Assembly (NCBI RefSeq): GCF_039522665.1
Contig: NZ_BAAADV010000001.1
Location: forward strand, 1,288,436 to 1,352,435
Source of the DNA: Natronoarchaeum mannanilyticum
GTDB lineage: Archaea; Halobacteriota; Halobacteria; Halobacteriales; Natronoarchaeaceae
Direction of reading: 5' to 3'
Length of the DNA stretch: 64,000 bases
The notes below the pieces were generated by a model. That model did no database searches. It was given only the letters and a program-made list of their open reading frames with translations, and had not been told where the DNA came from. Shown here one piece after another: positions 1-64,000 of this stretch (its first letter is position 1; each line of letters opens with the position of its first letter). A program made the translations under genes and the position numbers.

Positions 1-700
1 CCCGGGCGAGCGTGAGTATGTCCCAGGGGTAGTTGGCGTCCGCCCAGAGCCCCGAGGTTCGGACGGCCTGCACCGTTTCGCCGCGGTCGACGGCCGTCTG
101 CAGCCCGCCGGGGAGCGTCAGACTGCCGTTCTCGGTCCCGGACGACTGGAGCGCGTCGAAGATCGACCGCTCGAACGCGTAGACGCCGGCGTTGAGGTGG
201 TATCGCCCCTCGTCGTCGGGCTGTTCGGCGAAATCGACCGCGCGGCCGTCCTCGATCGCGACGCCGCCGTACCGGTGGACCTCGCCGCGGTCGAGCGCCG
301 CCAGCGTCGCGGAGGCGTCCGGCGCGTCGCGGTGGGCGTCGAGCACTTCCCGGACGATCCGCGGCGCGACGATCTGGTCGCCGTTGACGACCAGCATCGA
401 GTCGTCGACGACCGATTCCGCCTGCAGCAGCGCGTGGCCGCTACCGAGCTGGGAGTCCTGCGAGACGTAGCTGACGTCGGCGCCGTCGTGGGTCGAGCCG
501 ACGTGGTCCTGGACGCGGGATTCCTTGTAGCCGACGACGATCACGATGTCGTCGATGCCGACGGCGGTCAGCGTGTCGAGAACGTGGTCGAGAATCGGCG
601 TCGGACCCGCGGGGAGCAGCGGTTTCGGCCGATTTCGCGTGAGCGGCCGGAGGCGCTTGCCCTCGCCGGCGGCAAGCACGACGGCCGTAGGTGATGCCAT
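1..700 (-). CDS. Sugar nucleotidyltransferase (3' end outside window)
   Basis: Reads from ATG at 700 to the window edge, 233 codons. It starts MASPTAVVLAAGEGKRLRPL, the nucleotide-binding GxGxRLxPLT signature of glucose-1-phosphate uridylyl/thymidylyltransferases, followed by a PKPLLP segment and VVNGDQ, the usual metal-binding Asp region. These enzymes make NDP-sugars from sugar-1-phosphate and NTP in the cytoplasm. The missing C-terminus would show whether it carries a left-handed beta-helix (GlmU-like) domain. It is divergent from uppP across about 108 bp. It is related to but clearly distinct from the AglF-like enzyme at 46870. The substrate cannot be decided from what is visible. Confidence 0.85.
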   Translation of the reverse strand, partial: MASPTAVVLAAGEGKRLRPLTRNRPKPLLPAGPTPILDHVLDTLTAVGIDDIVIVVGYKESRVQDHVGSTHDGADVSYVSQDSQLGSGHALLQAESVVDDSMLVVNGDQIVAPRIVREVLDAHRDAPDASATLAALDRGEVHRYGGVAIEDGRAVDFAEQPDDEGRYHLNAGVYAFERSIFDALQSSGTENGSLTLPGGLQTAVDRGETVQAVRTSGLWADANYPWDILTLAR

Positions 701-808
701 GATGTGGTATCGTTCCGCTCTGCAGCACCTTAACGTTGCGTTTCCCCAACAATTTTCGACTCGGCTCGGATCGCACCTGTTTTGAGGAGGCTTTGCAAAC
801 GGACGGTC

Positions 809-1633
809 ATGGATCTCCACGAACTGCTTATCGCCCTGCTCGCCGGCGCCCTCCAGGGTGTCCTGGAGTGGCTCCCGGTGTCCAGCCAGGGCAACCTCTC
901 GCTGTTTCTGACTGCGGTGGGCACCTCGCCCGAGATCGCGATCCAGCTCTCGCTGTTCCTCCAGGTCGGCACGACGCTGTCCGCCGCGATCTACTACCGC
1001 GAGGACATCGCCGAGGCGCTCGGCGACGCGCCGGGCTGGCGCCCGCGGACGGCGTTTGAGCGGCCGAACGCCGAGCTGTCGTTCGTCGTTCTGGCGACCG
1101 CCGTGACGGGCGTCGTCGGCATCCCGCTGTACGCCACGCTGCTCGACGCCGCGAGCGAGCTCGCCGGCGGCGCGTTCGTCGCGCTGATCGGAATTTTGCT
1201 CGTGCTCACGGGCCTGCTCCAGCAGACCAGCGAGTCGGTCGGTCTCGGGAACCGGGACCTGCCGGACTGGATCGACGCGGTCCTCGTCGGCGCGCTCCAG
1301 GGGTTGGCGGTGCTCCCCGGCGTCTCCCGGTCGGGCACGACCGCCAGCGGGCTGCTCGTCCGCGGCCACGACGGGCCCTCGGCGTTCCGGCTCTCCTTTC
1401 TCATGTCGATCCCCGCGGGGCTGGGCGCCGCGGCGCTGACGATGGCCGACGCCGGCGGGCTACCCGGCGTGTCGGCCGGATCGGCCGCGGTGTCGCTGGT
1501 CGTCAGCGTCGTCGTGGGGTACGCCGCGATCGACGCCCTGCTGCGGATCGTCGAGCGCGTCCCGTTCTGGGCGGTCTGTTACGGGCTGGGCGGGCTGGCG
1601 ATCGTCGGCGGCGCGCTGGTGACGGTGGCCTGA
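809..1633 (+). CDS. uppP: Undecaprenyl/polyprenyl-diphosphate phosphatase UppP (BacA family)
   Basis: A 274-residue polytopic membrane protein. The N-terminal GALQGVLEWLPVSSQGN and the later LPGVSRSGTT are the two conserved BacA/UppP motifs (catalytic Glu/Ser and PGxSRSxxT). The family dephosphorylates polyprenyl diphosphate at the membrane to regenerate the monophosphate carrier. In archaea the carrier is probably dolichol-type, so this gene would fit recycling after glycan transfer, though the glycan locus is about 20 kb away. ATG 809 was chosen because MDLHELLIALLAGAL is the usual family N-terminus; a TTG-type start 27 nt upstream is possible but adds atypical residues. Confidence 0.92.
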   Translation: MDLHELLIALLAGALQGVLEWLPVSSQGNLSLFLTAVGTSPEIAIQLSLFLQVGTTLSAAIYYREDIAEALGDAPGWRPRTAFERPNAELSFVVLATAVTGVVGIPLYATLLDAASELAGGAFVALIGILLVLTGLLQQTSESVGLGNRDLPDWIDAVLVGALQGLAVLPGVSRSGTTASGLLVRGHDGPSAFRLSFLMSIPAGLGAAALTMADAGGLPGVSAGSAAVSLVVSVVVGYAAIDALLRIVERVPFWAVCYGLGGLAIVGGALVTVA

Positions 1634-1675
1634 GTATCGACGTCGGCGACGACGCCGAGTGTTCTACGTCCTCTG

Positions 1676-2086
1676 CTACTGCGTGGCGTGTGCGAGTTTC
1701 TGTGGCGTCGCGTTCTCGCCTCCGCTCTGTCGGGACTCGTCTTCGTCCGCGTCCTCGGCGCTCACGACCGGGAACTCGATCTCGTCGAGGACGAGCCGGA
1801 ACTCCTTCCGGCGCTGCCCGCCGGGCGACGGAACCATCGTCGTCTCGACGGCGCCGACCTCCACGAGTCGGTTGAGTCGCCGATACACCGTCGGCCGGGA
1901 GGTGCCAGCGCTCTCCGCGATCTCGCGGGCGGGCGCCGATTCCTCGCCCAGCGCGGCCAGGATTTCCTCGGTGTACTCCTCGGCCAGCACCGCCAGCAGC
2001 TCGTCGACGTCGATCGTTCGCTCGGTGCCGCTCGATACGTTCTCTGACGCTCGGCCGGATCGCGGCGCGCAATCGTTCTCTGCCAT
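1676..2086 (-). CDS. Winged-helix transcriptional regulator (tandem paralogue 1)
   Basis: A 136-residue acidic protein with one winged-helix domain. Helices run from about residue 45 (LAVLAEEYTEEILAALG) through the recognition helix TSRPTVYRRLNRLVEVGAVE to a wing with PGGQRRKEFRLV. It is a small ArsR/TrmB-like haloarchaeal DNA-binding protein; its ligand is unknown. ATG 2086 is preferred over an in-frame ATG at 2107 because the ACCGATG context and the exact 49-nt distance to the upstream ATAGTAG element both match the paralogue at 2564. Same strand and 115 bp downstream of that paralogue, and likely produced by tandem duplication. Probably autoregulated through the shared upstream sites. Confidence 0.82.
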   Translation of the reverse strand: MAENDCAPRSGRASENVSSGTERTIDVDELLAVLAEEYTEEILAALGEESAPAREIAESAGTSRPTVYRRLNRLVEVGAVETTMVPSPGGQRRKEFRLVLDEIEFPVVSAEDADEDESRQSGGENATPQKLAHATQ

Positions 2087-2126
2087 CGGTACGTCGTCGT
2101 ACTGCACGGCCGGCCGTGTAGTGTAC

Positions 2127-2168
2127 CGCTACTATTCGCAAGCCGCTCCGGCATCCCACTCTAGCTAT
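2127..2168 (-). promoter_or_regulatory. Paired promoter/operator element upstream of regulator 1
   Basis: On the minus strand ATAGCTAGAGTGGG (2168-2155) is followed after 19 nt by ATAGTAGCG (2135-2127). The second block starts exactly 49 nt before ATG 2086. The same two blocks occur upstream of the paralogue at 2605-2645 with an 18-nt gap. The ATAGTAG block could be the TATA box and the outer block a BRE-distal activator or operator site. The function is inferred only from conservation and position. Confidence 0.55.
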
Positions 2169-2201
2169 GCAGAGTCGAAACGAGGCGCGCCAGAGAGCGT
2201 C

Positions 2202-2564
2202 TCAATCGGCCGCTTCGACCGCGATCCCGTCGCTGCCGACGCCGAGCCGCACGCGATCGACGGCGACCCGGTACTGCTGTCGGTGGTGCCCGTCGGCCCG
2301 TACACTGATCGAACTGCGGACGAGCCCCGCCGATTCGAGGCTGTCGAGGCGCCGATACACGGTCGCGCGAGAACTGTCTATGCGTTCGACCAGATCGCTC
2401 GCGGGGAGCGGTTCCTCGTCGAGCGCGTCCAGCACGCGTCGGGCGTGATCGTCGCTCAGCAGCTCCAGCGCCGCCTCGGCGTCGATCGTCGTCTCGTCGC
2501 TCTCGAACGGACCGCCGCGTCGGCCCGTCGGTCGTACCGATCGGGACGGCTCTGATTTCGACAT
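2202..2564 (-). CDS. Winged-helix transcriptional regulator (tandem paralogue 2)
   Basis: A 120-residue protein with the same architecture as the gene at 1676: a basic N-terminus, then LELLSDDHARRVLDALDEE, recognition helix SSRATVYRRLDSLESAGLV and a wing around DGHHRQQYRV. The helix-turn-helix segment is readily alignable with its neighbour, while the flanks have diverged, so the duplication is not recent. ATG 2564 has the same ACCGATG context as ATG 2086. Likely a local DNA-binding regulator; its targets are unknown, but its own promoter and that of the paralogue share a site and are the first candidates. Confidence 0.82.
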   Translation of the reverse strand: MSKSEPSRSVRPTGRRGGPFESDETTIDAEAALELLSDDHARRVLDALDEEPLPASDLVERIDSSRATVYRRLDSLESAGLVRSSISVRADGHHRQQYRVAVDRVRLGVGSDGIAVEAAD

Positions 2565-2604
2565 CGGTATCCGTCGATTGGACGCCGTCCTCCCTGTACT
2601 GCGG

Positions 2605-2645
2605 CGCTACTATGCCCGACCGCGTCCCCGCCCCACTCTAGCTAT
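2605..2645 (-). promoter_or_regulatory. Paired promoter/operator element upstream of regulator 2
   Basis: Minus-strand ATAGCTAGAGTGGG (2645-2632), an 18-nt gap, then ATAGTAGCG (2613-2605), again exactly 49 nt before the start codon (2564). The sequence between and around the two blocks is not conserved with the copy at 2127-2168, which argues for selection on the blocks themselves. Confidence 0.55.
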
Positions 2646-2720
2646 CGGCACACCGGAGCGAGAGCTCGCGTCCCGCTCGCGGGGGGATATTAGTACGGTG
2701 GCGGCCTACCGACCGGTAGC

Positions 2721-3305
2721 ATGGGTGACGCGATGCGCGTAGGGGAGCCCCGGGTCCTGATGGTCGACGACGAGAAGAAGGTGGCCGACGCGTACGCGCT
2801 CCGGCTGGAGGGCGTCGCCGACGTGACCGTCGCCTACGGCGGCGAGGAGGCGCTCGAACTCGTCGCCGACCCGCCGGCGCCCGACGTCGTCCTGCTCGAC
2901 CGGCACATGCCCGGCCTCTCGGGCGACGAGGTGCTCGATCGCATCCGAGAGCGCGACGTCGCGACGCGAGTCGTCATGGTGACGGCGATCGATCCCGGGC
3001 TGGACATCGTCGAGATGCCGTTCGACGACTACCTCTCGAAGCCGGTCGAGCGCGAGGATCTCCGCGCCGCGGTCGACCAGCAGTGCCGGGTGCTCGCGTA
3101 CGAACTGCTGGGCGAGTACTTCCGTCTGGAGTCGACCCGGGCGGTCGTGGACGCCGAACTCCCGGCCGACGAGATCGAGAACGACGATCGGCTCGCAGAG
3201 ATCGAGGCTCGGCGATCGACCGTCGAGGAGCGGGTTCTGCGGTTGCTCCCCGAGGCCGAGGAACTGCTGTCGGAGTTCTCGGGCATCGACCGCGGGCGAC
3301 ACTGA
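2721..3305 (+). CDS. Response regulator with HalX domain
   Basis: 194 residues. A receiver domain occupies about residues 11-125, with acidic pair D16/D17, phospho-acceptor D60 in VVLLDRHMPG, T88 and K107 in YLSKPV. The rest (about 130-190) is the helical HalX domain common in haloarchaeal two-component regulators (LAEIEARRSTVEERVL...). HalX proteins receive phosphate from histidine kinases; how their output works is not established. Kinases at 4982 and 9013 are close but not in the same operon, so the partner is uncertain. ATG 2721 is used; ATG 2733 is an in-frame alternative. Confidence 0.9.
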   Translation: MGDAMRVGEPRVLMVDDEKKVADAYALRLEGVADVTVAYGGEEALELVADPPAPDVVLLDRHMPGLSGDEVLDRIRERDVATRVVMVTAIDPGLDIVEMPFDDYLSKPVEREDLRAAVDQQCRVLAYELLGEYFRLESTRAVVDAELPADEIENDDRLAEIEARRSTVEERVLRLLPEAEELLSEFSGIDRGRH

Positions 3306-3358
3306 CGCCGAGTCGCGGGCCGCAGGCGAGGTCGACGCCGAGTCGCGGGCCGCAGGCG
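3304..3358. repeat. Direct repeat of 25 bp, period 30
   Basis: GACGCCGAGTCGCGGGCCGC followed by AGGCG occurs at 3304-3328 and again at 3334-3358. It fills most of the 67-bp gap between the convergent response-regulator and PAS/GAF genes and looks like a local tandem duplication. No function is evident. Confidence 0.75.
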
Positions 3359-3372
3359 CTACCGACGCCGAC

Positions 3373-4989
3373 CTACGAGTCGTCGCTCGCCCGCTCCTCC
3401 CGGTCGCCGGACGCTGCGGTCGGTTCCGCGTCGTCCTCGAAAAACGCAGCGACGAGTTTCTGCTCGGCCCGCCGGAGGTGATACAGCATCGTCGAGCCGG
3501 CGATGTCGAGCGTTTCGGCGACCTCCGCGGAGGTGCTCCCGCGGGGCGACGCGAAGTAGTCCGACAGGTGGGCGGTCCGCAGCACCGTCCGCTGCCTGTC
3601 GGTCAACTGCTCGTCGAGGCCGTTTTGAAACGCCTCGACCGGCTCGGGCGTTCGTGTCGCCTCCTCCTTGGCGACGAGGTGCGTCTCCTCGACCGCGGCG
3701 TCGACCGCCTCGACCAGCCGCCGAACGTCCCCGTCGGCCGGGACTTCGGCGACGAGCCGTCCCGACTCGGCGTCGTACTCGCCGCCCTTGACCGTCGCGC
3801 CCCACGCAGAGAGCGCGGTCACCGGCGTCTCCCCGACGACGGTCGCCTGCAGGAGCGGTTCACCATCCGACCGGATCTGTCGCACGTCGGCGACCGCTTC
3901 GTGGTCCGCCAGCGATCTCTCTCCCTCCTCGATCGGGCCGCCGGCGGCGAGATAGCAGACGACGGCGCCGTCGCCGCGCGGGACCGCGCCGTCGAGCGAC
4001 AGGCCGCGGTCGGCTTCGCGCGCGGCCTCGACGAACGGGATCGTCTCGTCGCGGGCCTCGACGGTGACCTCCGTGACCGTGTCGGCGACCAGCTGGTCCT
4101 CCTGCCGTCCGGCCTTGATCGCGAACCCGGCGACGCTCCCCAGGGTTTCGAGGCCGACCCGCTCCTGTTCGCTAAAGCCGTCTTCCCGGCCAGAGTACAC
4201 CGTCACGACGCCGTAGACCGTTCCCTGGTACGCCAGCGGGACCGCCAGACACGACTGGAGCCCGCCGCCGAACGCCGCTCGCCGGACGTCGCGAGGGACG
4301 GCGTCGTCCTCGGCGATCGCCTCGACGAGTTGCGTTTCGCCCGACGCGACGGCCACCTGGCCGGGCAGGCTCTTCTCGCCACCCAGGCTTTCCTCGATCC
4401 GCTCGCGCAGGTCGTCGGCGTCGCCCGCCGCGGCGAGCATCCGGAGGCGCTCTCGCGGGAACTCCCGGTCGCCGACCCAGGCGAACCGGTAGAGGTCGGT
4501 CCCGCCCAGGCGCTCGCAGACCGTCCGGGCGACGTCCGAGCGGTCCGACACGCCGATGACCTGCTGCAACACGGTCGCGACGAGCGAGTTGATCCGCTGG
4601 ACCCGGTCGAGCTGCTGGTCGAGCCGGTCGACGGCCTGCTCGACGTCCTTGCGCGGCGTCCGGTCCCGGACGTACACGAGCGCGCCGTCGTCGACGCGGA
4701 CGTCAACCGCGAGCCACCGCTCGATCGGCGGGTAGTACTCCTCGAACGACGCGGGCGCCGGGGACGCGCCCTCGAACGCCTCCCGCAGGGTTCCGGCCGC
4801 CGACTTCGGGAAGCTCTCCTCGATGGCCGTCCCGCGCAGCGCGCCCCGATCGGTCTCCAGCAGCTCCGCCGCGGCGTCGTTGGCGTCGACGACGACGCCG
4901 TCGCTCGTCGTCTCGACGACCCCGATCGGTGCCCGTCGTAGTCGTTCGTCCATCGCGTCCGCGTCGGCGTCGTCCGTTCGGTCAGTCAT
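3373..4989 (-). CDS. Bat-type PAS/GAF/HTH-10 transcriptional regulator
   Basis: 538 residues. A PAS domain lies at about 15-110 (PIGVVETTSDGVVVDANDAA), a short coiled linker follows, then a GAF domain at about 140-300 (SCLAVPLAYQGTVYGVVTVY). A bacterio-opsin-activator-type region covers about 310-440, and a C-terminal HTH_10 about 460-520 (LTDRQRTVLRTAHLSDYFASP). This is the standard layout of haloarchaeal Bat-like regulators, which sense redox, light or small ligands and bind DNA. The start overlaps the 3' end of the histidine kinase gene at 4982 by 8 nt, so the two are probably co-transcribed and may work in one pathway. The ligand is unknown. Confidence 0.9.
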   Translation of the reverse strand: MTDRTDDADADAMDERLRRAPIGVVETTSDGVVVDANDAAAELLETDRGALRGTAIEESFPKSAAGTLREAFEGASPAPASFEEYYPPIERWLAVDVRVDDGALVYVRDRTPRKDVEQAVDRLDQQLDRVQRINSLVATVLQQVIGVSDRSDVARTVCERLGGTDLYRFAWVGDREFPRERLRMLAAAGDADDLRERIEESLGGEKSLPGQVAVASGETQLVEAIAEDDAVPRDVRRAAFGGGLQSCLAVPLAYQGTVYGVVTVYSGREDGFSEQERVGLETLGSVAGFAIKAGRQEDQLVADTVTEVTVEARDETIPFVEAAREADRGLSLDGAVPRGDGAVVCYLAAGGPIEEGERSLADHEAVADVRQIRSDGEPLLQATVVGETPVTALSAWGATVKGGEYDAESGRLVAEVPADGDVRRLVEAVDAAVEETHLVAKEEATRTPEPVEAFQNGLDEQLTDRQRTVLRTAHLSDYFASPRGSTSAEVAETLDIAGSTMLYHLRRAEQKLVAAFFEDDAEPTAASGDREERASDDS

Positions 4990-6046
4990 TCTGGATCGGT
5001 CGAAACTCGAATCTGGCGCCGCCGCGAGATCCCTCGGTGAGCGAGACGGTCCAGTCGTGCGCGCGGGCGATCCGCTCGACGATCGTCAGTCCGAGGCCGG
5101 TTCCGCTGCCCGTCTCACTCGACGAGTAGCCGGCCTCGAACACTCGATCGCGCTCGTCGGCCGGGATCCCCGGCCCGTCGTCGGCGACGAAGAACCCACC
5201 GTCGACGTTTCCGACCCGGACGTGGACCGGCTCGTCGCCGTTCGAGTCGGCCGTCTCCCGATTATCTGTCGAGCCGTGCTCGATCGCATTTCGGAACAGG
5301 TTCTCGAACAGCCGCTGGAGCCTGTCGGGGTCGGCGTCGATCCTCGGGAGCTCGTCGTCCGCGTCGAGCGACGCGGTGCCCGTGTCGACGGTCGCCCAGG
5401 CGTCGGCCGCCACGTCGCCGATCGCGACGTTCTCGGTCACGTCGAGCGCGCGCTCGCCGCGGGCCAGCGTCAGTGCGTCCTGGATGATCCGCTCCATCCG
5501 ATCGTGCGATTCTTTCACCTGATCGAAATGTTCCTCGTCGCCGGTTTCGCGAGCCGCCCGGAGGTGGGCGTTCGCCACGTCGAGCGGGTTCCGCAGGTCG
5601 TGGGTGATGACGCTCGTGACGCTGCCGTGCTCGACGCCGTCGACGCGCGTCGGCGACAGTTCGGTGACGAGGATCTGCCCCTCAGTTCTATCGCTACCAT
5701 CTGCACCCTCGAAACTTCGAAGCCGAACCGGACGTCGCTCGGCCGCGGCGTCGCCGCCCGGTCGGACGCCGATCTCGACGTCGATCGCGTCGCCGTCGGC
5801 GAGCGCGGAACAGGCGTCCGCGACGGTCGCCTCGTCGACCGCGCCGTTGCCCAGTAGCCACTCGCGGAGGCTCGTCCCGATCGAGGTCGCGTCGAACGAG
5901 GCGTTCGTGGCGTCGTTCGTCGCCGCGATTCTCGCGGTTCCGTCCGCGACCTCGTAGCCGACGACCGGCGCCGGAATCGCGTCGACCGCGACGGTGTCGA
6001 GGGCGTCCGACGACGCGTCGTTTCCGTGGTCAGGCACGGTGATCAC
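4982..6046 (-). CDS. Histidine kinase (PAS-like sensor, HisKA, HATPase)
   Basis: 354 residues from GTG 6046. The N-terminal about 130 residues look like a degenerate PAS-type sensor with no membrane segment. The phospho-acceptor is H149 in VITHDLRNPLDVA, followed by N box FENLFRNAIEHG (about 250), G1 DDGPGIP (about 290) and GTGLGLTIVERI (about 317). A soluble cytoplasmic kinase. The reading frame stays open far upstream, but those residues are Arg-rich shadow sequence, so the start is set at GTG 6046 (GTG 6037 is also possible). The GTG overlaps the stop of a 39-codon ORF (6043-6162), which suggests translational coupling. The downstream Bat-type regulator overlaps by 8 nt. Confidence 0.82.
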   Translation of the reverse strand: MITVPDHGNDASSDALDTVAVDAIPAPVVGYEVADGTARIAATNDATNASFDATSIGTSLREWLLGNGAVDEATVADACSALADGDAIDVEIGVRPGGDAAAERRPVRLRSFEGADGSDRTEGQILVTELSPTRVDGVEHGSVTSVITHDLRNPLDVANAHLRAARETGDEEHFDQVKESHDRMERIIQDALTLARGERALDVTENVAIGDVAADAWATVDTGTASLDADDELPRIDADPDRLQRLFENLFRNAIEHGSTDNRETADSNGDEPVHVRVGNVDGGFFVADDGPGIPADERDRVFEAGYSSSETGSGTGLGLTIVERIARAHDWTVSLTEGSRGGARFEFRPIQND

Positions 6047-6162
6047 CGTCTCCCGGCCCCGGTTCCGGGGCGATCGGGGCGGTCCGCACGACGCGTCGCG
6101 TCGACCGCCCGGAACGCGTCGGCCGTCCGAACCGCGATCCGGCGGACTGCTGTCGTGGTCAT
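6043..6162 (-). CDS. Possible 39-residue leader ORF upstream of histidine kinase
   Basis: ATG 6162 opens a basic, Arg/Ala/Thr-rich peptide (starts MTTTAVRRIAVRTADAF) whose TGA (6045-6043) overlaps the kinase GTG (6046-6044). A TATA-like TATTACTA lies at 6210-6203, about 44 nt upstream. It may be a short leader peptide coupling translation to the kinase, or chance. The composition is unlike typical acidic haloarchaeal proteins, so confidence is low. Confidence 0.3.
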   Translation of the reverse strand: MTTTAVRRIAVRTADAFRAVDATRRADRPDRPGTGAGRR

Positions 6163-6202
6163 GTTCTTTCGGTTGTGGTCCCGCACCCAAAGCCACACAC
6201 CC

Positions 6203-6210
6203 TAGTAATA
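6203..6210 (-). promoter_or_regulatory. TATA-like box for kinase/Bat-regulator operon
   Basis: Minus-strand TATTACTA, in an otherwise GC-rich stretch, would place transcription start near 6180, just ahead of ATG 6162. The position is consistent with a promoter, but nothing else supports it. Confidence 0.4.
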
Positions 6211-6328
6211 CCGAAACCCCGCGTGAAAGCGTTTCGACTGTTCGACACGACGCCGCTCCTCCCCCGTCGCCCCGTTCGTCGGCGGCGGCCGCCGCACGGT
6301 GTTTCTTGCAGCGAAACTCGGCGGTGGC

Positions 6329-6334
6329 CTTATC
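6329..6334 (+). promoter_or_regulatory. TATA-like box of ABC exporter operon
   Basis: CTTATC centred about 28 nt before ATG 6359 is the spacing expected for a leaderless haloarchaeal transcript. It supports ATG 6359 over the upstream in-frame ATG at 6299. Confidence 0.45.
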
Positions 6335-6358
6335 CCCGAACCGTCCGAACCCGCGGCC

Positions 6359-7273
6359 ATGACGGCCATCTCCGCCGACGGACTCTCGAAGCGGTACGCG
6401 ACGGTCACGGCGCTGGACCGGGTCAGCCTCTCGGTCGAGGAAGGAGAGATCTTCGGCTTTCTCGGCCCGAACGGCGCCGGCAAGTCGACGTTCATCAACA
6501 TTCTGCTCGACTTCGCGCGGCCCACCGACGGGTCGGCCGCGCTGTTCGGCAACGACTGCCAGGCCGAGGGCGTCGCGGCCCGCGGGCGCGTCGGCGTGCT
6601 GCCCGAGGGGTACTCGGTGTTCGACCGGCTCACCGGCCGCCAGCACGTCGAGTACGCGGTCCGGTCGAAGGACGCCGACGACGAGCCGGTCGAGATCCTC
6701 GATCGCGTCGGCATCCTGGACGCGGCCGAACGCCAGGCCAGCGACTACTCCAAGGGGATGAAACAGCGCCTCGTGCTGGGGATGGCGCTGGTCGGCGAGC
6801 CCGACCTACTGATCCTCGACGAGCCGACGACCGGGCTCGATCCCAACGGCGCCGCCGAGATCCGGTCGATCCTCCGCGAGGAGCGCGATCGCGGCGCGGC
6901 GATCTTCTTTTCGAGCCACATCCTCGAACAGGTCGAAGCGATCTGCGACCGCGTCGCCATCCTGCAGGACGGCGAGCTCGTCGCCGTCGACACGATCGAC
7001 GGACTCCGACAGTCGATCGGCGGCGGCACCAAGCTCCTGATCGACGTCGACGAACTGGGCGACGAGACGACCGAGGCGGTCCGGGGCGTCGACGGCGTCG
7101 AGACCGTGACGATCCGAGACGACTCGACGCTGGAAGTGACTTGCACGAACGACGCCAAGATGGACGTCGTGGTCGAACTCCAGCGCCTCGGCGCCGACGT
7201 CGTGAACTTCCGGACCGAGGAGGCGTCGCTCGAAGACATGTTCGTCGCCTACACCGGGGGCGGTCGAGAATGA
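6359..7273 (+). CDS. ABC transporter ATP-binding protein
   Basis: 304 residues. Walker A GPNGAGKST (G36-T44), Q-loop region, signature SDYSKGMKQRLVLG, Walker B LLILDEPTTGLDP and the switch His in SSHILEQ are all intact. The C-terminal about 90 residues form the accessory domain seen in CcmA/NatA-type exporters. It couples ATP hydrolysis to the two permeases that follow (stop overlaps the next start by 4 nt). Such systems export small molecules, ions or peptides; the substrate is not predictable. Residues encoded upstream of 6359 do not resemble the family. Confidence 0.93.
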   Translation: MTAISADGLSKRYATVTALDRVSLSVEEGEIFGFLGPNGAGKSTFINILLDFARPTDGSAALFGNDCQAEGVAARGRVGVLPEGYSVFDRLTGRQHVEYAVRSKDADDEPVEILDRVGILDAAERQASDYSKGMKQRLVLGMALVGEPDLLILDEPTTGLDPNGAAEIRSILREERDRGAAIFFSSHILEQVEAICDRVAILQDGELVAVDTIDGLRQSIGGGTKLLIDVDELGDETTEAVRGVDGVETVTIRDDSTLEVTCTNDAKMDVVVELQRLGADVVNFRTEEASLEDMFVAYTGGGRE

Positions 7274-8079
7274 GCTGGCGGGTCATCGCCCGGACGGACG
7301 GCGCGCTGGCCGCCGAGCCGCGGTCGACCCACCTGCTGCTCGGGCTGCCGGCCGCGACGATTCTCGCGGCGGCGTACCTCTACCCGGTGCTGGGCGCCGA
7401 CCCGATCACGACTGCCCGATTTACCGGGTTCGTCGACGGCTGGCTCGCGACCGTCGTCCCGCTCGCCGGCGTCCTGCTGGGCTACGACGCCGTCGTGAGC
7501 GAGCGCGAGTCCGGCGCGCTGTTGCTCTCGCTGTCGCTGCCCCACGGCCGGGACGACCTCGTGCTGGGGAAGGTCGCCAGCCGCGTCGGGCTGTTGAGCG
7601 GCGCCGTCGTCGCCGCGATGGTCGTCGGCGCGGGACTGGTCGTCTACCCGTTCGGCAGCCTCGCTCCGGTGCGGTTCTGCGGCTTCGTCGCGGCGACCGT
7701 CGCGTTCGGCGCGCTCTGGACCAACCTCGGCATCGCGGCGTCGCTCGCGACGTCGACCAAGCAGCGCGCGTTCGCGCTGGCGTTCGGGCTGTTTGCCCTG
7801 TTCGTGCTGGCCTGGGACGGCATCGCCGGCGGCCTCCGATACGGGCTGAACCGGGCCGGCCTCGTCGACGGCGCCCTGCCCGCCCCCGTCCGGTTCGTCT
7901 TCGATCTCGACCCCGGAATCGCGTTCCAGCGCGTGACGGCGGGTTTTCTCGACCCGAGCGCGAGCGTCGAGGGCCCCTGGTACCTCGGCGAGTGGGTCGC
8001 GCTCGCCGTCTTCCTCGTCTGGCTGATCGCGCCGATCGCGCTCTCCTACCGCCGCTTCGCGGGGAGTGATCTCTCGTGA
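7270..8079 (+). CDS. ABC transporter permease (ABC-2 type) 1
   Basis: 269 residues with about six hydrophobic segments. A first loop LLGYDAVVSERESGALLLSLSLPHGRDDLVLGK is typical of ABC-2/NosY-type permeases. The ATG overlaps the stop of the ATPase gene (ATGA) and the stop overlaps the GTG of the next permease, so the three genes form a tight operon. It is paralogous to that next gene (both start MSWR, share GxxLLxSLSLP, and end YRRFxxxDL), suggesting a heterodimeric membrane channel from gene duplication. Confidence 0.9.
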   Translation: MSWRVIARTDGALAAEPRSTHLLLGLPAATILAAAYLYPVLGADPITTARFTGFVDGWLATVVPLAGVLLGYDAVVSERESGALLLSLSLPHGRDDLVLGKVASRVGLLSGAVVAAMVVGAGLVVYPFGSLAPVRFCGFVAATVAFGALWTNLGIAASLATSTKQRAFALAFGLFALFVLAWDGIAGGLRYGLNRAGLVDGALPAPVRFVFDLDPGIAFQRVTAGFLDPSASVEGPWYLGEWVALAVFLVWLIAPIALSYRRFAGSDLS

Positions 8080-8888
8080 GCTGGCGCACCGTCGCGCGCA
8101 AGGACGTTCGCGACGCCGGGCGATCGCGGACGCTCTGGGCGCTGTTCGGGCTCCTGTCGATCCTCTTCGTCGGCTACGCCGCCGCGTACGCCTACGTCGG
8201 CGACGACACGTTCGTCGGGTTCCTCGGCGGCGTCGTCGGAATCGTCGACGCCGCCGTTCCGATCCTCGGAATCTTGCTGGGCTATCGGTCGATCTCGGAC
8301 GACCGGGCGGACGGGAGCCTGCTGCTCTCGATGTCGCTCCCGCAGTCTCGCGGCGAGTTGCTCGTCGGGACCGCGCTGGGCCGGACGGTCGTGTTGCTGG
8401 TGCCGACGCTGTTCGGGCTGTCGATCGCCGGCGCGTACGCGGCCCTGCGGTACGGGACCGAGGGTGCCCTCGCGTACCCGCTGTTCCTGCTCGCGACCGC
8501 CCTCTACGGCGCGTCGTTCGTCGCGGTCGGCGTCGCGCTGTCGGCGTCGACGATCGTCGACCGCCAGATCACGTACGGCGCGGTCGGCGCGTACCTGCTA
8601 CCGGTCGTTCTGTGGGGCACGCTCGTCTCGTTCGTCGTGGCCTTCCTTCACCGATTCAACGCCAGCCTCGGCACGCCCGACTGGGCGCTGTTCCTCCAGT
8701 TGGTTGCTCCCGGCGAAGCGTACGCGCGCCTCCTGCGCGCGGGCTTCGACGTGAACCTGGCGAGCCGATACGTGGGCGATGGAACGCCGGCGTTCGTCGA
8801 CTGGTGGGCCGCGCTGGCGCTGCTCGGCGTCTGGATCGTCGCGCCGCTGGCGATCGGCTACCGTCGGTTCGAGAGCGGGGATCTGTGA
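8076..8888 (+). CDS. ABC transporter permease (ABC-2 type) 2
   Basis: 270 residues from GTG 8076, with about six membrane segments and the conserved cytoplasmic loop ILLGYRSISDDRADGSLLLSMSLP. Paralogue of the preceding permease and last gene of the operon. GTG 8076 is chosen because it overlaps the upstream stop (GTGA) and gives MSWRTVARKDVRDA, matching the N-terminus of the paralogue. The likely role is the second half of the transmembrane channel. Confidence 0.9.
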   Translation: MSWRTVARKDVRDAGRSRTLWALFGLLSILFVGYAAAYAYVGDDTFVGFLGGVVGIVDAAVPILGILLGYRSISDDRADGSLLLSMSLPQSRGELLVGTALGRTVVLLVPTLFGLSIAGAYAALRYGTEGALAYPLFLLATALYGASFVAVGVALSASTIVDRQITYGAVGAYLLPVVLWGTLVSFVVAFLHRFNASLGTPDWALFLQLVAPGEAYARLLRAGFDVNLASRYVGDGTPAFVDWWAALALLGVWIVAPLAIGYRRFESGDL

Positions 8889-9012
8889 CCGAAACGGTTT
8901 GTCGGGCGATTCGATGCGTGCACCGGACGCCGGAGCGTCGATCCGACGGCGACGCGGGGACCGCCGCGCTCATTACAGTCGGATGTCAAGAACGACAAAG
9001 AGGAACTGATCG

Positions 9013-10757
9013 ATGTCGATCGTCGGAACGGTCGTAGCCGTCGCCCTCGACGTCGTAGCCGCGGCGCTGCTGGGCTCGACGACCTGGATCGCGTTTCGGT
9101 CCCGCGACCGACCCAGCGCGCCGCCGTTCATCGCGATCCTGGCGCTGCTGACGCTGCTGGGCGTGCTCTCGGTGCTGGCGGAGTTCCCCGGCACGTCGGC
9201 GGTTCCGCTGCTCCCGGCGATCGTCGACTTCGGCCAGTTCGGCGTCGCACTCGTCGTCCCTGGGGTGTGGGTCGTGTACGCGCTCGGCTACACCGGTCGC
9301 GGCACCGGGCTGACGCGTTTGCGCATCGCCATGTTTCTGGGGATTGCGGTCCCGATCGTCCTGAGCGCCGCCGTCCTCGCCGCCTCGCCCCCCAGATCCG
9401 TCATCGAAGCGATGCTCGCGTCGCTTCTCGGCACGGAGATCATGTTCCTGCTGGGGCTGTACCTGTACGGCGCGTATCTCCTGATCAGGCACGGCTGGAG
9501 CCACGCCCGCATCTCGAAGCTGCAGATCGCGGTCGTGCTCGCCGCCGTCACCGCGCCGTACTTCTTCGGCGGAGAGGGATCCAGCGGTCCGATCGCGGAC
9601 GGCGTGACCGTCGGCCTGCTGGTCTCCGGCGGACTGTTCGCCGTCGCGGTGCGGCGCTACCCGGTGATGACCGGGTTCCCCAAGGCCGACTACGTCGCCC
9701 GGACGCGGGTCGTCGAGGCGCTCCGCGAGGCGGTCGTCGTGCTCGACTGGGAGGGTCACGTGCTCGACGCCAACGCGACGACCGGCGAGCTGTTCGACCG
9801 CTCCCCGGCGTCGATGATCGGCGAGCCGATCCACTCGATCGTCGACGGGCTGGAAGGGACCGATCTCTCGGCGGGCGCCGCGGGGACGGTCACTCTCCAG
9901 ACGACGAAGGGGCGCCGACGATTCCAGTTCAGCGTCTCGGCGGTCGGCGACGCCGACGCCGGGGCCGGTGCCGAAGTCGACGGCGATCCTGACGCCGAAG
10001 CCGCCGGCGGCGCCGGCGCCGAAGCCAATGTCGACGGCGGCTCCGACGCCGAAGGCGGGGCCGATCCCGTCGCCCGGACCGTGCTGTTGCGGGACGTGAC
10101 CGACCGCCGGACGCGCGAGCAGCGCCTCTCGGTGCTCAACCGCGTCCTCCGGCACAACGTCCGGAACGAGCTCGACGTCGTCCTCGCGTACGCAGACCGC
10201 ATCGACGACGCGGACGTTCGCGAGGGGATCCGCGAGAGCGCGACCGACCTCGTCGAGCTCAGCGACAAGGCCCGCGAAGCCGAGGACGTGATGACCGCCA
10301 GCGCGAGTTCGCCGGAACCGGTCGACCTCGCGGCCGTCGCGCAGGACGTCGTGGAGGAATTCCGCGCCGAGGACGCCGACGCCGAAATCGCGCTCACCTG
10401 CCCGGACGAACTGGTCGTCTCGTCGCACCGCTCGGTCGTCCGGCAGGTGCTGTCGGAACTCGTCGACAACGCGATCGAACACGCCGACCGATCGTCACCC
10501 GGTATCGAGGTGACCGTTCGGGCGGGCCCCGACGGCGCCGCCGAACTCGTCGTCGCGGACGACGGACCGGGGATTCCGAGCCGGGAGCGGAAGATCCTGG
10601 ACGCCGGCCCGGAAACCCAGCTCGAACACGGCAGCGGCATCGGGCTCTGGTTCGTCAGCTGGGCCGTCACGCAACTGGGCGGCGAGCTCTCGTTTCGCGA
10701 GAACGATCCCACGGGCAGCGTCGTGACCGTCCGACTCTACGACGCCGAGTACGACGC

Positions 10758-10761
<4 letters not shown>
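9013..10761 (+). CDS. Membrane histidine kinase with 7TM sensor and PAS domain
   Basis: 582 residues. Seven hydrophobic segments span about residues 1-215, matching the haloarchaeal 7TM sensor layout. A PAS domain covers about 230-370. Phospho-acceptor H381 lies in LNRVLRHNVRNELDVV, then a HATPase with LVDNAIEHA, DDGPGIP (about 516) and GSGIGLWFV (about 540). A 38-residue Asp/Ala/Gly-rich insert (about 314-352) splits the last PAS strands. The stop codon TGA lies inside the right end of the adjacent IS200/IS605 element (TTGACATCC), so the present C-terminus was probably set by the insertion. The catalytic domain is complete. The partner is unknown; the HalX regulator at 2721 is one option. 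Confidence 0.88.
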
Positions 10762-12077
<1,316 letters not shown>

Positions 12078-12081
<4 letters not shown>

Positions 12082-12458
12082 GCGTCTTCACCCTCTTGTT
12101 CAGCGATGTAGCGTTCGATAGCGCCTTTCGATACACTCCCCGCCGTACCGACGTAGTACGAACGAGCCCACTTCACGCGGTCGTCGTACCGCTGGTTGTA
12201 CTTGCGGGCGGAGATACCTTTGACCCAGTTGACGATGAGTGATGGGGCGTTCTTGGGCGGACTCCCGATGAACAGGTGTACGTGGTCGGACATGACCTCG
12301 GACTCGGCCAGTTCGAGGCCCTTGTCTTCACAGATTTCCGCGAAGATGGTCTCGAGACGTTCCTTCGTCTTCCCCGCCAGGTACGAACGCCGATACTTCG
12401 GCACGAATACTATATGGTAGTAGAGTTCGTATTTCGCGTGACGGGTACTCTTTACCAT
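12078..12458 (-). CDS. tnpA: IS200-type transposase TnpA (HUH/Y1)
   Basis: 126 residues, full length for the family. It has H59-V-H61 in SDHVHLFIG (HUH metal site), [12 protein letters not shown] near the N-terminus, and catalytic Y117 in [10 protein letters not shown]. It cuts and joins single-stranded element ends through a 5'-phosphotyrosine. The residues look intact, so the element may still mobilise in cis although its tnpB is frameshifted. The coding end overlaps the tnpB ATG by 4 nt. Upstream (12459-12500) is AT-rich with a TATA-like TATACATAG. Confidence 0.93.
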
Positions 12459-12507
12459 CTATGTATACTATCACAGTCAGATGGATTAAATATTGTGTTG
12501 GAACCCT

Positions 12508-12551
<44 letters not shown>

Positions 12552-12560
12552 CCCCGTCCT

Positions 12561-12642
<82 letters not shown>

Positions 12643-12740
12643 CGTAACTCGCCGAAAAAGAGGTGCCGCGAGTAGATCCATGTCAGTTTGGCGGTGTCGG
12701 GTCCGCGTCGCGGCGACGCGCGGAGCGAGGGAATACCGTG

Positions 12741-13001
12741 CTACCAGTCCTCGGTCTGAACACCTCCCTCGTTGCGGGCGTCGGTGATGATCTTGTACAC
12801 GTGGATCGGAACGACCACGATGCCCAACAGTAGGTAGTTGAGCGTCAGCAGGTTGATCACCGCCAGCTTCGTCCGGCCGACGTAGTAGTACGCGGCCGGC
12901 GAGAGCACGAGCGCCAGCAGGATCGCCACGGGTACGGACTTGTCCGCGATCGCCCCTGCGTCGCGTCCGGTGTCGTCAGCGGGGGAACTATCCGTCGCCA
13001 T
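12741..13001 (-). CDS. Small membrane protein, two TM segments
   Basis: 86 residues from ATG 13001. A 22-residue polar acidic start is followed by two hydrophobic stretches, SVPVAILLALVLSPAAYYYVG and LAVINLLTLNYLLLGIVVVPI, and a short charged tail. The G/YYxGRTK turn recalls TM2-like small proteins. No function is recognised. An upstream ATG at 13079 would add an Arg-rich non-haloarchaeal N-terminus, so it was not used. Confidence 0.6.
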   Translation of the reverse strand: MATDSSPADDTGRDAGAIADKSVPVAILLALVLSPAAYYYVGRTKLAVINLLTLNYLLLGIVVVPIHVYKIITDARNEGGVQTEDW

Positions 13002-13269
13002 CGATATCAGTGGGATTGACCGAGCGGCGCCGGTAGAGCGCGTAACCGAGTGCGGTCGTGACCGCAACGATGCTCGCAATCCTCGTCTTGCTCACCTCCA
13101 CGTCGCAACGATGGGTCGGTGTCCAAATAGGTCCCGAGGAAGGCTCTCAGCGTCGGAAACACCCGTCATCGCCGCTTTTCGAGCATCAACTGCGCCGGTG
13201 TGTTTCCCGTCCAGAGACCAGTCCCGTCCGTTTACTGTCGTCCGGGGCCGAGTGTCGGATAGGCTACCC

Positions 13270-13785
13270 ATGACCGCCCGGATACCCCACGATGACGCAC
13301 AGCCCTCCAGACGATCGTTTCTCGCCGCGAGCGGCACAGCGGTGCTGGCGGCATCGGCCGGCTGTACGGCCGTCGTGGACTTCATCGGCGATCGCCTGCT
13401 CGAAGAGGTCAACGTGTTCAACGAAACCAACCGCCGAGTCGGCGGTTCGATCACCGTCGTAGATCCCGCGGGAGACACTGTGCTCGACGAGACGTTCGAT
13501 CTCGCCGCCTCGGACGACGAGGACGGATCGGGCTCCGGGAATGAATCGAGCTCAGAGGACGAGCAGTCGACCGCGGTGTACGACGACGTGTGGACCGAGT
13601 CGGGTTCGTACGAGGTGACCGTGGAGCTACCGGACACCGAGATCGACGGGCAATCGCAGGCCAGCGGGACGGTGACGATCGACGACACCGACGAGGAGAT
13701 GCTCGCCGTCGCGCTCGGTTCCGGGGAAGTGGACGAACCGATCGGCTTCCGCGTCGGCGAGAGCCTCTCGGACTTCGCGGACTGA
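13270..13785 (+). CDS. Tat-exported lipoprotein, unknown function
   Basis: 171 residues. Twin-arginine signal RRSFLAAS at about 14-21, hydrophobic stretch, lipobox ASAGC at about 31-35. The mature part has a beta-rich fold with a Ser/Glu/Asp-rich linker (GSGSGNESSSEDEQS) between the VNVFNETNRRVGGSITVVD segment and GSYEVTVELPD. Such proteins sit on the outer face of the membrane, lipid-anchored at Cys. The pattern VFNET...ITVVDPAGDTVLDETFDL suggests a small carbohydrate/ligand-type beta-sandwich, but no family is assigned. Followed on the same strand by another Tat lipoprotein gene. Confidence 0.8.
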   Translation: MTARIPHDDAQPSRRSFLAASGTAVLAASAGCTAVVDFIGDRLLEEVNVFNETNRRVGGSITVVDPAGDTVLDETFDLAASDDEDGSGSGNESSSEDEQSTAVYDDVWTESGSYEVTVELPDTEIDGQSQASGTVTIDDTDEEMLAVALGSGEVDEPIGFRVGESLSDFAD

Positions 13786-13890
13786 GGCTTCGTGCTCGAT
13801 CGAGACCCGTAGCGAGCACTCTCCGGGTGTTTCTGGTCCGGAAACGCTGCGTCCCGATTGATCCCCGTCGGCCCGCAATCCCGAACCGGA

Positions 13891-15039
13891 ATGGTTCCCC
13901 GCACGACGCGACGACGGTACCTCAGTGGACTAGCGATCGCGGCCAGCGCCTCCCTCGGCGGCTGTCTCGGTGACGCCCTAGAGGACGGCGATTCGGACGA
14001 CGGTGACGGCTCCGGAAACGAGTCCGGCGGCGACGAGCGAGCCTCGGACGGCGACGCCGACGACGCCGCGGCGTCCGGCTCGCCCGCGGAGACCCTCCGG
14101 CAGTACGTCGCGACCAGCGCCGAGACCGACGACCCGGCCGAGGTCGGCGCGTACTTCCACCCGATCCACCCGTTTCACCCGGACAACCTCGACGACGATG
14201 CCGAGGCGTGGCTGCTGCGGGACGATCCGGTGTCGGAGATCGAGACCGAGACCGCCGATCGAGACGTGACGCCCGACGCAGTTCTTTCGGCGCCGGTTCT
14301 GCAAGCAGCGGACGTCGGCCGCGACGCGGTCGTCGACGCGCTCGACGGAGAGCGGACGGCCGTCGTCGACGTGACGATAACCGACGAGAGCGGCGCGACG
14401 ACCGAGTTCAGCGCCGCGACCGTGACGGCCGACGGCGAGTGGTCGATCCTCGCCCAGGCGATCGGCGCGAGCGACGGCGACAGCGAGTCGAGCGACGAGT
14501 CCGACGAGCCGGCGCCGTTCGAGGCGCGCGTCGTCGACGAGGTCGCGTTCTTCCCCGACGAGGACCGCGCGCGCGTTCACTTCGTCGACTCGCCGGCGGC
14601 CGACAGCGTCACCGCCGCGGCGGAGAACGCCTTCTCTTCCCGGTCGTCGAGCACGCCCGAGACGATCACCTACTTCGACCTCTCGCTCGATCCCGAGGGC
14701 GACGAAGTGCTCGTGACCGCGACGGTCGACGGCGAGACGCGGCCCGTCCACCGCGAGCAGTACCCGCCGTCAGATCGAGCCGTCGACGAGGTAATCTTCG
14801 ACGAGCAGTCCGACAACGCGCTGTTCGACGCGACCGCCCGCGTCGAGTTCACGGGCGAGCAGACCGGCGACCGAATCGCCGTCGAGTCGACGGTCCGGGG
14901 CGACGAGGCCTCGATCGAACCCGCCGGGAACGCGACGCATCTCACCGTCGGCGTCGATCCGGAGGGCGACGAGGTCGTCGTGACGCTGACCGAGGGCGAC
15001 GAGACCGAGGAACTCCACCGCGAGCGATACTACGCATGA
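13891..15039 (+). CDS. Tat-exported lipoprotein with duplicated C-terminal domain
   Basis: 382 residues from ATG 13891. Signal RRRYLSGLAIAASASLGGC (Tat motif plus lipobox), a long acidic Ser/Gly linker (about 28-65), then an NTF2-like segment (ETLRQYVATSAETDDPAEVGAYFHPIHPF...) of about 110 residues. The C-terminal part carries two tandem copies of a roughly 75-residue beta domain. Each copy ends in a similar block: LDPEGDEVLVTATVDGETRPVHREQY and then VDPEGDEVVVTLTEGDETEELHRERY. Surface lipoprotein of unknown ligand. The annotated start removes 11 residues encoded upstream that precede the twin arginines. Confidence 0.8.
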   Translation: MVPRTTRRRYLSGLAIAASASLGGCLGDALEDGDSDDGDGSGNESGGDERASDGDADDAAASGSPAETLRQYVATSAETDDPAEVGAYFHPIHPFHPDNLDDDAEAWLLRDDPVSEIETETADRDVTPDAVLSAPVLQAADVGRDAVVDALDGERTAVVDVTITDESGATTEFSAATVTADGEWSILAQAIGASDGDSESSDESDEPAPFEARVVDEVAFFPDEDRARVHFVDSPAADSVTAAAENAFSSRSSSTPETITYFDLSLDPEGDEVLVTATVDGETRPVHREQYPPSDRAVDEVIFDEQSDNALFDATARVEFTGEQTGDRIAVESTVRGDEASIEPAGNATHLTVGVDPEGDEVVVTLTEGDETEELHRERYYA

Positions 15040-15160
15040 CCGTCTGCCGGCCCGGCGGGTCGTTCGACGCCTCGAGAGCGGCCTCCGGCGACGTCTCGCT
15101 ATCGCCACTCGACGCCGCGAACGCCCTCGCCGAACGACCGCGACGCCGGCCGACAAACAG

Positions 15161-15166
15161 CTATAT
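15161..15166 (+). promoter_or_regulatory. TATA-like box of DUF5518-like gene
   Basis: CTATAT lies about 27 nt before ATG 15191, the distance expected for a leaderless transcript. This supports the chosen start. Confidence 0.5.
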
Positions 15167-15190
15167 GTTAGGAAACCATAACTTGCGCAT

Positions 15191-15640
15191 ATGACTCGGA
15201 TCGGCCCCCTCCCCGTCGAATTGGACGAGACGTGGCAGTACGCCCTCCTCGGCGGACTGGCCTCGATTCCGTTTACCGCGTTCGGCTACTGGCAGACGGG
15301 GTCCGAGATGTCGATCGCACCGGTCTTTTTCGGCGGGATCCTCGCCGGATTCCTGGCCGAGCGCCGGACCGGAACGAACAGCGGCGTCGGCGTCCGGACC
15401 GGCCTCGTCGGCGGGCTTCCGGCGGTCTGGTTGCTCGTCGACCTCCTCGCCGTGTCGTCCGGTCTGGCCGGCCCGTCGTGGTTCGTCGCGAGCGGACTCG
15501 TCCTCCTGATCGGATCAGTGGCCGTGTTCGGCGCGCTGGCGTTCGGCCTCTCAGCGCTCGTCGGCATCGTCGGCGCGCGGGTCGGGAGCTGGCTCGCCGG
15601 TCTCGGCGGTCGCGGTCGTCCGTCCAAGGCTACCGCATAG
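15191..15640 (+). CDS. DUF5518-like small membrane protein
   Basis: 149 residues with four hydrophobic segments: YALLGGLASIPFTAFGYW, MSIAPVFFGGILAGFLAERR, VRTGLVGGLPAVWLLVDLL and VLLIGSVAVFGALAFGLSALVGIVGARVG. The GGILAGFLAERR...GVRTGLVGG pattern is common to a haloarchaeal family of unknown function. A single-gene unit judged by its own TATA box. No catalytic residues are apparent. Confidence 0.65.
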   Translation: MTRIGPLPVELDETWQYALLGGLASIPFTAFGYWQTGSEMSIAPVFFGGILAGFLAERRTGTNSGVGVRTGLVGGLPAVWLLVDLLAVSSGLAGPSWFVASGLVLLIGSVAVFGALAFGLSALVGIVGARVGSWLAGLGGRGRPSKATA

Positions 15641-15714
15641 CCGCTGGGGAGGTGACCCCGTATTCGCGCTTTCACAAGAACTAATCGTGCGGTGAGCGTG
15701 TCTCGGACCGAAGA

Positions 15715-17022
15715 ATGTCTCGACCGACCGCTACGCCGCCTTCTCCCCGGGGAGTCCCGGTGTTGGGTAATACGATCGCGTTCGCCAGCGACCCGTTCGG
15801 CTTCGTCCGGCGGTCCGTCGAGTCTACGGGGGACGTGTTTCGGATGCGACTGCTCGGGCGGGACGTCTACGTCGTGGGCGATCCCGACCACGTCGAGACG
15901 GTCCTGCTGAACCGCGAGGCGTTCGCGAAACTCGAGGACTTCGAGGTGGCCTTCGGCGACACGCTCCTGTCCGTCGAGGGCGAGCAGTGGCGCCGCCAGC
16001 GCCACGCGATGGAGGGCTTTTTCGATCCGACGCGCATCGCCGAGTTCGCGGAGACGATGGTCGACGTCGCCGAGTCCCACGTCGACGACTGGTCGTCCGG
16101 ACGCGAGATCGGGGTCGACGACGAGATGCGGTCAATCGCACTTCGCAACCTGTTCGAGGTAGTGCTGGGTCACTCCCTGTCCGCGACCGAACGGGACGAC
16201 CTCGCCGCGGACGCACACGCGCTCAACAACTGGTTCAAACCCACGTCGTGGGTGCTGCCCTACTGGGTTCCGACGCCGGCACGTCGCGAGTTTCGCCGCG
16301 GCTCCGATCGGTTGCGAGACTGGGCGCGGTCACTGCTCGACGACGCTCAGGACGGTCCGGACGAGGAGAGTCTGCTGGCGACGCTGGCTACCCTTCAGGA
16401 CGACCCCGATTCCGAGTTCGATCGAGCCGAAGTCCTCGACCAGGTCGTCGGGATGATCTTCGCCGGCCACGAGACGACCGCCCTCGCGATGACGTACGCC
16501 CTCCACCAGATCGCCGCTCATCCCGACATTGCCGATCGATTTCACGCAGAACTCGACGACGTTATCGACGGCCGGCCGTCGTTCGCCGACCTCCGGGAGC
16601 TGGAGTACGCCGAACGGGTGATCGACGAGGCGCTCCGGCTCTACCCGCCGGTCCACGCGATCCCGCGTGAGACGACCGAACGCGTCGACCTCGGCGAGTA
16701 CGAGATTCCGGGCGGCGAGCAGGTGTTGCTCTCGGTGTGGAGCATCCACCGCGACTCGCGGTTCTACGACGAGCCGCTCGCGTTCGATCCGAGCCGGTGG
16801 GAAGATACGTCTCCGCGGGAGCGTGGCTACGAGTTCGTGCCGTTCGGCGCCGGGCCCCGGATCTGCATCGGGCGCCACTTCGCCCGCCTCGAGATGAAGG
16901 CCACCCTCGCGGCGATCGGGCGACGCTACCGTCTCGACGCCGACGACGAGATCGACGTCACGCCGCAGATGACGACCCAACCCGCAGGGCCCGTCAACGT
17001 TCGCGTCACCGACCGTAATTGA
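15715..17022 (+). CDS. Cytochrome P450
   Basis: 435 residues. All key P450 features are visible: proline-rich start (PPSPRGVPVLGN), I-helix oxygen motif AGHETT (about 250-255), ExxR E305-R308 in DEALRLYPPVH, and heme loop FGAGPRICIG with ligand C384. It is soluble with no membrane anchor, like bacterial class I enzymes. It would hydroxylate or otherwise oxidise a lipid or terpenoid-type substrate using ferredoxin/reductase partners, none of which are adjacent. The substrate is not predictable. Confidence 0.95.
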   Translation: MSRPTATPPSPRGVPVLGNTIAFASDPFGFVRRSVESTGDVFRMRLLGRDVYVVGDPDHVETVLLNREAFAKLEDFEVAFGDTLLSVEGEQWRRQRHAMEGFFDPTRIAEFAETMVDVAESHVDDWSSGREIGVDDEMRSIALRNLFEVVLGHSLSATERDDLAADAHALNNWFKPTSWVLPYWVPTPARREFRRGSDRLRDWARSLLDDAQDGPDEESLLATLATLQDDPDSEFDRAEVLDQVVGMIFAGHETTALAMTYALHQIAAHPDIADRFHAELDDVIDGRPSFADLRELEYAERVIDEALRLYPPVHAIPRETTERVDLGEYEIPGGEQVLLSVWSIHRDSRFYDEPLAFDPSRWEDTSPRERGYEFVPFGAGPRICIGRHFARLEMKATLAAIGRRYRLDADDEIDVTPQMTTQPAGPVNVRVTDRN

Positions 17023-17096
17023 TCGGGGCCGCTGTAGTCTGCGGGTGCTGTGAATGTACACTCCGCGCACGGCGCTTTCCGGGATCTCGACCGGGC

Positions 17097-17747
17097 TCAG
17101 AGCCGCTCGGCGTCCGTCGCAGTCCCCCGGGTCCGTCCCTCTCGAGTGCGGTCGTTACGATACGCGAACCCGGCGAGAACGAGGCCGGCCAGGACGAGTC
17201 CGCCGATTGACTCGGGCCACGTGTGGGCGCCCGCCAGCGGCCGCGCGACGACCATTCCGAGCGCAACGACGAGCGCCGGGGCGAACCGGCGATCCAGAAA
17301 CGCAAGATAGCCGGCGGGTACCGCGGCGTACAGTACGTGACTCGAAACGTCCCAGAACGGCGTGACGAGGAGATGCGGGACGGTCGCGGCGACCAACAGG
17401 AGCGAAAACTCTGGTACGCGTCGGCCCCACTGTTGTACCCGCCAGACGCCCCAGATGAGCGTGATGCCGACGCCGAGGCCCAGACTCCCAGTGAAGTCCG
17501 GTCCCCACGACGGAACGGTTCCGAAGAGCGACGGCGCGCCCTCGTAGATCGCGAACGCGACGGCCCAGCCCAGCGCGACGACGCCGACGCGCGGGCCGAA
17601 GTCTCGAAGTTCGGGGTCTCTCGCCGACCGAACCTCGTAGACGAGGACGGCGATCGTACAGAGCAGGACGAAGTACTCCGGCGTGAACGCCTCCGAGTAA
17701 GTGCGTGCGATAGTCTCTACCATTTGCACGTCGCTATTCGCATCCAT
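17097..17747 (-). CDS. Multi-pass membrane protein, PAP2-like C-terminus
   Basis: 216 residues with about six to seven membrane segments. The segment HVLYAAVPAGYLAFLDRRFAPALVVALGM followed by VARPLAGAHTWPESIGGLVLAG resembles the last two motifs of PAP2 phosphatases (SGH and SRxxxGxHxxxD), but the Asp is replaced and the KxxxxxxRP motif is absent. It may be an inactive relative or a different membrane family. Convergent with the P450 gene, 74 bp apart. Confidence 0.6.
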   Translation of the reverse strand: MDANSDVQMVETIARTYSEAFTPEYFVLLCTIAVLVYEVRSARDPELRDFGPRVGVVALGWAVAFAIYEGAPSLFGTVPSWGPDFTGSLGLGVGITLIWGVWRVQQWGRRVPEFSLLLVAATVPHLLVTPFWDVSSHVLYAAVPAGYLAFLDRRFAPALVVALGMVVARPLAGAHTWPESIGGLVLAGLVLAGFAYRNDRTREGRTRGTATDAERL

Positions 17748-17842
17748 AGTATGGAAATTTCGGTTTCCGACGGTATCTGCGGAGTTTCGGAGCGCGACGC
17801 CGGGAGAGCCGCGATGCGCTGCCGATACACGGGCGCGCGAGC

Positions 17843-17848
17843 TTTATA
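17843..17848 (+). promoter_or_regulatory. TATA box of pirin gene
   Basis: TTTATA centred 26 nt before GTG 17872, in GC-rich DNA. It is a canonical leaderless haloarchaeal promoter and decides the GTG start. Confidence 0.65.
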
Positions 17849-17871
17849 CCGCTAAGACGACTACTTGTACC

Positions 17872-18624
17872 GTGAACTCGGCAGCTTCGGCGGGACTCTA
17901 CCACGCGCCCCGCACCGACGTCTCCCAGAACCAGGGGAAGTTCCGGATCCACCTCAACTTCCCCGGGCGGAACCACCCGGACCACGAGGACCACGGCTAC
18001 GGCCCGCTCGCGACCGTCGTCGAGTCGTTCATGGATCCCGACACGCTGATCTCGATGCACCCCCACCAGAACGAGGAGATCATCTCCTGGGTGCCCGCGG
18101 GCGTGATGCGCCACGACGACCGGCAGGGCAACGAGCTGGTCACCGATTCCGAGCACCTGATGGTGATGAACGCCGGCAGCGGCTTCTGGCACGAGGAGCG
18201 CACGCTCGCGGACGATCCGCCGCTGCGGATGCTCCAGATCTTCGTCCGCCCGCACAGCCTCGATCTCCAGCCTGGCATCCAGCACGGCGCGATCGACGAC
18301 CCGGTCGCCAACGAGTGGCGCCATCTCTTCGGCCCCGAGGGATCGGACGCGCCGTTCTACGTGCGAAACGACGTCAACTTCTACGACGCGCGCCTCGAAG
18401 AAGGTGCCAGCGTCGCACTCCCCGAGATCGACGGGTGGGACGCGTACTTCTACGTGTCCGAGGGCGCGGTCGAAGCGAACGGCGTCGCCTTCGACCGGAC
18501 CGAAAGCGGGCTGGTCGTCGGCGACGAGGACCCGACGATCACCGCGCGAGAAGAGTCGGTGCTCGTCGCGTTCCTCGTCGATCCGGACGCGCCGGTCACG
18601 CGGCAGGGAACGATCGGTCGGTGA
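17872..18624 (+). CDS. Pirin family protein
   Basis: 250 residues from GTG 17872. The N-terminal cupin holds the metal-ligand set: H in MHPHQNEE, E in NEEIISWV, and later VMNAGSGFWHEE. The C-terminal cupin-like half follows (FYVSEGAVEANGVAF). Pirins bind Fe(II); some act as quercetinases or redox-linked regulators. The start is set by the TATA box at 17843; an upstream in-frame ATG at 17701 would include promoter sequence. Monocistronic, facing the TRAM gene. Confidence 0.88.
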   Translation: MNSAASAGLYHAPRTDVSQNQGKFRIHLNFPGRNHPDHEDHGYGPLATVVESFMDPDTLISMHPHQNEEIISWVPAGVMRHDDRQGNELVTDSEHLMVMNAGSGFWHEERTLADDPPLRMLQIFVRPHSLDLQPGIQHGAIDDPVANEWRHLFGPEGSDAPFYVRNDVNFYDARLEEGASVALPEIDGWDAYFYVSEGAVEANGVAFDRTESGLVVGDEDPTITAREESVLVAFLVDPDAPVTRQGTIGR

Positions 18625-18655
18625 AAACGGTCGATTCGTTCGTCTTCGCCCGGCG

Positions 18656-19081
18656 CTAGTCGTAGTAGCTCAGGCGCTCGACGACTTCGCCGAAGGCGAC
18701 GTTCTCCCGTACGGTCGCCATCTCGACGCTGACGCGCTCGCCCGTCTCGGTGTCGGGGACGATGACGACGTACCCTCGCTCGACGCGGGCGATGCCGTCG
18801 CCCTGTTCGCCGATGTCCTCGATCTCCACGTCGCGGACCTCGCCCTCCTCGACGGGCGGGCCCGACGGATCGTGTTCGCGGCTCGATTTCGGCGTCGCTG
18901 ATTGCTGCTCCTCGTCGTCGTTCGATCCGCTCGTCTGGGGAAGCAACGCCACGCGGTAGTTCTCCCCGTTCCGGACCTCGCCCAGTTCGAGCTCCCGCTC
19001 GGGAATCTCGACGACGTACCGCCCGTCCTGTTCTTCGATATTACCTGAGAACAAACAGAGTAACTGTTCGGAAATCTTCAT
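18656..19081 (-). CDS. TRAM domain protein
   Basis: 141 residues. The C-terminal about 60 residues are a TRAM domain: VEEGEVRDVEIEDIGEQGDGIARVERGYVVIVPDTETGERVSVEM. The N-terminal half starts MKISEQLLCLFSGNIEEQDGRYVVEIPE, with a Ser/Gln/Asp-rich linker in the middle. Archaeal TRAM proteins are small RNA-binding proteins, described as RNA chaperones in methanogens. This one has an extra N-terminal module seen in haloarchaeal paralogues. ATG 19081 gives this standard N-terminus. Confidence 0.88.
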   Translation of the reverse strand: MKISEQLLCLFSGNIEEQDGRYVVEIPERELELGEVRNGENYRVALLPQTSGSNDDEEQQSATPKSSREHDPSGPPVEEGEVRDVEIEDIGEQGDGIARVERGYVVIVPDTETGERVSVEMATVRENVAFGEVVERLSYYD

Positions 19082-19272
19082 TCGTTGAGCCTCTTTTTGC
19101 GGCTTTGGTGCGAGCGACAATGAATCCTCGTGTCTGTAGAAGCGGCGGCTGATACTCTCGTGACACGAACCTCCAACGGTTCTCACTCGACGCCGTCGCC
19201 GTGTCCGGTCCGATACTGCGCCTCCGGCGTCGTCGGTCGCCTCGAATCGTCCGCGAACTCGTCGGCCGGCCG

Positions 19273-20313
19273 TCAGGGCTTCACGAGCACTTTGATCGCC
19301 TCGCGTTCGTCCATCGCGCGATACCCCTCCGGGACGCCGTCGAGGTCGACGGTCTCGGTGAAGATCGGCGACGGGTCGAGCGTCCCCTGAACCACGTCGG
19401 CCAGTAGCTCCTCGGCGTAATCGCGGACCGGCGCGACGCCGCCGCGCAGCGCGACGTTGTCCGAGAACATCGAGAACACGTCCAGACCCTCCTCGTCGAC
19501 GCCGTAGGGAACGCCGACGTAGCCGACCGTGCCGCCGGGGCGAGCGGCCGCGATGGCGGTGTTCATCGCCGACGCCGCGCCGACGCACTCCATCACGTGG
19601 TTCGCGCCGCCGTAGGTCAGTTCGCGGATGCGATCGACGGCGTCCTCGCCGCGCTCGGTCACCGTCTCCGTCGCGCCGAACTCCGTCGCGAGCTCGAGGC
19701 GATCCTCGTGGTGGCCCACCGCGACGATGCGCTCGGCGCCCAGACGCTGTGCGGCGAGCACGCCGCACAGCCCGACCGCGCCGTCGCCGACGACGACCGC
19801 GGTGTCGCCCTCGCTCACGCCGGCGCTCACGGCGGCGTGGTGGCCCGTCCCCATCACGTCGGTCAGCGGAAGGAGGGCTTCGAGCGTGTCCTCGTCGTCG
19901 GCGTACCGGTCGGGAACCCGGACGAGTGTGCCGTCCGCGAACGGACATTTGACGTACTCGCCCTGGGCGCCGCCGTTGTCGCCGCTCCAGGACTCGTCCT
20001 CGACGCAGGAGGTGTACAGTCCCTTCCGGCAGAACTCGCACTCGCCACAGCTGATCGCGAACGGCGCGAGCACTCTGTCGCCGGGCGCGACGGACGTCAC
20101 GTCGTCACCGACCGCCTCGACGATCCCCATCGGTTCGTGGCCGACGCGCGACCCCGGCTCGGGATCCTTGTCGCCCCGGTAGAACCAGAGATCGGAGCCA
20201 CAGATCGCGGTGTGGGTCACGCGAATGACGGCGTCGGTCGGCGACTCGATGTCGGGTTTGGGAACGTCCTCGATTGCGATGTCGCCGGGCCCGCGGTAGA
20301 TCGCTGCGCGCAT
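19273..20313 (-). CDS. Zinc-dependent alcohol dehydrogenase family protein
   Basis: 346 residues of the medium-chain dehydrogenase/reductase family. The catalytic zinc site starts with ICGSDLW (Cys-Ser-Asp) and GHEPMG; the structural zinc loop has CGECEFCRKGLYTSC (four Cys). The Rossmann motif is VVGDGAVGLCGVLAAQ. Catalyses NAD(P)-linked oxidation of an alcohol or polyol; the GDKDPEPGSRVGHE segment resembles glutathione-independent formaldehyde or sorbitol/threonine-type enzymes, so the substrate is open. Complete and monocistronic. Confidence 0.92.
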   Translation of the reverse strand: MRAAIYRGPGDIAIEDVPKPDIESPTDAVIRVTHTAICGSDLWFYRGDKDPEPGSRVGHEPMGIVEAVGDDVTSVAPGDRVLAPFAISCGECEFCRKGLYTSCVEDESWSGDNGGAQGEYVKCPFADGTLVRVPDRYADDEDTLEALLPLTDVMGTGHHAAVSAGVSEGDTAVVVGDGAVGLCGVLAAQRLGAERIVAVGHHEDRLELATEFGATETVTERGEDAVDRIRELTYGGANHVMECVGAASAMNTAIAAARPGGTVGYVGVPYGVDEEGLDVFSMFSDNVALRGGVAPVRDYAEELLADVVQGTLDPSPIFTETVDLDGVPEGYRAMDEREAIKVLVKP

Positions 20314-20506
20314 ACTCCCGACTGGGCGCGGCGGGAGAAAAAACGATGCGATCGCGGCACTCTCGGGGTGTCGTGTGTGGTCGGTGTATTCTCGGAGCGG
20401 GCGGTGGTCCTGGATCGCAGCGTCGCCGTTCTCTCTGATCGTGCCGGACCAGGCGTCAGTTGAGTCGTACGCGCCCTCGAAACGTGTTCTTTGGAGCAGG
20501 ATCTAC

Positions 20507-21493
20507 TCAGGAGTTCAGCACGAGCGGCTCGTACCACTCGCGGTTGTCTTGATACCAGTCGATGAACTGCGCGACGCCCTCGCGGATGTCGACGGTCGGC
20601 TCGTAGCCCAGCAGCTCGTTGGCCTTCGAGACGTCGGCGTGGGTGTGTTCGGCGTCGCCCGTGCGGGCCTCGTCGTACTCGAGTTCGAGCTCCGGTGCGA
20701 GTTCGTCGCGGACCACTCCCGCGAGCGTCTGAATATCGATGTTGTCCGTGCTGCCGACGTTCATGATCTCGCCGTCTGCGCTGTCGTCGGTCAGGAGTTG
20801 CTCGTTCACGCGGACGATGTCGTCGATGTACGTGAAGTCCCGCGTCTGTTCGCCGTCGCCGTAGATCACCGGCGGCTTCCCGTTGAGACACCGCGAGACG
20901 AAGTTCGTCATCGCCATGTTCGGGCGCATCCGGGGGCCGTAGACCGTGAAGTAGCGCAGCGAGACGGTCGAAAGGTCGTAGAGTTCGCTGTAGACCCGAG
21001 CGTACTGCTCGGCCGCGAGCTTCGAGACGCCGTAAGGACTGACCGGATTCGTCGGGTGGTCCTCGTCGTAGGGGAGGTACTCCGGCTTGCCGTACACCGA
21101 GGAGGAACTCGCGAGCACGACGCGCTCGACGTCGCTATCGCGCGCGGCGTCGAGGACGTTCAGCGTCCCGTCGACGTTGACCTCGTGGGGCTTGCGGGGG
21201 TTATCGACGCTCGTCCGGACACCGGCCTGCGCGGCCTGGTGGTACACGACGTCGGCGTCGGACACCAGTTCCGTGACCGTGTCCTGATTGGTGACGCTAC
21301 CGTTGACGAACTCGTACGTCGCGTCGGCGTTTTCGGCGGCTTCTTCGGCCGCTTCGACGTTGTGCTGTTTGATCCCGGTATCGTAGTAGGGATCGAGGTT
21401 GTCAAGAACGGTGACGTCGTGGCCTGCACCGGCGAAGCTCTCGGCGAGGTGGCCGCCGATGAAGCCCGCGCCGCCCGTGACGAGAATCTGCAT
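20507..21493 (-). CDS. NAD-dependent sugar epimerase (GalE-like, extended SDR)
   Basis: 328 residues. The N-terminal MQILVTGGAGFIGGHLAE binds NAD. The active site has SSSSVYGKPEYLPYDE and catalytic YGVSK. RYFTVYGPRMRPNMAM and a C-terminal sugar-binding region follow. It would interconvert UDP-sugars at C4 (UDP-glucose/galactose or the N-acetyl or uronic forms) and is the left-most gene of the glycan locus. It lies on the same strand as rmlB, 62 bp downstream. The N-terminal LDPYYDTGIK loop is shared with UDP-glucuronate 4-epimerases, so that substrate is a good alternative. Confidence 0.88.
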   Translation of the reverse strand: MQILVTGGAGFIGGHLAESFAGAGHDVTVLDNLDPYYDTGIKQHNVEAAEEAAENADATYEFVNGSVTNQDTVTELVSDADVVYHQAAQAGVRTSVDNPRKPHEVNVDGTLNVLDAARDSDVERVVLASSSSVYGKPEYLPYDEDHPTNPVSPYGVSKLAAEQYARVYSELYDLSTVSLRYFTVYGPRMRPNMAMTNFVSRCLNGKPPVIYGDGEQTRDFTYIDDIVRVNEQLLTDDSADGEIMNVGSTDNIDIQTLAGVVRDELAPELELEYDEARTGDAEHTHADVSKANELLGYEPTVDIREGVAQFIDWYQDNREWYEPLVLNS

Positions 21494-21555
21494 ACCTGAG
21501 TGTGTAGAACGCGATAGAAAAGGATGTCGTCACGGGACGGTGACGTGATAGTCTG

Positions 21556-22476
21556 TTATAGATAGTGCTTGGCCGTCGCTCGAAGCCCCTCCTCGAACGA
21601 CCAATTCGGTTCCCATCCAAGTGATCGAATCTTTGCCGTGTTGAGCGAGTATCGCTGGTCGTGTCCCGGCCGATCCTCCACAAACTCGATCTGGTCCGTA
21701 TCTCCACCTGCAACCGAGAGAATCTTTTCCGTTACTTCAAGATTCGTTAGCTCGTCACCGCTTCCGATGTTGTATACTTCCCCTGATTCGCCTTCCCCGA
21801 GCACCGTTTCGACTGCACGGCAGTTATCCTCCACATAGAGCCATTCACGGACATTCGATCCGTCACCGTACACCGGAAGTTGGTCGCCAGCAGCAGCGCG
21901 AGTAAGGAACTTTGGAATGAGCTTTTCGCGATGCTGGCGCGGGCCGTAGTTGTTCGAAGATCGCGTCACAACGACGGGGAGTCCGTGGGTCGTGTGATAA
22001 CTCAGGGCCAGTAGGTCAGCACTCGCCTTCGTCGCGGAGTATGGATTTCGTGGCGTGAGGCTGTCCTCCTCGGAGAAGCTCCCCGACTCGATTGTTCCGT
22101 ACACCTCGTCGGTCGAGATCTGAACGAACTTTTCGATATCGTGGTCTAAGGCGCCGTCGAGTAACACTCGAGTCCCTTCGACGTTCGTCGAGACGAATGG
22201 CTCGGCGTCGTCGATCGACCTGTCGACGTGAGACTCAGCAGCGAAGTTCACGACGGCGTCGACGTCGATGAGTAGATCATCGATCAGGTTCGAATCGCGG
22301 ATATCCCCTTCGACGAATTCGTGGCGATCGTGGTCAAGTACGCCAGATATATTGTTGGTCGATCCGGCGTAGGTGAGTGCGTCGACGGTCGTGATGGAGT
22401 GATCGGTCTGTTCGAGCAAGTAGTGGACGAAGTTCGAGCCGATGAAGCCCGCACCACCAGTGACGAGTACGTGCAT
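21556..22476 (-). CDS. rmlB: dTDP-glucose 4,6-dehydratase
   Basis: 306 residues. GGAGFIGSNFVHYLL, STDEVYGTIESGSFSEED, catalytic YSATKAS and RSSNNYGPRQHREKLIP are the RmlB signature. Second step of dTDP-L-rhamnose synthesis: dTDP-glucose to the 4-keto-6-deoxy sugar. It is slightly shorter than the usual bacterial enzyme (about 350). Divergent from rmlD across about 54 bp, so one regulatory region probably serves both. Its base composition is less GC-rich than the genes to the left. Confidence 0.93.
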   Translation of the reverse strand: MHVLVTGGAGFIGSNFVHYLLEQTDHSITTVDALTYAGSTNNISGVLDHDRHEFVEGDIRDSNLIDDLLIDVDAVVNFAAESHVDRSIDDAEPFVSTNVEGTRVLLDGALDHDIEKFVQISTDEVYGTIESGSFSEEDSLTPRNPYSATKASADLLALSYHTTHGLPVVVTRSSNNYGPRQHREKLIPKFLTRAAAGDQLPVYGDGSNVREWLYVEDNCRAVETVLGEGESGEVYNIGSGDELTNLEVTEKILSVAGGDTDQIEFVEDRPGHDQRYSLNTAKIRSLGWEPNWSFEEGLRATAKHYL

Positions 22477-22530
22477 TAGTGGGTTTGGTGTCTCGTCAGT
22501 TACTTACTCTTGTCTATCTCAGCAGACGGT

Positions 22531-23409
22531 ATGGACGTACTCGTCGTCGGCGCCAGTGGGTTACTCGGTGGGAATGTCGTAACAGTTGCTCAGGAACGGG
22601 GATGGTCAGTCGCGGGGACGTATCACTCGGATCCCCCTGCGTTTGACTGTCCGCTCTACGAACTCGACGTTCGTTCCTCTGCGGAGTGCGAGAACGTACT
22701 CGAGGAAACCAGTCCGGACGCGGTTATCAACTGTGCCGCAGCTACGGACGTTGACGACTGTGAAAACAACCCGGGACTGGCCACCAACGTCAATGCCGAA
22801 GGTGCCGGTACTGTGGCGGAGCTGGCTGCGGAGACCGATACAGCGCTCCTTCACACGTCGACTGACTACGTCTTCGACGGTACTCGTTCTTCCCCGTACC
22901 CCGAGACGGCTTCGACGAATCCGATTCAGGTCTATGGTACTTCAAAATTAGAGGGCGAAAGAGCCGTTCAGCAGGCACACGATACGGCGATCGTGGCTCG
23001 ACTCTCGTTCGTCTACGGCCGGACCCAGCCCGAGGGTGAGCTATCCGGTTTCCCGGCCTGGGTTCGCGAAACCGCAAAGGGTGGAGAGACAGTGCCGTTG
23101 TTCACTGACCAGCGCATCACTCCCTCGCAGGCCGGGACGACCGCACGGACGCTGCTCGATTTACTCGATCACGACGCGAAAGGAACGTTCAACGTCGCAA
23201 GCCGATCCTGCGTTACTCCCTATGAGTTTGGGGAGGCGCTCCTCGAGGAATTCGGCGAATTGACTGACCTTCTCGAGGAAAGTTCGGTCGAAGACATCGA
23301 CCGCGACGCTGATCGACCGAAGTACACCTGTCTAGATACCTCGAAAGTCGAATCGGCGCTCGGTCGTCCGCAACCGACGCTGGACGAAGACTTCGCAGCG
23401 CTCTTTTAG
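22531..23409 (+). CDS. rmlD: dTDP-4-dehydrorhamnose reductase
   Basis: 292 residues from ATG 22531 (a TTG 21 nt upstream is possible). MDVLVVGASGLLGGNVV is the NADPH-binding start; TSTDYVFDGTRSSPY and YGTSKLEGE carry the active-site Tyr/Lys. It performs the final reduction to dTDP-L-rhamnose. The last 4 nt overlap the stop of the convergent zinc-ribbon ORF. Divergent from rmlB. Confidence 0.92.
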   Translation: MDVLVVGASGLLGGNVVTVAQERGWSVAGTYHSDPPAFDCPLYELDVRSSAECENVLEETSPDAVINCAAATDVDDCENNPGLATNVNAEGAGTVAELAAETDTALLHTSTDYVFDGTRSSPYPETASTNPIQVYGTSKLEGERAVQQAHDTAIVARLSFVYGRTQPEGELSGFPAWVRETAKGGETVPLFTDQRITPSQAGTTARTLLDLLDHDAKGTFNVASRSCVTPYEFGEALLEEFGELTDLLEESSVEDIDRDADRPKYTCLDTSKVESALGRPQPTLDEDFAALF

Positions 23410-23585
23410 AGCCGGTACTGATCGCGGTTTTCGAGGAAGAACTCGCGATCTTCCTCCGGGAGCTCCTCGAAACGAAGGACGGTTTCGCAGTATTTACCCG
23501 GGCATTTCATCACGCGGTTGTCCTCCAACTCGTTTGCAGCGACGACGGTTCGACATTCCGGGCACTCGTGGGTTATTATTTTCAT
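23406..23585 (-). CDS. 59-residue zinc-ribbon protein in the rml operon
   Basis: Starts ATG 23585, only 2 nt after the stop of rmlA. Protein begins MKIITHECPECRTVVAANEL, with zinc ligands C8, C11 in CPEC and C28, C33 in CPGKYC, then an acidic helical tail ending DREFFLENRDQYRL. It has the composition and length of haloarchaeal small zinc-finger proteins. Being the third gene of rmlC-rmlA-x suggests a link to rhamnose/glycan synthesis or its control, but the role is unknown. Its stop overlaps the 3' end of rmlD by 4 nt. Confidence 0.75.
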   Translation of the reverse strand: MKIITHECPECRTVVAANELEDNRVMKCPGKYCETVLRFEELPEEDREFFLENRDQYRL

Positions 23586-23587
23586 CG

Positions 23588-24661
23588 TTAGAGTTTGAGC
23601 TGCGAGTTCTCGCCGACGACCAGTCGCCGTCCCTCGGGGAGCAACTCCTCCGCGCTTTCCAGCGACGCGCCGCGGCCGATCAGACTATCGATGATCCGAC
23701 CGTTGGTCGTGATCGTCGCGTCACCGACCACCACGCTGTTTTCCAGATGTGCGTTCTCGACGACGGAGTCAGATCCGATCGAGGAGTACGGTCCGACGTA
23801 GGTTTCGGATCGGATCGTGGTGTTGTCGGCGATCGAGACGGGACCGCGGACGACGGCCCCGGACTCGATGGTCGCCGACTCGGCGAGATCGACGCGCCCG
23901 CTGACGTCGGCGTCGGCGGCGACCTGGCCGTCGAGCGACGCCGGTTCTTCCTCGAGCACCAGTTGGTTGGCCTCCAGCACGTCCTCCGGTTTCCCCGTGT
24001 CTTTCCACCATCCTTCGACGATCTGGGAGTCGATGGCAGCGCCGTCGTCGAGCATCGTCTGGATCGCGTCCGTGATCTCGAGTTCGCCCCGCCACGACGG
24101 TTCGATGCGTTCGATTGCGTCGAACACCCGCGGCGAGAACACATAGATGCCGATCAATGCTTGATCCGAAGGCGGGTCGTCCGGTTTCTCGACGAGCTGC
24201 GTGACCGTGCCGTCGTCGTCGACGGCGGCGATGCCGAACTGCTGTGGATTGTCGACGCGCTGGAGCGCGATCCCGGCGTCGTACTCTCCGTCACGGAAAC
24301 TGTTGACGACGCTTTCGATGCCCTGTTTGAGCATGTTGTCGCCCAAGTATACGACGAAGTCGTCGTCGCCGACAAACGAATTGGCGCAGCCGACCGCGTG
24401 GGCGAGGCCGAGCGGACGGCCCTGCACGATGTACGTGATCTCGACGCCGAAGTCGCTGCCGTTGCCGAGGAACTCCTGGATCTCGTCGCGACCCTTGTTG
24501 CCGAGGATGATCCCGATTTCGGTGATCCCGGCCTCTCGGAGGTCTTCGATCGCGTACTGGATCACCGGCTTGTTTGCGACGGGGACGAGTTGCTTGGGGC
24601 CAGTGTGGGTGATCGGGCGGAGGCGCGAGCCGGTCCCGCCGGCTAGTAGAACACCCTTCAT
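23588..24661 (-). CDS. rmlA: Glucose-1-phosphate thymidylyltransferase, long form
   Basis: 357 residues. MKGVLLAGGTGSRLRPIT and KQLVPVANKPVIQY (nucleotide and phosphate sites), YLGDNM metal region, VEKPDDPPSD. From about residue 245 a left-handed beta-helix with repeated hexapeptides (VSGRVDLAESATIESGAVVRGPVSIADNTTI) extends it. This is the long archaeal type, longer than bacterial RmlA (about 290). First step of dTDP-rhamnose synthesis: dTTP plus glucose-1-phosphate. The ATG overlaps the rmlC stop by 4 nt. Confidence 0.93.
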   Translation of the reverse strand: MKGVLLAGGTGSRLRPITHTGPKQLVPVANKPVIQYAIEDLREAGITEIGIILGNKGRDEIQEFLGNGSDFGVEITYIVQGRPLGLAHAVGCANSFVGDDDFVVYLGDNMLKQGIESVVNSFRDGEYDAGIALQRVDNPQQFGIAAVDDDGTVTQLVEKPDDPPSDQALIGIYVFSPRVFDAIERIEPSWRGELEITDAIQTMLDDGAAIDSQIVEGWWKDTGKPEDVLEANQLVLEEEPASLDGQVAADADVSGRVDLAESATIESGAVVRGPVSIADNTTIRSETYVGPYSSIGSDSVVENAHLENSVVVGDATITTNGRIIDSLIGRGASLESAEELLPEGRRLVVGENSQLKL

Positions 24662-25122
24662 CCGTGGACCTCCGCGTCCCAGTCGAGCGGGATTTCGTCA
24701 GTGTCCGGAGGCAGGCGCTCCTCGTCGGGATCCTCGTAGTCGTAGAGGTTGGTCGGGAAGTTGATCAGTAGCGCCTGCTCGTCACCGATGACTTTGAACC
24801 CGTGCCAGCACGCGCCCGGAATTCGGACGACCTGCTGGTTGTGCTCGCCGATGATGAACGTGTTTAGCTCTCCCTGTGTGGGTGAGTCCTCCCGATCGTC
24901 ATAGATACCGACCTTGATGCGGCCCTTGGGACAGACGAAGTGGTCGATCTGTCCTCTGGTATGGCGGTGCCAGGCCCGGATTACTCCGGGATAGCTCATG
25001 GAGTAGTACGACATTGCGGGCTCCGGATTGTACTCCGACCAGTCCTCGCGGAACATCTCGACGAGATGTCCGCGCTCGTCCGCGTTTACCTGTAGATCGC
25101 GTACCTCGACGTCTTCGATCAT
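24658..25122 (-). CDS. rmlC: dTDP-4-dehydrorhamnose 3,5-epimerase-type cupin
   Basis: 154 residues, short for RmlC (about 180) but with its core: AWHRHTRGQIDHFVCPKGRIKVGIYDD (catalytic His region), RIPGACWHGFKVIG and NLYDYEDPDEERLP (Tyr). It would epimerise C3 and C5 of the 4-keto-6-deoxy sugar. First gene of the rmlC-rmlA-zinc-ribbon operon on the minus strand. The short length leaves room for a C3- or C5-only epimerase or an isomerase relative. Confidence 0.85.
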   Translation of the reverse strand: MIEDVEVRDLQVNADERGHLVEMFREDWSEYNPEPAMSYYSMSYPGVIRAWHRHTRGQIDHFVCPKGRIKVGIYDDREDSPTQGELNTFIIGEHNQQVVRIPGACWHGFKVIGDEQALLINFPTNLYDYEDPDEERLPPDTDEIPLDWDAEVHG

Positions 25123-25150
25123 TCTGTATCTCTGGAAGGGAAGTGTAACG

Positions 25151-25157
25151 TTATTAA
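25151..25157 (-). promoter_or_regulatory. TATA-like box of rmlC-rmlA operon
   Basis: Minus-strand TTAATAA centred about 32 nt before ATG 25122, consistent with a very short leader. Confidence 0.45.
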
Positions 25158-25701
25158 TCCTACGACCCCCTGTAGAGATTTCTCTGGCTTTGTTCCCGAT
25201 GTAGTTCCACGCCTCTCATATTACACTTCATAACAACATTAATTAGATATAGATATAAGTTATTACACTATTACTACAAAGCAACTATTTGGTGGCCATG
25301 CATATTATAATATGATTTATAATATGTGCTGCGATGTGAAAACGTGTAGTACTCATTGCAGATACTTAGAAAGCTGGGTACAGAGGACATGTAACAGATC
25401 CATCCCAAATACTGACAACATACTCTATACAGGGCCACAAGAAATCTACCGGTAGCCGTGCGTGCATGGCTTCGCCGGGGAGGGAATATTCTCCTTTACT
25501 ATAATATACAATTAGACACGCCTACACAATTCTACTTTCCCTGTGGTCTATTATGGCTATCCCAACCTTCAACACCGTTGTGAACCCGTATTAGGGATAT
25601 GATTACATCTACGGCACTTCGTACAAACCGCCACAGGTTAGGACGAATTTGGAACCCTGATTTGCTATCTCCTCTGTGAAGTCAGTGTCCGTTTTGGTTG
25701 G
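25158..25701. other. AT-rich intergenic stretch, no gene seen
   Basis: About 540 bp, much more AT-rich than the flanking genes, with runs such as TATAATATGATTTATAATATG near 25303. Short frames only; none longer than about 40 codons has haloarchaeal-type composition. It separates two divergently placed minus-strand units and may be the scar of a lost gene or a recombination site. Confidence 0.6.
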
Positions 25702-26832
25702 TTACTCAAGTTCAGTAATCTCGACGTTGAACGTGCGTTTGGGGAGATCAAGCGTGACAGTGTCGCCCTCCTGGATCGGACGACCGTGGAAGCGCAGCGT
25801 GGAATCGGTCCGGCGCGTCGCCAGCTCGACCGTGAGTGTGACGTCCTTCTGCGTGGGGTGATCGCGCAGGTAGATGTCCCCGTCGTTGCTCTTCAGGATG
25901 ACGCCTGCGGGCTGGACGTCGACGTTCTGGATCGTCGCGAGCGTCTCGTTGCGTTCCGTCTCGGTCAATCCGGGTTCCAGACTCTCCGCGAACTCGGGGC
26001 TGACGCCTTCGAGCTTCATCATCGCGGTCATCGTGATCGGCTCGCCGAATTCGACGGTGCTGCCGCGGCGGACGACCGTTCCGGTCAGGTCGTATTCGTC
26101 GGTTCGGAACGCGACGTTCGCTCCGAGACTGACCTCCCGGCTGCCGTACGTCGAAGCATCGCCGCTCTCGATCGTCGTCAGTTCGAGACCGACGAACACG
26201 CGGCGGGTGTTCTCGGAAATCGGGTAGGCGGTGACGTTTCGGACGGTTGCGACCGTCTCGCCTTTCAGTCGGTGTTGGTCGCCGACCTGGATCGCCTCGG
26301 CGGTGGCGGCGTCGAGTTCCGTCTCGATCACGCCGGGCGTCTGGTTGACTGCGAGCGATTCGCCGTCGCGATCGATGGCTATGACGTTCCCCTTGACCGA
26401 GTAGTCCGCCGTGTCGACCGTGAGCCCCTGTCCGAGCTGGAGTCGGTTTTCACCGAAGACGAATCCGTCGCCGCTCTCGGTACCGTTGAGTCGCGCGCGG
26501 ACGGTCAGTCGAGTGTCCTTGTTCCCACCGTTGGCGACGGGCGTTGCGTGCACGTCCGTGATGGTGAGGTTGCTCGGCCCGTCGAGATTCATCTCGTCGC
26601 CCGTCCTGAGGCCGTCGACGATCTCGTCCGGCTGGCTGCCGAGATCGAGCGTCGCGTACCGAACGGTGGTGTTCGGCGTCGTGTCGGAGTTCGTGTCGTC
26701 AGTCGGTTCGGATCCCGCGCCGAGAACGAGGGTCGCCCCCGCGACGGCGACGGCGAGGACCACCAGCACGACGAGGGCGTCGACGACGTTGACGAGGCCG
26801 AAGAGGTCGCCGTCCTCGTCGATGATCTTCAT
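25702..26832 (-). CDS. DUF4330-type membrane-anchored protein
   Basis: 376 residues. It starts MKIIDEDGDLFGLVNVVDALVVLVVLAVAVAGATLVLG, a short cytoplasmic segment and one membrane helix, as in DUF4330. The outside part contains three related beta modules of roughly 95-110 residues. Each has an 'internal-helper' pattern like LTITDVHATP / VATVRNVTAYP / LATIQNVDVQP followed by GxxVxxxTxxYxxxGxVxxI. Similar genes lie beside exopolysaccharide glycosylphosphotransferases in other prokaryotes (recalled, not checked), and here the next gene is one. It may scaffold or regulate glycan assembly at the membrane. Confidence 0.75.
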   Translation of the reverse strand: MKIIDEDGDLFGLVNVVDALVVLVVLAVAVAGATLVLGAGSEPTDDTNSDTTPNTTVRYATLDLGSQPDEIVDGLRTGDEMNLDGPSNLTITDVHATPVANGGNKDTRLTVRARLNGTESGDGFVFGENRLQLGQGLTVDTADYSVKGNVIAIDRDGESLAVNQTPGVIETELDAATAEAIQVGDQHRLKGETVATVRNVTAYPISENTRRVFVGLELTTIESGDASTYGSREVSLGANVAFRTDEYDLTGTVVRRGSTVEFGEPITMTAMMKLEGVSPEFAESLEPGLTETERNETLATIQNVDVQPAGVILKSNDGDIYLRDHPTQKDVTLTVELATRRTDSTLRFHGRPIQEGDTVTLDLPKRTFNVEITELE

Positions 26833-26999
26833 GGTTCACCCGCGTTGTTCATAGGCGAGCACTTTTTTCGGGGGAGTAAAGCTTTTCGCGACCTGACTGT
26901 CGTTCGGACTCTTCACTGGTCCTTGAGGAACGATATCATCACAGTATCGCCAATCGTAGATTTCACGGGATGACGCAACGGTCAATAGTTTCAAAGAAG

Positions 27000-27005
27000 T
27001 TATAG
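27000..27005 (+). promoter_or_regulatory. TATA box of glycosylphosphotransferase gene
   Basis: TTATAG about 28 nt before ATG 27031, the spacing of a leaderless transcript. Confidence 0.5.
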
Positions 27006-27030
27006 TAGTCCGACACGCTTGACTTAATCA

Positions 27031-28446
27031 ATGCTCACTGGATGGCGCTACCGGATCGGCGCGGCGACCGGGGCGCTGTTGCTCACTGTCGGGGCCGTTT
27101 TCGCCGCTAACGTCCCCGTTTCTCAGGAAGCTGCGACAGCGTACGTTCCGCTGCTAGATCGATTCGGCATAGGGACCCAAAGCGGCGTTCCTTTCGTCAG
27201 AACGCTCATACTGACTACTCTCGCTGTTCTCGTCAGCCTCGTACCGCTGTACAAACCCCGGCCGCAACGGATCTTGGATACCGTTCACACTTCGCTCAAA
27301 CGCGTCATCGCCGCCGGTCTCGCGCTTGCGACGGTCGGATTTTTCGACTGGTCTCACCGCGTCCCACGGACGACGCTTCTTCTGGCGTTCGGCGTACTGT
27401 CGGTTGTCATCCCAGTTTTCTTTGTCTGGATTCGTCGGCGGCCGCGCGGCGACGGCGAGCGCGTACTGATTGTCGGCGACGATGCCGGTCAGATCGAAAC
27501 GATCGTGACCGAAACGTCGCTGCCGCTGCTGGGCTATCTATGTCCGACGAGCGCGTTTGCTGAGGATAGAAACGGAGTGGCTGCCGACGAGACTACGCCC
27601 ACAGCTCTCGCAGATGGCGGAGTTCAGGGTCTCGAACGCCTCGGTGGACTCTCCCGACTCGAAGACGTCCTCGTGGAGTTCGACGTCGATACCGTCGTGC
27701 TGGCATTCCACGAACCGGATCGCGCCGAGTTCTTTGGCGCGCTCGACGCCTGTCACGAGCACGGGGTCGCCGCGAAAGTTCACCGGGAGTACGCCGATAC
27801 CGTCCTGATCTCACAGGATGCCGTGGATACGTTGGTCGACATCGAACTGGAGCCGTGGGACTCTCAGGATTACCTCTTCAAGAGAGCGTTTGACATCGCG
27901 TTTTCCGGTGCCGCGCTTCTGTTCCTCTCACCGGTGATCACCCTCATCGTACTTGCAATCAAGATAGAGGGTGAAGGCCCCGTGTTCTTCACGCAGACAC
28001 GGACATATCTATACGGTAATACCTTCGAAATTCGCAAGTTCAGAACGCTCAAGCCGAAGCCCGGAGGAGAGGTCGGCACGACGATCGAGGAGGACCGCCA
28101 CACGCCGCTCGGTCAGTTTCTCCGGACGACGCACCTCGACGAACTCCCGCAACTGTGGTCGATTCTTGTCGGTGAGATGAGCGTCGTTGGTCCTCGCCCT
28201 GCTCAGACGGAACTCGAAGATGAGTTCGAGAACAAAGCCGACGGTTGGCGTCAGCGTTGGTTCGTCAAACCGGGGCTTACCGGTCTCGCACAGATCAAGG
28301 AAGCCACGAGCAAGGATCCCGCTCGGAAGTTACAGTACGATCTCCAGTACATCCGCAATCAATCGTTCCTGTACGACGTGAAGATCCTCTGCCGTCAGCT
28401 CTGGAAAGTGTTCGAGGATGTCGTCGGGCTCGTGCGCGGAGAATGA
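27031..28446 (+). CDS. Polyprenyl glycosylphosphotransferase (initiating sugar transferase)
   Basis: 471 residues. Four hydrophobic segments in the first 140 residues, a CoA-binding-like middle domain (LIVGDDAGQIETIV...), then the bacterial sugar transferase catalytic domain from about 285. That domain has FKRAFDIAFSGAALLFLSPVITLIVLAIKIEGEGPVFFTQ, KFRTL, DELPQLWSILVGEMSVVGPRP and PGLTGLAQI. It moves a sugar-1-phosphate from a nucleotide sugar to polyprenyl phosphate, which starts lipid-linked glycan assembly. Its last 52 nt overlap, in antisense, the 3' end of the dehydrogenase gene at 28395. Confidence 0.92.
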   Translation: MLTGWRYRIGAATGALLLTVGAVFAANVPVSQEAATAYVPLLDRFGIGTQSGVPFVRTLILTTLAVLVSLVPLYKPRPQRILDTVHTSLKRVIAAGLALATVGFFDWSHRVPRTTLLLAFGVLSVVIPVFFVWIRRRPRGDGERVLIVGDDAGQIETIVTETSLPLLGYLCPTSAFAEDRNGVAADETTPTALADGGVQGLERLGGLSRLEDVLVEFDVDTVVLAFHEPDRAEFFGALDACHEHGVAAKVHREYADTVLISQDAVDTLVDIELEPWDSQDYLFKRAFDIAFSGAALLFLSPVITLIVLAIKIEGEGPVFFTQTRTYLYGNTFEIRKFRTLKPKPGGEVGTTIEEDRHTPLGQFLRTTHLDELPQLWSILVGEMSVVGPRPAQTELEDEFENKADGWRQRWFVKPGLTGLAQIKEATSKDPARKLQYDLQYIRNQSFLYDVKILCRQLWKVFEDVVGLVRGE

Positions 28447-29762
28447 TCCTCCTCTACGGTCGTTCCGTCCCCTAATGCCACGGTGATCGTCGATAGATCG
28501 TCCGGGAGTCCGTCCTGCCCGTCGAAGACGACCGGCGCGGCGTTCAGGACATCGTAGTCGAACGCGTCGTGATCGACGAGCAGGAGGACGGCATCGGTGT
28601 CGGCAATCGCGTCACGTTCGATCTCGTCTGCCGGCTCGTACGTCGTTTCGTTCACGCGAACCTCGTCGACGTGTGGATCAACCACGTCAATATTCGCGCC
28701 GCGCGTATCGAGCAACTCGCAGATCGACAACGCAGGGGAGTTCCTGGTATCCCCGACGTTGGGTTTGTACGTGATACCGAGTATCGATACCGACGCAGAT
28801 TCAAGGGACACGCCGCGGCCAGCGAGCGCAGTCTCGACGCGGTCGACGACGTGGTTCGGCATCGACTCGTTGATCGCGTGGGCCTGCTCGACGAGGTTCA
28901 GTTGTTGCCCGCTACGACGGCCCTGCCAGGAGAGGAACTGCGGATCGACCGGGATGCAGTGCCCGCCGACGCCGGGGCCGGGATAGAACGTCTGGAATCC
29001 GAACGGTTTCGTCCCGGCGGCCTCGATCGCCTCCCACGCGTCGACGCCGATCTCCTCGGCGTGTTGGGCGACTTCGTTCACCAGCGCGATGTTCACCATC
29101 CGGTAAGTGTTTTCGAGCACCTTCGCCATCTCGGCTGCGCCGGTGGATTCGACCGGGACGGTATCGTCGACGATGGCTTCGAACAGGGTCTTCGCGGCCT
29201 CTCGCTCCTCGTCGGTGTCGGCACCGACGATGATCGGGATGTCCTTGAAGTCGTATGACCCTCCAGGGTTGATGCGCTCGGGCGTGAACGCGACGTGCGT
29301 GTCCTCTCCTGGTTCGCGACCGTTCTCTCGGAGCGTCGACCGGATCACCTCGTCGGTCGCACCGGGATAGACGGTGCTACAGCAGGCAAAGAGCACCTCG
29401 CGATCGGGAGCGTTCGTCGCCACACTCTCGGTCGCTTTGCGCACGGCGGACATGTCCGGTTCGGACTGTTCGACGCCGGTCGGAACCGCGACGAGGAACG
29501 CGTCGGCTTCCTCGAGCGCGTTTGCGTACGTCGTCGGCTCGAATCCTTGGTCGAGCGCTTGCTGCACTGTGTCGTCGTCGACGTCTTCTACGTACGAAGT
29601 GCCATCGCGGAGTTGTTCGACGCGTTCGAGGTCGATGTCGAATCCGACGACGCCGAAACCCGCTTCCGTGAAGTGACACGCGAGCGGCAGGCCGACGTAT
29701 CCGAGCCCGACGACCGCGATCGTCGCATCGGCCCGGATGATCCGGTCGCGAACGCCGTTCAT
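28395..29762 (-). CDS. Nucleotide-sugar dehydrogenase (UDP-HexNAcA type)
   Basis: 455 residues from ATG 29762. VVGLGYVGLPLACHF binds NAD; RINPGGSYDFKDIPIIVG, KVLENTYRMVNIALVNE and the catalytic Cys in PGPGVGGHCIPVDPQF are typical of the WecC/TviB/WbpA branch, which oxidises UDP-N-acetylhexosamines to uronic acids in two NAD steps. The ATG overlaps the upstream epimerase stop by 4 nt, so they are one operon. The extra C-terminal tail (about 25 residues, Asp/Ser/Thr-rich) lies in the antisense overlap with the glycosylphosphotransferase gene. This is distinct from the AglM-like enzyme at 45450. Confidence 0.9.
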   Translation of the reverse strand: MNGVRDRIIRADATIAVVGLGYVGLPLACHFTEAGFGVVGFDIDLERVEQLRDGTSYVEDVDDDTVQQALDQGFEPTTYANALEEADAFLVAVPTGVEQSEPDMSAVRKATESVATNAPDREVLFACCSTVYPGATDEVIRSTLRENGREPGEDTHVAFTPERINPGGSYDFKDIPIIVGADTDEEREAAKTLFEAIVDDTVPVESTGAAEMAKVLENTYRMVNIALVNEVAQHAEEIGVDAWEAIEAAGTKPFGFQTFYPGPGVGGHCIPVDPQFLSWQGRRSGQQLNLVEQAHAINESMPNHVVDRVETALAGRGVSLESASVSILGITYKPNVGDTRNSPALSICELLDTRGANIDVVDPHVDEVRVNETTYEPADEIERDAIADTDAVLLLVDHDAFDYDVLNAAPVVFDGQDGLPDDLSTITVALGDGTTVEEDHSPRTSPTTSSNTFQS

Positions 29763-30739
29763 TCTGCTGCCTCCGGAATGGCAGTCTTCTCTCTCCGCTC
29801 TGCGATGACGTCCTCGAGAATCCGATCGAGTTCCGTCTTTGGATGCCACCCGAGCGTTTCTTCGAGCTGGGAAACGTCGGGCTCCCGCTGCTGTGGTTCT
29901 TCGAAGTCCTCGTCGTAGGCGACTTCGTAGGGGATATGTTCGATCTCGGAGTCGGATCCAGTGAGTTCGATCACGCGCTCGGCGAGCGCGTTGATGCTCG
30001 TCGGCTGTGGTGCGCCGACGTTGAATACCTCACCGTGAGCTTCAGGCTCCTGGAGGAGCTCGTAGGTCGCGCGGACGGCTTCCTCGACGTGAGTGAAGCT
30101 TCGCGTCTGGGTGCCGTCGCCGTAGACCGTCAGCGGTTCGCCGGCGAGCGCTTGCTCGACGAACGTCGGGATGACCATTCCGTACTGTCCCGACTGGCGC
30201 GGGCCGACGATGTTGAAGTACCGACCGACGACGACCGGGAGATCCTCGGCGTCGTGGTACGCCAGTCCGTAGGCCTCGTCGACGGCCTTCGCGGACGCGT
30301 AACTCCACCGCGGGCTGGTCGTCGGGCCGAGGACGCGGTCATCCGACTCGGCGAACGGGACGGCGGTTGACTTGCCGTAGACTTCCGAAGAGGAAGCGAT
30401 GAACGTGGGAACGTCGTGTTCTGCCGCCGCTTCGAGCACGCTCTCGGTTCCGATGAGGTTCGTCTGCAGCGAGTCGAGCGGGTTGTCGACGATCTTCTCG
30501 ACGCCGACGGCGGCCGCGAGGTGGTAGACGCTATCGGCTCGTCGAACCTGTTCTTCCACGAGCTCGGAATCGGTCACGTCTCCGTCGACGAACTCGACTC
30601 GGTCTGACTCGGGGAGGTTCCTTCTTTGCCCGGTCGAGAGGTCGTCGAGGACCACTACGTCTTCGTCCGTGTCTTCCAGATAGAGGTCGACGAGGTGTGA
30701 TCCGATGAATCCTGCGCCGCCTGTGACGAGAGTAACCAT
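29759..30739 (-). CDS. NAD-dependent epimerase/dehydratase (extended SDR)
   Basis: 326 residues. MVTLVTGGAGFIGSHLVD, SSSEVYGKSTAVPFAESD, catalytic Tyr/Lys in RWSYASAKAVDE, and GRYFNIVGPRQSGQYGMVIP. The RW-Y-xx-K pattern and length fit UDP-glucuronate decarboxylase or UDP-hexuronate/hexosamine epimerase. First gene of a two-gene minus-strand operon with the dehydrogenase at 28395, so its substrate is probably the same UDP-(N-acetyl)hexose(uronate) pool. The exact reaction is not decidable here. Confidence 0.87.
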   Translation of the reverse strand: MVTLVTGGAGFIGSHLVDLYLEDTDEDVVVLDDLSTGQRRNLPESDRVEFVDGDVTDSELVEEQVRRADSVYHLAAAVGVEKIVDNPLDSLQTNLIGTESVLEAAAEHDVPTFIASSSEVYGKSTAVPFAESDDRVLGPTTSPRWSYASAKAVDEAYGLAYHDAEDLPVVVGRYFNIVGPRQSGQYGMVIPTFVEQALAGEPLTVYGDGTQTRSFTHVEEAVRATYELLQEPEAHGEVFNVGAPQPTSINALAERVIELTGSDSEIEHIPYEVAYDEDFEEPQQREPDVSQLEETLGWHPKTELDRILEDVIAERREKTAIPEAAE

Positions 30740-30882
30740 TTCTTACCACTCTTTCTGTTGAGCCTACTACTAAGTATTGGCTATTCTATCAGTCGGCGTC
30801 GTTCCTGAACGTTATCGAGGACGAGAGGTACCCGGTCCGGCATCAACGCGTTCATAGGCGTCCGTTAACTACCGATTCGTAG

Positions 30883-32001
30883 ATGCGCATCCTCCGCGTC
30901 GCCCAGAAGCTCTATCCCGACACGAAAGGAGGCGGACAGTATCACGTCCACGCGATGAGTCGCGATCAGGCAGCGATGGGTCACGACGTCACCGTCCTGA
31001 CGACGCGTGACGACGAGTCGCTGCCTCGGATCGAGGAAACGCACGGCTATACGGTCGTTCGTGTCTCTCCTGGGGTGACGATCGCAGGTAACGACGTGTC
31101 GCCCGCCGTGGCGCGGTACCTGTGGGGTGTCGACGCCGAGTCGTTCGACGTGATCCACGCGCACTCGCATCTGTACTTCTCGACGAATCTGGCTGCGCTG
31201 AAGCGGCGATTGGGGGATATTCCGCTGGCGATCACGAACCACGGCCTCTATTCGCAGTCGGCACCCGAGTGGGTGTTCGATCTGTATCTGAAGACGCTCG
31301 GTCGGTGGACGTTCAACCGGGCGGACGTCGTGTTCTGTTACACCGAGACGGACGAACAGCGACTGCGCGATCTCGGGATCGAAACGCGTATCGACGTCGT
31401 CTCGAACGGGATCGATACCGAGCGGTTCACACCGGAGGGGCCCGAAAGCGATCTAATCGCGAGTGACGGGCCTGTCGTGTTGTTCGTCGGTCGGTTGGTA
31501 GAGGGCAAGCGGCCCAGTATTGCCGTCTCGTCGTTTGCAGACCTGCTGTCCGAGCATCCGGACGCGGAACTCGTATTCTGTGGCGACGGACCGTTGCGGG
31601 AGGAGCTCGAACAGCAGGCGACCGACCTAGGGATCGACGATGCCGTAACCTTCCTGGGTCACGTTTCGTACGATGCGATGCCCGAAGTGTACCGGAGCAG
31701 CGACGTACTGCTGCTACCGAGCCGTGCCGAGGGCGTCCCCCGGACGGTCCTCGAGTCCATGTCTTCGGGTATTCCGGTCGTGGTGAACGAACTCGACCAG
31801 ATGGCCGGAGTCGTCGGTGATGGCGGTCACATCGTGGACGTCGGCGATCGAGAGGAGACGGTGTCGGCTCTTTCATCGGGGCTCGACGCCTCGGCGCTCG
31901 GAAAACGCGGCCGCGAGCGCGTCACGGGCGATTATCGGTGGCTCGACACCGTCGATCGGACGACGGCCGCTCTCGAGTCGCTGGTAGATGACAATTCATA
32001 A
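30883..32001 (+). CDS. Glycosyltransferase family 4
   Basis: 372 residues. GT-B fold: N-terminal LYPDTKGGGQYHVHAMSR with the Gly-rich acceptor loop, HAHSHLYFSTN, then the C-terminal donor domain VVLFVGRLVEGKRPSIAV, CGDGPLREEL and LLLPSRAEGVPRTVLESMSSGIPVV (E-x7-E). It adds an alpha-linked sugar to the growing lipid-linked glycan on the cytoplasmic side. The downstream small membrane ORF starts inside its 3' end (14-nt overlap). Which linkage is made is unknown. Confidence 0.92.
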   Translation: MRILRVAQKLYPDTKGGGQYHVHAMSRDQAAMGHDVTVLTTRDDESLPRIEETHGYTVVRVSPGVTIAGNDVSPAVARYLWGVDAESFDVIHAHSHLYFSTNLAALKRRLGDIPLAITNHGLYSQSAPEWVFDLYLKTLGRWTFNRADVVFCYTETDEQRLRDLGIETRIDVVSNGIDTERFTPEGPESDLIASDGPVVLFVGRLVEGKRPSIAVSSFADLLSEHPDAELVFCGDGPLREELEQQATDLGIDDAVTFLGHVSYDAMPEVYRSSDVLLLPSRAEGVPRTVLESMSSGIPVVVNELDQMAGVVGDGGHIVDVGDREETVSALSSGLDASALGKRGRERVTGDYRWLDTVDRTTAALESLVDDNS

Positions 32002-32299
32002 ATTCATCGGCCGCTTGCCCTCGTCTATGACCAGGGAACCGATCGAGGTTATCAAAAACTCGTTTATTTACCGCTCTGTCGCTCAGGTGTACCGCTGGGC
32101 CGACGAGAGCTCGTTCGTGAACTTGGTCTCGAGCGAACGCGTTATCGCCGGTGTCCTGGGCGTCTTTATGTCACTGAGCGTCGTCCGCGTACTGGCCTCC
32201 GACGTTCACGTGACTATCCAGTTCCTGAGCTTCTTGCTGTTGTTCGTGGTCACCGCCGCGGTCACCTGGAACTACACCGAGCCACTCGCGGACGCGTAG
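31988..32299 (+). CDS. Small membrane protein overlapping two neighbours
   Basis: 103 residues from ATG 31988, which overlaps the glycosyltransferase gene by 14 nt. The N-terminal half is soluble; two hydrophobic segments follow: RVIAGVLGVFMSLSVVRVLA and IQFLSFLLLFVVTAAVTW. The 3' 129 nt are antisense to the tail of the membrane protein gene at 32171. The amphipathic start and TM pattern look genuine, but no family is recognised. It may belong to a glycan-assembly complex. Confidence 0.6.
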   Translation: MTIHKFIGRLPSSMTREPIEVIKNSFIYRSVAQVYRWADESSFVNLVSSERVIAGVLGVFMSLSVVRVLASDVHVTIQFLSFLLLFVVTAAVTWNYTEPLADA

Positions 32300-33424
32300 A
32301 GCCCAGCGCTCGACCACGGGGGCGGCCAGCACGATCAGGAGGAAGTCGAACACGATCCGGTGGCGAACGTTCGTTCCGAAGTTCGAGTCGATGACGCCGT
32401 ACCCCGTGATTCCCGCAACGTAGACGACGACGAGGAGGGCCGCCGTCGTTTCGTCGTACTCGCACTCGTACAGCGATCGAGCCGCGCTGACGAACAGGAC
32501 GATCGCGATCGGCGTCGCCGTGAACGTAAGCAAGTGGAAGACCGACTCGACGTGCAGCGGGAACGGTGCGAACTGGAAGTAGATCGCTCGGGTGGGTGCT
32601 ACCAGAAGGAAGTCGAACCACGACGAGTACTGCATTCCCTCCAGATAGGCAGCTCCGCCGCGGGCCCGGTAGTCAACCGAACGGTTTACCACCGATAACG
32701 GATAGAGGAATTCGGCGAATAGCCCGAAGCCGACGGCGCCAATTCCGCCGAGCACCGCCGTGAGACTGGATATCGAGAGGTCGCGATCGGTCGCTTGCAA
32801 CGCCTCGATGGCCGTTGCGGCGCCGAGTCCGAGGAAGGCGATCATTCCTAGCTCTCTCCGAAGGAGAAACATCATGCCCCAAAGCGGTGGCAGGGTCAAC
32901 GCGAGAATACTGTTTCTGTTCGAGAGGCAGTAGTGTCCGAGCGCGAGGATCGAGAAAAAGAGGAGCACGGACAGCGAGTCGCGCATCGGGATGCTGAGCA
33001 AGTAGAACTGGAGCGGTAGGAACAAGATCAGCATCATGCTTCCGTGAGGCGTTCCCGGAAGGTTCGGGTAGAGTTGCTTCACCAAATAGGCGATCGGGAT
33101 GAACAGCAGAACCGCAAAGAGCCCGTTGAAAACGCCGACCGTCTCCGGTTGGGCTGGGAAGAATGTATACAGTAGAGCCTGAAACGTGCCAAAGGAGGTT
33201 ACAGTTGTTGACGCTGCGGGTATTTCACCGCCAATGAGCGTTGCCCCGACGTGATGGAACTTCTGGATGTCCCAACCATAGGGCACTATTGGGACAATCA
33301 CGAGAGTCACAAAGATGTGTCCGAGGAATCCGATTATGGTGGCCGTCTGGTAAGTACGATCTCCGTAGAATTGCGTGACTATTACTAGAACGAATAAGGA
33401 AACTAGTCCCGCCGTTACTACCAT
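32171..33424 (-). CDS. Polytopic membrane protein, polymerase/Wzy-like
   Basis: 417 residues from ATG 33424 with about 10-11 hydrophobic segments and a large loop containing SIPMRDSLSVLLFF. It lacks GT39 motifs. Its position with a flippase, an initiating transferase and glycosyltransferases fits an O-antigen-type polymerase or another membrane glycan enzyme, but that is inference from context. The polar 30-residue C-terminal tail (PGDRGGDHEQQQEAQELD...) lies in the 129-nt antisense overlap with the small membrane ORF at 31988. It starts at the border of the AT-richer block. Confidence 0.7.
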   Translation of the reverse strand: MVVTAGLVSLFVLVIVTQFYGDRTYQTATIIGFLGHIFVTLVIVPIVPYGWDIQKFHHVGATLIGGEIPAASTTVTSFGTFQALLYTFFPAQPETVGVFNGLFAVLLFIPIAYLVKQLYPNLPGTPHGSMMLILFLPLQFYLLSIPMRDSLSVLLFFSILALGHYCLSNRNSILALTLPPLWGMMFLLRRELGMIAFLGLGAATAIEALQATDRDLSISSLTAVLGGIGAVGFGLFAEFLYPLSVVNRSVDYRARGGAAYLEGMQYSSWFDFLLVAPTRAIYFQFAPFPLHVESVFHLLTFTATPIAIVLFVSAARSLYECEYDETTAALLVVVYVAGITGYGVIDSNFGTNVRHRIVFDFLLIVLAAPVVERWALRVREWLGVVPGDRGGDHEQQQEAQELDSHVNVGGQYADDAQ

Positions 33425-33462
33425 CAATGCAATGATTCAAAGCGGACGAATAAAATACGTTG

Positions 33463-35361
33463 CTATTCAGTAGTGAGGTGGCCCTCAGATTTCATCCTTC
33501 TATGCCAGTGTGCGAATACATATATATTCCAGAGAAACCACTCGTAGTCCTGCCGTCCTGAGATGTGTTGCTCGTGAAGTTTAAGTATGGCATCCGCATT
33601 CAACAATGAGCTATCGACGTCCCTAACGACTGACTTGAAGTCCTCCTTGAGATCTTGCTTGAACCATTCTCCGATCGGCATCTCGAACCCCTGTTTAGGT
33701 CTCGATTTGATCTTCGGCGGTATCATATCATCGAACGCATCTTTCAAAATTCGCTTTCGATCATTTCTCGTGATCTTGTACTCCGTTGGCAGTCCCAAGG
33801 CGTAGTTCACGATATCTATGTCCAGAAACGGAACCCGGACTTCGAGCGAGTTGTACATACTCGCGAGGTCGACCTTCTGGAGCATTTGATTCGGGAGCCC
33901 GTGGTTGATGTCGACTGCCATTACGCGGCTTAACGAGTCATGTCTCTCCGCTGGGAGTTGGTTTTCAGCCATCTCGTGTTCGCGTCGCATCACCGCTATT
34001 CCGTCTTTCGTCGGGTCACAGTCGCGATATACCGACGTTGCATCATTTGGTGATTTTCGAACCCACTCGAAGTGACGGTCAGGCACTTCGTCAGCACTGA
34101 CGTTGACGAATTTTTGTCCTTTCCTGAAGGCTTCTCCGATAGCTGTAGATCTCGTGGCTGGCAACCGGTTGATAGCCGGTTCTACAAGCATCGAACGAAT
34201 CTCTCGAGGGAGTGCTCGGTAGAACTTCGAGTAGTATTCACCGCGATAGCGATTGTATCCCGCAAACAGTTCGTCTGCTCCATCACCGGATAGAGCTACT
34301 TTTACGTCCTGGCTTGTTTCTCGGGCAACGATATACGTCGGGATTAGTGAAGGGTCTGCAAACGGTTCTCCTAGGCGGTCTAGAACTGACGGAACGACAT
34401 TTCGCACATCGTCTGCGGAGACTGTGTATTCGGTGTGATCCGTTTCGTGGTATTGGGCCACAACTTGTGCCGCATCTGATTCGTCGAACTGATCGCTCTC
34501 GAAGCCAATTGTAAAGGTTTTGATTGGGTTGTCTTGTAGCTCCGATATTGCTCCCGTGATGATTGTCGAATCGATTCCACCACTGAGAAATGCCCCGAGG
34601 TCGACGTCACTCATCAAACGTTCTTGCACGGAGTTCATCACGATATCCCGCAAAGTAGCACTTGCCTCCGAAAACGGCGCATCCACTGGCCTTATTGAGG
34701 GGTTATGAAACTGAGATCGGTTGATTCCTTGCTTAGAAATAGTAATGCGTTCTCCTGGTAGAACTTTCTGAATATTCTCAAACGCAGTTTTCGGCGCAGG
34801 TATATTTCCCAAGGCAAAATACTCTGATAATGCTACTGAATCCAATTCTCCTTGGTCAACATTTGATCGAAGTAGTGGTGGGAGCTCTGATGCAAATCCA
34901 ATTCGATTACCGTCATCCGCGACGAACAGTGGTTTAATCCCAATCGAATCTCGAGCAAGAGTCAACTCCTTCTTATTCCGATCCCATAACGCAAATGCGA
35001 ACATCCCATCTATATAATTAACTAATTCCGCCCCATATTCTTCATAGAGGTGGACCAGTACTTCCGTATCGGTGTCTGTTGTGAAGTTATGTCCCTTCTC
35101 TTCTAATTCCTCACGGAGACTGAGATAATTATAGATCTCCCCATTGAAGACGACAATGATAGATTCATCCTCATTCTTGACTGGCTGATCACCTGATTCG
35201 ACTCCTACGATGCTTAATCGACGGTGCGCAAGTCCAATCTGATTCTCAAGAAAGTACCCCTCTGAATCCGGTCCTCTATGCCTCTGACAATCATTAATGT
35301 CCTGAAGTTCTTTCTTGTTTGGAGGGGCAGACCACGAGAGGACCCCACCGATTCCACACAT
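33463..35361 (-). CDS. Asparagine-synthase-type amidotransferase (AsnB family)
   Basis: 632 residues from ATG 35361. The start MCGIGGVLSW places the catalytic Cys at position 2, as needed for an Ntn glutaminase; RHRGPDSEG, FNGEIYNY and the Asn/Gly oxyanion region follow. The synthetase half has the pyrophosphatase loop FLSGGIDSTIITG, ALSGDGADELFAGYNR and the conserved RVPFLD. It transfers glutamine ammonia to an adenylated carboxylate. In polysaccharide loci such enzymes amidate uronic acids rather than make free asparagine, which fits two nucleotide-sugar dehydrogenases in this locus. The reading frame is open for 60 further codons upstream (to 35541). Confidence 0.9.
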   Translation of the reverse strand: MCGIGGVLSWSAPPNKKELQDINDCQRHRGPDSEGYFLENQIGLAHRRLSIVGVESGDQPVKNEDESIIVVFNGEIYNYLSLREELEEKGHNFTTDTDTEVLVHLYEEYGAELVNYIDGMFAFALWDRNKKELTLARDSIGIKPLFVADDGNRIGFASELPPLLRSNVDQGELDSVALSEYFALGNIPAPKTAFENIQKVLPGERITISKQGINRSQFHNPSIRPVDAPFSEASATLRDIVMNSVQERLMSDVDLGAFLSGGIDSTIITGAISELQDNPIKTFTIGFESDQFDESDAAQVVAQYHETDHTEYTVSADDVRNVVPSVLDRLGEPFADPSLIPTYIVARETSQDVKVALSGDGADELFAGYNRYRGEYYSKFYRALPREIRSMLVEPAINRLPATRSTAIGEAFRKGQKFVNVSADEVPDRHFEWVRKSPNDATSVYRDCDPTKDGIAVMRREHEMAENQLPAERHDSLSRVMAVDINHGLPNQMLQKVDLASMYNSLEVRVPFLDIDIVNYALGLPTEYKITRNDRKRILKDAFDDMIPPKIKSRPKQGFEMPIGEWFKQDLKEDFKSVVRDVDSSLLNADAILKLHEQHISGRQDYEWFLWNIYVFAHWHRRMKSEGHLTTE

Positions 35362-35541
35362 GATTGTTCTTATTCTGCCGTCTTTGATAGGCGTTGCTAA
35401 ACTATGTTTGACCATGTCCTGTTCTAATATTATAAATACTACTAATGTGGAAAGTATTCCCAGAACTAACGTTCCGATGAGTCGCTCATAACCAAAGTAG
35501 TAATCGTCACTGCTGGCGCTGGCCGGATGTGATTGCATCAC

Positions 35542-35989
35542 TGCTTACTGTGGAATCTAACTCATCTTTGAGTATGGGAAAACTAACTTTCGGTTATTGT
35601 CTCTGAAGTATTGTGTGTGTGATTGAGGTTAGAAGTTATTAAATACTACTATAATATATAAATAATTAATAGTATCCCTATCTATGTTCATTCTGTGTGG
35701 CTCTAGTAGAACTCGACTATTGGCCATTTAAGAGTGGAAATGCGGGCGTCTGACTTAGAGAGTGATTGACGGAGCTTGAATCGCTGACCTGGCCGCTAAA
35801 TACGTACTAGCTCCGCCGATGACGGTCTATTGATCGAGTTCGTTAATGACAAAATATATCTACGCACTCATTATTCATAACGCCTAAATCCTTGCCGGCT
35901 TGAAGTCAAGATACTAGTATCCGATTCCTATCGGTCCAATTACACTGGCGCCCATAATAAGGAATCTTCAGAACTAGCAATCTAAATAT
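35542..35989. other. AT-rich gap with no gene seen
   Basis: About 450 bp of low-GC sequence including TAAATACTACTATAATATATAAATAATTAATAG around 35640. No frame with coding character was found. It probably contains the promoters of the divergent amidotransferase and flippase genes. TCTAAATATA at 35981-35990 immediately precedes ATG 35990. Confidence 0.6.
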
Positions 35990-37411
35990 ATGAATATAGC
36001 AAGGTCAAGTCTGAAATTAGCAGTATCAAGAGCAGGCTCCGCGACTATCGGATTTCTTATCATTGTGTATCTAACTCGAAACTTGGACACTGATATACTG
36101 GGAACTTTCTTCTTATTCCAAGCACTATTGGGGTTGATCTCTATTCCGGTAGACTTTGGTATGAGGAGATCTCTCTCAAAGCGATTGAGCGAGAGGAGTA
36201 ACGATGGTGAAGTGATTACTACGGTGATCCTTATGAAGATCATCCCACTTTCCATCTGTTTATTTCTAGTATACTCTCTCAGGAGCCAGATAAATAATTA
36301 TCTGGGTGCAGATCTAGTAACGCTTCTCATATCTGCAATCGTGCTCCAAGAGATGGCCTTATTTACTATCGGAGTATTAAACGGACAGCTCCGGGTTGGT
36401 GAAACCGCGGTACCCAAATTCACGCGTCGAATCGCATTTGCTAGTACCACCTTTTTCCTTATTGAGCGAGGTTTCGGTGTTCGGGGTGCAATTTATGGTT
36501 TACTTATAGGACTTTCTGCGATGCTGGCAATTGCACTATATCGAGTGCAGATCTCTTTTGGATTTCCCTCTTTTTCGATGGCTGCTTCTCTATTCGAATA
36601 TTCTAAGTACGCATTCATATCCTCAGTCGGGGGGTATTTGTATAATTGGATGGACGTAGCACTTCTCGGCCTATTCTTAACACAGTCAGACGTGAGTATC
36701 TACGAAGTGTCTTGGCGTGTAACTGCTATCGTGATGCTTCTTGGACAATCTGTTGCGACTACTATCTTTCCTCAGGTCAGTAAATGGGATGCGGATGGTG
36801 CACACGAACGAATTGAGAACCTTCTCCCCCAAGCTGTTGCACCAGTCCTTCTTTTAGTGATTCCAGCATTTATGGGAACGATCGTCCTCTCTCAAGAGAT
36901 TCTTTCTGTCGTATTTGGTTCAGAGTACGCAGTCGGACAACTAGTCTTGATTATCTTAATGGGTGAAAAAGTAATCCAATCCGTTCATATAATACTCGGT
37001 ACTGCGCTTCAAGGAATCGATCGGCCCGATCTCGCAGCTCGTGCTGCCATTATCGCTATTTTCCTCAATCTCGTCCTTAACATCGTATTGATCCTTCAGT
37101 ATGGTATTGTCGGTGCAGCAGTCGCGACTGGCCTTTCGTTTATTGCGAACAGCCTTCTCCACGCGTACTATCTTTCACAGTTCGTTAATATCAGATTGCC
37201 CTGGCAAGAAATTGGTGCTACTGTAGTTGCCTCTATTGGGATGGGTTCCATAGTATTTATGATTAAAAATTACCATACCATCGACTCATTACAGTCCCTT
37301 TTAGGCATCGTCATCACCGGGATGGTTGTATATGCACTGCTGGCAGCCACCCTAGCACCACTCAGGGATGTTATAATTACTAACCTTAGGAGAATGGATA
37401 TTGTGGGATGA
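35990..37411 (+). CDS. Polysaccharide flippase (Wzx/RfbX, MATE-like)
   Basis: 473 residues with about 12-14 membrane segments and the family start ARSSLKLAVSRAGSATIGFLIIVYLTRNL, then a helix with YNWMDVALLGLFLTQSDVSIYEVSWR. Wzx proteins flip polyprenyl-diphosphate-linked oligosaccharides outward. The gene is strongly AT-rich relative to the window, as are its neighbours. Convergent with the glycosyltransferase gene at 37420, 8 bp apart. Confidence 0.92.
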   Translation: MNIARSSLKLAVSRAGSATIGFLIIVYLTRNLDTDILGTFFLFQALLGLISIPVDFGMRRSLSKRLSERSNDGEVITTVILMKIIPLSICLFLVYSLRSQINNYLGADLVTLLISAIVLQEMALFTIGVLNGQLRVGETAVPKFTRRIAFASTTFFLIERGFGVRGAIYGLLIGLSAMLAIALYRVQISFGFPSFSMAASLFEYSKYAFISSVGGYLYNWMDVALLGLFLTQSDVSIYEVSWRVTAIVMLLGQSVATTIFPQVSKWDADGAHERIENLLPQAVAPVLLLVIPAFMGTIVLSQEILSVVFGSEYAVGQLVLIILMGEKVIQSVHIILGTALQGIDRPDLAARAAIIAIFLNLVLNIVLILQYGIVGAAVATGLSFIANSLLHAYYLSQFVNIRLPWQEIGATVVASIGMGSIVFMIKNYHTIDSLQSLLGIVITGMVVYALLAATLAPLRDVIITNLRRMDIVG

Positions 37412-37419
37412 CCTTCGTA

Positions 37420-38370
37420 TTAGAGCCTGGCTTTGTGTCTAAGAAATCGGATTGCTTTCCGTGGATTGTTCATCGCTTTGCCTATCATGTTCACCAAGCG
37501 GTTTGTGATGCGGAATATGGAGAATCGATGCAAATATGTCACGGAGCGCCTAACTGGCCAATCTCCTGTAGTAGCATAAATGTTCTTGACCCCATCGTCC
37601 TTGTACTCAGCAACAATTCGATCGAGAGTCTTGTAGTACTCATTCCCCATAGTAAGTCCTGTAGAACGGTGCCATACATTCAGTGGGAGTACATAGACCG
37701 AATGTGGACTCCGGTAGTTCAAATAAAGTGCGTATTCAACCCCATATAGGTGCCAACCATCACACACCTCTGTATTGAAACTACGCTCATCAAATATATC
37801 TGATGGAACTGCCATTAACAATTCATCAACTGTCTGAACAAGTTCGGGCTCTGATATTTCATTTCCTGTAGCTGGGAATACGACCTCCTTATGATTAAGT
37901 ACATATCTAAGCTCTTCCTGATTAATTTGATCCTCCTCTGTTAGCTCCTTCTTCGTCCACGGCCGTGCAATATCTTCTGCCAAGGATTTCCGCTCTTCAT
38001 CGGTAGGAGGGCGTCCATGGAATATGATATTTCGAGCACGATCTTCTCGGCACTCACCATCAGCGGCCATACCAGTCACCCCGGCCATCCCTAACTCTGG
38101 AGCTGTAGAAAGATAGTCATAGAGTTCCTGTAACCAACTCTCAGTGAGAAGCCGTACGTCCTGATGAATGAACACATAGTACTCTCCGCTAGCCTGAGAC
38201 GCACCATAATTAAGCGCTTCTGCAGCCGATGGGAAAATACCATCACGGTTATCAATCGTGATTGTCTCAAACTCCTCGAAGTCTTGGCCTGAGAGGCTAT
38301 CAAGTAACCACTCCTCTAGCACTCTTTGGTCATTATAGACTGTAATCACGCTAATTTTTGTTTCAGACAT
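37420..38370 (-). CDS. Glycosyltransferase family 2
   Basis: 316 residues. GT-A fold: ISVITVYNDQRVLEEWLLDSLSGQ, ITIDNRDG, EALNYGASQASGEYYVFIHQDVRL with a DxD-like HQDV. The acceptor part has DELLMAVPSDIFDERSFNTEVCDGWHLYGVEYALYLN, similar to enzymes that add sugars to lipid-linked glycans. The middle segment (RNIIFHGRPPTDEERKSLAED...) is an insert not seen in the short GT2 core. AT-rich. Inverting enzyme, cytoplasmic; the donor is unknown. Confidence 0.87.
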   Translation of the reverse strand: MSETKISVITVYNDQRVLEEWLLDSLSGQDFEEFETITIDNRDGIFPSAAEALNYGASQASGEYYVFIHQDVRLLTESWLQELYDYLSTAPELGMAGVTGMAADGECREDRARNIIFHGRPPTDEERKSLAEDIARPWTKKELTEEDQINQEELRYVLNHKEVVFPATGNEISEPELVQTVDELLMAVPSDIFDERSFNTEVCDGWHLYGVEYALYLNYRSPHSVYVLPLNVWHRSTGLTMGNEYYKTLDRIVAEYKDDGVKNIYATTGDWPVRRSVTYLHRFSIFRITNRLVNMIGKAMNNPRKAIRFLRHKARL

Positions 38371-38492
38371 TTATCATCACTTCCATGTGGTGTAACTGTT
38401 TCTGTCCATAATATGCCTCTCTCTCCTAAGTATTCGGATTTAAACGAGAGCCGATAGAAAGACTTGTTATTCTCCCTCTCGCTTTGTTATGT

Positions 38493-39239
38493 ATGCTATC
38501 ACGGCTTGTTAATACATTATTGTCACCACTTTGCCAATCAGATTTGTTCACTACTCCGAAGAGGACGGTTGTTGACTTCTATACTCGGAATCTTCGATCT
38601 TTCATCCCTCGGCGACATGCAGTGTATAACTCAAAGAGAGTACTTGCCTCAACTCTTCTTGGAACAATAATAAATTCTGGCCCTCCTCACCGGCCTTACT
38701 ACGAGTCGGGAATTGCGAATAGTCTTCGGACATGGGTTGACGAAGGTGATCAGGTCGTGATTGTTGGTGGTGGCTGGGGCGTTACTGCAGCGATCGCCGC
38801 AGAGGTAGTTGGACCGTCGGGTCATGTCCATGTCTTTGAAGGATCAAAACAGCATACCCAATATGTTAAGGAAACAGCCCAACTCAACAACGTCAAAGAG
38901 CGGATATCCGTCACACACGCGATAGTCGGAACCGAGGTCAGTCTCCGTGGTGATTCAGGTGAAGCACAGTCGCTATCACCGCAGGAACTACCTGAGTGCG
39001 ATATCTTAGAACTTGACTGTGAAGGTTCTGAACTTGAGATTCTTCATAACATGACTATTGATCCCCGCATAATGATCGTCGAATCGCACGGCCATCTTGG
39101 AACTCCGTCGGATCGAGTCCGGGATACACTGGAAAATAAGGAGTACCAGATTGTTAGTGAAGAAGTTGCGGATAGAGGATTATTAGATGAATGCATAAAC
39201 AATGATGTGTCCGTTCTAACTGGAGTAAAGAACCCATGA
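38493..39239 (+). CDS. FkbM family methyltransferase
   Basis: 248 residues from ATG 38493 (a TTG 9 nt upstream is possible). SAM-binding core QVVIVGGGWGVTAAIAAEVVGPSGHVHVFEG, then DILELDCEGSELEIL and MIVESHGHLG, which match FkbM O-methyltransferases. The first 75 residues are hydrophilic to amphipathic and may contact the membrane. Probably O-methylates a sugar of the glycan. The ATG of the next gene overlaps its stop by 4 nt. Confidence 0.85.
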   Translation: MLSRLVNTLLSPLCQSDLFTTPKRTVVDFYTRNLRSFIPRRHAVYNSKRVLASTLLGTIINSGPPHRPYYESGIANSLRTWVDEGDQVVIVGGGWGVTAAIAAEVVGPSGHVHVFEGSKQHTQYVKETAQLNNVKERISVTHAIVGTEVSLRGDSGEAQSLSPQELPECDILELDCEGSELEILHNMTIDPRIMIVESHGHLGTPSDRVRDTLENKEYQIVSEEVADRGLLDECINNDVSVLTGVKNP

Positions 39240-40192
39240 ATAGCTGTAATCCATCAACGCAGAAAGGAATTGAACCGGACCTATCACAGACTGACGATAG
39301 ATTGGAACCCCCTCTCCCGAACGTGAGCATAGTTGTTCTCAACTGGAACAATTATGAAGACACGGCTTCCTGCCTCCGCTCTCTGGCCGAAGTATCCTAC
39401 CCTGAGATGGAAGTTTACGTCGTCGATAACGGATCTACTGACGGTTCTCACAAACGGCTTGCAGAAGAGTTTGAACAATATAATTTCATATTCAATAGCG
39501 AAAACCTTGGTTTTGCAGGCGGATGCAATCAAGCAATCAAACGAGTACTTAAAGAGGGCACTGATTATGTCCTTCTACTAAATAATGACACCGTGGTGCA
39601 GCCAGATTTCTTGACTCCACTGGTCGAAACCGCGGAAAGAGAAGACGATGTTGCGGCTGTCGGCGGGATCATTCGTGATATGTCTGGAGGGGTCCAATCT
39701 GCTGGGGGATCTTTTAATCCTTGGTTGGCGACTCTCCGTCATAGAGAAAACCCCGAGTCAAGTGTGTATGAAACGGATTTCATCACCGGCGCAATGATGC
39801 TGATCGAGGCAGAATTCCTGGCTTCACTTGATGGCCTCAACGACTCATACTTCTTTGGAATGGAGGATCAGGAACTCTGTTGGAAGGCTGACCAGCGCGA
39901 CCTTCGTCTCCTCATTGAACCACGTTCGGTTGTCCGACACGACAAAGGTGGATCTGCCTCAGAGGCGAGCCCTTTTCGATATTACCACGATACTCGTAAT
40001 CGACTTCGATTTGTGGGGGAGAATATCTCTTTTGCTGGAAGTTTCCTATTTTACATATTCTTCGCCTTCTCTAGAATATATCGATTCGGACAGTGGATAC
40101 TCTCTGGACGTACCGGGTTCGTAACTGCGACCCTTTCGGGGGCCTTTGACCATATTCGAGGTGCCGAATATCGTATGACCGATGATTTCTAA
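39236..40192 (+). CDS. Glycosyltransferase family 2 (rhamnosyltransferase-like)
   Basis: 318 residues. SIVVLNWNNYEDTASCLRSL, VYVVDNGSTDGSHKRL, GFAGGCNQAIKRVL, LLNNDTVV (DxD-like), TGAMMLIEAEFLASLDGLNDSYFFGMEDQELCWKADQRD. This is the WbbL/rhamnosyltransferase-like GT2 set (NDT and EDxxLC motifs). The rml genes in the same locus make a rhamnosyl donor plausible. One or two hydrophobic segments near the C-terminus (about 255-275). Co-transcribed with the FkbM gene. Confidence 0.9.
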   Translation: MNSCNPSTQKGIEPDLSQTDDRLEPPLPNVSIVVLNWNNYEDTASCLRSLAEVSYPEMEVYVVDNGSTDGSHKRLAEEFEQYNFIFNSENLGFAGGCNQAIKRVLKEGTDYVLLLNNDTVVQPDFLTPLVETAEREDDVAAVGGIIRDMSGGVQSAGGSFNPWLATLRHRENPESSVYETDFITGAMMLIEAEFLASLDGLNDSYFFGMEDQELCWKADQRDLRLLIEPRSVVRHDKGGSASEASPFRYYHDTRNRLRFVGENISFAGSFLFYIFFAFSRIYRFGQWILSGRTGFVTATLSGAFDHIRGAEYRMTDDF

Positions 40193-40206
40193 TCTCAGTG
40201 TCCTCC

Positions 40207-41307
40207 CTAATTTTCATAGAGAGCTTCAAACGAATCCACCATCACGTTGATACTGTAGTTATTGCGGGCTCGCTGTTGGGCCGCTATGCCAAGGGTTGAT
40301 GCGCGATCTTCGTTGTCAAGAAGTTCCCTGACCGCTTTACCGAGGGCTGATGAGTTTTGGCTCGGTACATGTATCCCGTGCTTCTCATCGTCAACCAACT
40401 CAGAACAGCCATCTACGGGCGTCGTTACGATGGGCAGTCCAGCGCACATCGCCTCAAGTAATGCACCTGGCAACCCTTCATAGTGCGATGGAAAGACGAA
40501 CACATCCATGGCATCAAGAAGGGCAGGAATATCGTCTCGCTGTCCCGCAAAGATCACAGATTTGGAACAACCACGTTCTTCGGCGTATCGTTCTAGAGCG
40601 TCGCGTTCTGGCCCGTCACCTACGAGTAATAGTTGTGCCTCAGAATGTGTATTGAGGACTGCTGGCCAAGCGTCCAACAGATCGTAGTGTCCTTTCCTTT
40701 CGACTAGCCTGCTGACGGTTCCAACGATCGGACAGTCTTGATCAAGCGATAGGGATTCATAGAGTTCGTTTGAAGCGCACCCTTGGGCGTATTTCTCGAC
40801 ATCCCGACCGTTCGGTACGACCGCGACCTGCTCTTCCTTTGCTCCGTGATTGACGATATGCTCTGCACCTGCTTGGGAGTTTGAAACCACTAGATCCGAT
40901 AGAGGAAGCGTAAGTCGGTCAATAAACGCTCTGAGAAGCGGGCGGCTATCGGGAACCTCACGCACGCCTGTAATACAAGTTGTCTTGGGTGTTACTACCG
41001 TTGCGAGTCTCGCGAGTACGTTGTCGAAGAATAAAAACGACTGGACGATGTCTGGCCGTTCTTGTCGGGCCGTTTGGGCGAACTGCAACAGGACACCGAA
41101 GTCCCACTTTCCGGCCGCATCTAGCGTTCGGTAGTGTACGTCCTCGTTGAGCTCGGCCACTAGCGGTCCATCGTCGACGATAGTCCAGACGGTAACTTCG
41201 TATTGGTCAGTATCGATATTATTTGCAAGGTCAACTAGAGTTTGCTCAGCACCACCAACAGAAAGCATTCCAATGAGAAACCAAAGTTGGGTATTTTCTT
41301 CAGTCAT
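40207..41307 (-). CDS. Glycosyltransferase family 4
   Basis: 366 residues. GT-B: LIGMLSVGGAEQTLVDLANNI, VVSNSQAGAEHIV, TVSRLVERKGHYDLLDAW, LLLVGDGPERDALERYAEE and FVFPSHYEGLPGALLEAMCAGLPIVTT with the E-x7-E donor motif. It adds another sugar to the lipid-linked glycan. Convergent with the GT2 gene at 39236 (14 bp apart). The last gene of the AT-richer block. Confidence 0.92.
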   Translation of the reverse strand: MTEENTQLWFLIGMLSVGGAEQTLVDLANNIDTDQYEVTVWTIVDDGPLVAELNEDVHYRTLDAAGKWDFGVLLQFAQTARQERPDIVQSFLFFDNVLARLATVVTPKTTCITGVREVPDSRPLLRAFIDRLTLPLSDLVVSNSQAGAEHIVNHGAKEEQVAVVPNGRDVEKYAQGCASNELYESLSLDQDCPIVGTVSRLVERKGHYDLLDAWPAVLNTHSEAQLLLVGDGPERDALERYAEERGCSKSVIFAGQRDDIPALLDAMDVFVFPSHYEGLPGALLEAMCAGLPIVTTPVDGCSELVDDEKHGIHVPSQNSSALGKAVRELLDNEDRASTLGIAAQQRARNNYSINVMVDSFEALYEN

Positions 41308-41420
41308 CTTTTGAAGGGCATACGAGAATTAGCAAGTCCCCCGTCTATATGAACCTAACTGAAATATCTGTGTGGTAGATATAATATATACATAATATAT
41401 GTATATCCGTAGTTATCTCA

Positions 41421-43871
41421 CTATGAAATTCTGATTCCAGTGCCGTTCACTACGTCCCTCTCGGTGACGCTAACTCTCTGGTTGTCCACCTCGTACTTGC
41501 CTGCGTACGGTACTATCACCGCAAATTCCCCGCTCTCACTCGCCATCACCTCTCGCTCGTAAGTGAACGATGTACCGTCTACCGTGATGTTCGTACTTAC
41601 CGAAACCAACTCGTTTGCCACTGCAGATCCGGTGATCGTCGCACCGGGAACTACTGCAAAGGTCGCTATAGTGCGATCCTCGTCGATGGACAGCAGTTGG
41701 TAGTGCGTTAGCGCGTCCCCCCCGTCATTGCTTGTTCCTATATCCCTTAACAATTTGCTCTGGGCGGTATTGGATGGAACGTTCCCATCGACTTCGGTTA
41801 CGACGACGTACCCAACCCTGCCGGTGAACTGTTCGTATCGCTCGTCGGGATTGCTCCCCGATCGGAACGGATCGTAGTTGTCGTACGCGTATCCGTAGTT
41901 ATTTGACTCCCCATTCACCACGTAGTTGAACATCCGGTTCGTGTCCCACTCGCTCAGGACGAAGTTCTCGGGGTACTCTCGATCCACGTTCTCTGCGTGC
42001 TCGTCGATAGCCGTCGCGGCCTCGTACTCCGCGTCGCTGTAGGTGACCTGACTGACTAGTGAGGGGACGAGCAACATCCCGAGTCCGGTAAACAGCACGA
42101 AAATGCCGATCAGATATCCCAGCTTCCCGCGATCGTCCGGAACGTCGATCGACGCGCTCGGCCGTTTAGCCGCTCCCCCGCCGCTCCCAAGTAGCCTCGT
42201 CTCGTCACTCGATCCTCCACGGAAGGGCCTCGGCGTCCGCGCCAGGTCGACCACCGACAGCACGTGAACGAGTCCGAGCCCTCCGAGCACGGCGATGAAC
42301 AGTGAAAGCTGTCCGGTGAAGCGCATCTGGACGCCGGCGAGAACCGTGAAGTACCAGCTGCACACTGCGACCAGCAGCCAGCCGGGTTCGTACCGACGAT
42401 ACGCCACCAACATCGCCCAGCCCAGCGGCACCAGCGCGAGGTAGAACGCAACTCCCGTCTGGGTCAGCGGCCCGAAGACGAACCCGTACTCGGCGGCGAA
42501 CAGCGACTGGGCCTCGGTCATCCCCTCCCGGAAGAAGAGGGTGTCGGCGCGATCGCGTACCTGGGCAACTTCGTCCGGTCGAAGCCGTCGGAACAGCCAC
42601 AGCCCGGCGACTGCCACGATCGACTCGAGGCTGACGAGAGCGCTCTCCGGGGCGTCGAAGTACCGCCAGACCTCGCCGAGCAGAGCCACCACGACTGTAC
42701 CGCCGACCACCATGATGGGCGTGTACGCCGCGTACGCTTCGTGCCATCCCCAGCGGGCGTGGAACAGGAACGAGATTGCGGCGCCGATCCCGAGTCCGAG
42801 TAAGATCGGCAGATTCGCCCCCATTGGCGACACGTCTGCCCGGGCGTCCATCGCAGCCCGCAGCCCCAGATACCCTGCGATCGGAATGAACATGAGGGGT
42901 GATCCGCCCCACGCGTGCACCGAAAACCCGACGCCGATCCCGAGTCCGACAGCTGCCAGCCACGTCCACCCGCTGGTCAGGTGCGCTCGAAGCGCGTCGG
43001 CGTCCGACTCCTCTGTCACCCGTCGATCTCGGAGATCCACCGCGAGCCACGCCAGCGATAGCACCATCACTCCGAGCCAGAAATACTGGTGGATCTGGTG
43101 ATCGATGAAGCCGATACCCGTGTACACCGCGTGGGCCGGGATCGTCGCCAGCACGAACACCGACGCAATCCCCACGCGCGGATCGTCGGTCAGCACGGTC
43201 GCGAGCTTGTACAGCACGACGCCGAGCGCGAGCGTTGCGACCACCGGCAACCACGCAGCGACCGTCGACGCCGCGGCCTGTCCCCCACCGAGCAACTCCG
43301 CGACGAACCAGTTCGTCGCGTGCGAAAGCGGACGCGCATCACCCACTCCCTCCGGCATGTTCGCGATCACGCCCCAGTCAGTCGGTCCGGAGGACCGCGC
43401 TAGCAGCTCCTCCATCCAGTACCGGAAGTAGTAGGGGTCGTTCCCCGGGGAGATCACGTGCTCCTCGCGCATCACCGACCCGTACGCCGTGATTCGCATG
43501 ACGAACAGAAAGGCGAGCGCGCCGGCGAGTCCGGCCATCGCCCGCAGATCGACCGAGACGTCGACGTCGAAATCGAACCCCTCCCCGAACGACGTACTCT
43601 CGCCAGTCTCTACAGATCCGCCCGATATCGCCGCGGCGACGGCGTCTCGATCGGCGACCTGGTACTCCCCGTCGGCCTTCTCGACGATCCCGCGGGAGAC
43701 GAGCTCGCCGAAGGTCCCCGAGTCGGCGGGAATATCCTCGAACGTCCACGTCTCTCGATCGGCGTCGACCTCCAGTACGGCTTCGAGCGTCTCCTCGGCG
43801 TCGGAGCGGTCGTCGAGAAACGAACGGACGGCCTCGCGAACGGTCGACGACTGGCCGGCCTCCGGTGACAT
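41421..43871 (-). CDS. STT3/AglB-like oligosaccharyltransferase, divergent
   Basis: 816 residues. The N-terminal about 100 residues are soluble and resemble a winged-helix-like module (TWTFEDIPADSGTFGELVSRGIVEK). Then about 12 membrane segments. The first external loop carries SPGNDPYYFRYWMEELL, the DxD-equivalent with D145 of AglB, and GFIDHQIHQYFW, the DHH-equivalent. The C-terminal soluble domain should contain WWDYG; the closest is SEWDTNR at about residue 640. The layout fits the archaeosortase-associated archaeal STT3 family. It would transfer the lipid-linked glycan to surface proteins, but the altered motif leaves the acceptor unclear. Confidence 0.85.
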   Translation of the reverse strand: MSPEAGQSSTVREAVRSFLDDRSDAEETLEAVLEVDADRETWTFEDIPADSGTFGELVSRGIVEKADGEYQVADRDAVAAAISGGSVETGESTSFGEGFDFDVDVSVDLRAMAGLAGALAFLFVMRITAYGSVMREEHVISPGNDPYYFRYWMEELLARSSGPTDWGVIANMPEGVGDARPLSHATNWFVAELLGGGQAAASTVAAWLPVVATLALGVVLYKLATVLTDDPRVGIASVFVLATIPAHAVYTGIGFIDHQIHQYFWLGVMVLSLAWLAVDLRDRRVTEESDADALRAHLTSGWTWLAAVGLGIGVGFSVHAWGGSPLMFIPIAGYLGLRAAMDARADVSPMGANLPILLGLGIGAAISFLFHARWGWHEAYAAYTPIMVVGGTVVVALLGEVWRYFDAPESALVSLESIVAVAGLWLFRRLRPDEVAQVRDRADTLFFREGMTEAQSLFAAEYGFVFGPLTQTGVAFYLALVPLGWAMLVAYRRYEPGWLLVAVCSWYFTVLAGVQMRFTGQLSLFIAVLGGLGLVHVLSVVDLARTPRPFRGGSSDETRLLGSGGGAAKRPSASIDVPDDRGKLGYLIGIFVLFTGLGMLLVPSLVSQVTYSDAEYEAATAIDEHAENVDREYPENFVLSEWDTNRMFNYVVNGESNNYGYAYDNYDPFRSGSNPDERYEQFTGRVGYVVVTEVDGNVPSNTAQSKLLRDIGTSNDGGDALTHYQLLSIDEDRTIATFAVVPGATITGSAVANELVSVSTNITVDGTSFTYEREVMASESGEFAVIVPYAGKYEVDNQRVSVTERDVVNGTGIRIS

Positions 43872-43979
43872 TGCTACGAATGGTTATAGCCGGCGCTCAT
43901 GGACCTTTCGCTTGAACGGGATCGCTCCCCGAGTTTCCTTCCTCGATCGGGGTACATTCCGGTCGAGTCACGGAACGAC

Positions 43980-44483
43980 TCACCGTGCCGCCGAACTCTT
44001 CCCGATCCAGACCCGATCACAGAACCACACAGTCCCCGCAACGAGCACAGCCCCGACGGCCACCCACCAATCAGAAGAAACGTACAGGCTCGGCGTCGCG
44101 TGGCGCCACCACGTCATGGGATAGAGCCACGCCGCGGCCTGCCCGTCCGCCCAGGCCTTGACCGCGTCGACGAGCAGGTGCGTCAGGGCACCGCCACCAA
44201 GCACTGCGAACGCGTAGCGACGGTCGCGAGCGAACAGCATCGCGCCGATGCCACAGAGAAGCATGGCACCGCCGAGCGTGGAGAGGGCGCCGAAGCGAAA
44301 GCCGACACCGAGCGCCGATTCGATCCAGACTTCGGAAACGAACATACCGATCCGATTCAGGTCAGGGACCATCGAGCCGATGGCGCCGATAGCGACCCAC
44401 TTCGGCGTGATCCGATCAGCGTACCAACTCACCACCGTGAACACCGCGTACGCGACGAGCACGTGGGTAAGCAAATCGGCCAT
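43980..44483 (-). CDS. DUF457-type membrane-bound metal-dependent hydrolase
   Basis: 167 residues with four membrane segments. It starts MADLLTHVLVAYAVF, with His in DLLTH; further on are MVPDLNRIGMF, LTHLLVDAVKAWADG and TWWRHATPSLY. These His/Asp sites are typical of YdjM/DUF457. The family is named for its metal-site pattern; few members are characterised. Its ATG shares one base with the stop of the upstream gene (44483), so the two are co-transcribed. Confidence 0.85.
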   Translation of the reverse strand: MADLLTHVLVAYAVFTVVSWYADRITPKWVAIGAIGSMVPDLNRIGMFVSEVWIESALGVGFRFGALSTLGGAMLLCGIGAMLFARDRRYAFAVLGGGALTHLLVDAVKAWADGQAAAWLYPMTWWRHATPSLYVSSDWWVAVGAVLVAGTVWFCDRVWIGKSSAAR

Positions 44484-44971
44484 CAGCGATCATCCTCCTC
44501 GCGAGGAACGATCGCCAGTCGCCTGACGTCGATCCGCCAGTGTCTGAAGAAGTAGCCGATCGCGAGCATCGCACCGACCAGGGAGATACCGAGCTTGTAG
44601 TACCGACTCGTGCTGTCGGGCGTCACCACGACGGTCCTGCTTGCGTCCATCGTCCGATCCGCGTGGAGCGTGCCGTACACCTGTATGAAACTGCCCGGCG
44701 AGACATCCCCGCGAACGCCCTGGACCGTCAAATCGGCGACGACCTCGTCGTCGCGATCGAGCACGTGAATCACAGCACTATCGCCGTCGACGGACTGCAC
44801 TTCGCCGAACACCAGCACCTCCGACCCGGTGTACGAGTCAAAGTCCTCGTCGAGCTCCTCGGCCGTCGGGTGGGGCCACCGGTCGTCGTAGACAGTCCCG
44901 TAGTGGACACAGAGACCTACGGTCCCGAGCAGAAGGAGCCCGCACGCCAGCATCCGAACGTATCTGTTCAC
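44483..44971 (-). CDS. Membrane-anchored OB-fold-like protein
   Basis: 162 residues. A membrane helix at 6-26, then an outside beta domain (GSEVLVFGEVQSVDGDSAVIHVLDRDDEVVADLTVQGV), then a second hydrophobic segment (LGISLVGAMLAIGYFF) and a basic tail. The beta domain has the spacing of an OB fold. It pairs with the DUF457 gene. Function unknown. Confidence 0.75.
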   Translation of the reverse strand: MNRYVRMLACGLLLLGTVGLCVHYGTVYDDRWPHPTAEELDEDFDSYTGSEVLVFGEVQSVDGDSAVIHVLDRDDEVVADLTVQGVRGDVSPGSFIQVYGTLHADRTMDASRTVVVTPDSTSRYYKLGISLVGAMLAIGYFFRHWRIDVRRLAIVPREEDDR

Positions 44972-45134
44972 GGTTGTCGTCCGTCCGTTCGATGGACTAC
45001 CGACTTGAGAGTATCGACGTCACTTGAGGAGTTCGTTCTCTAACCGATAGACTGAGTCGTCATTCAGAATCCCCTACTCGGACTCGTAATTAGCGGTCCA
45101 TCCATCTCTGTTACTGGCGGACTCTCGCAGTGAA

Positions 45135-45362
45135 TTAGTGGGAGAGTGTCCCCGCCTGGCGCCGTTGGTTGTCCTTTTCGGACGCCAGCGTGGCGGCTTC
45201 GTCGGTTGCCTCGATCGCCTCGATGACTCTCTCCGCCAACTCGGGATCATCTTCGAGATCGACGCGTTCGAGTGCATCTTCGAGGTGATCACTCGCCGTC
45301 GCAAGCAGGGCGCTTGGACTCCGCTCGACTCCCCCGGTGGTGCCGCGATCCGCTCTCGACAT
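45135..45362 (-). CDS. Small acidic helical protein
   Basis: 75 residues from ATG 45362. Predominantly Glu/Asp/Ala, with helices LLATASDHLEDALERVDLED and ELAERVIEAIEATDEAATLASE. Composition and length match the short acidic proteins found throughout haloarchaea. No domain is recognised. Lies between the OB-fold gene and aglM. Confidence 0.55.
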   Translation of the reverse strand: MSRADRGTTGGVERSPSALLATASDHLEDALERVDLEDDPELAERVIEAIEATDEAATLASEKDNQRRQAGTLSH

Positions 45363-45449
45363 ACTCAGGACTACTGCACGTTAACGGTTAGTTATAGACT
45401 GTTTACCGTCTATTTGCGTTCTATTTGCAGCGTCGGATCCGGCGTTTGC

Positions 45450-46736
45450 TTACCAAGTCAGTCCCTCGTACGTGATCCCTTCGCGCCGATCGACGATACG
45501 CCGACCGTCGACCACGACCGGCTCGGCCATCGCATCAAATTCCTCGTCGAGCGCCCCGAACTCGTCCCAGTCGGTCACCACGAGCGCTCCCGAAGCCCCC
45601 TCTAGCGCCTCACCAGCCGAGTCGACGTACTCGATTCCCGGGAACCGATCGCGCATGTTCTCGGTCGCAACCGGATCGTATCCCACCACATCGGCTCCAC
45701 GCTCCTGTAGCCCCTCGATCACCGGGATCGCTCGCGAATTGCGCGTGTCGTCCGTCCCGGGCTTGAACGCCAGGCCGAGCACGGCGACACGCTTCCCCTC
45801 CGCGTCGACGTGCTCGTCGAACAACTCTAGCAGGCGCTCGGGCTGGCGATCGTTGACCTCGACGGCGGCCTCCAACACCGCGGGATCGTACCCCGACTCC
45901 CGCGCGGCGGCGATGATCGCGGCGACGTCTTTGGGGAAACACGACCCGCCCCAGCCGACGCCCGAGCGCAGGAATCGCTCGCCGATCCGATCGTCGAGAC
46001 CGATCGCGTCGGCGACTTCGTAGGCATCGATGCCGAACTCCTTGCAGACGTTCCCCAGATCGTTGATCAGCGAGATCTTCGTCGCCAGGAACGCGTTGTT
46101 CGCGTACTTGATCATCGTCGCCGTCTCGGGATCCGTCCGGACGACGTGGGCGTCGTGGTCGGCCAGCAGCGGCGCGTAGATGTCTTCTAACACAGCACCG
46201 GCCCACTCCGAGTCGGTCCCGAAGACGACCTTCTGTGGGTCCAGGAAGTCCTCGACTGCCGTCCCCTCGCGCAGGAACTCGGGATTCGTCGCGACCTCGA
46301 CGCGCCCCGCCGCCTCGCCGGCTCCCTCGGCGACGGCGTCGCGGACCGCGTCGATCTTCGGCGGCGTGATCGTGCTCTTGACGATCACCAGATGGTCGTC
46401 TTCGGCGTCCGCGAGCGCATCGCCGGTCATTTCGGCGGCCGCTTCCAGCGGCGCGACGTCGATGCTCCCGTCCTCGCGCGAGGGCGTCTGGATCGCCAGG
46501 AACGTCGCGTCCGCCTCGGCCACGTTCTCGTACGACGTCGTCGCGCGGAGATTCTCGCCGGCGTGCTCGGCGACCAGTTCGTCCAGCCCGGGTTCGTGGA
46601 TCGGCGCCCGGCCCGCGTTCAGTTCGGCGACGACGTCCTCGTCGATGTCGATCGCCGTGACGTCGTGGCCCAGGTCCGCGAGGCAGGCCGCGAGCGTCGT
46701 CCCGACGTAGCCGCTGCCGACGACGTTGATGTTCAT
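45450..46736 (-). CDS. aglM: UDP-glucose 6-dehydrogenase, AglM-like
   Basis: 428 residues. [24 protein letters not shown] (NAD), [38 protein letters not shown] and the catalytic Cys in [11 protein letters not shown]. It oxidises UDP-glucose to UDP-glucuronate, the uronic acid donor of S-layer N-glycans in Haloferax volcanii. Divergent from aglF (133 bp), whose product supplies UDP-glucose. A second dehydrogenase of the HexNAcA branch lies at 28395. Confidence 0.93.
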
Positions 46737-46841
46737 TGTCCGAGATGGGTCGCTCGGAGCGCATTAACGTTCCGTACTTCAGATACGTATGATCCTGCTC
46801 TCAGTTGCCCCTCGTACTACAGCGCAATGACACGCAAAGAT

Positions 46842-46847
46842 TTTATA
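46842..46847 (+). promoter_or_regulatory. TATA box of aglF
   Basis: TTTATA about 26 nt before ATG 46870, the position of a leaderless haloarchaeal promoter. It supports this start over the upstream in-frame codons. Confidence 0.6.
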
Positions 46848-46869
46848 GCTCAATTGAAACCAATGGGGT

Positions 46870-47622
46870 ATGCAAGCCGTCGTTCTCGCCGCTGGCGAAG
46901 GCACCCGCCTCCGGCCGCTCACGGAAGACAAGCCGAAGGGGATGGTCGAAGTCGACGGGAAGCCGATCCTTACCCACTGTTTCGAGCAGCTGGTCGAACT
47001 CGGCGCCGAGGAGCTGATCGTCGTCGTCGGCTACAAGAAAGAGAAGATCATCCAGCATTACGACGACGAGTTCCAGGGGGTGCCGATCACCTACACTCAC
47101 CAGCGCGAGCAGCAAGGCCTCGCCCACGCGCTGTTGACCGCCGAGGAACACGTCGATCAGGACTTCATGCTGATGCTCGGCGACAACATCTTCGACGCGA
47201 ACCTGCAGGACGTCGTGCGCCGACACAACGAGGACCGCGCCGACGCCGCGTTCCTGGTCGAGGAGGTTCCCTACGACGAGGCGTCTCGCTATGGCGTCTG
47301 CGACACGAACGATTACGGCGAGATCACCGAGGTCATCGAGAAGCCCGAGGAGCCGCCAACGAACCTCGTGATGACCGGTTTCTACACGTTCACGCCGGCG
47401 ATCTTCCACGCCTGCCATCTGGTCCAGCCATCCAACCGCGGCGAGTACGAGATCAGCGAGGCCGTCGACCTGCTGCTGGCCAGCGGGCGGACGATCGACG
47501 CGATCGGCCTCGACGGCTGGCGGCTGGACATCGGCTACCCCGAGGACCGCGACGAGGCCGAGCGGCGCCTGACCGGCGAGACGCCCGAGGACGACGAGGC
47601 GGCGGCAGCGACCAGCGACTGA
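46870..47622 (+). CDS. aglF: UTP-glucose-1-phosphate uridylyltransferase, AglF-like
   Basis: 250 residues. MQAVVLAAGEGTRLRPLTEDKPKGMVEVDGKP (nucleotide site), MLGDNIF (metal Asp) and VIEKPEEPP. Short form without a beta-helix, as in H. volcanii AglF. It makes UDP-glucose, the substrate of the divergent aglM. The C-terminus ends in an Asp/Glu/Ala-rich tail. Complete. Confidence 0.92.
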   Translation: MQAVVLAAGEGTRLRPLTEDKPKGMVEVDGKPILTHCFEQLVELGAEELIVVVGYKKEKIIQHYDDEFQGVPITYTHQREQQGLAHALLTAEEHVDQDFMLMLGDNIFDANLQDVVRRHNEDRADAAFLVEEVPYDEASRYGVCDTNDYGEITEVIEKPEEPPTNLVMTGFYTFTPAIFHACHLVQPSNRGEYEISEAVDLLLASGRTIDAIGLDGWRLDIGYPEDRDEAERRLTGETPEDDEAAAATSD

Positions 47623-47632
47623 ATCCCTTCTT

Positions 47633-47786
47633 CTACGAGTTCGGGATGAGACGCTCGTCCATTTCTTCGCGACCGAATAGCGACCAGTTGTCGCCGAGCT
47701 CGTCGGCGAGTCCGTCGTCGATCGTCCGGTCGTAGACGACGCCCGGGGCTTCCTCGATACCGGATCGATTCGGCCCGACGAATCAG
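47633..47786 (-). pseudogene. C-terminal fragment of a lost gene
   Basis: One frame on the minus strand reads with normal haloarchaeal composition from about 47786 to the TAG at 47635-47633: it includes VGPNRSGIEEAPGVVYDR and ends GREEMDERLIPNS. No ATG or GTG precedes it before an in-frame stop, so it is a remnant of about 50 codons. The parent family is not recognised. It sits between aglF and the giant surface protein. Confidence 0.45.
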
Positions 47787-47946
47787 AACCGCAGAACTCG
47801 TCGGCGACCCGGTATCGCGACCGCTTCGACCGTCTGGCCGACGCGGTGACGGGGTCCTCGCGGTCGATTTCCGGTTCGTTCACGACCGGCGGGAGCCACC
47901 AGACCGGCAACGTTCCCGCGCTATCGTCGGTTTTATCCAACTGAAA

Positions 47947-47960
47947 CTTGCGTATGCAAG
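47947..47960. repeat. Short perfect hairpin CTTGC-GTAT-GCAAG
   Basis: A 5-bp stem with a 4-nt loop about 120 nt before the giant gene, next to AT-rich DNA. It could be an operator, or a terminator for nothing obvious upstream. The function is unknown. Confidence 0.3.
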
Positions 47961-48076
47961 CAACTGATAATGGAAAACAACTGCACCCGTTCGACTAGTA
48001 CGTCGCAAGGACCGCCCCTCGATTTGCACCCCGAGTCGTCCGCCGACGGCTCGGCGTCCGCCGCACCGCGATTCCG

Positions 48077-51000
48077 ATGAGCGCCAGAAATATCCGATCG
48101 ACCGTCCGTCGGATCGCACCCGTCTGTGCCGTCCTGTTGCTTCTCGCCGCAGTCGTCGCGCTCGGGACCGGCGTCGGCGCGACCGCCGTCTCCGCGCAGT
48201 CCTCGGGCGGGCTCGACCAGTCGGCGTCGGTCTCCCCGAACGAGAGCCAGACGTTCGCTCCCGGCGGGACGTATCCGGTCGTCGTCTCGGTCGACGTCGG
48301 CGAGGAGTCGTTCCTGAGCGACGACCGCATCGAGAACCCCGCGCTCGACGTTGCCGTGGAGGGCGACGCGACGATCGAGAGCGTTCAGCCCACCGACTAC
48401 CAGACCGCGGAGTTCAACGAGACCTCCGCGACCGTCTCGTCGGACTCGTTCTTCCGTGCCGGGACGACCCAGACCTCCGTGGTGCTCGTCGACGTTCCCG
48501 GCGGTGTCGACACCGGATCGGTGTCGCTGACCGCGACGCCGCGGGCCGGTGCGACCGAGTACGAGACGGCACGCGCCGAGTACGCGGTCACGTCCGACGT
48601 GACGACCCGCGAGGCGATGGCGAACGCGTCGGCCGCCCGCAACACGCTCGTCTCCTCGTACCGCGACAGCTACGGGACGCTGCTGTACAGCGAGCCGTGG
48701 AACGAGACGACCGCGACGGCGATGCGCGACGGGTTCGCGACGGCGATCACCGAGGGGACGAAGGGAGCGATCGTCGGGTCGACGCCGGGACTCTCGACGG
48801 TCGACGACATCCGAACGTCCTACGAGGTCGCGACCGGCAACTACGACGGCGGCACGGCCGGCCAGATCGCGAAGATCAACCTGGCGCTGAAGAACGACCT
48901 CGACTCGCGGATGGCCCGCGACAGCGTTCGTCGCGCCGGCAATAGCTCGGCGCCGCTCGCCGAGCTCGAGCGACTGAACGCTCAGGAGCGGCGAGCCTGG
49001 GAGGAGGGCGACCGCGACGCGCTCGAGGAGGCCTTGCTCCGGCAGCGCGCGGTGCTCGTCGACGCCAGCTTCGAGTCCTCGGGCAATCCCTACGCGAACG
49101 ACTACGAGACGTCGCTGCTGGTCGAAGCCGAGGAACAGCGCGACGCGAGCCGTTCGAGCGTCGGCTTCGGCGAGGAGAACCCGCTGCTCGCCGAGTACTT
49201 CGCCGCGCTCTCGACGTACGCCACCGACGAGTACGACGCCGCCGGCGACCGGCTGGCGCTCGTCCGCGAGCCGAGCCCGCAGGTGACGACGGCGAGCGAC
49301 CGGTCGGCGATCGAGGACGACCTGCGCGGCCTCGCCGAGAACGAGACGACGACCGTCACGTTCACGGTCGCCAACGCCGACGGCGCCGGCGTCGCGAGCC
49401 AGCGGAGCTTCCTTTCGCTGAGCCACGGCGAGAACATCTCGATCGAGGACGTGTCCGAGATCGGGACCGACGAGCCCCCCGCCGTCGACCGCCTGGATCC
49501 CGGCGACGAGGCGATCGACGCCTCCGGTGAGCAGACGACGCTCGATCACGCGCTCGTCGACGTCCGCGACCAGTACGATCCCGGCCAGCAGCGCCAGTAC
49601 CAGGTGACGATCTCGCGCGACGACGAGGGTGAGGCCTGGCTGTCCTACCGGGCGGCGTTCCGCCCCTTCTTCGTCGCGGACGGGCTGTCTCCCGAAGAAA
49701 ATCAGGAAGCGTACGAGCGCTTCCCCCGGTCCGGCCCGGAGGACCAGCAGGGCTGGCCCGCGTACACCCTTTCGACCGACGATACGACAGCTCCGCCCCG
49801 CCCCGTGATCGACGCGCCCGCCGACCCGACGACCGGCGAGTCGGTCGAACTCGACGCGAGCGGGACGACCGCCGACGCCGCGATCGAGTCCTACGAGTGG
49901 TCGCTCGACACCGACGACGACGGCGACGTCGACCGGACGCTCTCCGGCGAGACGCCGACGACCACCGTCGAGTTCGCGGGGCCGACGCGCATCCGCCTCG
50001 ACGTGACGGACGCCGACGGCCGGACGGCGACCTCGGAGACGGTCGTTCGCGTTGAGGACGCCGCGCTCACCGCGAACACGACGTCGATCCCGGTGGCTGC
50101 GGACCGGTCGCTACCCGAACCGGGTGACGACCTCAGCTTCGACGCGCCGGCCGACATCGAGGATCCGGAGTGGACGCTTGTCGAGAACGGGACGGAACGC
50201 GACGCCGGCCAGAGTGATACGTTCTCGACGACCGTCGACGAGGCGGGGACGTACGAACTGACGCTCTCGGGGACGGTCGACGGCGTCGACGTCGAGACGA
50301 CCGAGACGATCTACGTCGCGTCCCGCGGGGAGCGCGTCGGCACACCGTCGGTCCGTATCTCGGCACCGTCGCGCGCCGATCCGGGCGAGACGATCGCGAT
50401 CGACGCGTCGGCGTCGACCCACCCCCATCCTAACCGGGTGATCGACGGCTTCGAGCTCCGAGTCGACGGGGAACAGGTCGATTCGAACGCCGACGGACGG
50501 TTCGAGCGCGCGTTCGACGCCGAGGGCGACCGGACGATCGAGGTCGTCGCTATCGGCAGCGCCGGAAACGAGAGCACCGCGTCGAGAACCGTCGCCGTCG
50601 GCGACGCCTCGACCGACGACCCCACGGACGACCCGACCGACGCGTCCGACTGGACCGACCCCGGGCGGACGGGCTACGCCGCCGCCAACGGCACGACCGC
50701 CCAGGACGTCGTCTGGGAGCGAACGTTCGAGCGGTCGGCCCTTGGCGCTGCCGTGGGTAACGGGACTACCGCCGTCGTCACGTCGGCCGGTACCGCGACG
50801 GACGAACGCCTCTACTCGTTCGGTCCGAACGGCTCGGAGCGCTGGAACCGCTCGATCGCCGGCGCGAGCGGCGAGCCGGCCCTCGGTACTGACGGGACCA
50901 CGTACGTCCGCTACTCCGCCGGCGTCCGGGCGTTCGACGCGGACGGGAGCGTGCGCTGGGACACCGAAAACGACGACGCCTGCACGTACGACTTCTGCTT

Positions 51001-54000
51001 CATCGATCCCTCGCGTCCCGTCGCGACCGAGGACGCCGTCTACGTGCTCGGCGAAGTCGAACGCGAAACTGCGCTGATCGCGCTCGACCCCGAGACGGGC
51101 GACCAGCGGTGGAATCGCACGTTCCCGAACGCGACCGACGTTCCGAACGACGCCATCGCCGCCGCTGACGGCGGAGCGTACGCCGCCGTCCCCGGCGTGG
51201 GACTGGTCGCCGTCGACGCCGATGGAACGGAACGCTGGCGGGCGAGCCTGCCCGACGCGCAGGCGCATCCGGTCGCGACGCCGAGCGGCGCGGTGCTGTA
51301 CACGACCAACGAGTCGCTGATCGCCCTCGACGCCGACACCGGCGGGGAGCTGTGGACTCACGCCACTCAGAGTCGAGCCGCGCCGAGCGTCACCAACGAC
51401 GGGCGGATCGTCGTCCCGCGCGGCACCTACAGCGACAGGCTGGAGGCGACCTACGGGATCGACGTGCTCGACGCCGAGGGCCGAGTCCAGGCCGAGTGGA
51501 CGAGCGAGATATTCGCCGGCGACACCGAAAACTTCGACGTGTTCGAACAGCCCCTCGTGACGCGCGACGGTCTGGTCCGGTTCGTCGCCGGGCCGACGGA
51601 CGATCCCGACGCGCGCTACGTGATCGGACTGGACGGGACCGAGCGCAGCGTCGCCGACGTGGAGGTCGGATCGCCGACCCTCGACCTCGTCGCAGACGGC
51701 CGGCCGCTCCTGGTCGGGACGGATCGGATGCAGGCCCTCGGTGACGTCGAAGAGGAGTCGGATCCGATCGACGACTCGGTCGACGTCGGTGTCCCGACGC
51801 CGCCCGACGGCACCTGGCCGCGATCGCGCTTCGACGTCGGCAACACCCGCGCCGCCACGGACGTGACGGCGCCGCGCTCGATCGGCGCCGCGTGGGAGTT
51901 CTCGGTCCCCCGCAACGACTCCGGGACGATGCCCGTCTCGTCGACGGTCGCGACCGAGGATACCGTGCTCGTCGGTCTCGGGCGAGTTATAGGAGGGGCC
52001 GATGTGTACAACGACTCGACCGTGTACGCCGTCGACCGACAGACCGGTGAGCGGCGCTGGGACGCAGTCGTTCGCGGCTCGGAGAAACGACGGGTAACCG
52101 ACATGCAGGTGTCCGGCGATACCGTCCTCGTCGAGTACGTTGAACAAGCTGACGCGCTCAACCGCCACCTCGCGGCGATCGACGTCTCGACCGGCGAGGA
52201 GCGCTGGAACACCAGAGTGTACGGCTCGGGACCGGTCTTCTCGGAGCGGGGCGACGACATCTATCTCCAGAGTTCGCTCCAACTCGAAGAACTGAACGCC
52301 ACGACCGGCGAGACTGAGTGGGCCGTAGCACCCGCGGACGGAGACGCCTCCTTCGAGGGCAACGGCCCGCCAGTCGTCACCAACGAGACGGTGTTCTCGG
52401 CGGCCGACTGCGAGGTCCCCGGATCGGACTGGCCGACCGGCTGCGTCGTCGCGGTGAATCGGTCCGACGGGAGCGTTCGGTGGGTCGAGAGGACCTCCCA
52501 CGTGTTCTCGGACGTCGACAGCTCGCCCGTGCCGGTCGTCGACGACGGCTCGCTGTACGTTCCCGGTCGTCTCGGCGGACAGTACGAGATCGTCGAGTTC
52601 GACGCAAAGACCGGCGACGTGATCGCCAACGAAACCCTCGCTGGCCACGGGTCGTATAACCACGCTACGCTTCCCAGGCCGGCCGTCACCGACTCTCGGT
52701 TCGTCACCGAGCGCGGCATCTACACGCGCGAGAACTTCCAGCGATCCGCGTCGCTCGATCTCGACGCGATGCCGGCCGTGGTCGGCGACCGGGCCTTCGG
52801 CGTCGCCGACGGCGAGCTGGTCGCACACGAGCTGTCGACCGGCGACCGCATCGAATCGGTCGCCCACTCCGACGGCGCGCCCGATCGGATCGGCGCGATC
52901 GCGGACGGGACGGTCGTGACCGTCACCGACGGCAACCCCGAGGAGTTCGGTGACACGGAAGGGGCGGTGCTGGCCTACCAGGGTACGACCGAGCCCGGCT
53001 TCGAGTACGGGCCGACCGAGCCCGGCGTCAACGAGACGGTGACGTTCGAGGCCAGCGTCGCGGCCGACGCCTACGGCTGGGACGGCGACGGCGACGGTGA
53101 GATCGAAGCGCAGGGGAAGACGGTCGACCTGTCGTTCGCGGAGTCCGGGACGCACGACGTGACGCTCGTCACCGACCCCGGTAGCGACGGGTCCGCCCGG
53201 TACACTCGGTCGGTAATGGTCACGGAGCCGATCAAGGCGTCGCTCGACGTGAACGAGCGGCACCCCAAGCCGTCGACGATGCTCGAACTCTCGGCGGCCG
53301 ACAGCGCCGGCACCGGCAATCTCACGTACGACTGGGAGGTCAAGGGCGTCGACGATGATGTCAGCGACTGCGAGGCGACGTGCGAAGTGTGGCTTCCCGC
53401 AGACCAGTCCGTCACCGTGTCGGTCGCCATCGCGGACGAAAATGGCCAGACCGATACGACGAGCGTCACGGTCACGCCCGTTGACGCCCGGATCGACGTC
53501 GCGGTCGACGGCACTGATCGTCAGAGACTGTTCTACGAGGACGACGTGCTGCTTGAGGAGACGCTCACCGTCAACGTCATCGGCGACGCGAGCCTGAGCG
53601 ACCTCCGGATCGAGGGGGTCGCCGCGACGACCGACGGCGGGACCGTCGAGCTCGACGAGACCGGGCAGGCGACGATCACGGCGGAACTCGACGCCGCGGG
53701 CGTCGACGACCCCGTCACGCGGGAGGTCGAACTGAGCGTCCACGAGTACCGCTCCGAGACGGAGCGCTTCGAGTTCACCACGGAGAGCCGCAAGACCACG
53801 GTCGGGCTGGCGATGATTCAGCCCCAGCTCGACCCGATGGCGCGCCACCTCGAACAGCGCGTCGGCGAGTTACCGTCGACGGTCCACTTCGAGGCCACCG
53901 ATCGTATCGAGAACGGAACCCACGCCGGGCTCGCCAAGTATCCCGACACGATCCTCGTCGATACGACGCAGTCGTCGACCGGCGGCGGCCTCGAACTGGG

Positions 54001-56866
54001 AACGGCCGAACACGAACTCACGCACATCGCCCAGTTCGAGATGGACATGGAGACCGACGGCGACTGGAACTTCCTCCTCGAGGGACAGGCATCCTTCGAG
54101 GCCAACACCTTCCAGTTCTACTCGGTCGACGCGAATCGCCCCGATCGGGCGGAGCTGTTAGACTGGGACGGATCGCTCGATGAGTACGAGCAGGGCAACG
54201 ACTTCGTCAGCGCGTTCTACGCCGAGTACGGCCGACAGACGTTCCTCGAGATGGTCGAGGACTCCGAAGGCGAGGATCTCGACAGGCGCTTCGAGGCGGC
54301 CACCGGCGAGTCGTTCGACGCGTTCTACGACCGCTGGAAGAGCACGGATCCTGCCGTGGATCCAGGCAGCGATCGGGCGGACGTCTCCTACCGCGTGTCG
54401 TTCCACTACGAGGACGGCCAGCTCAGCACCGACGGCTCACCGATGGCGGACGTCAGCTGGGACGTCGACGGCGACGGCGTCTTCGAGCGGACCGGCGAGA
54501 CGATCGACTGGACGCCCGACGAGGCCGGCGAACAGTCGGTGACCCTGGCCTACGAGGACGAGGGAACGACCATCGCACAGACCCAGCGCTTCCGGGTTTC
54601 GAGCGGTTCCGTCGACGAACCGCCCGCCGTCTCGGGCACGGTCGCCGTCTCGAACGCGACGCCGTACAACGGTCAGGAGGTCACGTTCGACGCCTCGGAC
54701 GCGGAACTGGTCGAGGGCGACCAGCGGCGCAGCGTCGAGCAGTACCACTGGAACTTCGGCGACGGGACGACCCATACGACGACCGAGCCGACGATCACGC
54801 ACGCGTTCGCCGACCCCGGCGAGTACAACGTCACGACGACGCTCGACGCCGGCAACGCGTCCGCGTCGACGACCCGGACGGTCTCGGTCGAACTGGACGA
54901 TCGCCCGCCGGAGATCAGCGACGTCGCGGTCGACCGGTCCCTCGCGAGCGACGAGGTGACGATCAGCGCCAACGTCACGCCGGTCGGCCCCGACGTCGAG
55001 GCGGTCCGCCTCGGCGTCGGCGCGACGTTCACGTCCTTTACCGTCACCGAACCCGCGGCCGACAACGCGACCGAAGGGCGGGTCGAGGCGACGATCGACG
55101 GCGACGCCGTCGTCGCGGACGGCGAGTACACCGCGGTCGTCGAAGCGGTCGACGAACTGGGCAACACGACGACCGAGCGCGGCGACAGCGTCGCGTTCGA
55201 CACGACGCCGCCCGGGATACGGCCGCGCGTCGACGGCCTCGACACTGAAACCGCGACGCTGACGCTCGACGCCGACGAGCCGTTCGATCTAACCGATCTT
55301 CGGATCGCCGCTCGCGGCGACGGCACTGCCGATCGGACGCCGAACGCGAGCCGGATTCCGGGCGGACTCGAGGACGCCGAGGACGAACTCGCAGTCGACT
55401 TCGAGGGCGGCCTCGTGGGCGGCACGAACACGACCTACACCGTCGCTCTCGACGCGACCGACGACGCCGGCAACGAGGTCACGACAGAGTTCGAGTCGAC
55501 GGTCATTCCCTACGAGCTCGACAACGGCACCGCGACGCTGACGCCCGCGGGCGTCAACAGCACCGTGACGCTCGACGCCGACGCCGCGGCGATCGACAAC
55601 GACACCGATCGGACCGCCGTCATCACGGCCACTACCGTCCCGCCGGCGGGGACCGAACTCGACGCCGCCACGATCGCCGGCGGCTTCCTCGACGTCGACC
55701 GCGTCGGACTCGACGCGAACGAGCTCGAGAACGCGACCGTCAGGATCCCGCTCGCCGCCGTCGACGACGATCTCGCCGAGGCGTTCGAGCCCGACGAGCT
55801 GCGGATCGTCCGCTCGGCCGACGGCGAGCGCGGGTACGACCCGCTCGCGACCGACTACGACGCCGACGCGAACGAGCTGGTCGCGACCGCCGACGACTTC
55901 AGTCAGTTCGCCGTCGCCGGTACCGACGAGACGCCGCCGTCGATCGACGAGGTCGGCGTCGATCCCGGCACCGAGGTCGCGCCCGACGAGGGGCCGGTTA
56001 CGGTCGCGTTCGAGTACTCGCCCGAGATCTCGGGGATCGACGTCGCCGAAACCGCGGTCGACGTCAACGCCTCCGCGAACCGCGTCGAGACGCAGATCAC
56101 CGGCGAGCGCGCGACGGTCGACATCGCGGACCTCGAAATCGGCGAGACGATCGCCGTCGATCTCACCGTCGCCGACGACGCCGGTAACGCCGAAACGGCG
56201 ACGGAGACGATCACCGTCTCCGAATCCGGCTCCTCCGGCGGTGGTGGTAGTATCGGCGGTGGCGGCGGTGGCGGCGGGCTATCGCTCGAACCGCCTCACT
56301 TCACGGTCGAGGTCCAGGATGCCGGCGGGCCGTACGAACCAGGCGAAACCGCAGAGATCACCGCCGTGGTCGATAACGACGGCGGCACCGTCGGCACCCA
56401 GGAACTCACTCTGGCCACGGGGGGCGAGGTCGTTGATCGCGAGTCCCAGCAGCTTGCCATGGGACAGCAGCGCTTCGTGACGTTCACCTACGACGTGCCC
56501 ACGAGTGCAAGCGGTGATCAGCGGGTCGTGATCGAAAGCGCGAACGACTCGGCGTCGACGTCGCTCTCGATCGACGCCGAGGCGTCGACGGGCGACGACC
56601 GACAGGAGGGCGGCAACGATACTGACGATGAGGCTGGTGGCGACGAGAACGATACTGACGACGAGACGGACGGCGATAGTCTCGACGATGACGATATTGG
56701 CACAGACGAGACCGACGATGCTGCAACCGGCGCTGACGACGAGAGCGACGAAACCGGCACCGACGAGTCGACGGACGACGACGGTTCGCCAGGGTTCGGT
56801 CCCGTAATCGCGCTCGCGGCGCTCCTCGTCGGGGGTATCGTTCGTCACCGGAACAGGCAGGACTGA
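48077..56866 (+). CDS. Giant PGF-CTERM surface protein with metallopeptidase domain
   Basis: 2,929 residues. Signal peptide 1-40; PKD/Ig-like domains at about 573-660, 755-840, 1638-1805; two beta-propellers of PQQ-like repeats at about 861-1224 and 1243-1634. At about 1905-2095 a gluzincin-type peptidase has H1979-E-L-T-H1983 and, 18 residues on, E2002 in LLEGQASFE. More PKD/Ig modules follow, then a Gly-rich linker (about 2722), a CARDB-like domain and a 70-residue Asp/Glu/Thr linker. It ends SPGFGPVIALAALLVGGIV plus basic residues: PGF-CTERM (PGF at 2905-2907), the archaeosortase A signal. It should be exported, glycosylated, processed and lipid-anchored. ATG 48077 gives a normal signal sequence. 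Role unknown. Confidence 0.92.
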   Translation: MSARNIRSTVRRIAPVCAVLLLLAAVVALGTGVGATAVSAQSSGGLDQSASVSPNESQTFAPGGTYPVVVSVDVGEESFLSDDRIENPALDVAVEGDATIESVQPTDYQTAEFNETSATVSSDSFFRAGTTQTSVVLVDVPGGVDTGSVSLTATPRAGATEYETARAEYAVTSDVTTREAMANASAARNTLVSSYRDSYGTLLYSEPWNETTATAMRDGFATAITEGTKGAIVGSTPGLSTVDDIRTSYEVATGNYDGGTAGQIAKINLALKNDLDSRMARDSVRRAGNSSAPLAELERLNAQERRAWEEGDRDALEEALLRQRAVLVDASFESSGNPYANDYETSLLVEAEEQRDASRSSVGFGEENPLLAEYFAALSTYATDEYDAAGDRLALVREPSPQVTTASDRSAIEDDLRGLAENETTTVTFTVANADGAGVASQRSFLSLSHGENISIEDVSEIGTDEPPAVDRLDPGDEAIDASGEQTTLDHALVDVRDQYDPGQQRQYQVTISRDDEGEAWLSYRAAFRPFFVADGLSPEENQEAYERFPRSGPEDQQGWPAYTLSTDDTTAPPRPVIDAPADPTTGESVELDASGTTADAAIESYEWSLDTDDDGDVDRTLSGETPTTTVEFAGPTRIRLDVTDADGRTATSETVVRVEDAALTANTTSIPVAADRSLPEPGDDLSFDAPADIEDPEWTLVENGTERDAGQSDTFSTTVDEAGTYELTLSGTVDGVDVETTETIYVASRGERVGTPSVRISAPSRADPGETIAIDASASTHPHPNRVIDGFELRVDGEQVDSNADGRFERAFDAEGDRTIEVVAIGSAGNESTASRTVAVGDASTDDPTDDPTDASDWTDPGRTGYAAANGTTAQDVVWERTFERSALGAAVGNGTTAVVTSAGTATDERLYSFGPNGSERWNRSIAGASGEPALGTDGTTYVRYSAGVRAFDADGSVRWDTENDDACTYDFCFIDPSRPVATEDAVYVLGEVERETALIALDPETGDQRWNRTFPNATDVPNDAIAAADGGAYAAVPGVGLVAVDADGTERWRASLPDAQAHPVATPSGAVLYTTNESLIALDADTGGELWTHATQSRAAPSVTNDGRIVVPRGTYSDRLEATYGIDVLDAEGRVQAEWTSEIFAGDTENFDVFEQPLVTRDGLVRFVAGPTDDPDARYVIGLDGTERSVADVEVGSPTLDLVADGRPLLVGTDRMQALGDVEEESDPIDDSVDVGVPTPPDGTWPRSRFDVGNTRAATDVTAPRSIGAAWEFSVPRNDSGTMPVSSTVATEDTVLVGLGRVIGGADVYNDSTVYAVDRQTGERRWDAVVRGSEKRRVTDMQVSGDTVLVEYVEQADALNRHLAAIDVSTGEERWNTRVYGSGPVFSERGDDIYLQSSLQLEELNATTGETEWAVAPADGDASFEGNGPPVVTNETVFSAADCEVPGSDWPTGCVVAVNRSDGSVRWVERTSHVFSDVDSSPVPVVDDGSLYVPGRLGGQYEIVEFDAKTGDVIANETLAGHGSYNHATLPRPAVTDSRFVTERGIYTRENFQRSASLDLDAMPAVVGDRAFGVADGELVAHELSTGDRIESVAHSDGAPDRIGAIADGTVVTVTDGNPEEFGDTEGAVLAYQGTTEPGFEYGPTEPGVNETVTFEASVAADAYGWDGDGDGEIEAQGKTVDLSFAESGTHDVTLVTDPGSDGSARYTRSVMVTEPIKASLDVNERHPKPSTMLELSAADSAGTGNLTYDWEVKGVDDDVSDCEATCEVWLPADQSVTVSVAIADENGQTDTTSVTVTPVDARIDVAVDGTDRQRLFYEDDVLLEETLTVNVIGDASLSDLRIEGVAATTDGGTVELDETGQATITAELDAAGVDDPVTREVELSVHEYRSETERFEFTTESRKTTVGLAMIQPQLDPMARHLEQRVGELPSTVHFEATDRIENGTHAGLAKYPDTILVDTTQSSTGGGLELGTAEHELTHIAQFEMDMETDGDWNFLLEGQASFEANTFQFYSVDANRPDRAELLDWDGSLDEYEQGNDFVSAFYAEYGRQTFLEMVEDSEGEDLDRRFEAATGESFDAFYDRWKSTDPAVDPGSDRADVSYRVSFHYEDGQLSTDGSPMADVSWDVDGDGVFERTGETIDWTPDEAGEQSVTLAYEDEGTTIAQTQRFRVSSGSVDEPPAVSGTVAVSNATPYNGQEVTFDASDAELVEGDQRRSVEQYHWNFGDGTTHTTTEPTITHAFADPGEYNVTTTLDAGNASASTTRTVSVELDDRPPEISDVAVDRSLASDEVTISANVTPVGPDVEAVRLGVGATFTSFTVTEPAADNATEGRVEATIDGDAVVADGEYTAVVEAVDELGNTTTERGDSVAFDTTPPGIRPRVDGLDTETATLTLDADEPFDLTDLRIAARGDGTADRTPNASRIPGGLEDAEDELAVDFEGGLVGGTNTTYTVALDATDDAGNEVTTEFESTVIPYELDNGTATLTPAGVNSTVTLDADAAAIDNDTDRTAVITATTVPPAGTELDAATIAGGFLDVDRVGLDANELENATVRIPLAAVDDDLAEAFEPDELRIVRSADGERGYDPLATDYDADANELVATADDFSQFAVAGTDETPPSIDEVGVDPGTEVAPDEGPVTVAFEYSPEISGIDVAETAVDVNASANRVETQITGERATVDIADLEIGETIAVDLTVADDAGNAETATETITVSESGSSGGGGSIGGGGGGGGLSLEPPHFTVEVQDAGGPYEPGETAEITAVVDNDGGTVGTQELTLATGGEVVDRESQQLAMGQQRFVTFTYDVPTSASGDQRVVIESANDSASTSLSIDAEASTGDDRQEGGNDTDDEAGGDENDTDDETDGDSLDDDDIGTDETDDAATGADDESDETGTDESTDDDGSPGFGPVIALAALLVGGIVRHRNRQD

Positions 56867-57074
56867 CGGTCTCCTGTCGAGTGAATCCACTCTGAGTACC
56901 CCTCCAATCTCATTCCTCCGTTTCTGGGGCTCTCTTTGCTTGCTCCAGTCGGGTCATTACCGGGATATCGATTCTCGCGATAACTGTCTCTCCTTCTGTA
57001 CACCTCCGCGGCAACACGCTCTCTCGCCCGCTCACAACGACGCTTACAAACCCCTACTCTCCCTACCACGCCAC

Positions 57075-57743
57075 ATGACCGCGACCGACATCGCAGACGA
57101 CGTCCGCGACGACAACGAGACCGCGCTCTCCCGGCTGGGCTCCTCGAAGGCGCTGTACGCGATCACCGGCGGGGAGATGGAGTCCGAGGCGATCCTCACC
57201 GCAGCGGCGGACCGCGCGCACGCCGCCAGCGAGACGTTCGCCGCCTGGGTGCCCGAAGCCGACGCCGAGGCCGAACAGGATCTGTTCGACGAGGCCGCCC
57301 AGCTCACGGCCGATCACTACGAGCAGGTCCTCGGGAAGCTCGACGATCACGACCCCGGAGAGGTTCCGGCGATCCAGACCCAGCTGCGCGACGCCGACGA
57401 TGCGGCAGCTCGACTCGGCGGCCTGCTCGGACACACGCTCGTCGCCAACAAGCTCATCGAACAGTTCACCGGCTTCTTCGTCGGCGACGCCGATCCACAG
57501 ACCGCATCACTCTTCCGCGGATACGGCGGCGACATCGACGAACTGCGCGAGAACGTGCTCGACCTGATCGACGACCTCGACGCCGACCCGGACGCCGAAG
57601 CGCAGAGCGCTTCGAGCCCTGACTCGGCGTCGCCTCGTCAGGACGCCGTCGCCGCCGCCGCGACCGAGGCGATCCAGGCGGCCTACGAGTCATACACCGA
57701 ACAGCTCGAGGCGATGGGCGTCAACCCCAAGCCGGTTTGCTGA
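57075..57743 (+). CDS. Rubrerythrin-like helical protein
   Basis: 222 residues from ATG 57075 (MTATDIADDVRDDNETALSRLGSSKALYAITGGEMESE). A long four-helix pattern with regularly placed acidic residues and Ala. A haloarchaeal family usually annotated as rubrerythrin-like, but no ExxH iron ligand set is plain. Acidic Ser/Pro linker at about 180-195. Function not established. Confidence 0.7.
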   Translation: MTATDIADDVRDDNETALSRLGSSKALYAITGGEMESEAILTAAADRAHAASETFAAWVPEADAEAEQDLFDEAAQLTADHYEQVLGKLDDHDPGEVPAIQTQLRDADDAAARLGGLLGHTLVANKLIEQFTGFFVGDADPQTASLFRGYGGDIDELRENVLDLIDDLDADPDAEAQSASSPDSASPRQDAVAAAATEAIQAAYESYTEQLEAMGVNPKPVC

Positions 57744-57870
57744 CGGACTGCCGACGACTGTTAGCTGTCATTCTGGCCGAATGCTGTCGGTTACGGGCCG
57801 GTCGTAGCCCCTCGGCGGCCGTCCCGGACGACACCGACGTTTAAGCGAGCGGGAGCCGATTTCCACGACA

Positions 57871-58161
57871 ATGAGCACGCTTCGACGCGTCGCGCTCGAC
57901 GTCCTCAAGCCCCACGACCCGCCGCTGCTGGAGTTTACGGAGCGCATCTCGGCCGTCGAGCGCGTCGACGCCGTCTCGGCGTCGCTGATCGAACTCGACC
58001 AGGAGGTCCAGAACGTGAAGCTCACGATCGAAGGCGAGGACCTGCGCTACGAGGCCGTCGAGGCGGCGATCGGCGAGCTCGGCGGCACCGTCCACTCGGT
58101 CGATCAGGCCGCCTACGGGGAGTACGTCGTCGAAGAGCAACCCACTCCGCAGGACGGCTGA
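57871..58161 (+). CDS. DUF211 domain protein
   Basis: 96 residues. LRRVALDVLKPHDPPLLEFTERISAVERVDAV and the C-terminal VHSVDQAAYGEYVVEE match the compact ferredoxin-like DUF211 fold. These are small conserved archaeal proteins, mostly uncharacterised. Its stop is 5 nt before the GTG of the VIT-type gene, so the two are co-transcribed. Confidence 0.85.
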   Translation: MSTLRRVALDVLKPHDPPLLEFTERISAVERVDAVSASLIELDQEVQNVKLTIEGEDLRYEAVEAAIGELGGTVHSVDQAAYGEYVVEEQPTPQDG

Positions 58162-58166
58162 CGACC

Positions 58167-58748
58167 GTGTCCTCCACGCGCCGCCTCCTGCGATCGCTGC
58201 TCGGCCGGGAAGACGTCCGCTCGATTTCGCGGCGGTACTTCGTCTCCAACGGGTTCGACGGAACGCTGACGAGCATCGGGGTGATCGTCGGCGCCGTCCT
58301 GTCGGGCGTGTCCGACGGGGTCACCGTCGTCACGATCGGGCTGGGCGCCGCGGTCGGGCTTGGAACCTCGGCGGTCTGGAGCGTCTGGGAGATCGAGCGC
58401 GCCGAGACGCGCGCCGAGATCATGCGGATCGAGGCGGCGATGCTCACGGACCTCGACGACACCCAGGTCCAGCGCGAGCAACGGGCCGCTCGCGTGATCC
58501 ACGCGACGGCCAGCGGGCTCGGCCCGCTGATCGGCGTCCTCATCCCGCTCTCCCCGCTTCTCTTCGAGGGGACCGTCTTCTCGATGGCGGAGGCGGGCGT
58601 CGTCGGCGTCGCCCTCGGGATCGCCGTCCTCGCCGTCTTCGGCGCGTACATGGGCTCGATCTCCGGGCAGCGGTGGTACGTGTCCGCGCTCCGGATGGGA
58701 CTCGCCGGGCTGGTCGTCGCCGTGATCAACCTCTTCCTGCCGGGGTAG
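58167..58748 (+). CDS. VIT1/CCC1-type metal transporter
   Basis: 193 residues from GTG 58167 with five membrane segments. It begins SISRRYFVSNGFDGTLTSIGVIVGAVLSG, the conserved N-terminal pattern of VIT/CCC1 proteins, and has a cytoplasmic helix with EIERAETRAEIMRIEAAM between TM2 and TM3. VIT proteins move Fe2+ or Mn2+ across membranes; this short form resembles the archaeal relatives. Co-transcribed with DUF211. Confidence 0.82.
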   Translation: MSSTRRLLRSLLGREDVRSISRRYFVSNGFDGTLTSIGVIVGAVLSGVSDGVTVVTIGLGAAVGLGTSAVWSVWEIERAETRAEIMRIEAAMLTDLDDTQVQREQRAARVIHATASGLGPLIGVLIPLSPLLFEGTVFSMAEAGVVGVALGIAVLAVFGAYMGSISGQRWYVSALRMGLAGLVVAVINLFLPG

Positions 58749-58940
58749 CGAGCGGACGGCGCCGCTTCGTTCAGCTTCGCCGTCAGAGTCGGATCGAGCA
58801 CCCGATCCTGGTGGCCCCGCCCCGTTCACGGCCGCTCTCCGCCGCTCGTTCGGTTTCGTCGGTCCGGCATCGTCACGTCCAGGGGCCCCTGTCAGCCGCG
58901 AGAAACGTATTTATCGTTCCGTCGCCTACGTGGGGTCACG

Positions 58941-59546
58941 ATGATGGCCACGACACACGCGCTCTGGGGGATGGCGCTCGCCCTTCCCGTCCTCGCGCTC
59001 GCCCCGGAGTTCGCGCCGGTCGCCTTCGGCGCCGGGCTCGTCGGCGGCCTGTTCCCCGACCTCGATCTGTACGCCGGCCACCGGCGGACGTTCCACTTCC
59101 CGGTGTACGCGTCGCTCGCGGCGGTTCCGGCTATCGCGCTCGCGATCGTCGCGCCGTTGCCCTGGACCGTCGCGTTCGCCGCCGGGCTGGCCGCCGCGGC
59201 GCTGCACGCCGCGAGCGACGCCGCGGGCGGCGGCCTCGAACTGCGGCCGTGGCGCGCCAGTTCCGAGCGGGCGGTGTACAGCCACTATCACGGGCGCTGG
59301 CTCCCGCCGCGGCGGTGGGTCCGGTACGACGGCGCCCCCGAGGATCTCGCGCTCGCCGTGCTCGCGGCGATTCCGCTGCTCGTCGTCGGCGACGGCCGCG
59401 TCGCCGGCGTCGCTGTCGCGCTCCTGGCGGCGTCGCTGGTCTACGTCCTACTGCGAAAGCCCCTCGCGGCGCTCGTCGAGCATCTCGCCCGCCTCGTTCC
59501 GGCGTCCGTGCGGCCGTACGTCCCCGAGCGCTACCGGGACGCATGA
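58941..59546 (+). CDS. DUF457-type membrane-bound metal-dependent hydrolase
   Basis: 201 residues with several membrane segments. MMATTHALWGMALAL, LVGGLFPDLDLYAGHRRTFHFPVYASL and ALHAASDAAGGG give the His/Asp sites of the DUF457 family. It is a different branch from the gene at 43980. Function unknown beyond the motif. Confidence 0.8.
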   Translation: MMATTHALWGMALALPVLALAPEFAPVAFGAGLVGGLFPDLDLYAGHRRTFHFPVYASLAAVPAIALAIVAPLPWTVAFAAGLAAAALHAASDAAGGGLELRPWRASSERAVYSHYHGRWLPPRRWVRYDGAPEDLALAVLAAIPLLVVGDGRVAGVAVALLAASLVYVLLRKPLAALVEHLARLVPASVRPYVPERYRDA

Positions 59547-59650
59547 CGACCGCGCTCCCCGACGGCCGCCCCGGAAATATCGACTCGGCGGTCCCGAGAC
59601 GCACGCTCGAAACGGGTAGCTCTATGTTGTTCGACTGAACAACGTCGACC

Positions 59651-60208
59651 ATGTCATCGGCCGAGCGCGGCGCGAAACGCGGCATCCGGTACGCGCTGGT
59701 CACCGTGTTTCTCGTCGGCCTCCGAAAGCGGAGTCCGGGCGCCGTCGTGAACGCCGTCCTGGCGGCGGTCGGGACGTACCTGACCGATTTCGTGGAACGA
59801 ACGTACGACGTGGACCTCCGGCCGTGGCACCACCTGTACGTCGATTCGGCGATGATCACCCACGCCGTCGGCATGCTCGGGCCGTACGACGAGGTCAGCT
59901 GGTGGGATCATCTCACCCACACCCACTCCGCGACGATCCTCGGCGGTGCCGTCTTCGCGATCAGCCGCCGCCGGGGGCGCGATCCCCGCCCGCGCGTCGT
60001 CGCCGTCGTCGCCGTCGCCGGCGTGCTGTGGGAGATCGCGGAGTACCTCATCCACGCCGGCGCCGACCGCCTCGGCGTCGAGCCGATCCTCGTCACCTAC
60101 GGCCGGAGAGACACCGCCCTCGATCTGCTGTTCGATCTCGTGGGTGCGGTGCTCGTCCTCGCGTTGGGCGACCGCGTGCTCGGGGACGTCGCCGACGGCG
60201 ACGCGTGA
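59651..60208 (+). CDS. YjdF-like (DUF2238-type) membrane protein
   Basis: 185 residues with four to five membrane segments. SWWDHLTHTHSATILGGAVFA, VLWEIAEYLIHAGADRLGV and DTALDLLFDLVGAVLVL carry the WDxxxH, WExxE and DxxxDxxG positions of DUF2238/YjdF proteins. Function unknown. Confidence 0.75.
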   Translation: MSSAERGAKRGIRYALVTVFLVGLRKRSPGAVVNAVLAAVGTYLTDFVERTYDVDLRPWHHLYVDSAMITHAVGMLGPYDEVSWWDHLTHTHSATILGGAVFAISRRRGRDPRPRVVAVVAVAGVLWEIAEYLIHAGADRLGVEPILVTYGRRDTALDLLFDLVGAVLVLALGDRVLGDVADGDA

Positions 60209-60329
60209 CCCGACGCCCGAGACCGGCTCTCGCGGGCCGCCGACCGACCGCACGGCCGCGCCGCTCGCGGGACCGCTTCCGGAAAGAACGCCTCGAAGCG
60301 GCGCCGAGACGCCGCTGTCGTCGACGGCG

Positions 60330-60602
60330 CTAGACGCCGGGCAGGTCCTCGCGGAACTCCCGGATCTTCTCGCGGGCCCGCTCGACGTGCTCGCCGACCT
60401 CCTCGCCGGCGTCTTCGAGGATCTCTCGGAGTTTGCCGTCCTCGCGCGCCAGTCGTCCGTGGTCGGGCTTACGTTCCTTGTCGGCCAGCGTCGCCACGGC
60501 GTCCGAGCGCTCGTGGAGCCGCTCGCGCAGGTCGTCGCTCTCTGCGTTCTCGCTGGCGTCTCGGAGCGCGTCGCTCGCGTCGGAGAGTTCGTCGTGTGCC
60601 AT
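60330..60602 (-). CDS. Small coiled-coil protein (DUF7553-like)
   Basis: 90 residues, mostly charged helix: ELSDASDALRDASENAESDDLRERLHERSDAVATLADKERKPDHGRLAREDGKLREILEDAGEEVGEHVERAREKIREFRED. The DHGRLAREDGKL turn between two helices is characteristic of a haloarchaeal small protein family. Probably forms a helical hairpin. Role unknown. Confidence 0.75.
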   Translation of the reverse strand: MAHDELSDASDALRDASENAESDDLRERLHERSDAVATLADKERKPDHGRLAREDGKLREILEDAGEEVGEHVERAREKIREFREDLPGV

Positions 60603-61235
60603 GCGTCAAACTACTCACCGTATCGTATAGAACGTTTATCCATTCGCGTCAGCGTTTGCGCGTCGGGACACGTCGGCAATCCGGGCGTTCGAGTCCGGCG
60701 GATCCACTCGATACTGCCCGTCCGACGGGCACGGTATAAATTCTATTTGAGTTTTCTCCTGGTCCAACGACCCGGTGCTCGTGACGAGACGCGACGCCGT
60801 TCGTCGGCGATAAATGTCTATATAGAATTTAGTTAGTATGGTTTACATAATCGTTTTCCTACTTCCATCGATCAACTGTGCGATCGGCGGACGTTCCTGA
60901 GATATCCCTGGCTTCGAACCGTGTGAATTTGCCGTTTCTACGGCTGTTCGGTCCTTCCTTTCGAATAGTTCGTAGCGGCGTCGACTGTCGAGATGGAAAC
61001 ACCGGTGCTATTTGAGAGGCTGTATTTTATAATGATAAAATCAAAAAGAATTTTGGGCATATAGCCGATTTTACTTGTTGGTCTGGGCGCTCTTGCCTCT
61101 CTTAATCAAACGCACGGTAGATATGATTAACATATTATGAATTATCTAACAGTATGATTTTGCTACAGAAAATATTTCTGGTCGAGGGAATATCTCTGTG
61201 AGCTCAGTCCACGTGGGATAAAACTAGATTAGGAT
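60603..61235. other. AT-rich intergenic region, no gene seen
   Basis: About 630 bp with runs such as TTTTATAATGATAAAATCAAAAAG near 61025. No frame with coding character and no tRNA-like fold was found. It may hold promoter elements for the gene at 60330 and decayed sequence. Confidence 0.55.
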
Positions 61236-61339
61236 TTATTTCTGGGCGATTCGTTGCCGTCGGGTAGTGGCCTGCCGCGGCCAGGTCGCGAGCCGTCGCA
61301 GCGGAGAGTTCCGTCGCCGAGTCCGGGGCGTCGACGCCA

Positions 61340-62203
61340 TCACACCTCGATGACGGTGTTTTCCAGCCGACCGATGCTCTCGATCGAGATCGAAACTTCG
61401 TCCTCCGGCGACAGCGTGAACCCCTCTTCGGGAACGAGAGAGGTGCCGGTCAGCAGCACGCCCAGCTCCGGAACCGCGTTGTGGGCGGTCCAGTAGTCGA
61501 CGAGCGTCTCGCAGGTCCTGGCCATCTTCGCCGTCGAGGTCTCGTCTTCGTACAGCGTCTCCCCGTCGCGGGCGATGGTCATCGACATCGTCAGGTCGTG
61601 CGGATCGCCCACCTCTTCGGCGGAGACGACGCAGGGGCCGAGCGAGCAACAGCGGTCGTACACCTTCGCCTGCGGGAGGTACAGCGGATTCTCGCCCTCG
61701 ATCGAGCGGCTGCTCACGTCGTTGCCGATCGTGTAGCCGACGATATCGCCGTCGTACAGCACGACGCCGAGCTCCGGCTCCGGAACGTTCCACGAGGAGT
61801 CGCCGCGGACGCCGATCGCCTCGCCGGGGCCGACGGTACGGCTCGGCGTCGCCTTGAAGAAGATCTCCGGCCGCTCGGCGCCGTAGACGTCCAGGTACAT
61901 CTCGGGCATCCCGCTCTCGGCCTCGCGCGCTTCCTCGCTGATCTCGTAGGTCACGCCCGCGGCCCACACTTCCTCGGGGACGATCGGGAGCGCGGCGTCC
62001 TCCGGTTCGAAGTCGATGGTCGGGGCGTCCGCCGTCAGATTGGCGGCGAGCTCGTCGACGCCGCTCTCAGCGACGTCGGCGGCCGCTGCGAGGTCGCCGA
62101 AACCGCTCACGTGGGGCTTGACTGCCGTGAGATCGTACGCTGCGTCGCCGTCGTCGGCGATCAGTCTGTCGTCGGTGCCGTCGTCGAGCCGGTAATATCG
62201 CAT
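61340..62203 (-). CDS. Fumarylacetoacetate hydrolase-family protein (sugar-acid dehydratase type)
   Basis: 287 residues from ATG 62203. AAGVTYEISEEAREAESGMPEMYLDVY, RPEIFFKATPSRTVGPGEAIGVR, WNVPEPELGVVLYDG (metal Glu residues), IGYTIGNDVSSRSIEGENPLYLPQAKVYDRCCSLGP. This resembles 2-keto-3-deoxy-xylonate/arabinonate dehydratases of halophiles and Sulfolobus rather than FAH itself. It would make alpha-ketoglutarate semialdehyde, the substrate of an aldehyde dehydrogenase like the one that starts at 63855. A second transposable element now lies between them. The upstream TATA box supports the start. Confidence 0.82.
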   Translation of the reverse strand: MRYYRLDDGTDDRLIADDGDAAYDLTAVKPHVSGFGDLAAAADVAESGVDELAANLTADAPTIDFEPEDAALPIVPEEVWAAGVTYEISEEAREAESGMPEMYLDVYGAERPEIFFKATPSRTVGPGEAIGVRGDSSWNVPEPELGVVLYDGDIVGYTIGNDVSSRSIEGENPLYLPQAKVYDRCCSLGPCVVSAEEVGDPHDLTMSMTIARDGETLYEDETSTAKMARTCETLVDYWTAHNAVPELGVLLTGTSLVPEEGFTLSPEDEVSISIESIGRLENTVIEV

Positions 62204-62227
62204 GGCACGAAAGAGAACCCTCTCTAT

Positions 62228-62234
62228 GATAAAG
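62228..62234 (-). promoter_or_regulatory. TATA box of FAH-family gene
   Basis: Minus-strand CTTTATC, centre about 28 nt before ATG 62203, so the transcript is probably leaderless. The right end of the IS element ends at about 62259, just upstream, so the core promoter survived insertion but any distal regulatory site was separated. Confidence 0.55.
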
Positions 62235-62258
62235 CTCCCGCCGGATCGCTCCGGAGGG

Positions 62259-62320
62259 TGACTTCCTCCCCACCTTACTCGCTTACCGCTGACGCGGTTC
62301 GCTCCTTGAGGGTGGGGCTT
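62259..62320 (-). ncRNA. Putative TnpB guide (omega/reRNA) scaffold at right end
   Basis: CCCCACC (62268-62274) pairs with GGTGGGG (62311-62317) and encloses an inner hairpin ACCGC-TGAC-GCGGT (62285-62298). It overlaps the 3' end of tnpB, whose stop is at 62275. The guide would begin at 62258 and read into the FAH promoter region. The assignment rests on position and folding only. Confidence 0.5.
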
Positions 62321-63504
62321 CCTGTTTCCACGACGCACTTTGCAGGAACCGAATGGGTTCCCGTAGGGAGCGCAGTCTCCGCAGGCGTTGATTCGGGACA
62401 GCCCGTCCCTACTTGCTTCAGGCCGCGTACCAAGATGTTGTAGGCCGCGTTCCAATCTCTGTCCGCCGTGAAACCGCAGGATGGACACGAGTGTTCGCGG
62501 ACCCACAACGGCTTGTCCGACTTGACGCCACAGGCCGCACACTCTTTGGTCGTCCCTCGCGGATCGACGGCGACGAAGTGCGTCCCCTCGCGGTCGCACT
62601 TGTACTCGAGCATCCGCAGGAACGTTCCCCACGCTGCCCCAGCACGGTTGCGGCTGTTCGATGGGAGTTCCATCAGACCCTTCGCGTCGAGGTCTTCGAC
62701 CGCAACGAGGTCGTGCTCTCGAGCGTAGTGGTTCGAGAGTTTGTGCAGGAAGTCCCGGCGCTTCCGTTGCAGGTCGGCATAGCGTTGCGCGACAACACGC
62801 TGTTGCTTGCGGTAGTTCGCCGAGCCGTGCTCTTTCCGGGAGAGTTTGCGTTGCTCGCGCTCAAGTCGGTCGCGTTCGTCGGCCAGGTCGGGGCGTCCGA
62901 CGGCGGTGCCGTCGGTGTCGTGAGCGTACTTCAGAATCCCCACGTCAATCCCGACACAGTCCTCGAGCGTCTTGGGTTTCGGCGGTGCGTCGTTCTCGGT
63001 TTCGATCCCGAGGACAGCGAACCATTCGCCGGTTGGTTCCTGCTTGACGACGACCTCTTTGATCGTGGCGTCGTCAGGAACGTCGCGGTGGTAGACCATC
63101 GGAATATCGCCGATTTTAGAAAGAGAAAGCACAGTTCGACCACTCGTGTTCTTGAGTTCGAAGCCGGTTTGACTGTACTTGATCGAACGATATTCCTGTG
63201 GCCCTTTCCACTTGAGTTCGCCGACGCGGTAGCCGTTGTCCTTCCGACCCTTCAGCGTTGAGAGGTTGTCGTACAACCGTTGTACGACCTTCTGCAACAC
63301 CTTCGAATGAACATTCTTCAGGTCGGTCCACTCGCGTTTGAGATCGGGGAGGATCGACTGCTCGGAATAGGCAGACGTACCGTCCTCTCGGTTGAGCCGG
63401 TGAAGGAAGTGGTTGTAGACCTGTCGGCAGGTATCGACAGTCCACGCTAACCGGTCGTGGAGTTCGTCGGTCGGATTGAGCCGATACCTGTAGTTGTAGC
63501 GCAT
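62275..63504 (-). CDS. tnpB: TnpB (IS1341-type RuvC-like nuclease), intact
   Basis: 409 residues. All three RuvC acids are present: D187 in CVGIDVGILKY, E270 in LVAVEDLDAKGL and D350 in FTADRDWNAAYN. Zinc ribbon C322, C325, C340, C343 (CAAC...CPSC). TnpB is an RNA-guided DNA nuclease whose guide comes from the element's right end, and that end is intact here. The last about 45 residues (from about 365) are coded within or beside the predicted scaffold. It starts 3 nt after the DUF2080 stop. Likely active, unlike the copy at 10808. Confidence 0.92.
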   Translation of the reverse strand: MRYNYRYRLNPTDELHDRLAWTVDTCRQVYNHFLHRLNREDGTSAYSEQSILPDLKREWTDLKNVHSKVLQKVVQRLYDNLSTLKGRKDNGYRVGELKWKGPQEYRSIKYSQTGFELKNTSGRTVLSLSKIGDIPMVYHRDVPDDATIKEVVVKQEPTGEWFAVLGIETENDAPPKPKTLEDCVGIDVGILKYAHDTDGTAVGRPDLADERDRLEREQRKLSRKEHGSANYRKQQRVVAQRYADLQRKRRDFLHKLSNHYAREHDLVAVEDLDAKGLMELPSNSRNRAGAAWGTFLRMLEYKCDREGTHFVAVDPRGTTKECAACGVKSDKPLWVREHSCPSCGFTADRDWNAAYNILVRGLKQVGTGCPESTPAETALPTGTHSVPAKCVVETGSPTLKERTASAVSE

Positions 63505-63507
63505 GGT

Positions 63508-63660
63508 CTACTCGCGTGAGTCGGCGTCGGGCTCGGAAACGCGGACGACCTCTACGTCCGCTCCGATCCACCGTTTTAGGACAAGGACGTGCGTGCCGTT
63601 TCCGACCGGGCAAACGTCCCGGTCGAGAACTTTGTAGCCCTCGATTCCGTGCCGATCCAT
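63508..63660 (-). CDS. DUF2080 family transposon-encoded protein
   Basis: 50 residues from ATG 63660. It starts MDRHGIEGYKVLDRDVCPVGNG and continues THVLVLKRWIGADVEVVRVSE. It matches the short DUF2080 proteins encoded just upstream of TnpB in haloarchaeal elements; the fold is AbrB/SpoVT-like, so DNA binding or tnpB regulation is plausible. Its stop is 3 nt before the tnpB ATG. An ATG further upstream at 63801 would add a long non-haloarchaeal start and was not used. Confidence 0.8.
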   Translation of the reverse strand: MDRHGIEGYKVLDRDVCPVGNGTHVLVLKRWIGADVEVVRVSEPDADSRE

Positions 63661-63854
63661 TAACATTGTATATATTTCGGCATAAGATAAAGATATCGAT
63701 AACGTGGGCCTGAGGGTCTGCTGTAGAACAGTGCAAGAAACTCGTGCGGCGCTGTATCCCCTCCCTGCTCGCACCGTCGGCGTTCCCTGAGGAAGGGGCA
63801 TTAGCGACTCAATGTAGGTAAAACGTTAAATGTGAATAGAACTGATTAGAGCGT

Positions 63855-64000
63855 GTGCCAACCGAGTACGCAAACTACGTCGGCGGAGAGTGGACTGACG
63901 CACAGAGCGGCGAAACGTTCGACACGCGCGACCCGGCGAAGCCGGACGAAGTAGTGGCGACCTACCCGCAGTCCGACGCGGCGGATACCGAGACGGCCAT
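63855..64000 (+). CDS. Aldehyde dehydrogenase, N-terminus only
   Basis: GTG 63855 then PTEYANYVGGEWTDAQSGETFDTRDPAKPDEVV, the classical ALDH superfamily start (YVGGEW...DPA.P.EV). Only 48 codons are in the window. In halophilic pentose pathways an ALDH oxidises alpha-ketoglutarate semialdehyde, the product of the dehydratase-type gene at 61340. The two face apart and are separated by the TnpB element. The substrate is an inference from that neighbour. Confidence 0.75.
   Translation, partial: MPTEYANYVGGEWTDAQSGETFDTRDPAKPDEVVATYPQSDAADTETA

Follow-up and report, generated by a model that had tools for sequence, protein, structure and literature searches.

Membrane-associated proteases of haloarchaea were covered in a 2015 review (PMC4343526) whose subjects include Lon, rhomboid and signal peptidases as well as archaeosortase and prepilin peptidase; aminopeptidases are absent from its text, and a metalloprotease is mentioned once. 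Lipid anchoring of PGF proteins is established in Haloferax (PMC7157517). The haloarchaeal protein Hvo_1808, which becomes relevant below, appears in the one paper found on it as a protein tested for its lipobox, with no HEXXH mentioned and no function given. Here we describe a gene from Natronoarchaeum mannanilyticum, found in a stretch of DNA of 64,000 nucleotides (hereafter, as a whole, the window), whose 2,929-residue product was not described in any publication recovered by literature searches. We consider it probable, from the features of the protein and of its relatives, that this gene encodes a secreted zinc metallopeptidase placed within a giant lipid-anchored surface glycoprotein and acting on surface or extracellular polypeptides.

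Domain order and anchor signal of the giant protein

The open reading frame is single and runs without an internal stop from 48077 to 56866 on the forward strand, giving 2,929 residues, in agreement with an earlier note on this DNA. Its features are listed here; domain boundaries beyond the Pfam matches are approximate and were taken from sequence and alignment.

48077..56866, +, giant surface protein gene, 2,929 aa (open frame; full-length Natronoglomus mannanivorans homologue of 2,980 aa)
48077..48196, +, signal-peptide-like N terminus, residues 1-40 (basic start, long hydrophobic run, AVSAQ at the end)
48197..49786, +, unannotated N-terminal region, residues 41-570 (identity by region; 30% with a same-genome paralogue)
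49787..50062, +, PKD domain 1, residues 571-662 (K319L-like_PKD/PKD matches)
50063..50611, +, Ig-like domains, residues 663-845, boundaries approximate (weak Glucodextran_B-like match)
50639..51751, +, PQQ-type beta-propeller 1, residues ~855-1225 (PQQ_2 stretches; BamB-like at 980-1099)
51782..52996, +, PQQ-type beta-propeller 2, residues ~1236-1640 (PQQ_2 at 1313-1591)
52997..53752, +, PKD domain 2 and Ig-like domains, residues 1641-1892 (PKD-type matches; Ig-type matches weak)
53753..54355, +, putative metallopeptidase domain, residues 1893-2093, divergent Peptidase-MA superfamily (six-member alignment, profile links)
54011..54025, +, HELTH motif, residues 1979-1983, with predicted zinc ligands H1979 and H1983 and predicted catalytic E1980 (H-E-L-x-H invariant in 10 homologues)
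54080..54082, +, E2002 of the EGxA motif, predicted third zinc ligand (invariant in 10 homologues)
54185..54187, +, Y2037, candidate transition-state tyrosine (invariant in 10 homologues)
54356..54601, +, Ig-like domain travelling with the peptidase, residues 2094-2175 (59-64% identity in two giant homologues; aligned in Halorubrum proteins)
54602..54892, +, PKD domain 3, residues 2176-2272 (PKD_4 at 2193-2270)
54893..56581, +, Ig-like stalk repeats, residues 2273-2835 (weak Big_13-like match; sequence)
56582..56785, +, acidic, Thr/Asp-rich linker, residues 2836-2903 (sequence)
56786..56863, +, PGF-CTERM archaeosortase signal (PGF, hydrophobic helix, RHRNR), residues 2904-2929 (TIGR04126, 28.4 bits)

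The two beta-propellers and several PKD/Ig domains that the earlier note had recognised were recovered in a Pfam search, with PQQ_2 at 119 bits and PKD_4 at 62 bits, both over cut-off; at least three PKD domains and many Ig-like domains are present. The placement of the peptidase between the two propellers was mistaken, since both propellers (residues ~855-1225 and ~1236-1640) lie on its N-terminal side and it is Ig/PKD domains that flank it. The protein is strongly acidic in composition (D+E 20%, K+R 6%) and contains 42 N-glycosylation sequons. When the two full-length homologues are compared, conservation peaks in the N-terminal region, residues 41-570 (61-69% with Natronoglomus). Among 98 relatives, this region of 530 residues (window 48197-49786) was matched in only four, two of which are partial frames with a stop.

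The C terminus, PGFGPVIALAALLVGGIVRHRNRQD, combines a PGF motif, a hydrophobic segment and a basic tail, the arrangement by which ArtA/PGF-CTERM substrates are recognised. The PGF-CTERM anchor of the earlier note was borne out in NCBIfam, where TIGR04126 scored 28.4 bits (cut-off 24.5), and fell under the cut-off in the Pfam version of the same signal (PF18204, 13.9 against 18.8). An archaeosortase (TIGR04125, E 1.5e-91) is encoded in the source genome, and one was found in each of the five genomes that carry the peptidase family. The protein would be exported via its N-terminal signal, N-glycosylated at its 42 sequons, cleaved at the C-terminal PGF-CTERM signal and then anchored to lipid by archaeosortase A. 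An Ig/PKD stalk of about 800-900 residues may keep the peptidase at a distance from the membrane. The two propellers and the conserved N-terminal region would then lie beyond the peptidase, where they presumably bind a partner or substrate.

Predicted active site and family of the peptidase domain

The residues H1979, H1983 and E2002, together with E1980, were found where the earlier note had placed them, and HELTH-X18-E contains the sole HEXXH of the whole protein. In the predicted active site, zinc would be held by H1979, H1983 and E2002, with E1980 as the residue that activates water and Y2037 as a candidate for stabilising the transition state. The HEXXH-X18-E spacing is by itself suggestive, and conservation is the stronger evidence. 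All six close members of the family, two of which come from a single genome (Halorubrum kocurii), share invariant H, E, L, H, Q, W, E, G, A and E residues and a tyrosine equivalent to Y2037. When four outer-group proteins of ~570-640 aa with PGF-containing tails (from genomes G093, G104, G281 and G306) were added to give a ten-member set, HEL-x-H, Q, EG-x-A and Y were still invariant. A lack of conservation in homologues had been named beforehand as a point that would tell against the motif, and the motif survived this check. The spacing, described in the earlier note as an exact gluzincin match, holds for the window protein and drifts elsewhere: it is X18 in four of the six close members, X19 in the other two and in one weaker relative, and X25 in the four outer members. 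A motif arising by chance in so long a protein draws some plausibility from the fact that about 2% of shuffles of this 2,929-residue composition contain a HEXXH (1.9% for any HEXXH; 0.07%, p ~0.0007, for HEXXH-X18-E), but the motif is conserved even in homologues of 22-33% identity, and this conservation and profile matches over the whole domain make this explanation exceedingly improbable.

Searched against Pfam, the window domain matched no family at E up to 10. This includes Peptidase_MA_2 (PF13485), one of the profiles that the earlier note had proposed as a check; the best close relative reached 16.1 bits against a cut-off of 32.4, the source genome contained no match, and PF13485 was found in none of 195 class genomes, a weak negative since the controls were also silent at that threshold. 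Profile comparisons were more informative. In hhalign, the alignment of the six-member profile with the outer group spanned 172 columns at a probability of 96.5%, whereas reversed controls came out near zero. A phylum-wide search with the ten-member profile recovered, from a genome that belongs to the phylum but not to the order (G426), two small proteins that look secreted. These two proteins pass the Peptidase_MA_2 cut-off (38.8 and 34.4 against 32.4) and are detected by the six-member profile alone at 30-32 bits over ~173 columns, the best of 2,000 shuffled decoys reaching 9.5; hhalign gave 95.7% over 173 columns for the same comparison, with a reversed control at 0.3%. Given these links to proteins that pass Peptidase_MA_2, the window domain is therefore assigned to the Peptidase MA superfamily as a divergent member. 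The features by which the superfamily is broadly recognised were found, namely a conserved HEXXH with a downstream glutamate and statistically supported homology to accepted members. On these sequence grounds, it represents a rare haloarchaeal branch of the superfamily, a predicted metallopeptidase that carries no Pfam annotation.

Membership of the M1 family proper, as in the 'M1-type' label of the earlier note, is very improbable. The window protein does have the HEXXH-X18-E spacing and an EGxA motif, but PF01433 was not matched at E up to 10, the GXMEN exopeptidase motif upstream of HEXXH is found in none of the ten members, and the spacing varies among homologues. Moreover, PF01433 was not found in any of the 21 haloarchaeal genomes searched, with 8 of 14 control genomes positive, and it is members of Peptidase_MA_2 to which a profile match has support. 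What stands of the earlier proposal is a predicted zinc peptidase in a large anchored surface protein, to which invariant residues and profile homology to Peptidase_MA_2 lend support; the M1 label does not.

Sequence searches of solved structures in the PDB gave no relevant match; a match to bacterioferritin (E 0.014) is most likely spurious and was gone with a larger profile. Weak matches to DUF6055 and eCIS_core were below cut-off. AlphaFold models of 385 and 192 residues, built from four-row alignments of window sequence and related loci, had overall pLDDT values of 53 and 44, with about 25-40 over the motif region in both, and Foldseek with the low-pLDDT 192-residue model returned nothing at E < 0.001 (best E 6.9).

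A relationship of the window peptidase family to the Hvo_1808 family (NF038145), which is present in 145 of 146 class genomes, is provisional. Hvo_1808 members carry HELVHALQ...EGDA with a spacing of X26-28. The ten-member profile detects them at E 1e-5 to 1e-6 (hhalign 94%, 109 columns), and the six-member profile compared with them in hhalign gave nothing; because only the ten-member profile shows it, this link is weaker than that to Peptidase_MA_2. The outer-group consensus scored a weak 17.2 bits against NF038145, whose cut-off is 200 bits, and the window protein was not among the NF038145 matches at that cut-off. Many of the Hvo_1808 loci (L057-L081) contain two tandem copies, one with HELVH...EGDA and the other with QELFH...EGDG, and in the QELFH paralogues the predicted first zinc histidine is consistently changed, rather than lost by random decay.

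This consistent QELFH clade, in a provisionally related family, has to be considered when asking whether the window domain might itself be a catalytically dead binding module that kept its fold and lost its activity. Large surface proteins often bear binding-only modules. All predicted catalytic residues are nevertheless invariant in 10 of 10 homologues, across three spacings, and a dead module appears improbable.

Relatives, gene neighbourhoods and candidate substrates

Whole-genome searches found close homologues of the peptidase domain in four other genomes. In all, the core domain occurs at E < 1e-70 in 5 of 394 class genomes, with weak matches in six more genomes (E 1e-3 to 1e-6), and its distribution is patchy. 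Exact-pattern scans with the window domain alone gave no relative in genome contigs, viral contigs or plasmids. Among the weak first-pass candidates, one (L003, genome G008) was a chance match within a regulator-like protein, and the family profile did not retrieve another (L026). The homologues differ greatly in size: that of Natronoglomus mannanivorans (G365) is full length at 2,980 aa, those of genomes G086 and G298 have 1,771 and 645 aa, and Halorubrum kocurii (G375) has two dockerin-bearing copies of ~540 aa each.

These differences bear on the modularity of the protein. A same-genome paralogue of 1,612 aa (L055:5715-10553; G000:C1 ~843.7-848.6 kb) combines the N-terminal region (30% identity, E 5e-34) with PKD and propeller domains and a tail containing PGF, but has no peptidase. 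In the G086 copy, the match covers residues 10-69 and resumes at 1210; residues 70-1209 are missing, and propeller 2, the peptidase and the stalk are retained. The peptidase is thus a separable module, because it is missing from the paralogue and kept in a copy devoid of residues 70-1209. The Ig-like domain that follows it (residues 2094-2175) is among the best conserved parts, at 59-64%, and is common to the Halorubrum proteins, so that the peptidase and this Ig-like domain together look like a mobile unit.

In the window, the giant gene stands at the end of a cluster, preceded by the following genes:

41421..43871, -, AglB oligosaccharyltransferase (AglB_L1 over cut-off)
45450..46736, -, UDP-glucose dehydrogenase family (three domains over cut-off; a 68% homologue adjoins the Natronoglomus gene)
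46870..47622, +, sugar nucleotidyltransferase (NTP_transferase, 157 bits; a 79% homologue adjoins the Natronoglomus gene)

With its glycosyltransferases, flippase and asparagine synthase, the cluster resembles by sequence one for surface-glycan synthesis. The region 28395-47622 as a whole looks like a large surface-glycan/N-glycosylation cluster around AglB, in which GC content falls to about 51% between 40 and 42 kb, compared with 62-71% beyond; this drop suggests that part of the cluster was recently acquired.

Two proposals about substrate, which compete within the surface-protease reading and are not alternatives to it, can be weighed against these and the other neighbourhoods. The first is an envelope-processing, sheddase-like protease that trims or releases surface glycoproteins of its own or sister cells during envelope biogenesis. 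The genes for UDP-glucose dehydrogenase and nucleotidyltransferase adjoin the giant gene both in the window and in Natronoglomus, where the gene order differs and the stretches read contained no AglB. In the G298 genome, a one-strand run of ~13 kb (L030:2617-15435) places the peptidase gene between genes for a surface-glycoprotein-signal protein (1,598 aa) and a small cohesin-like protein, beyond which come those for an S-layer-like PGF-CTERM protein and archaeosortase A, with the S-layer-like genes and archaeosortase at most ~5 kb from the peptidase gene. Against envelope processing, the G086 copy has none of the window's glycosylation neighbours and lies among unrelated genes (amidohydrolase, methyltransferase), and the gene is missing from most haloarchaea sampled, though all of them need an envelope; we regard this proposal as rather unlikely. 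Several proteins of the G298 cluster carry a similar EF/dockerin-like C-terminal tag.

The second is a scavenging protease that digests environmental protein, its propeller/PKD part binding particulate or polymeric substrate as in PKD-bearing secreted bacterial proteases. On contig 103 of Halorubrum kocurii (L031, L032), both peptidase copies lie among several dockerin proteins. The copy that was scanned has a type I dockerin (Dockerin_1) over cut-off and the other a similar tail, and a subtilase adjoining one peptidase copy has both Peptidase_S8 and Dockerin_1 over cut-off. The species name Natronoglomus mannanivorans likewise points to polymer use. The window gene, however, adjoins N-glycosylation genes, the source genome gave no cohesin match, and the G298 relative sits among S-layer-like genes and archaeosortase rather than degradative ones, which leaves scavenging a tentative proposal. 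The Halorubrum kocurii cluster also contains several proteins with cohesin-like repeats, whose cohesin match is below cut-off, and looks like a protease-centred cohesin-dockerin system. Elsewhere, in the G086 genome, about 15 cohesin matches over cut-off occur within 21 kb (G086:C1:470364-491710).

The G298 and glycosylation neighbourhoods favour envelope processing, and the Halorubrum dockerin cluster favours scavenging. For the proposed surface-anchored metallopeptidase as such, the gene neighbourhoods speak more for targets on the cell's own surface, or for polypeptides outside the cell, than for the other cells suggested in the earlier note, and its likely substrates would be surface or extracellular polypeptides within the cell's reach. 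For the giant protein we infer zinc binding, peptidase activity, orientation and substrate alike. Natural variants (a scaffold without peptidase, a peptidase without the N-terminal half, and a peptidase with dockerin) let experiments separate the roles of the parts.

Comparison with known systems

The best claim to novelty concerns a giant, apparently anchored surface protein that carries an unannotated, predicted Peptidase-MA domain; the superfamily itself is known. If true, a surface-anchored metallopeptidase family would add an enzyme class to the archaeal envelope and give a handle on the Hvo_1808 family of 145 of the 146 sampled haloarchaeal genomes. It is conceivable, and we offer it as a speculative idea, that giant ArtA-anchored proteins, dockerin-bearing proteins in cohesin-like clusters, mid-size PGF-CTERM proteins and the near-universal Hvo_1808 proteins, with intact HELVH beside QELFH pseudo-peptidases, make up an unrecognised set of haloarchaeal surface MA-proteases working as an outer-surface proteolytic system.

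With the M1 aminopeptidases (PF01433), the window protein shares the zinc gluzincin motif HEXXH-X18-E, but its domain lacks a profile match and GXMEN, and the spacing varies in its family. With Peptidase_MA_2 (PF13485), the domain has in common the HEXXH, the EG glutamate motif that follows and, towards the C terminus, a helical tail with a conserved Trp at its end, whereas it has no PF13485 match and sits inside a giant anchored protein. The ArtA-dependent haloarchaeal surface glycoproteins (PMC7157517) show the same PGF motif, hydrophobic segment and basic tail; differently from them, the window protein carries a peptidase, and its anchoring is predicted. The Hvo_1808 family is a haloarchaeal surface/lipoprotein family in which HELVH and EGDA recall the window-type motif, and it differs in its X26-28 spacing, its near universality, its other flanking domains and the QELFH of part of its members. 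The proteins of the outer group, which are unannotated and of a PGF-CTERM-like peptidase-PKD-CARDB type, share with the window protein a homologous peptidase, a PKD-like domain and a PGF-containing tail, and are set apart from it by X25 spacing and by a build with neither propellers nor giant scaffold.
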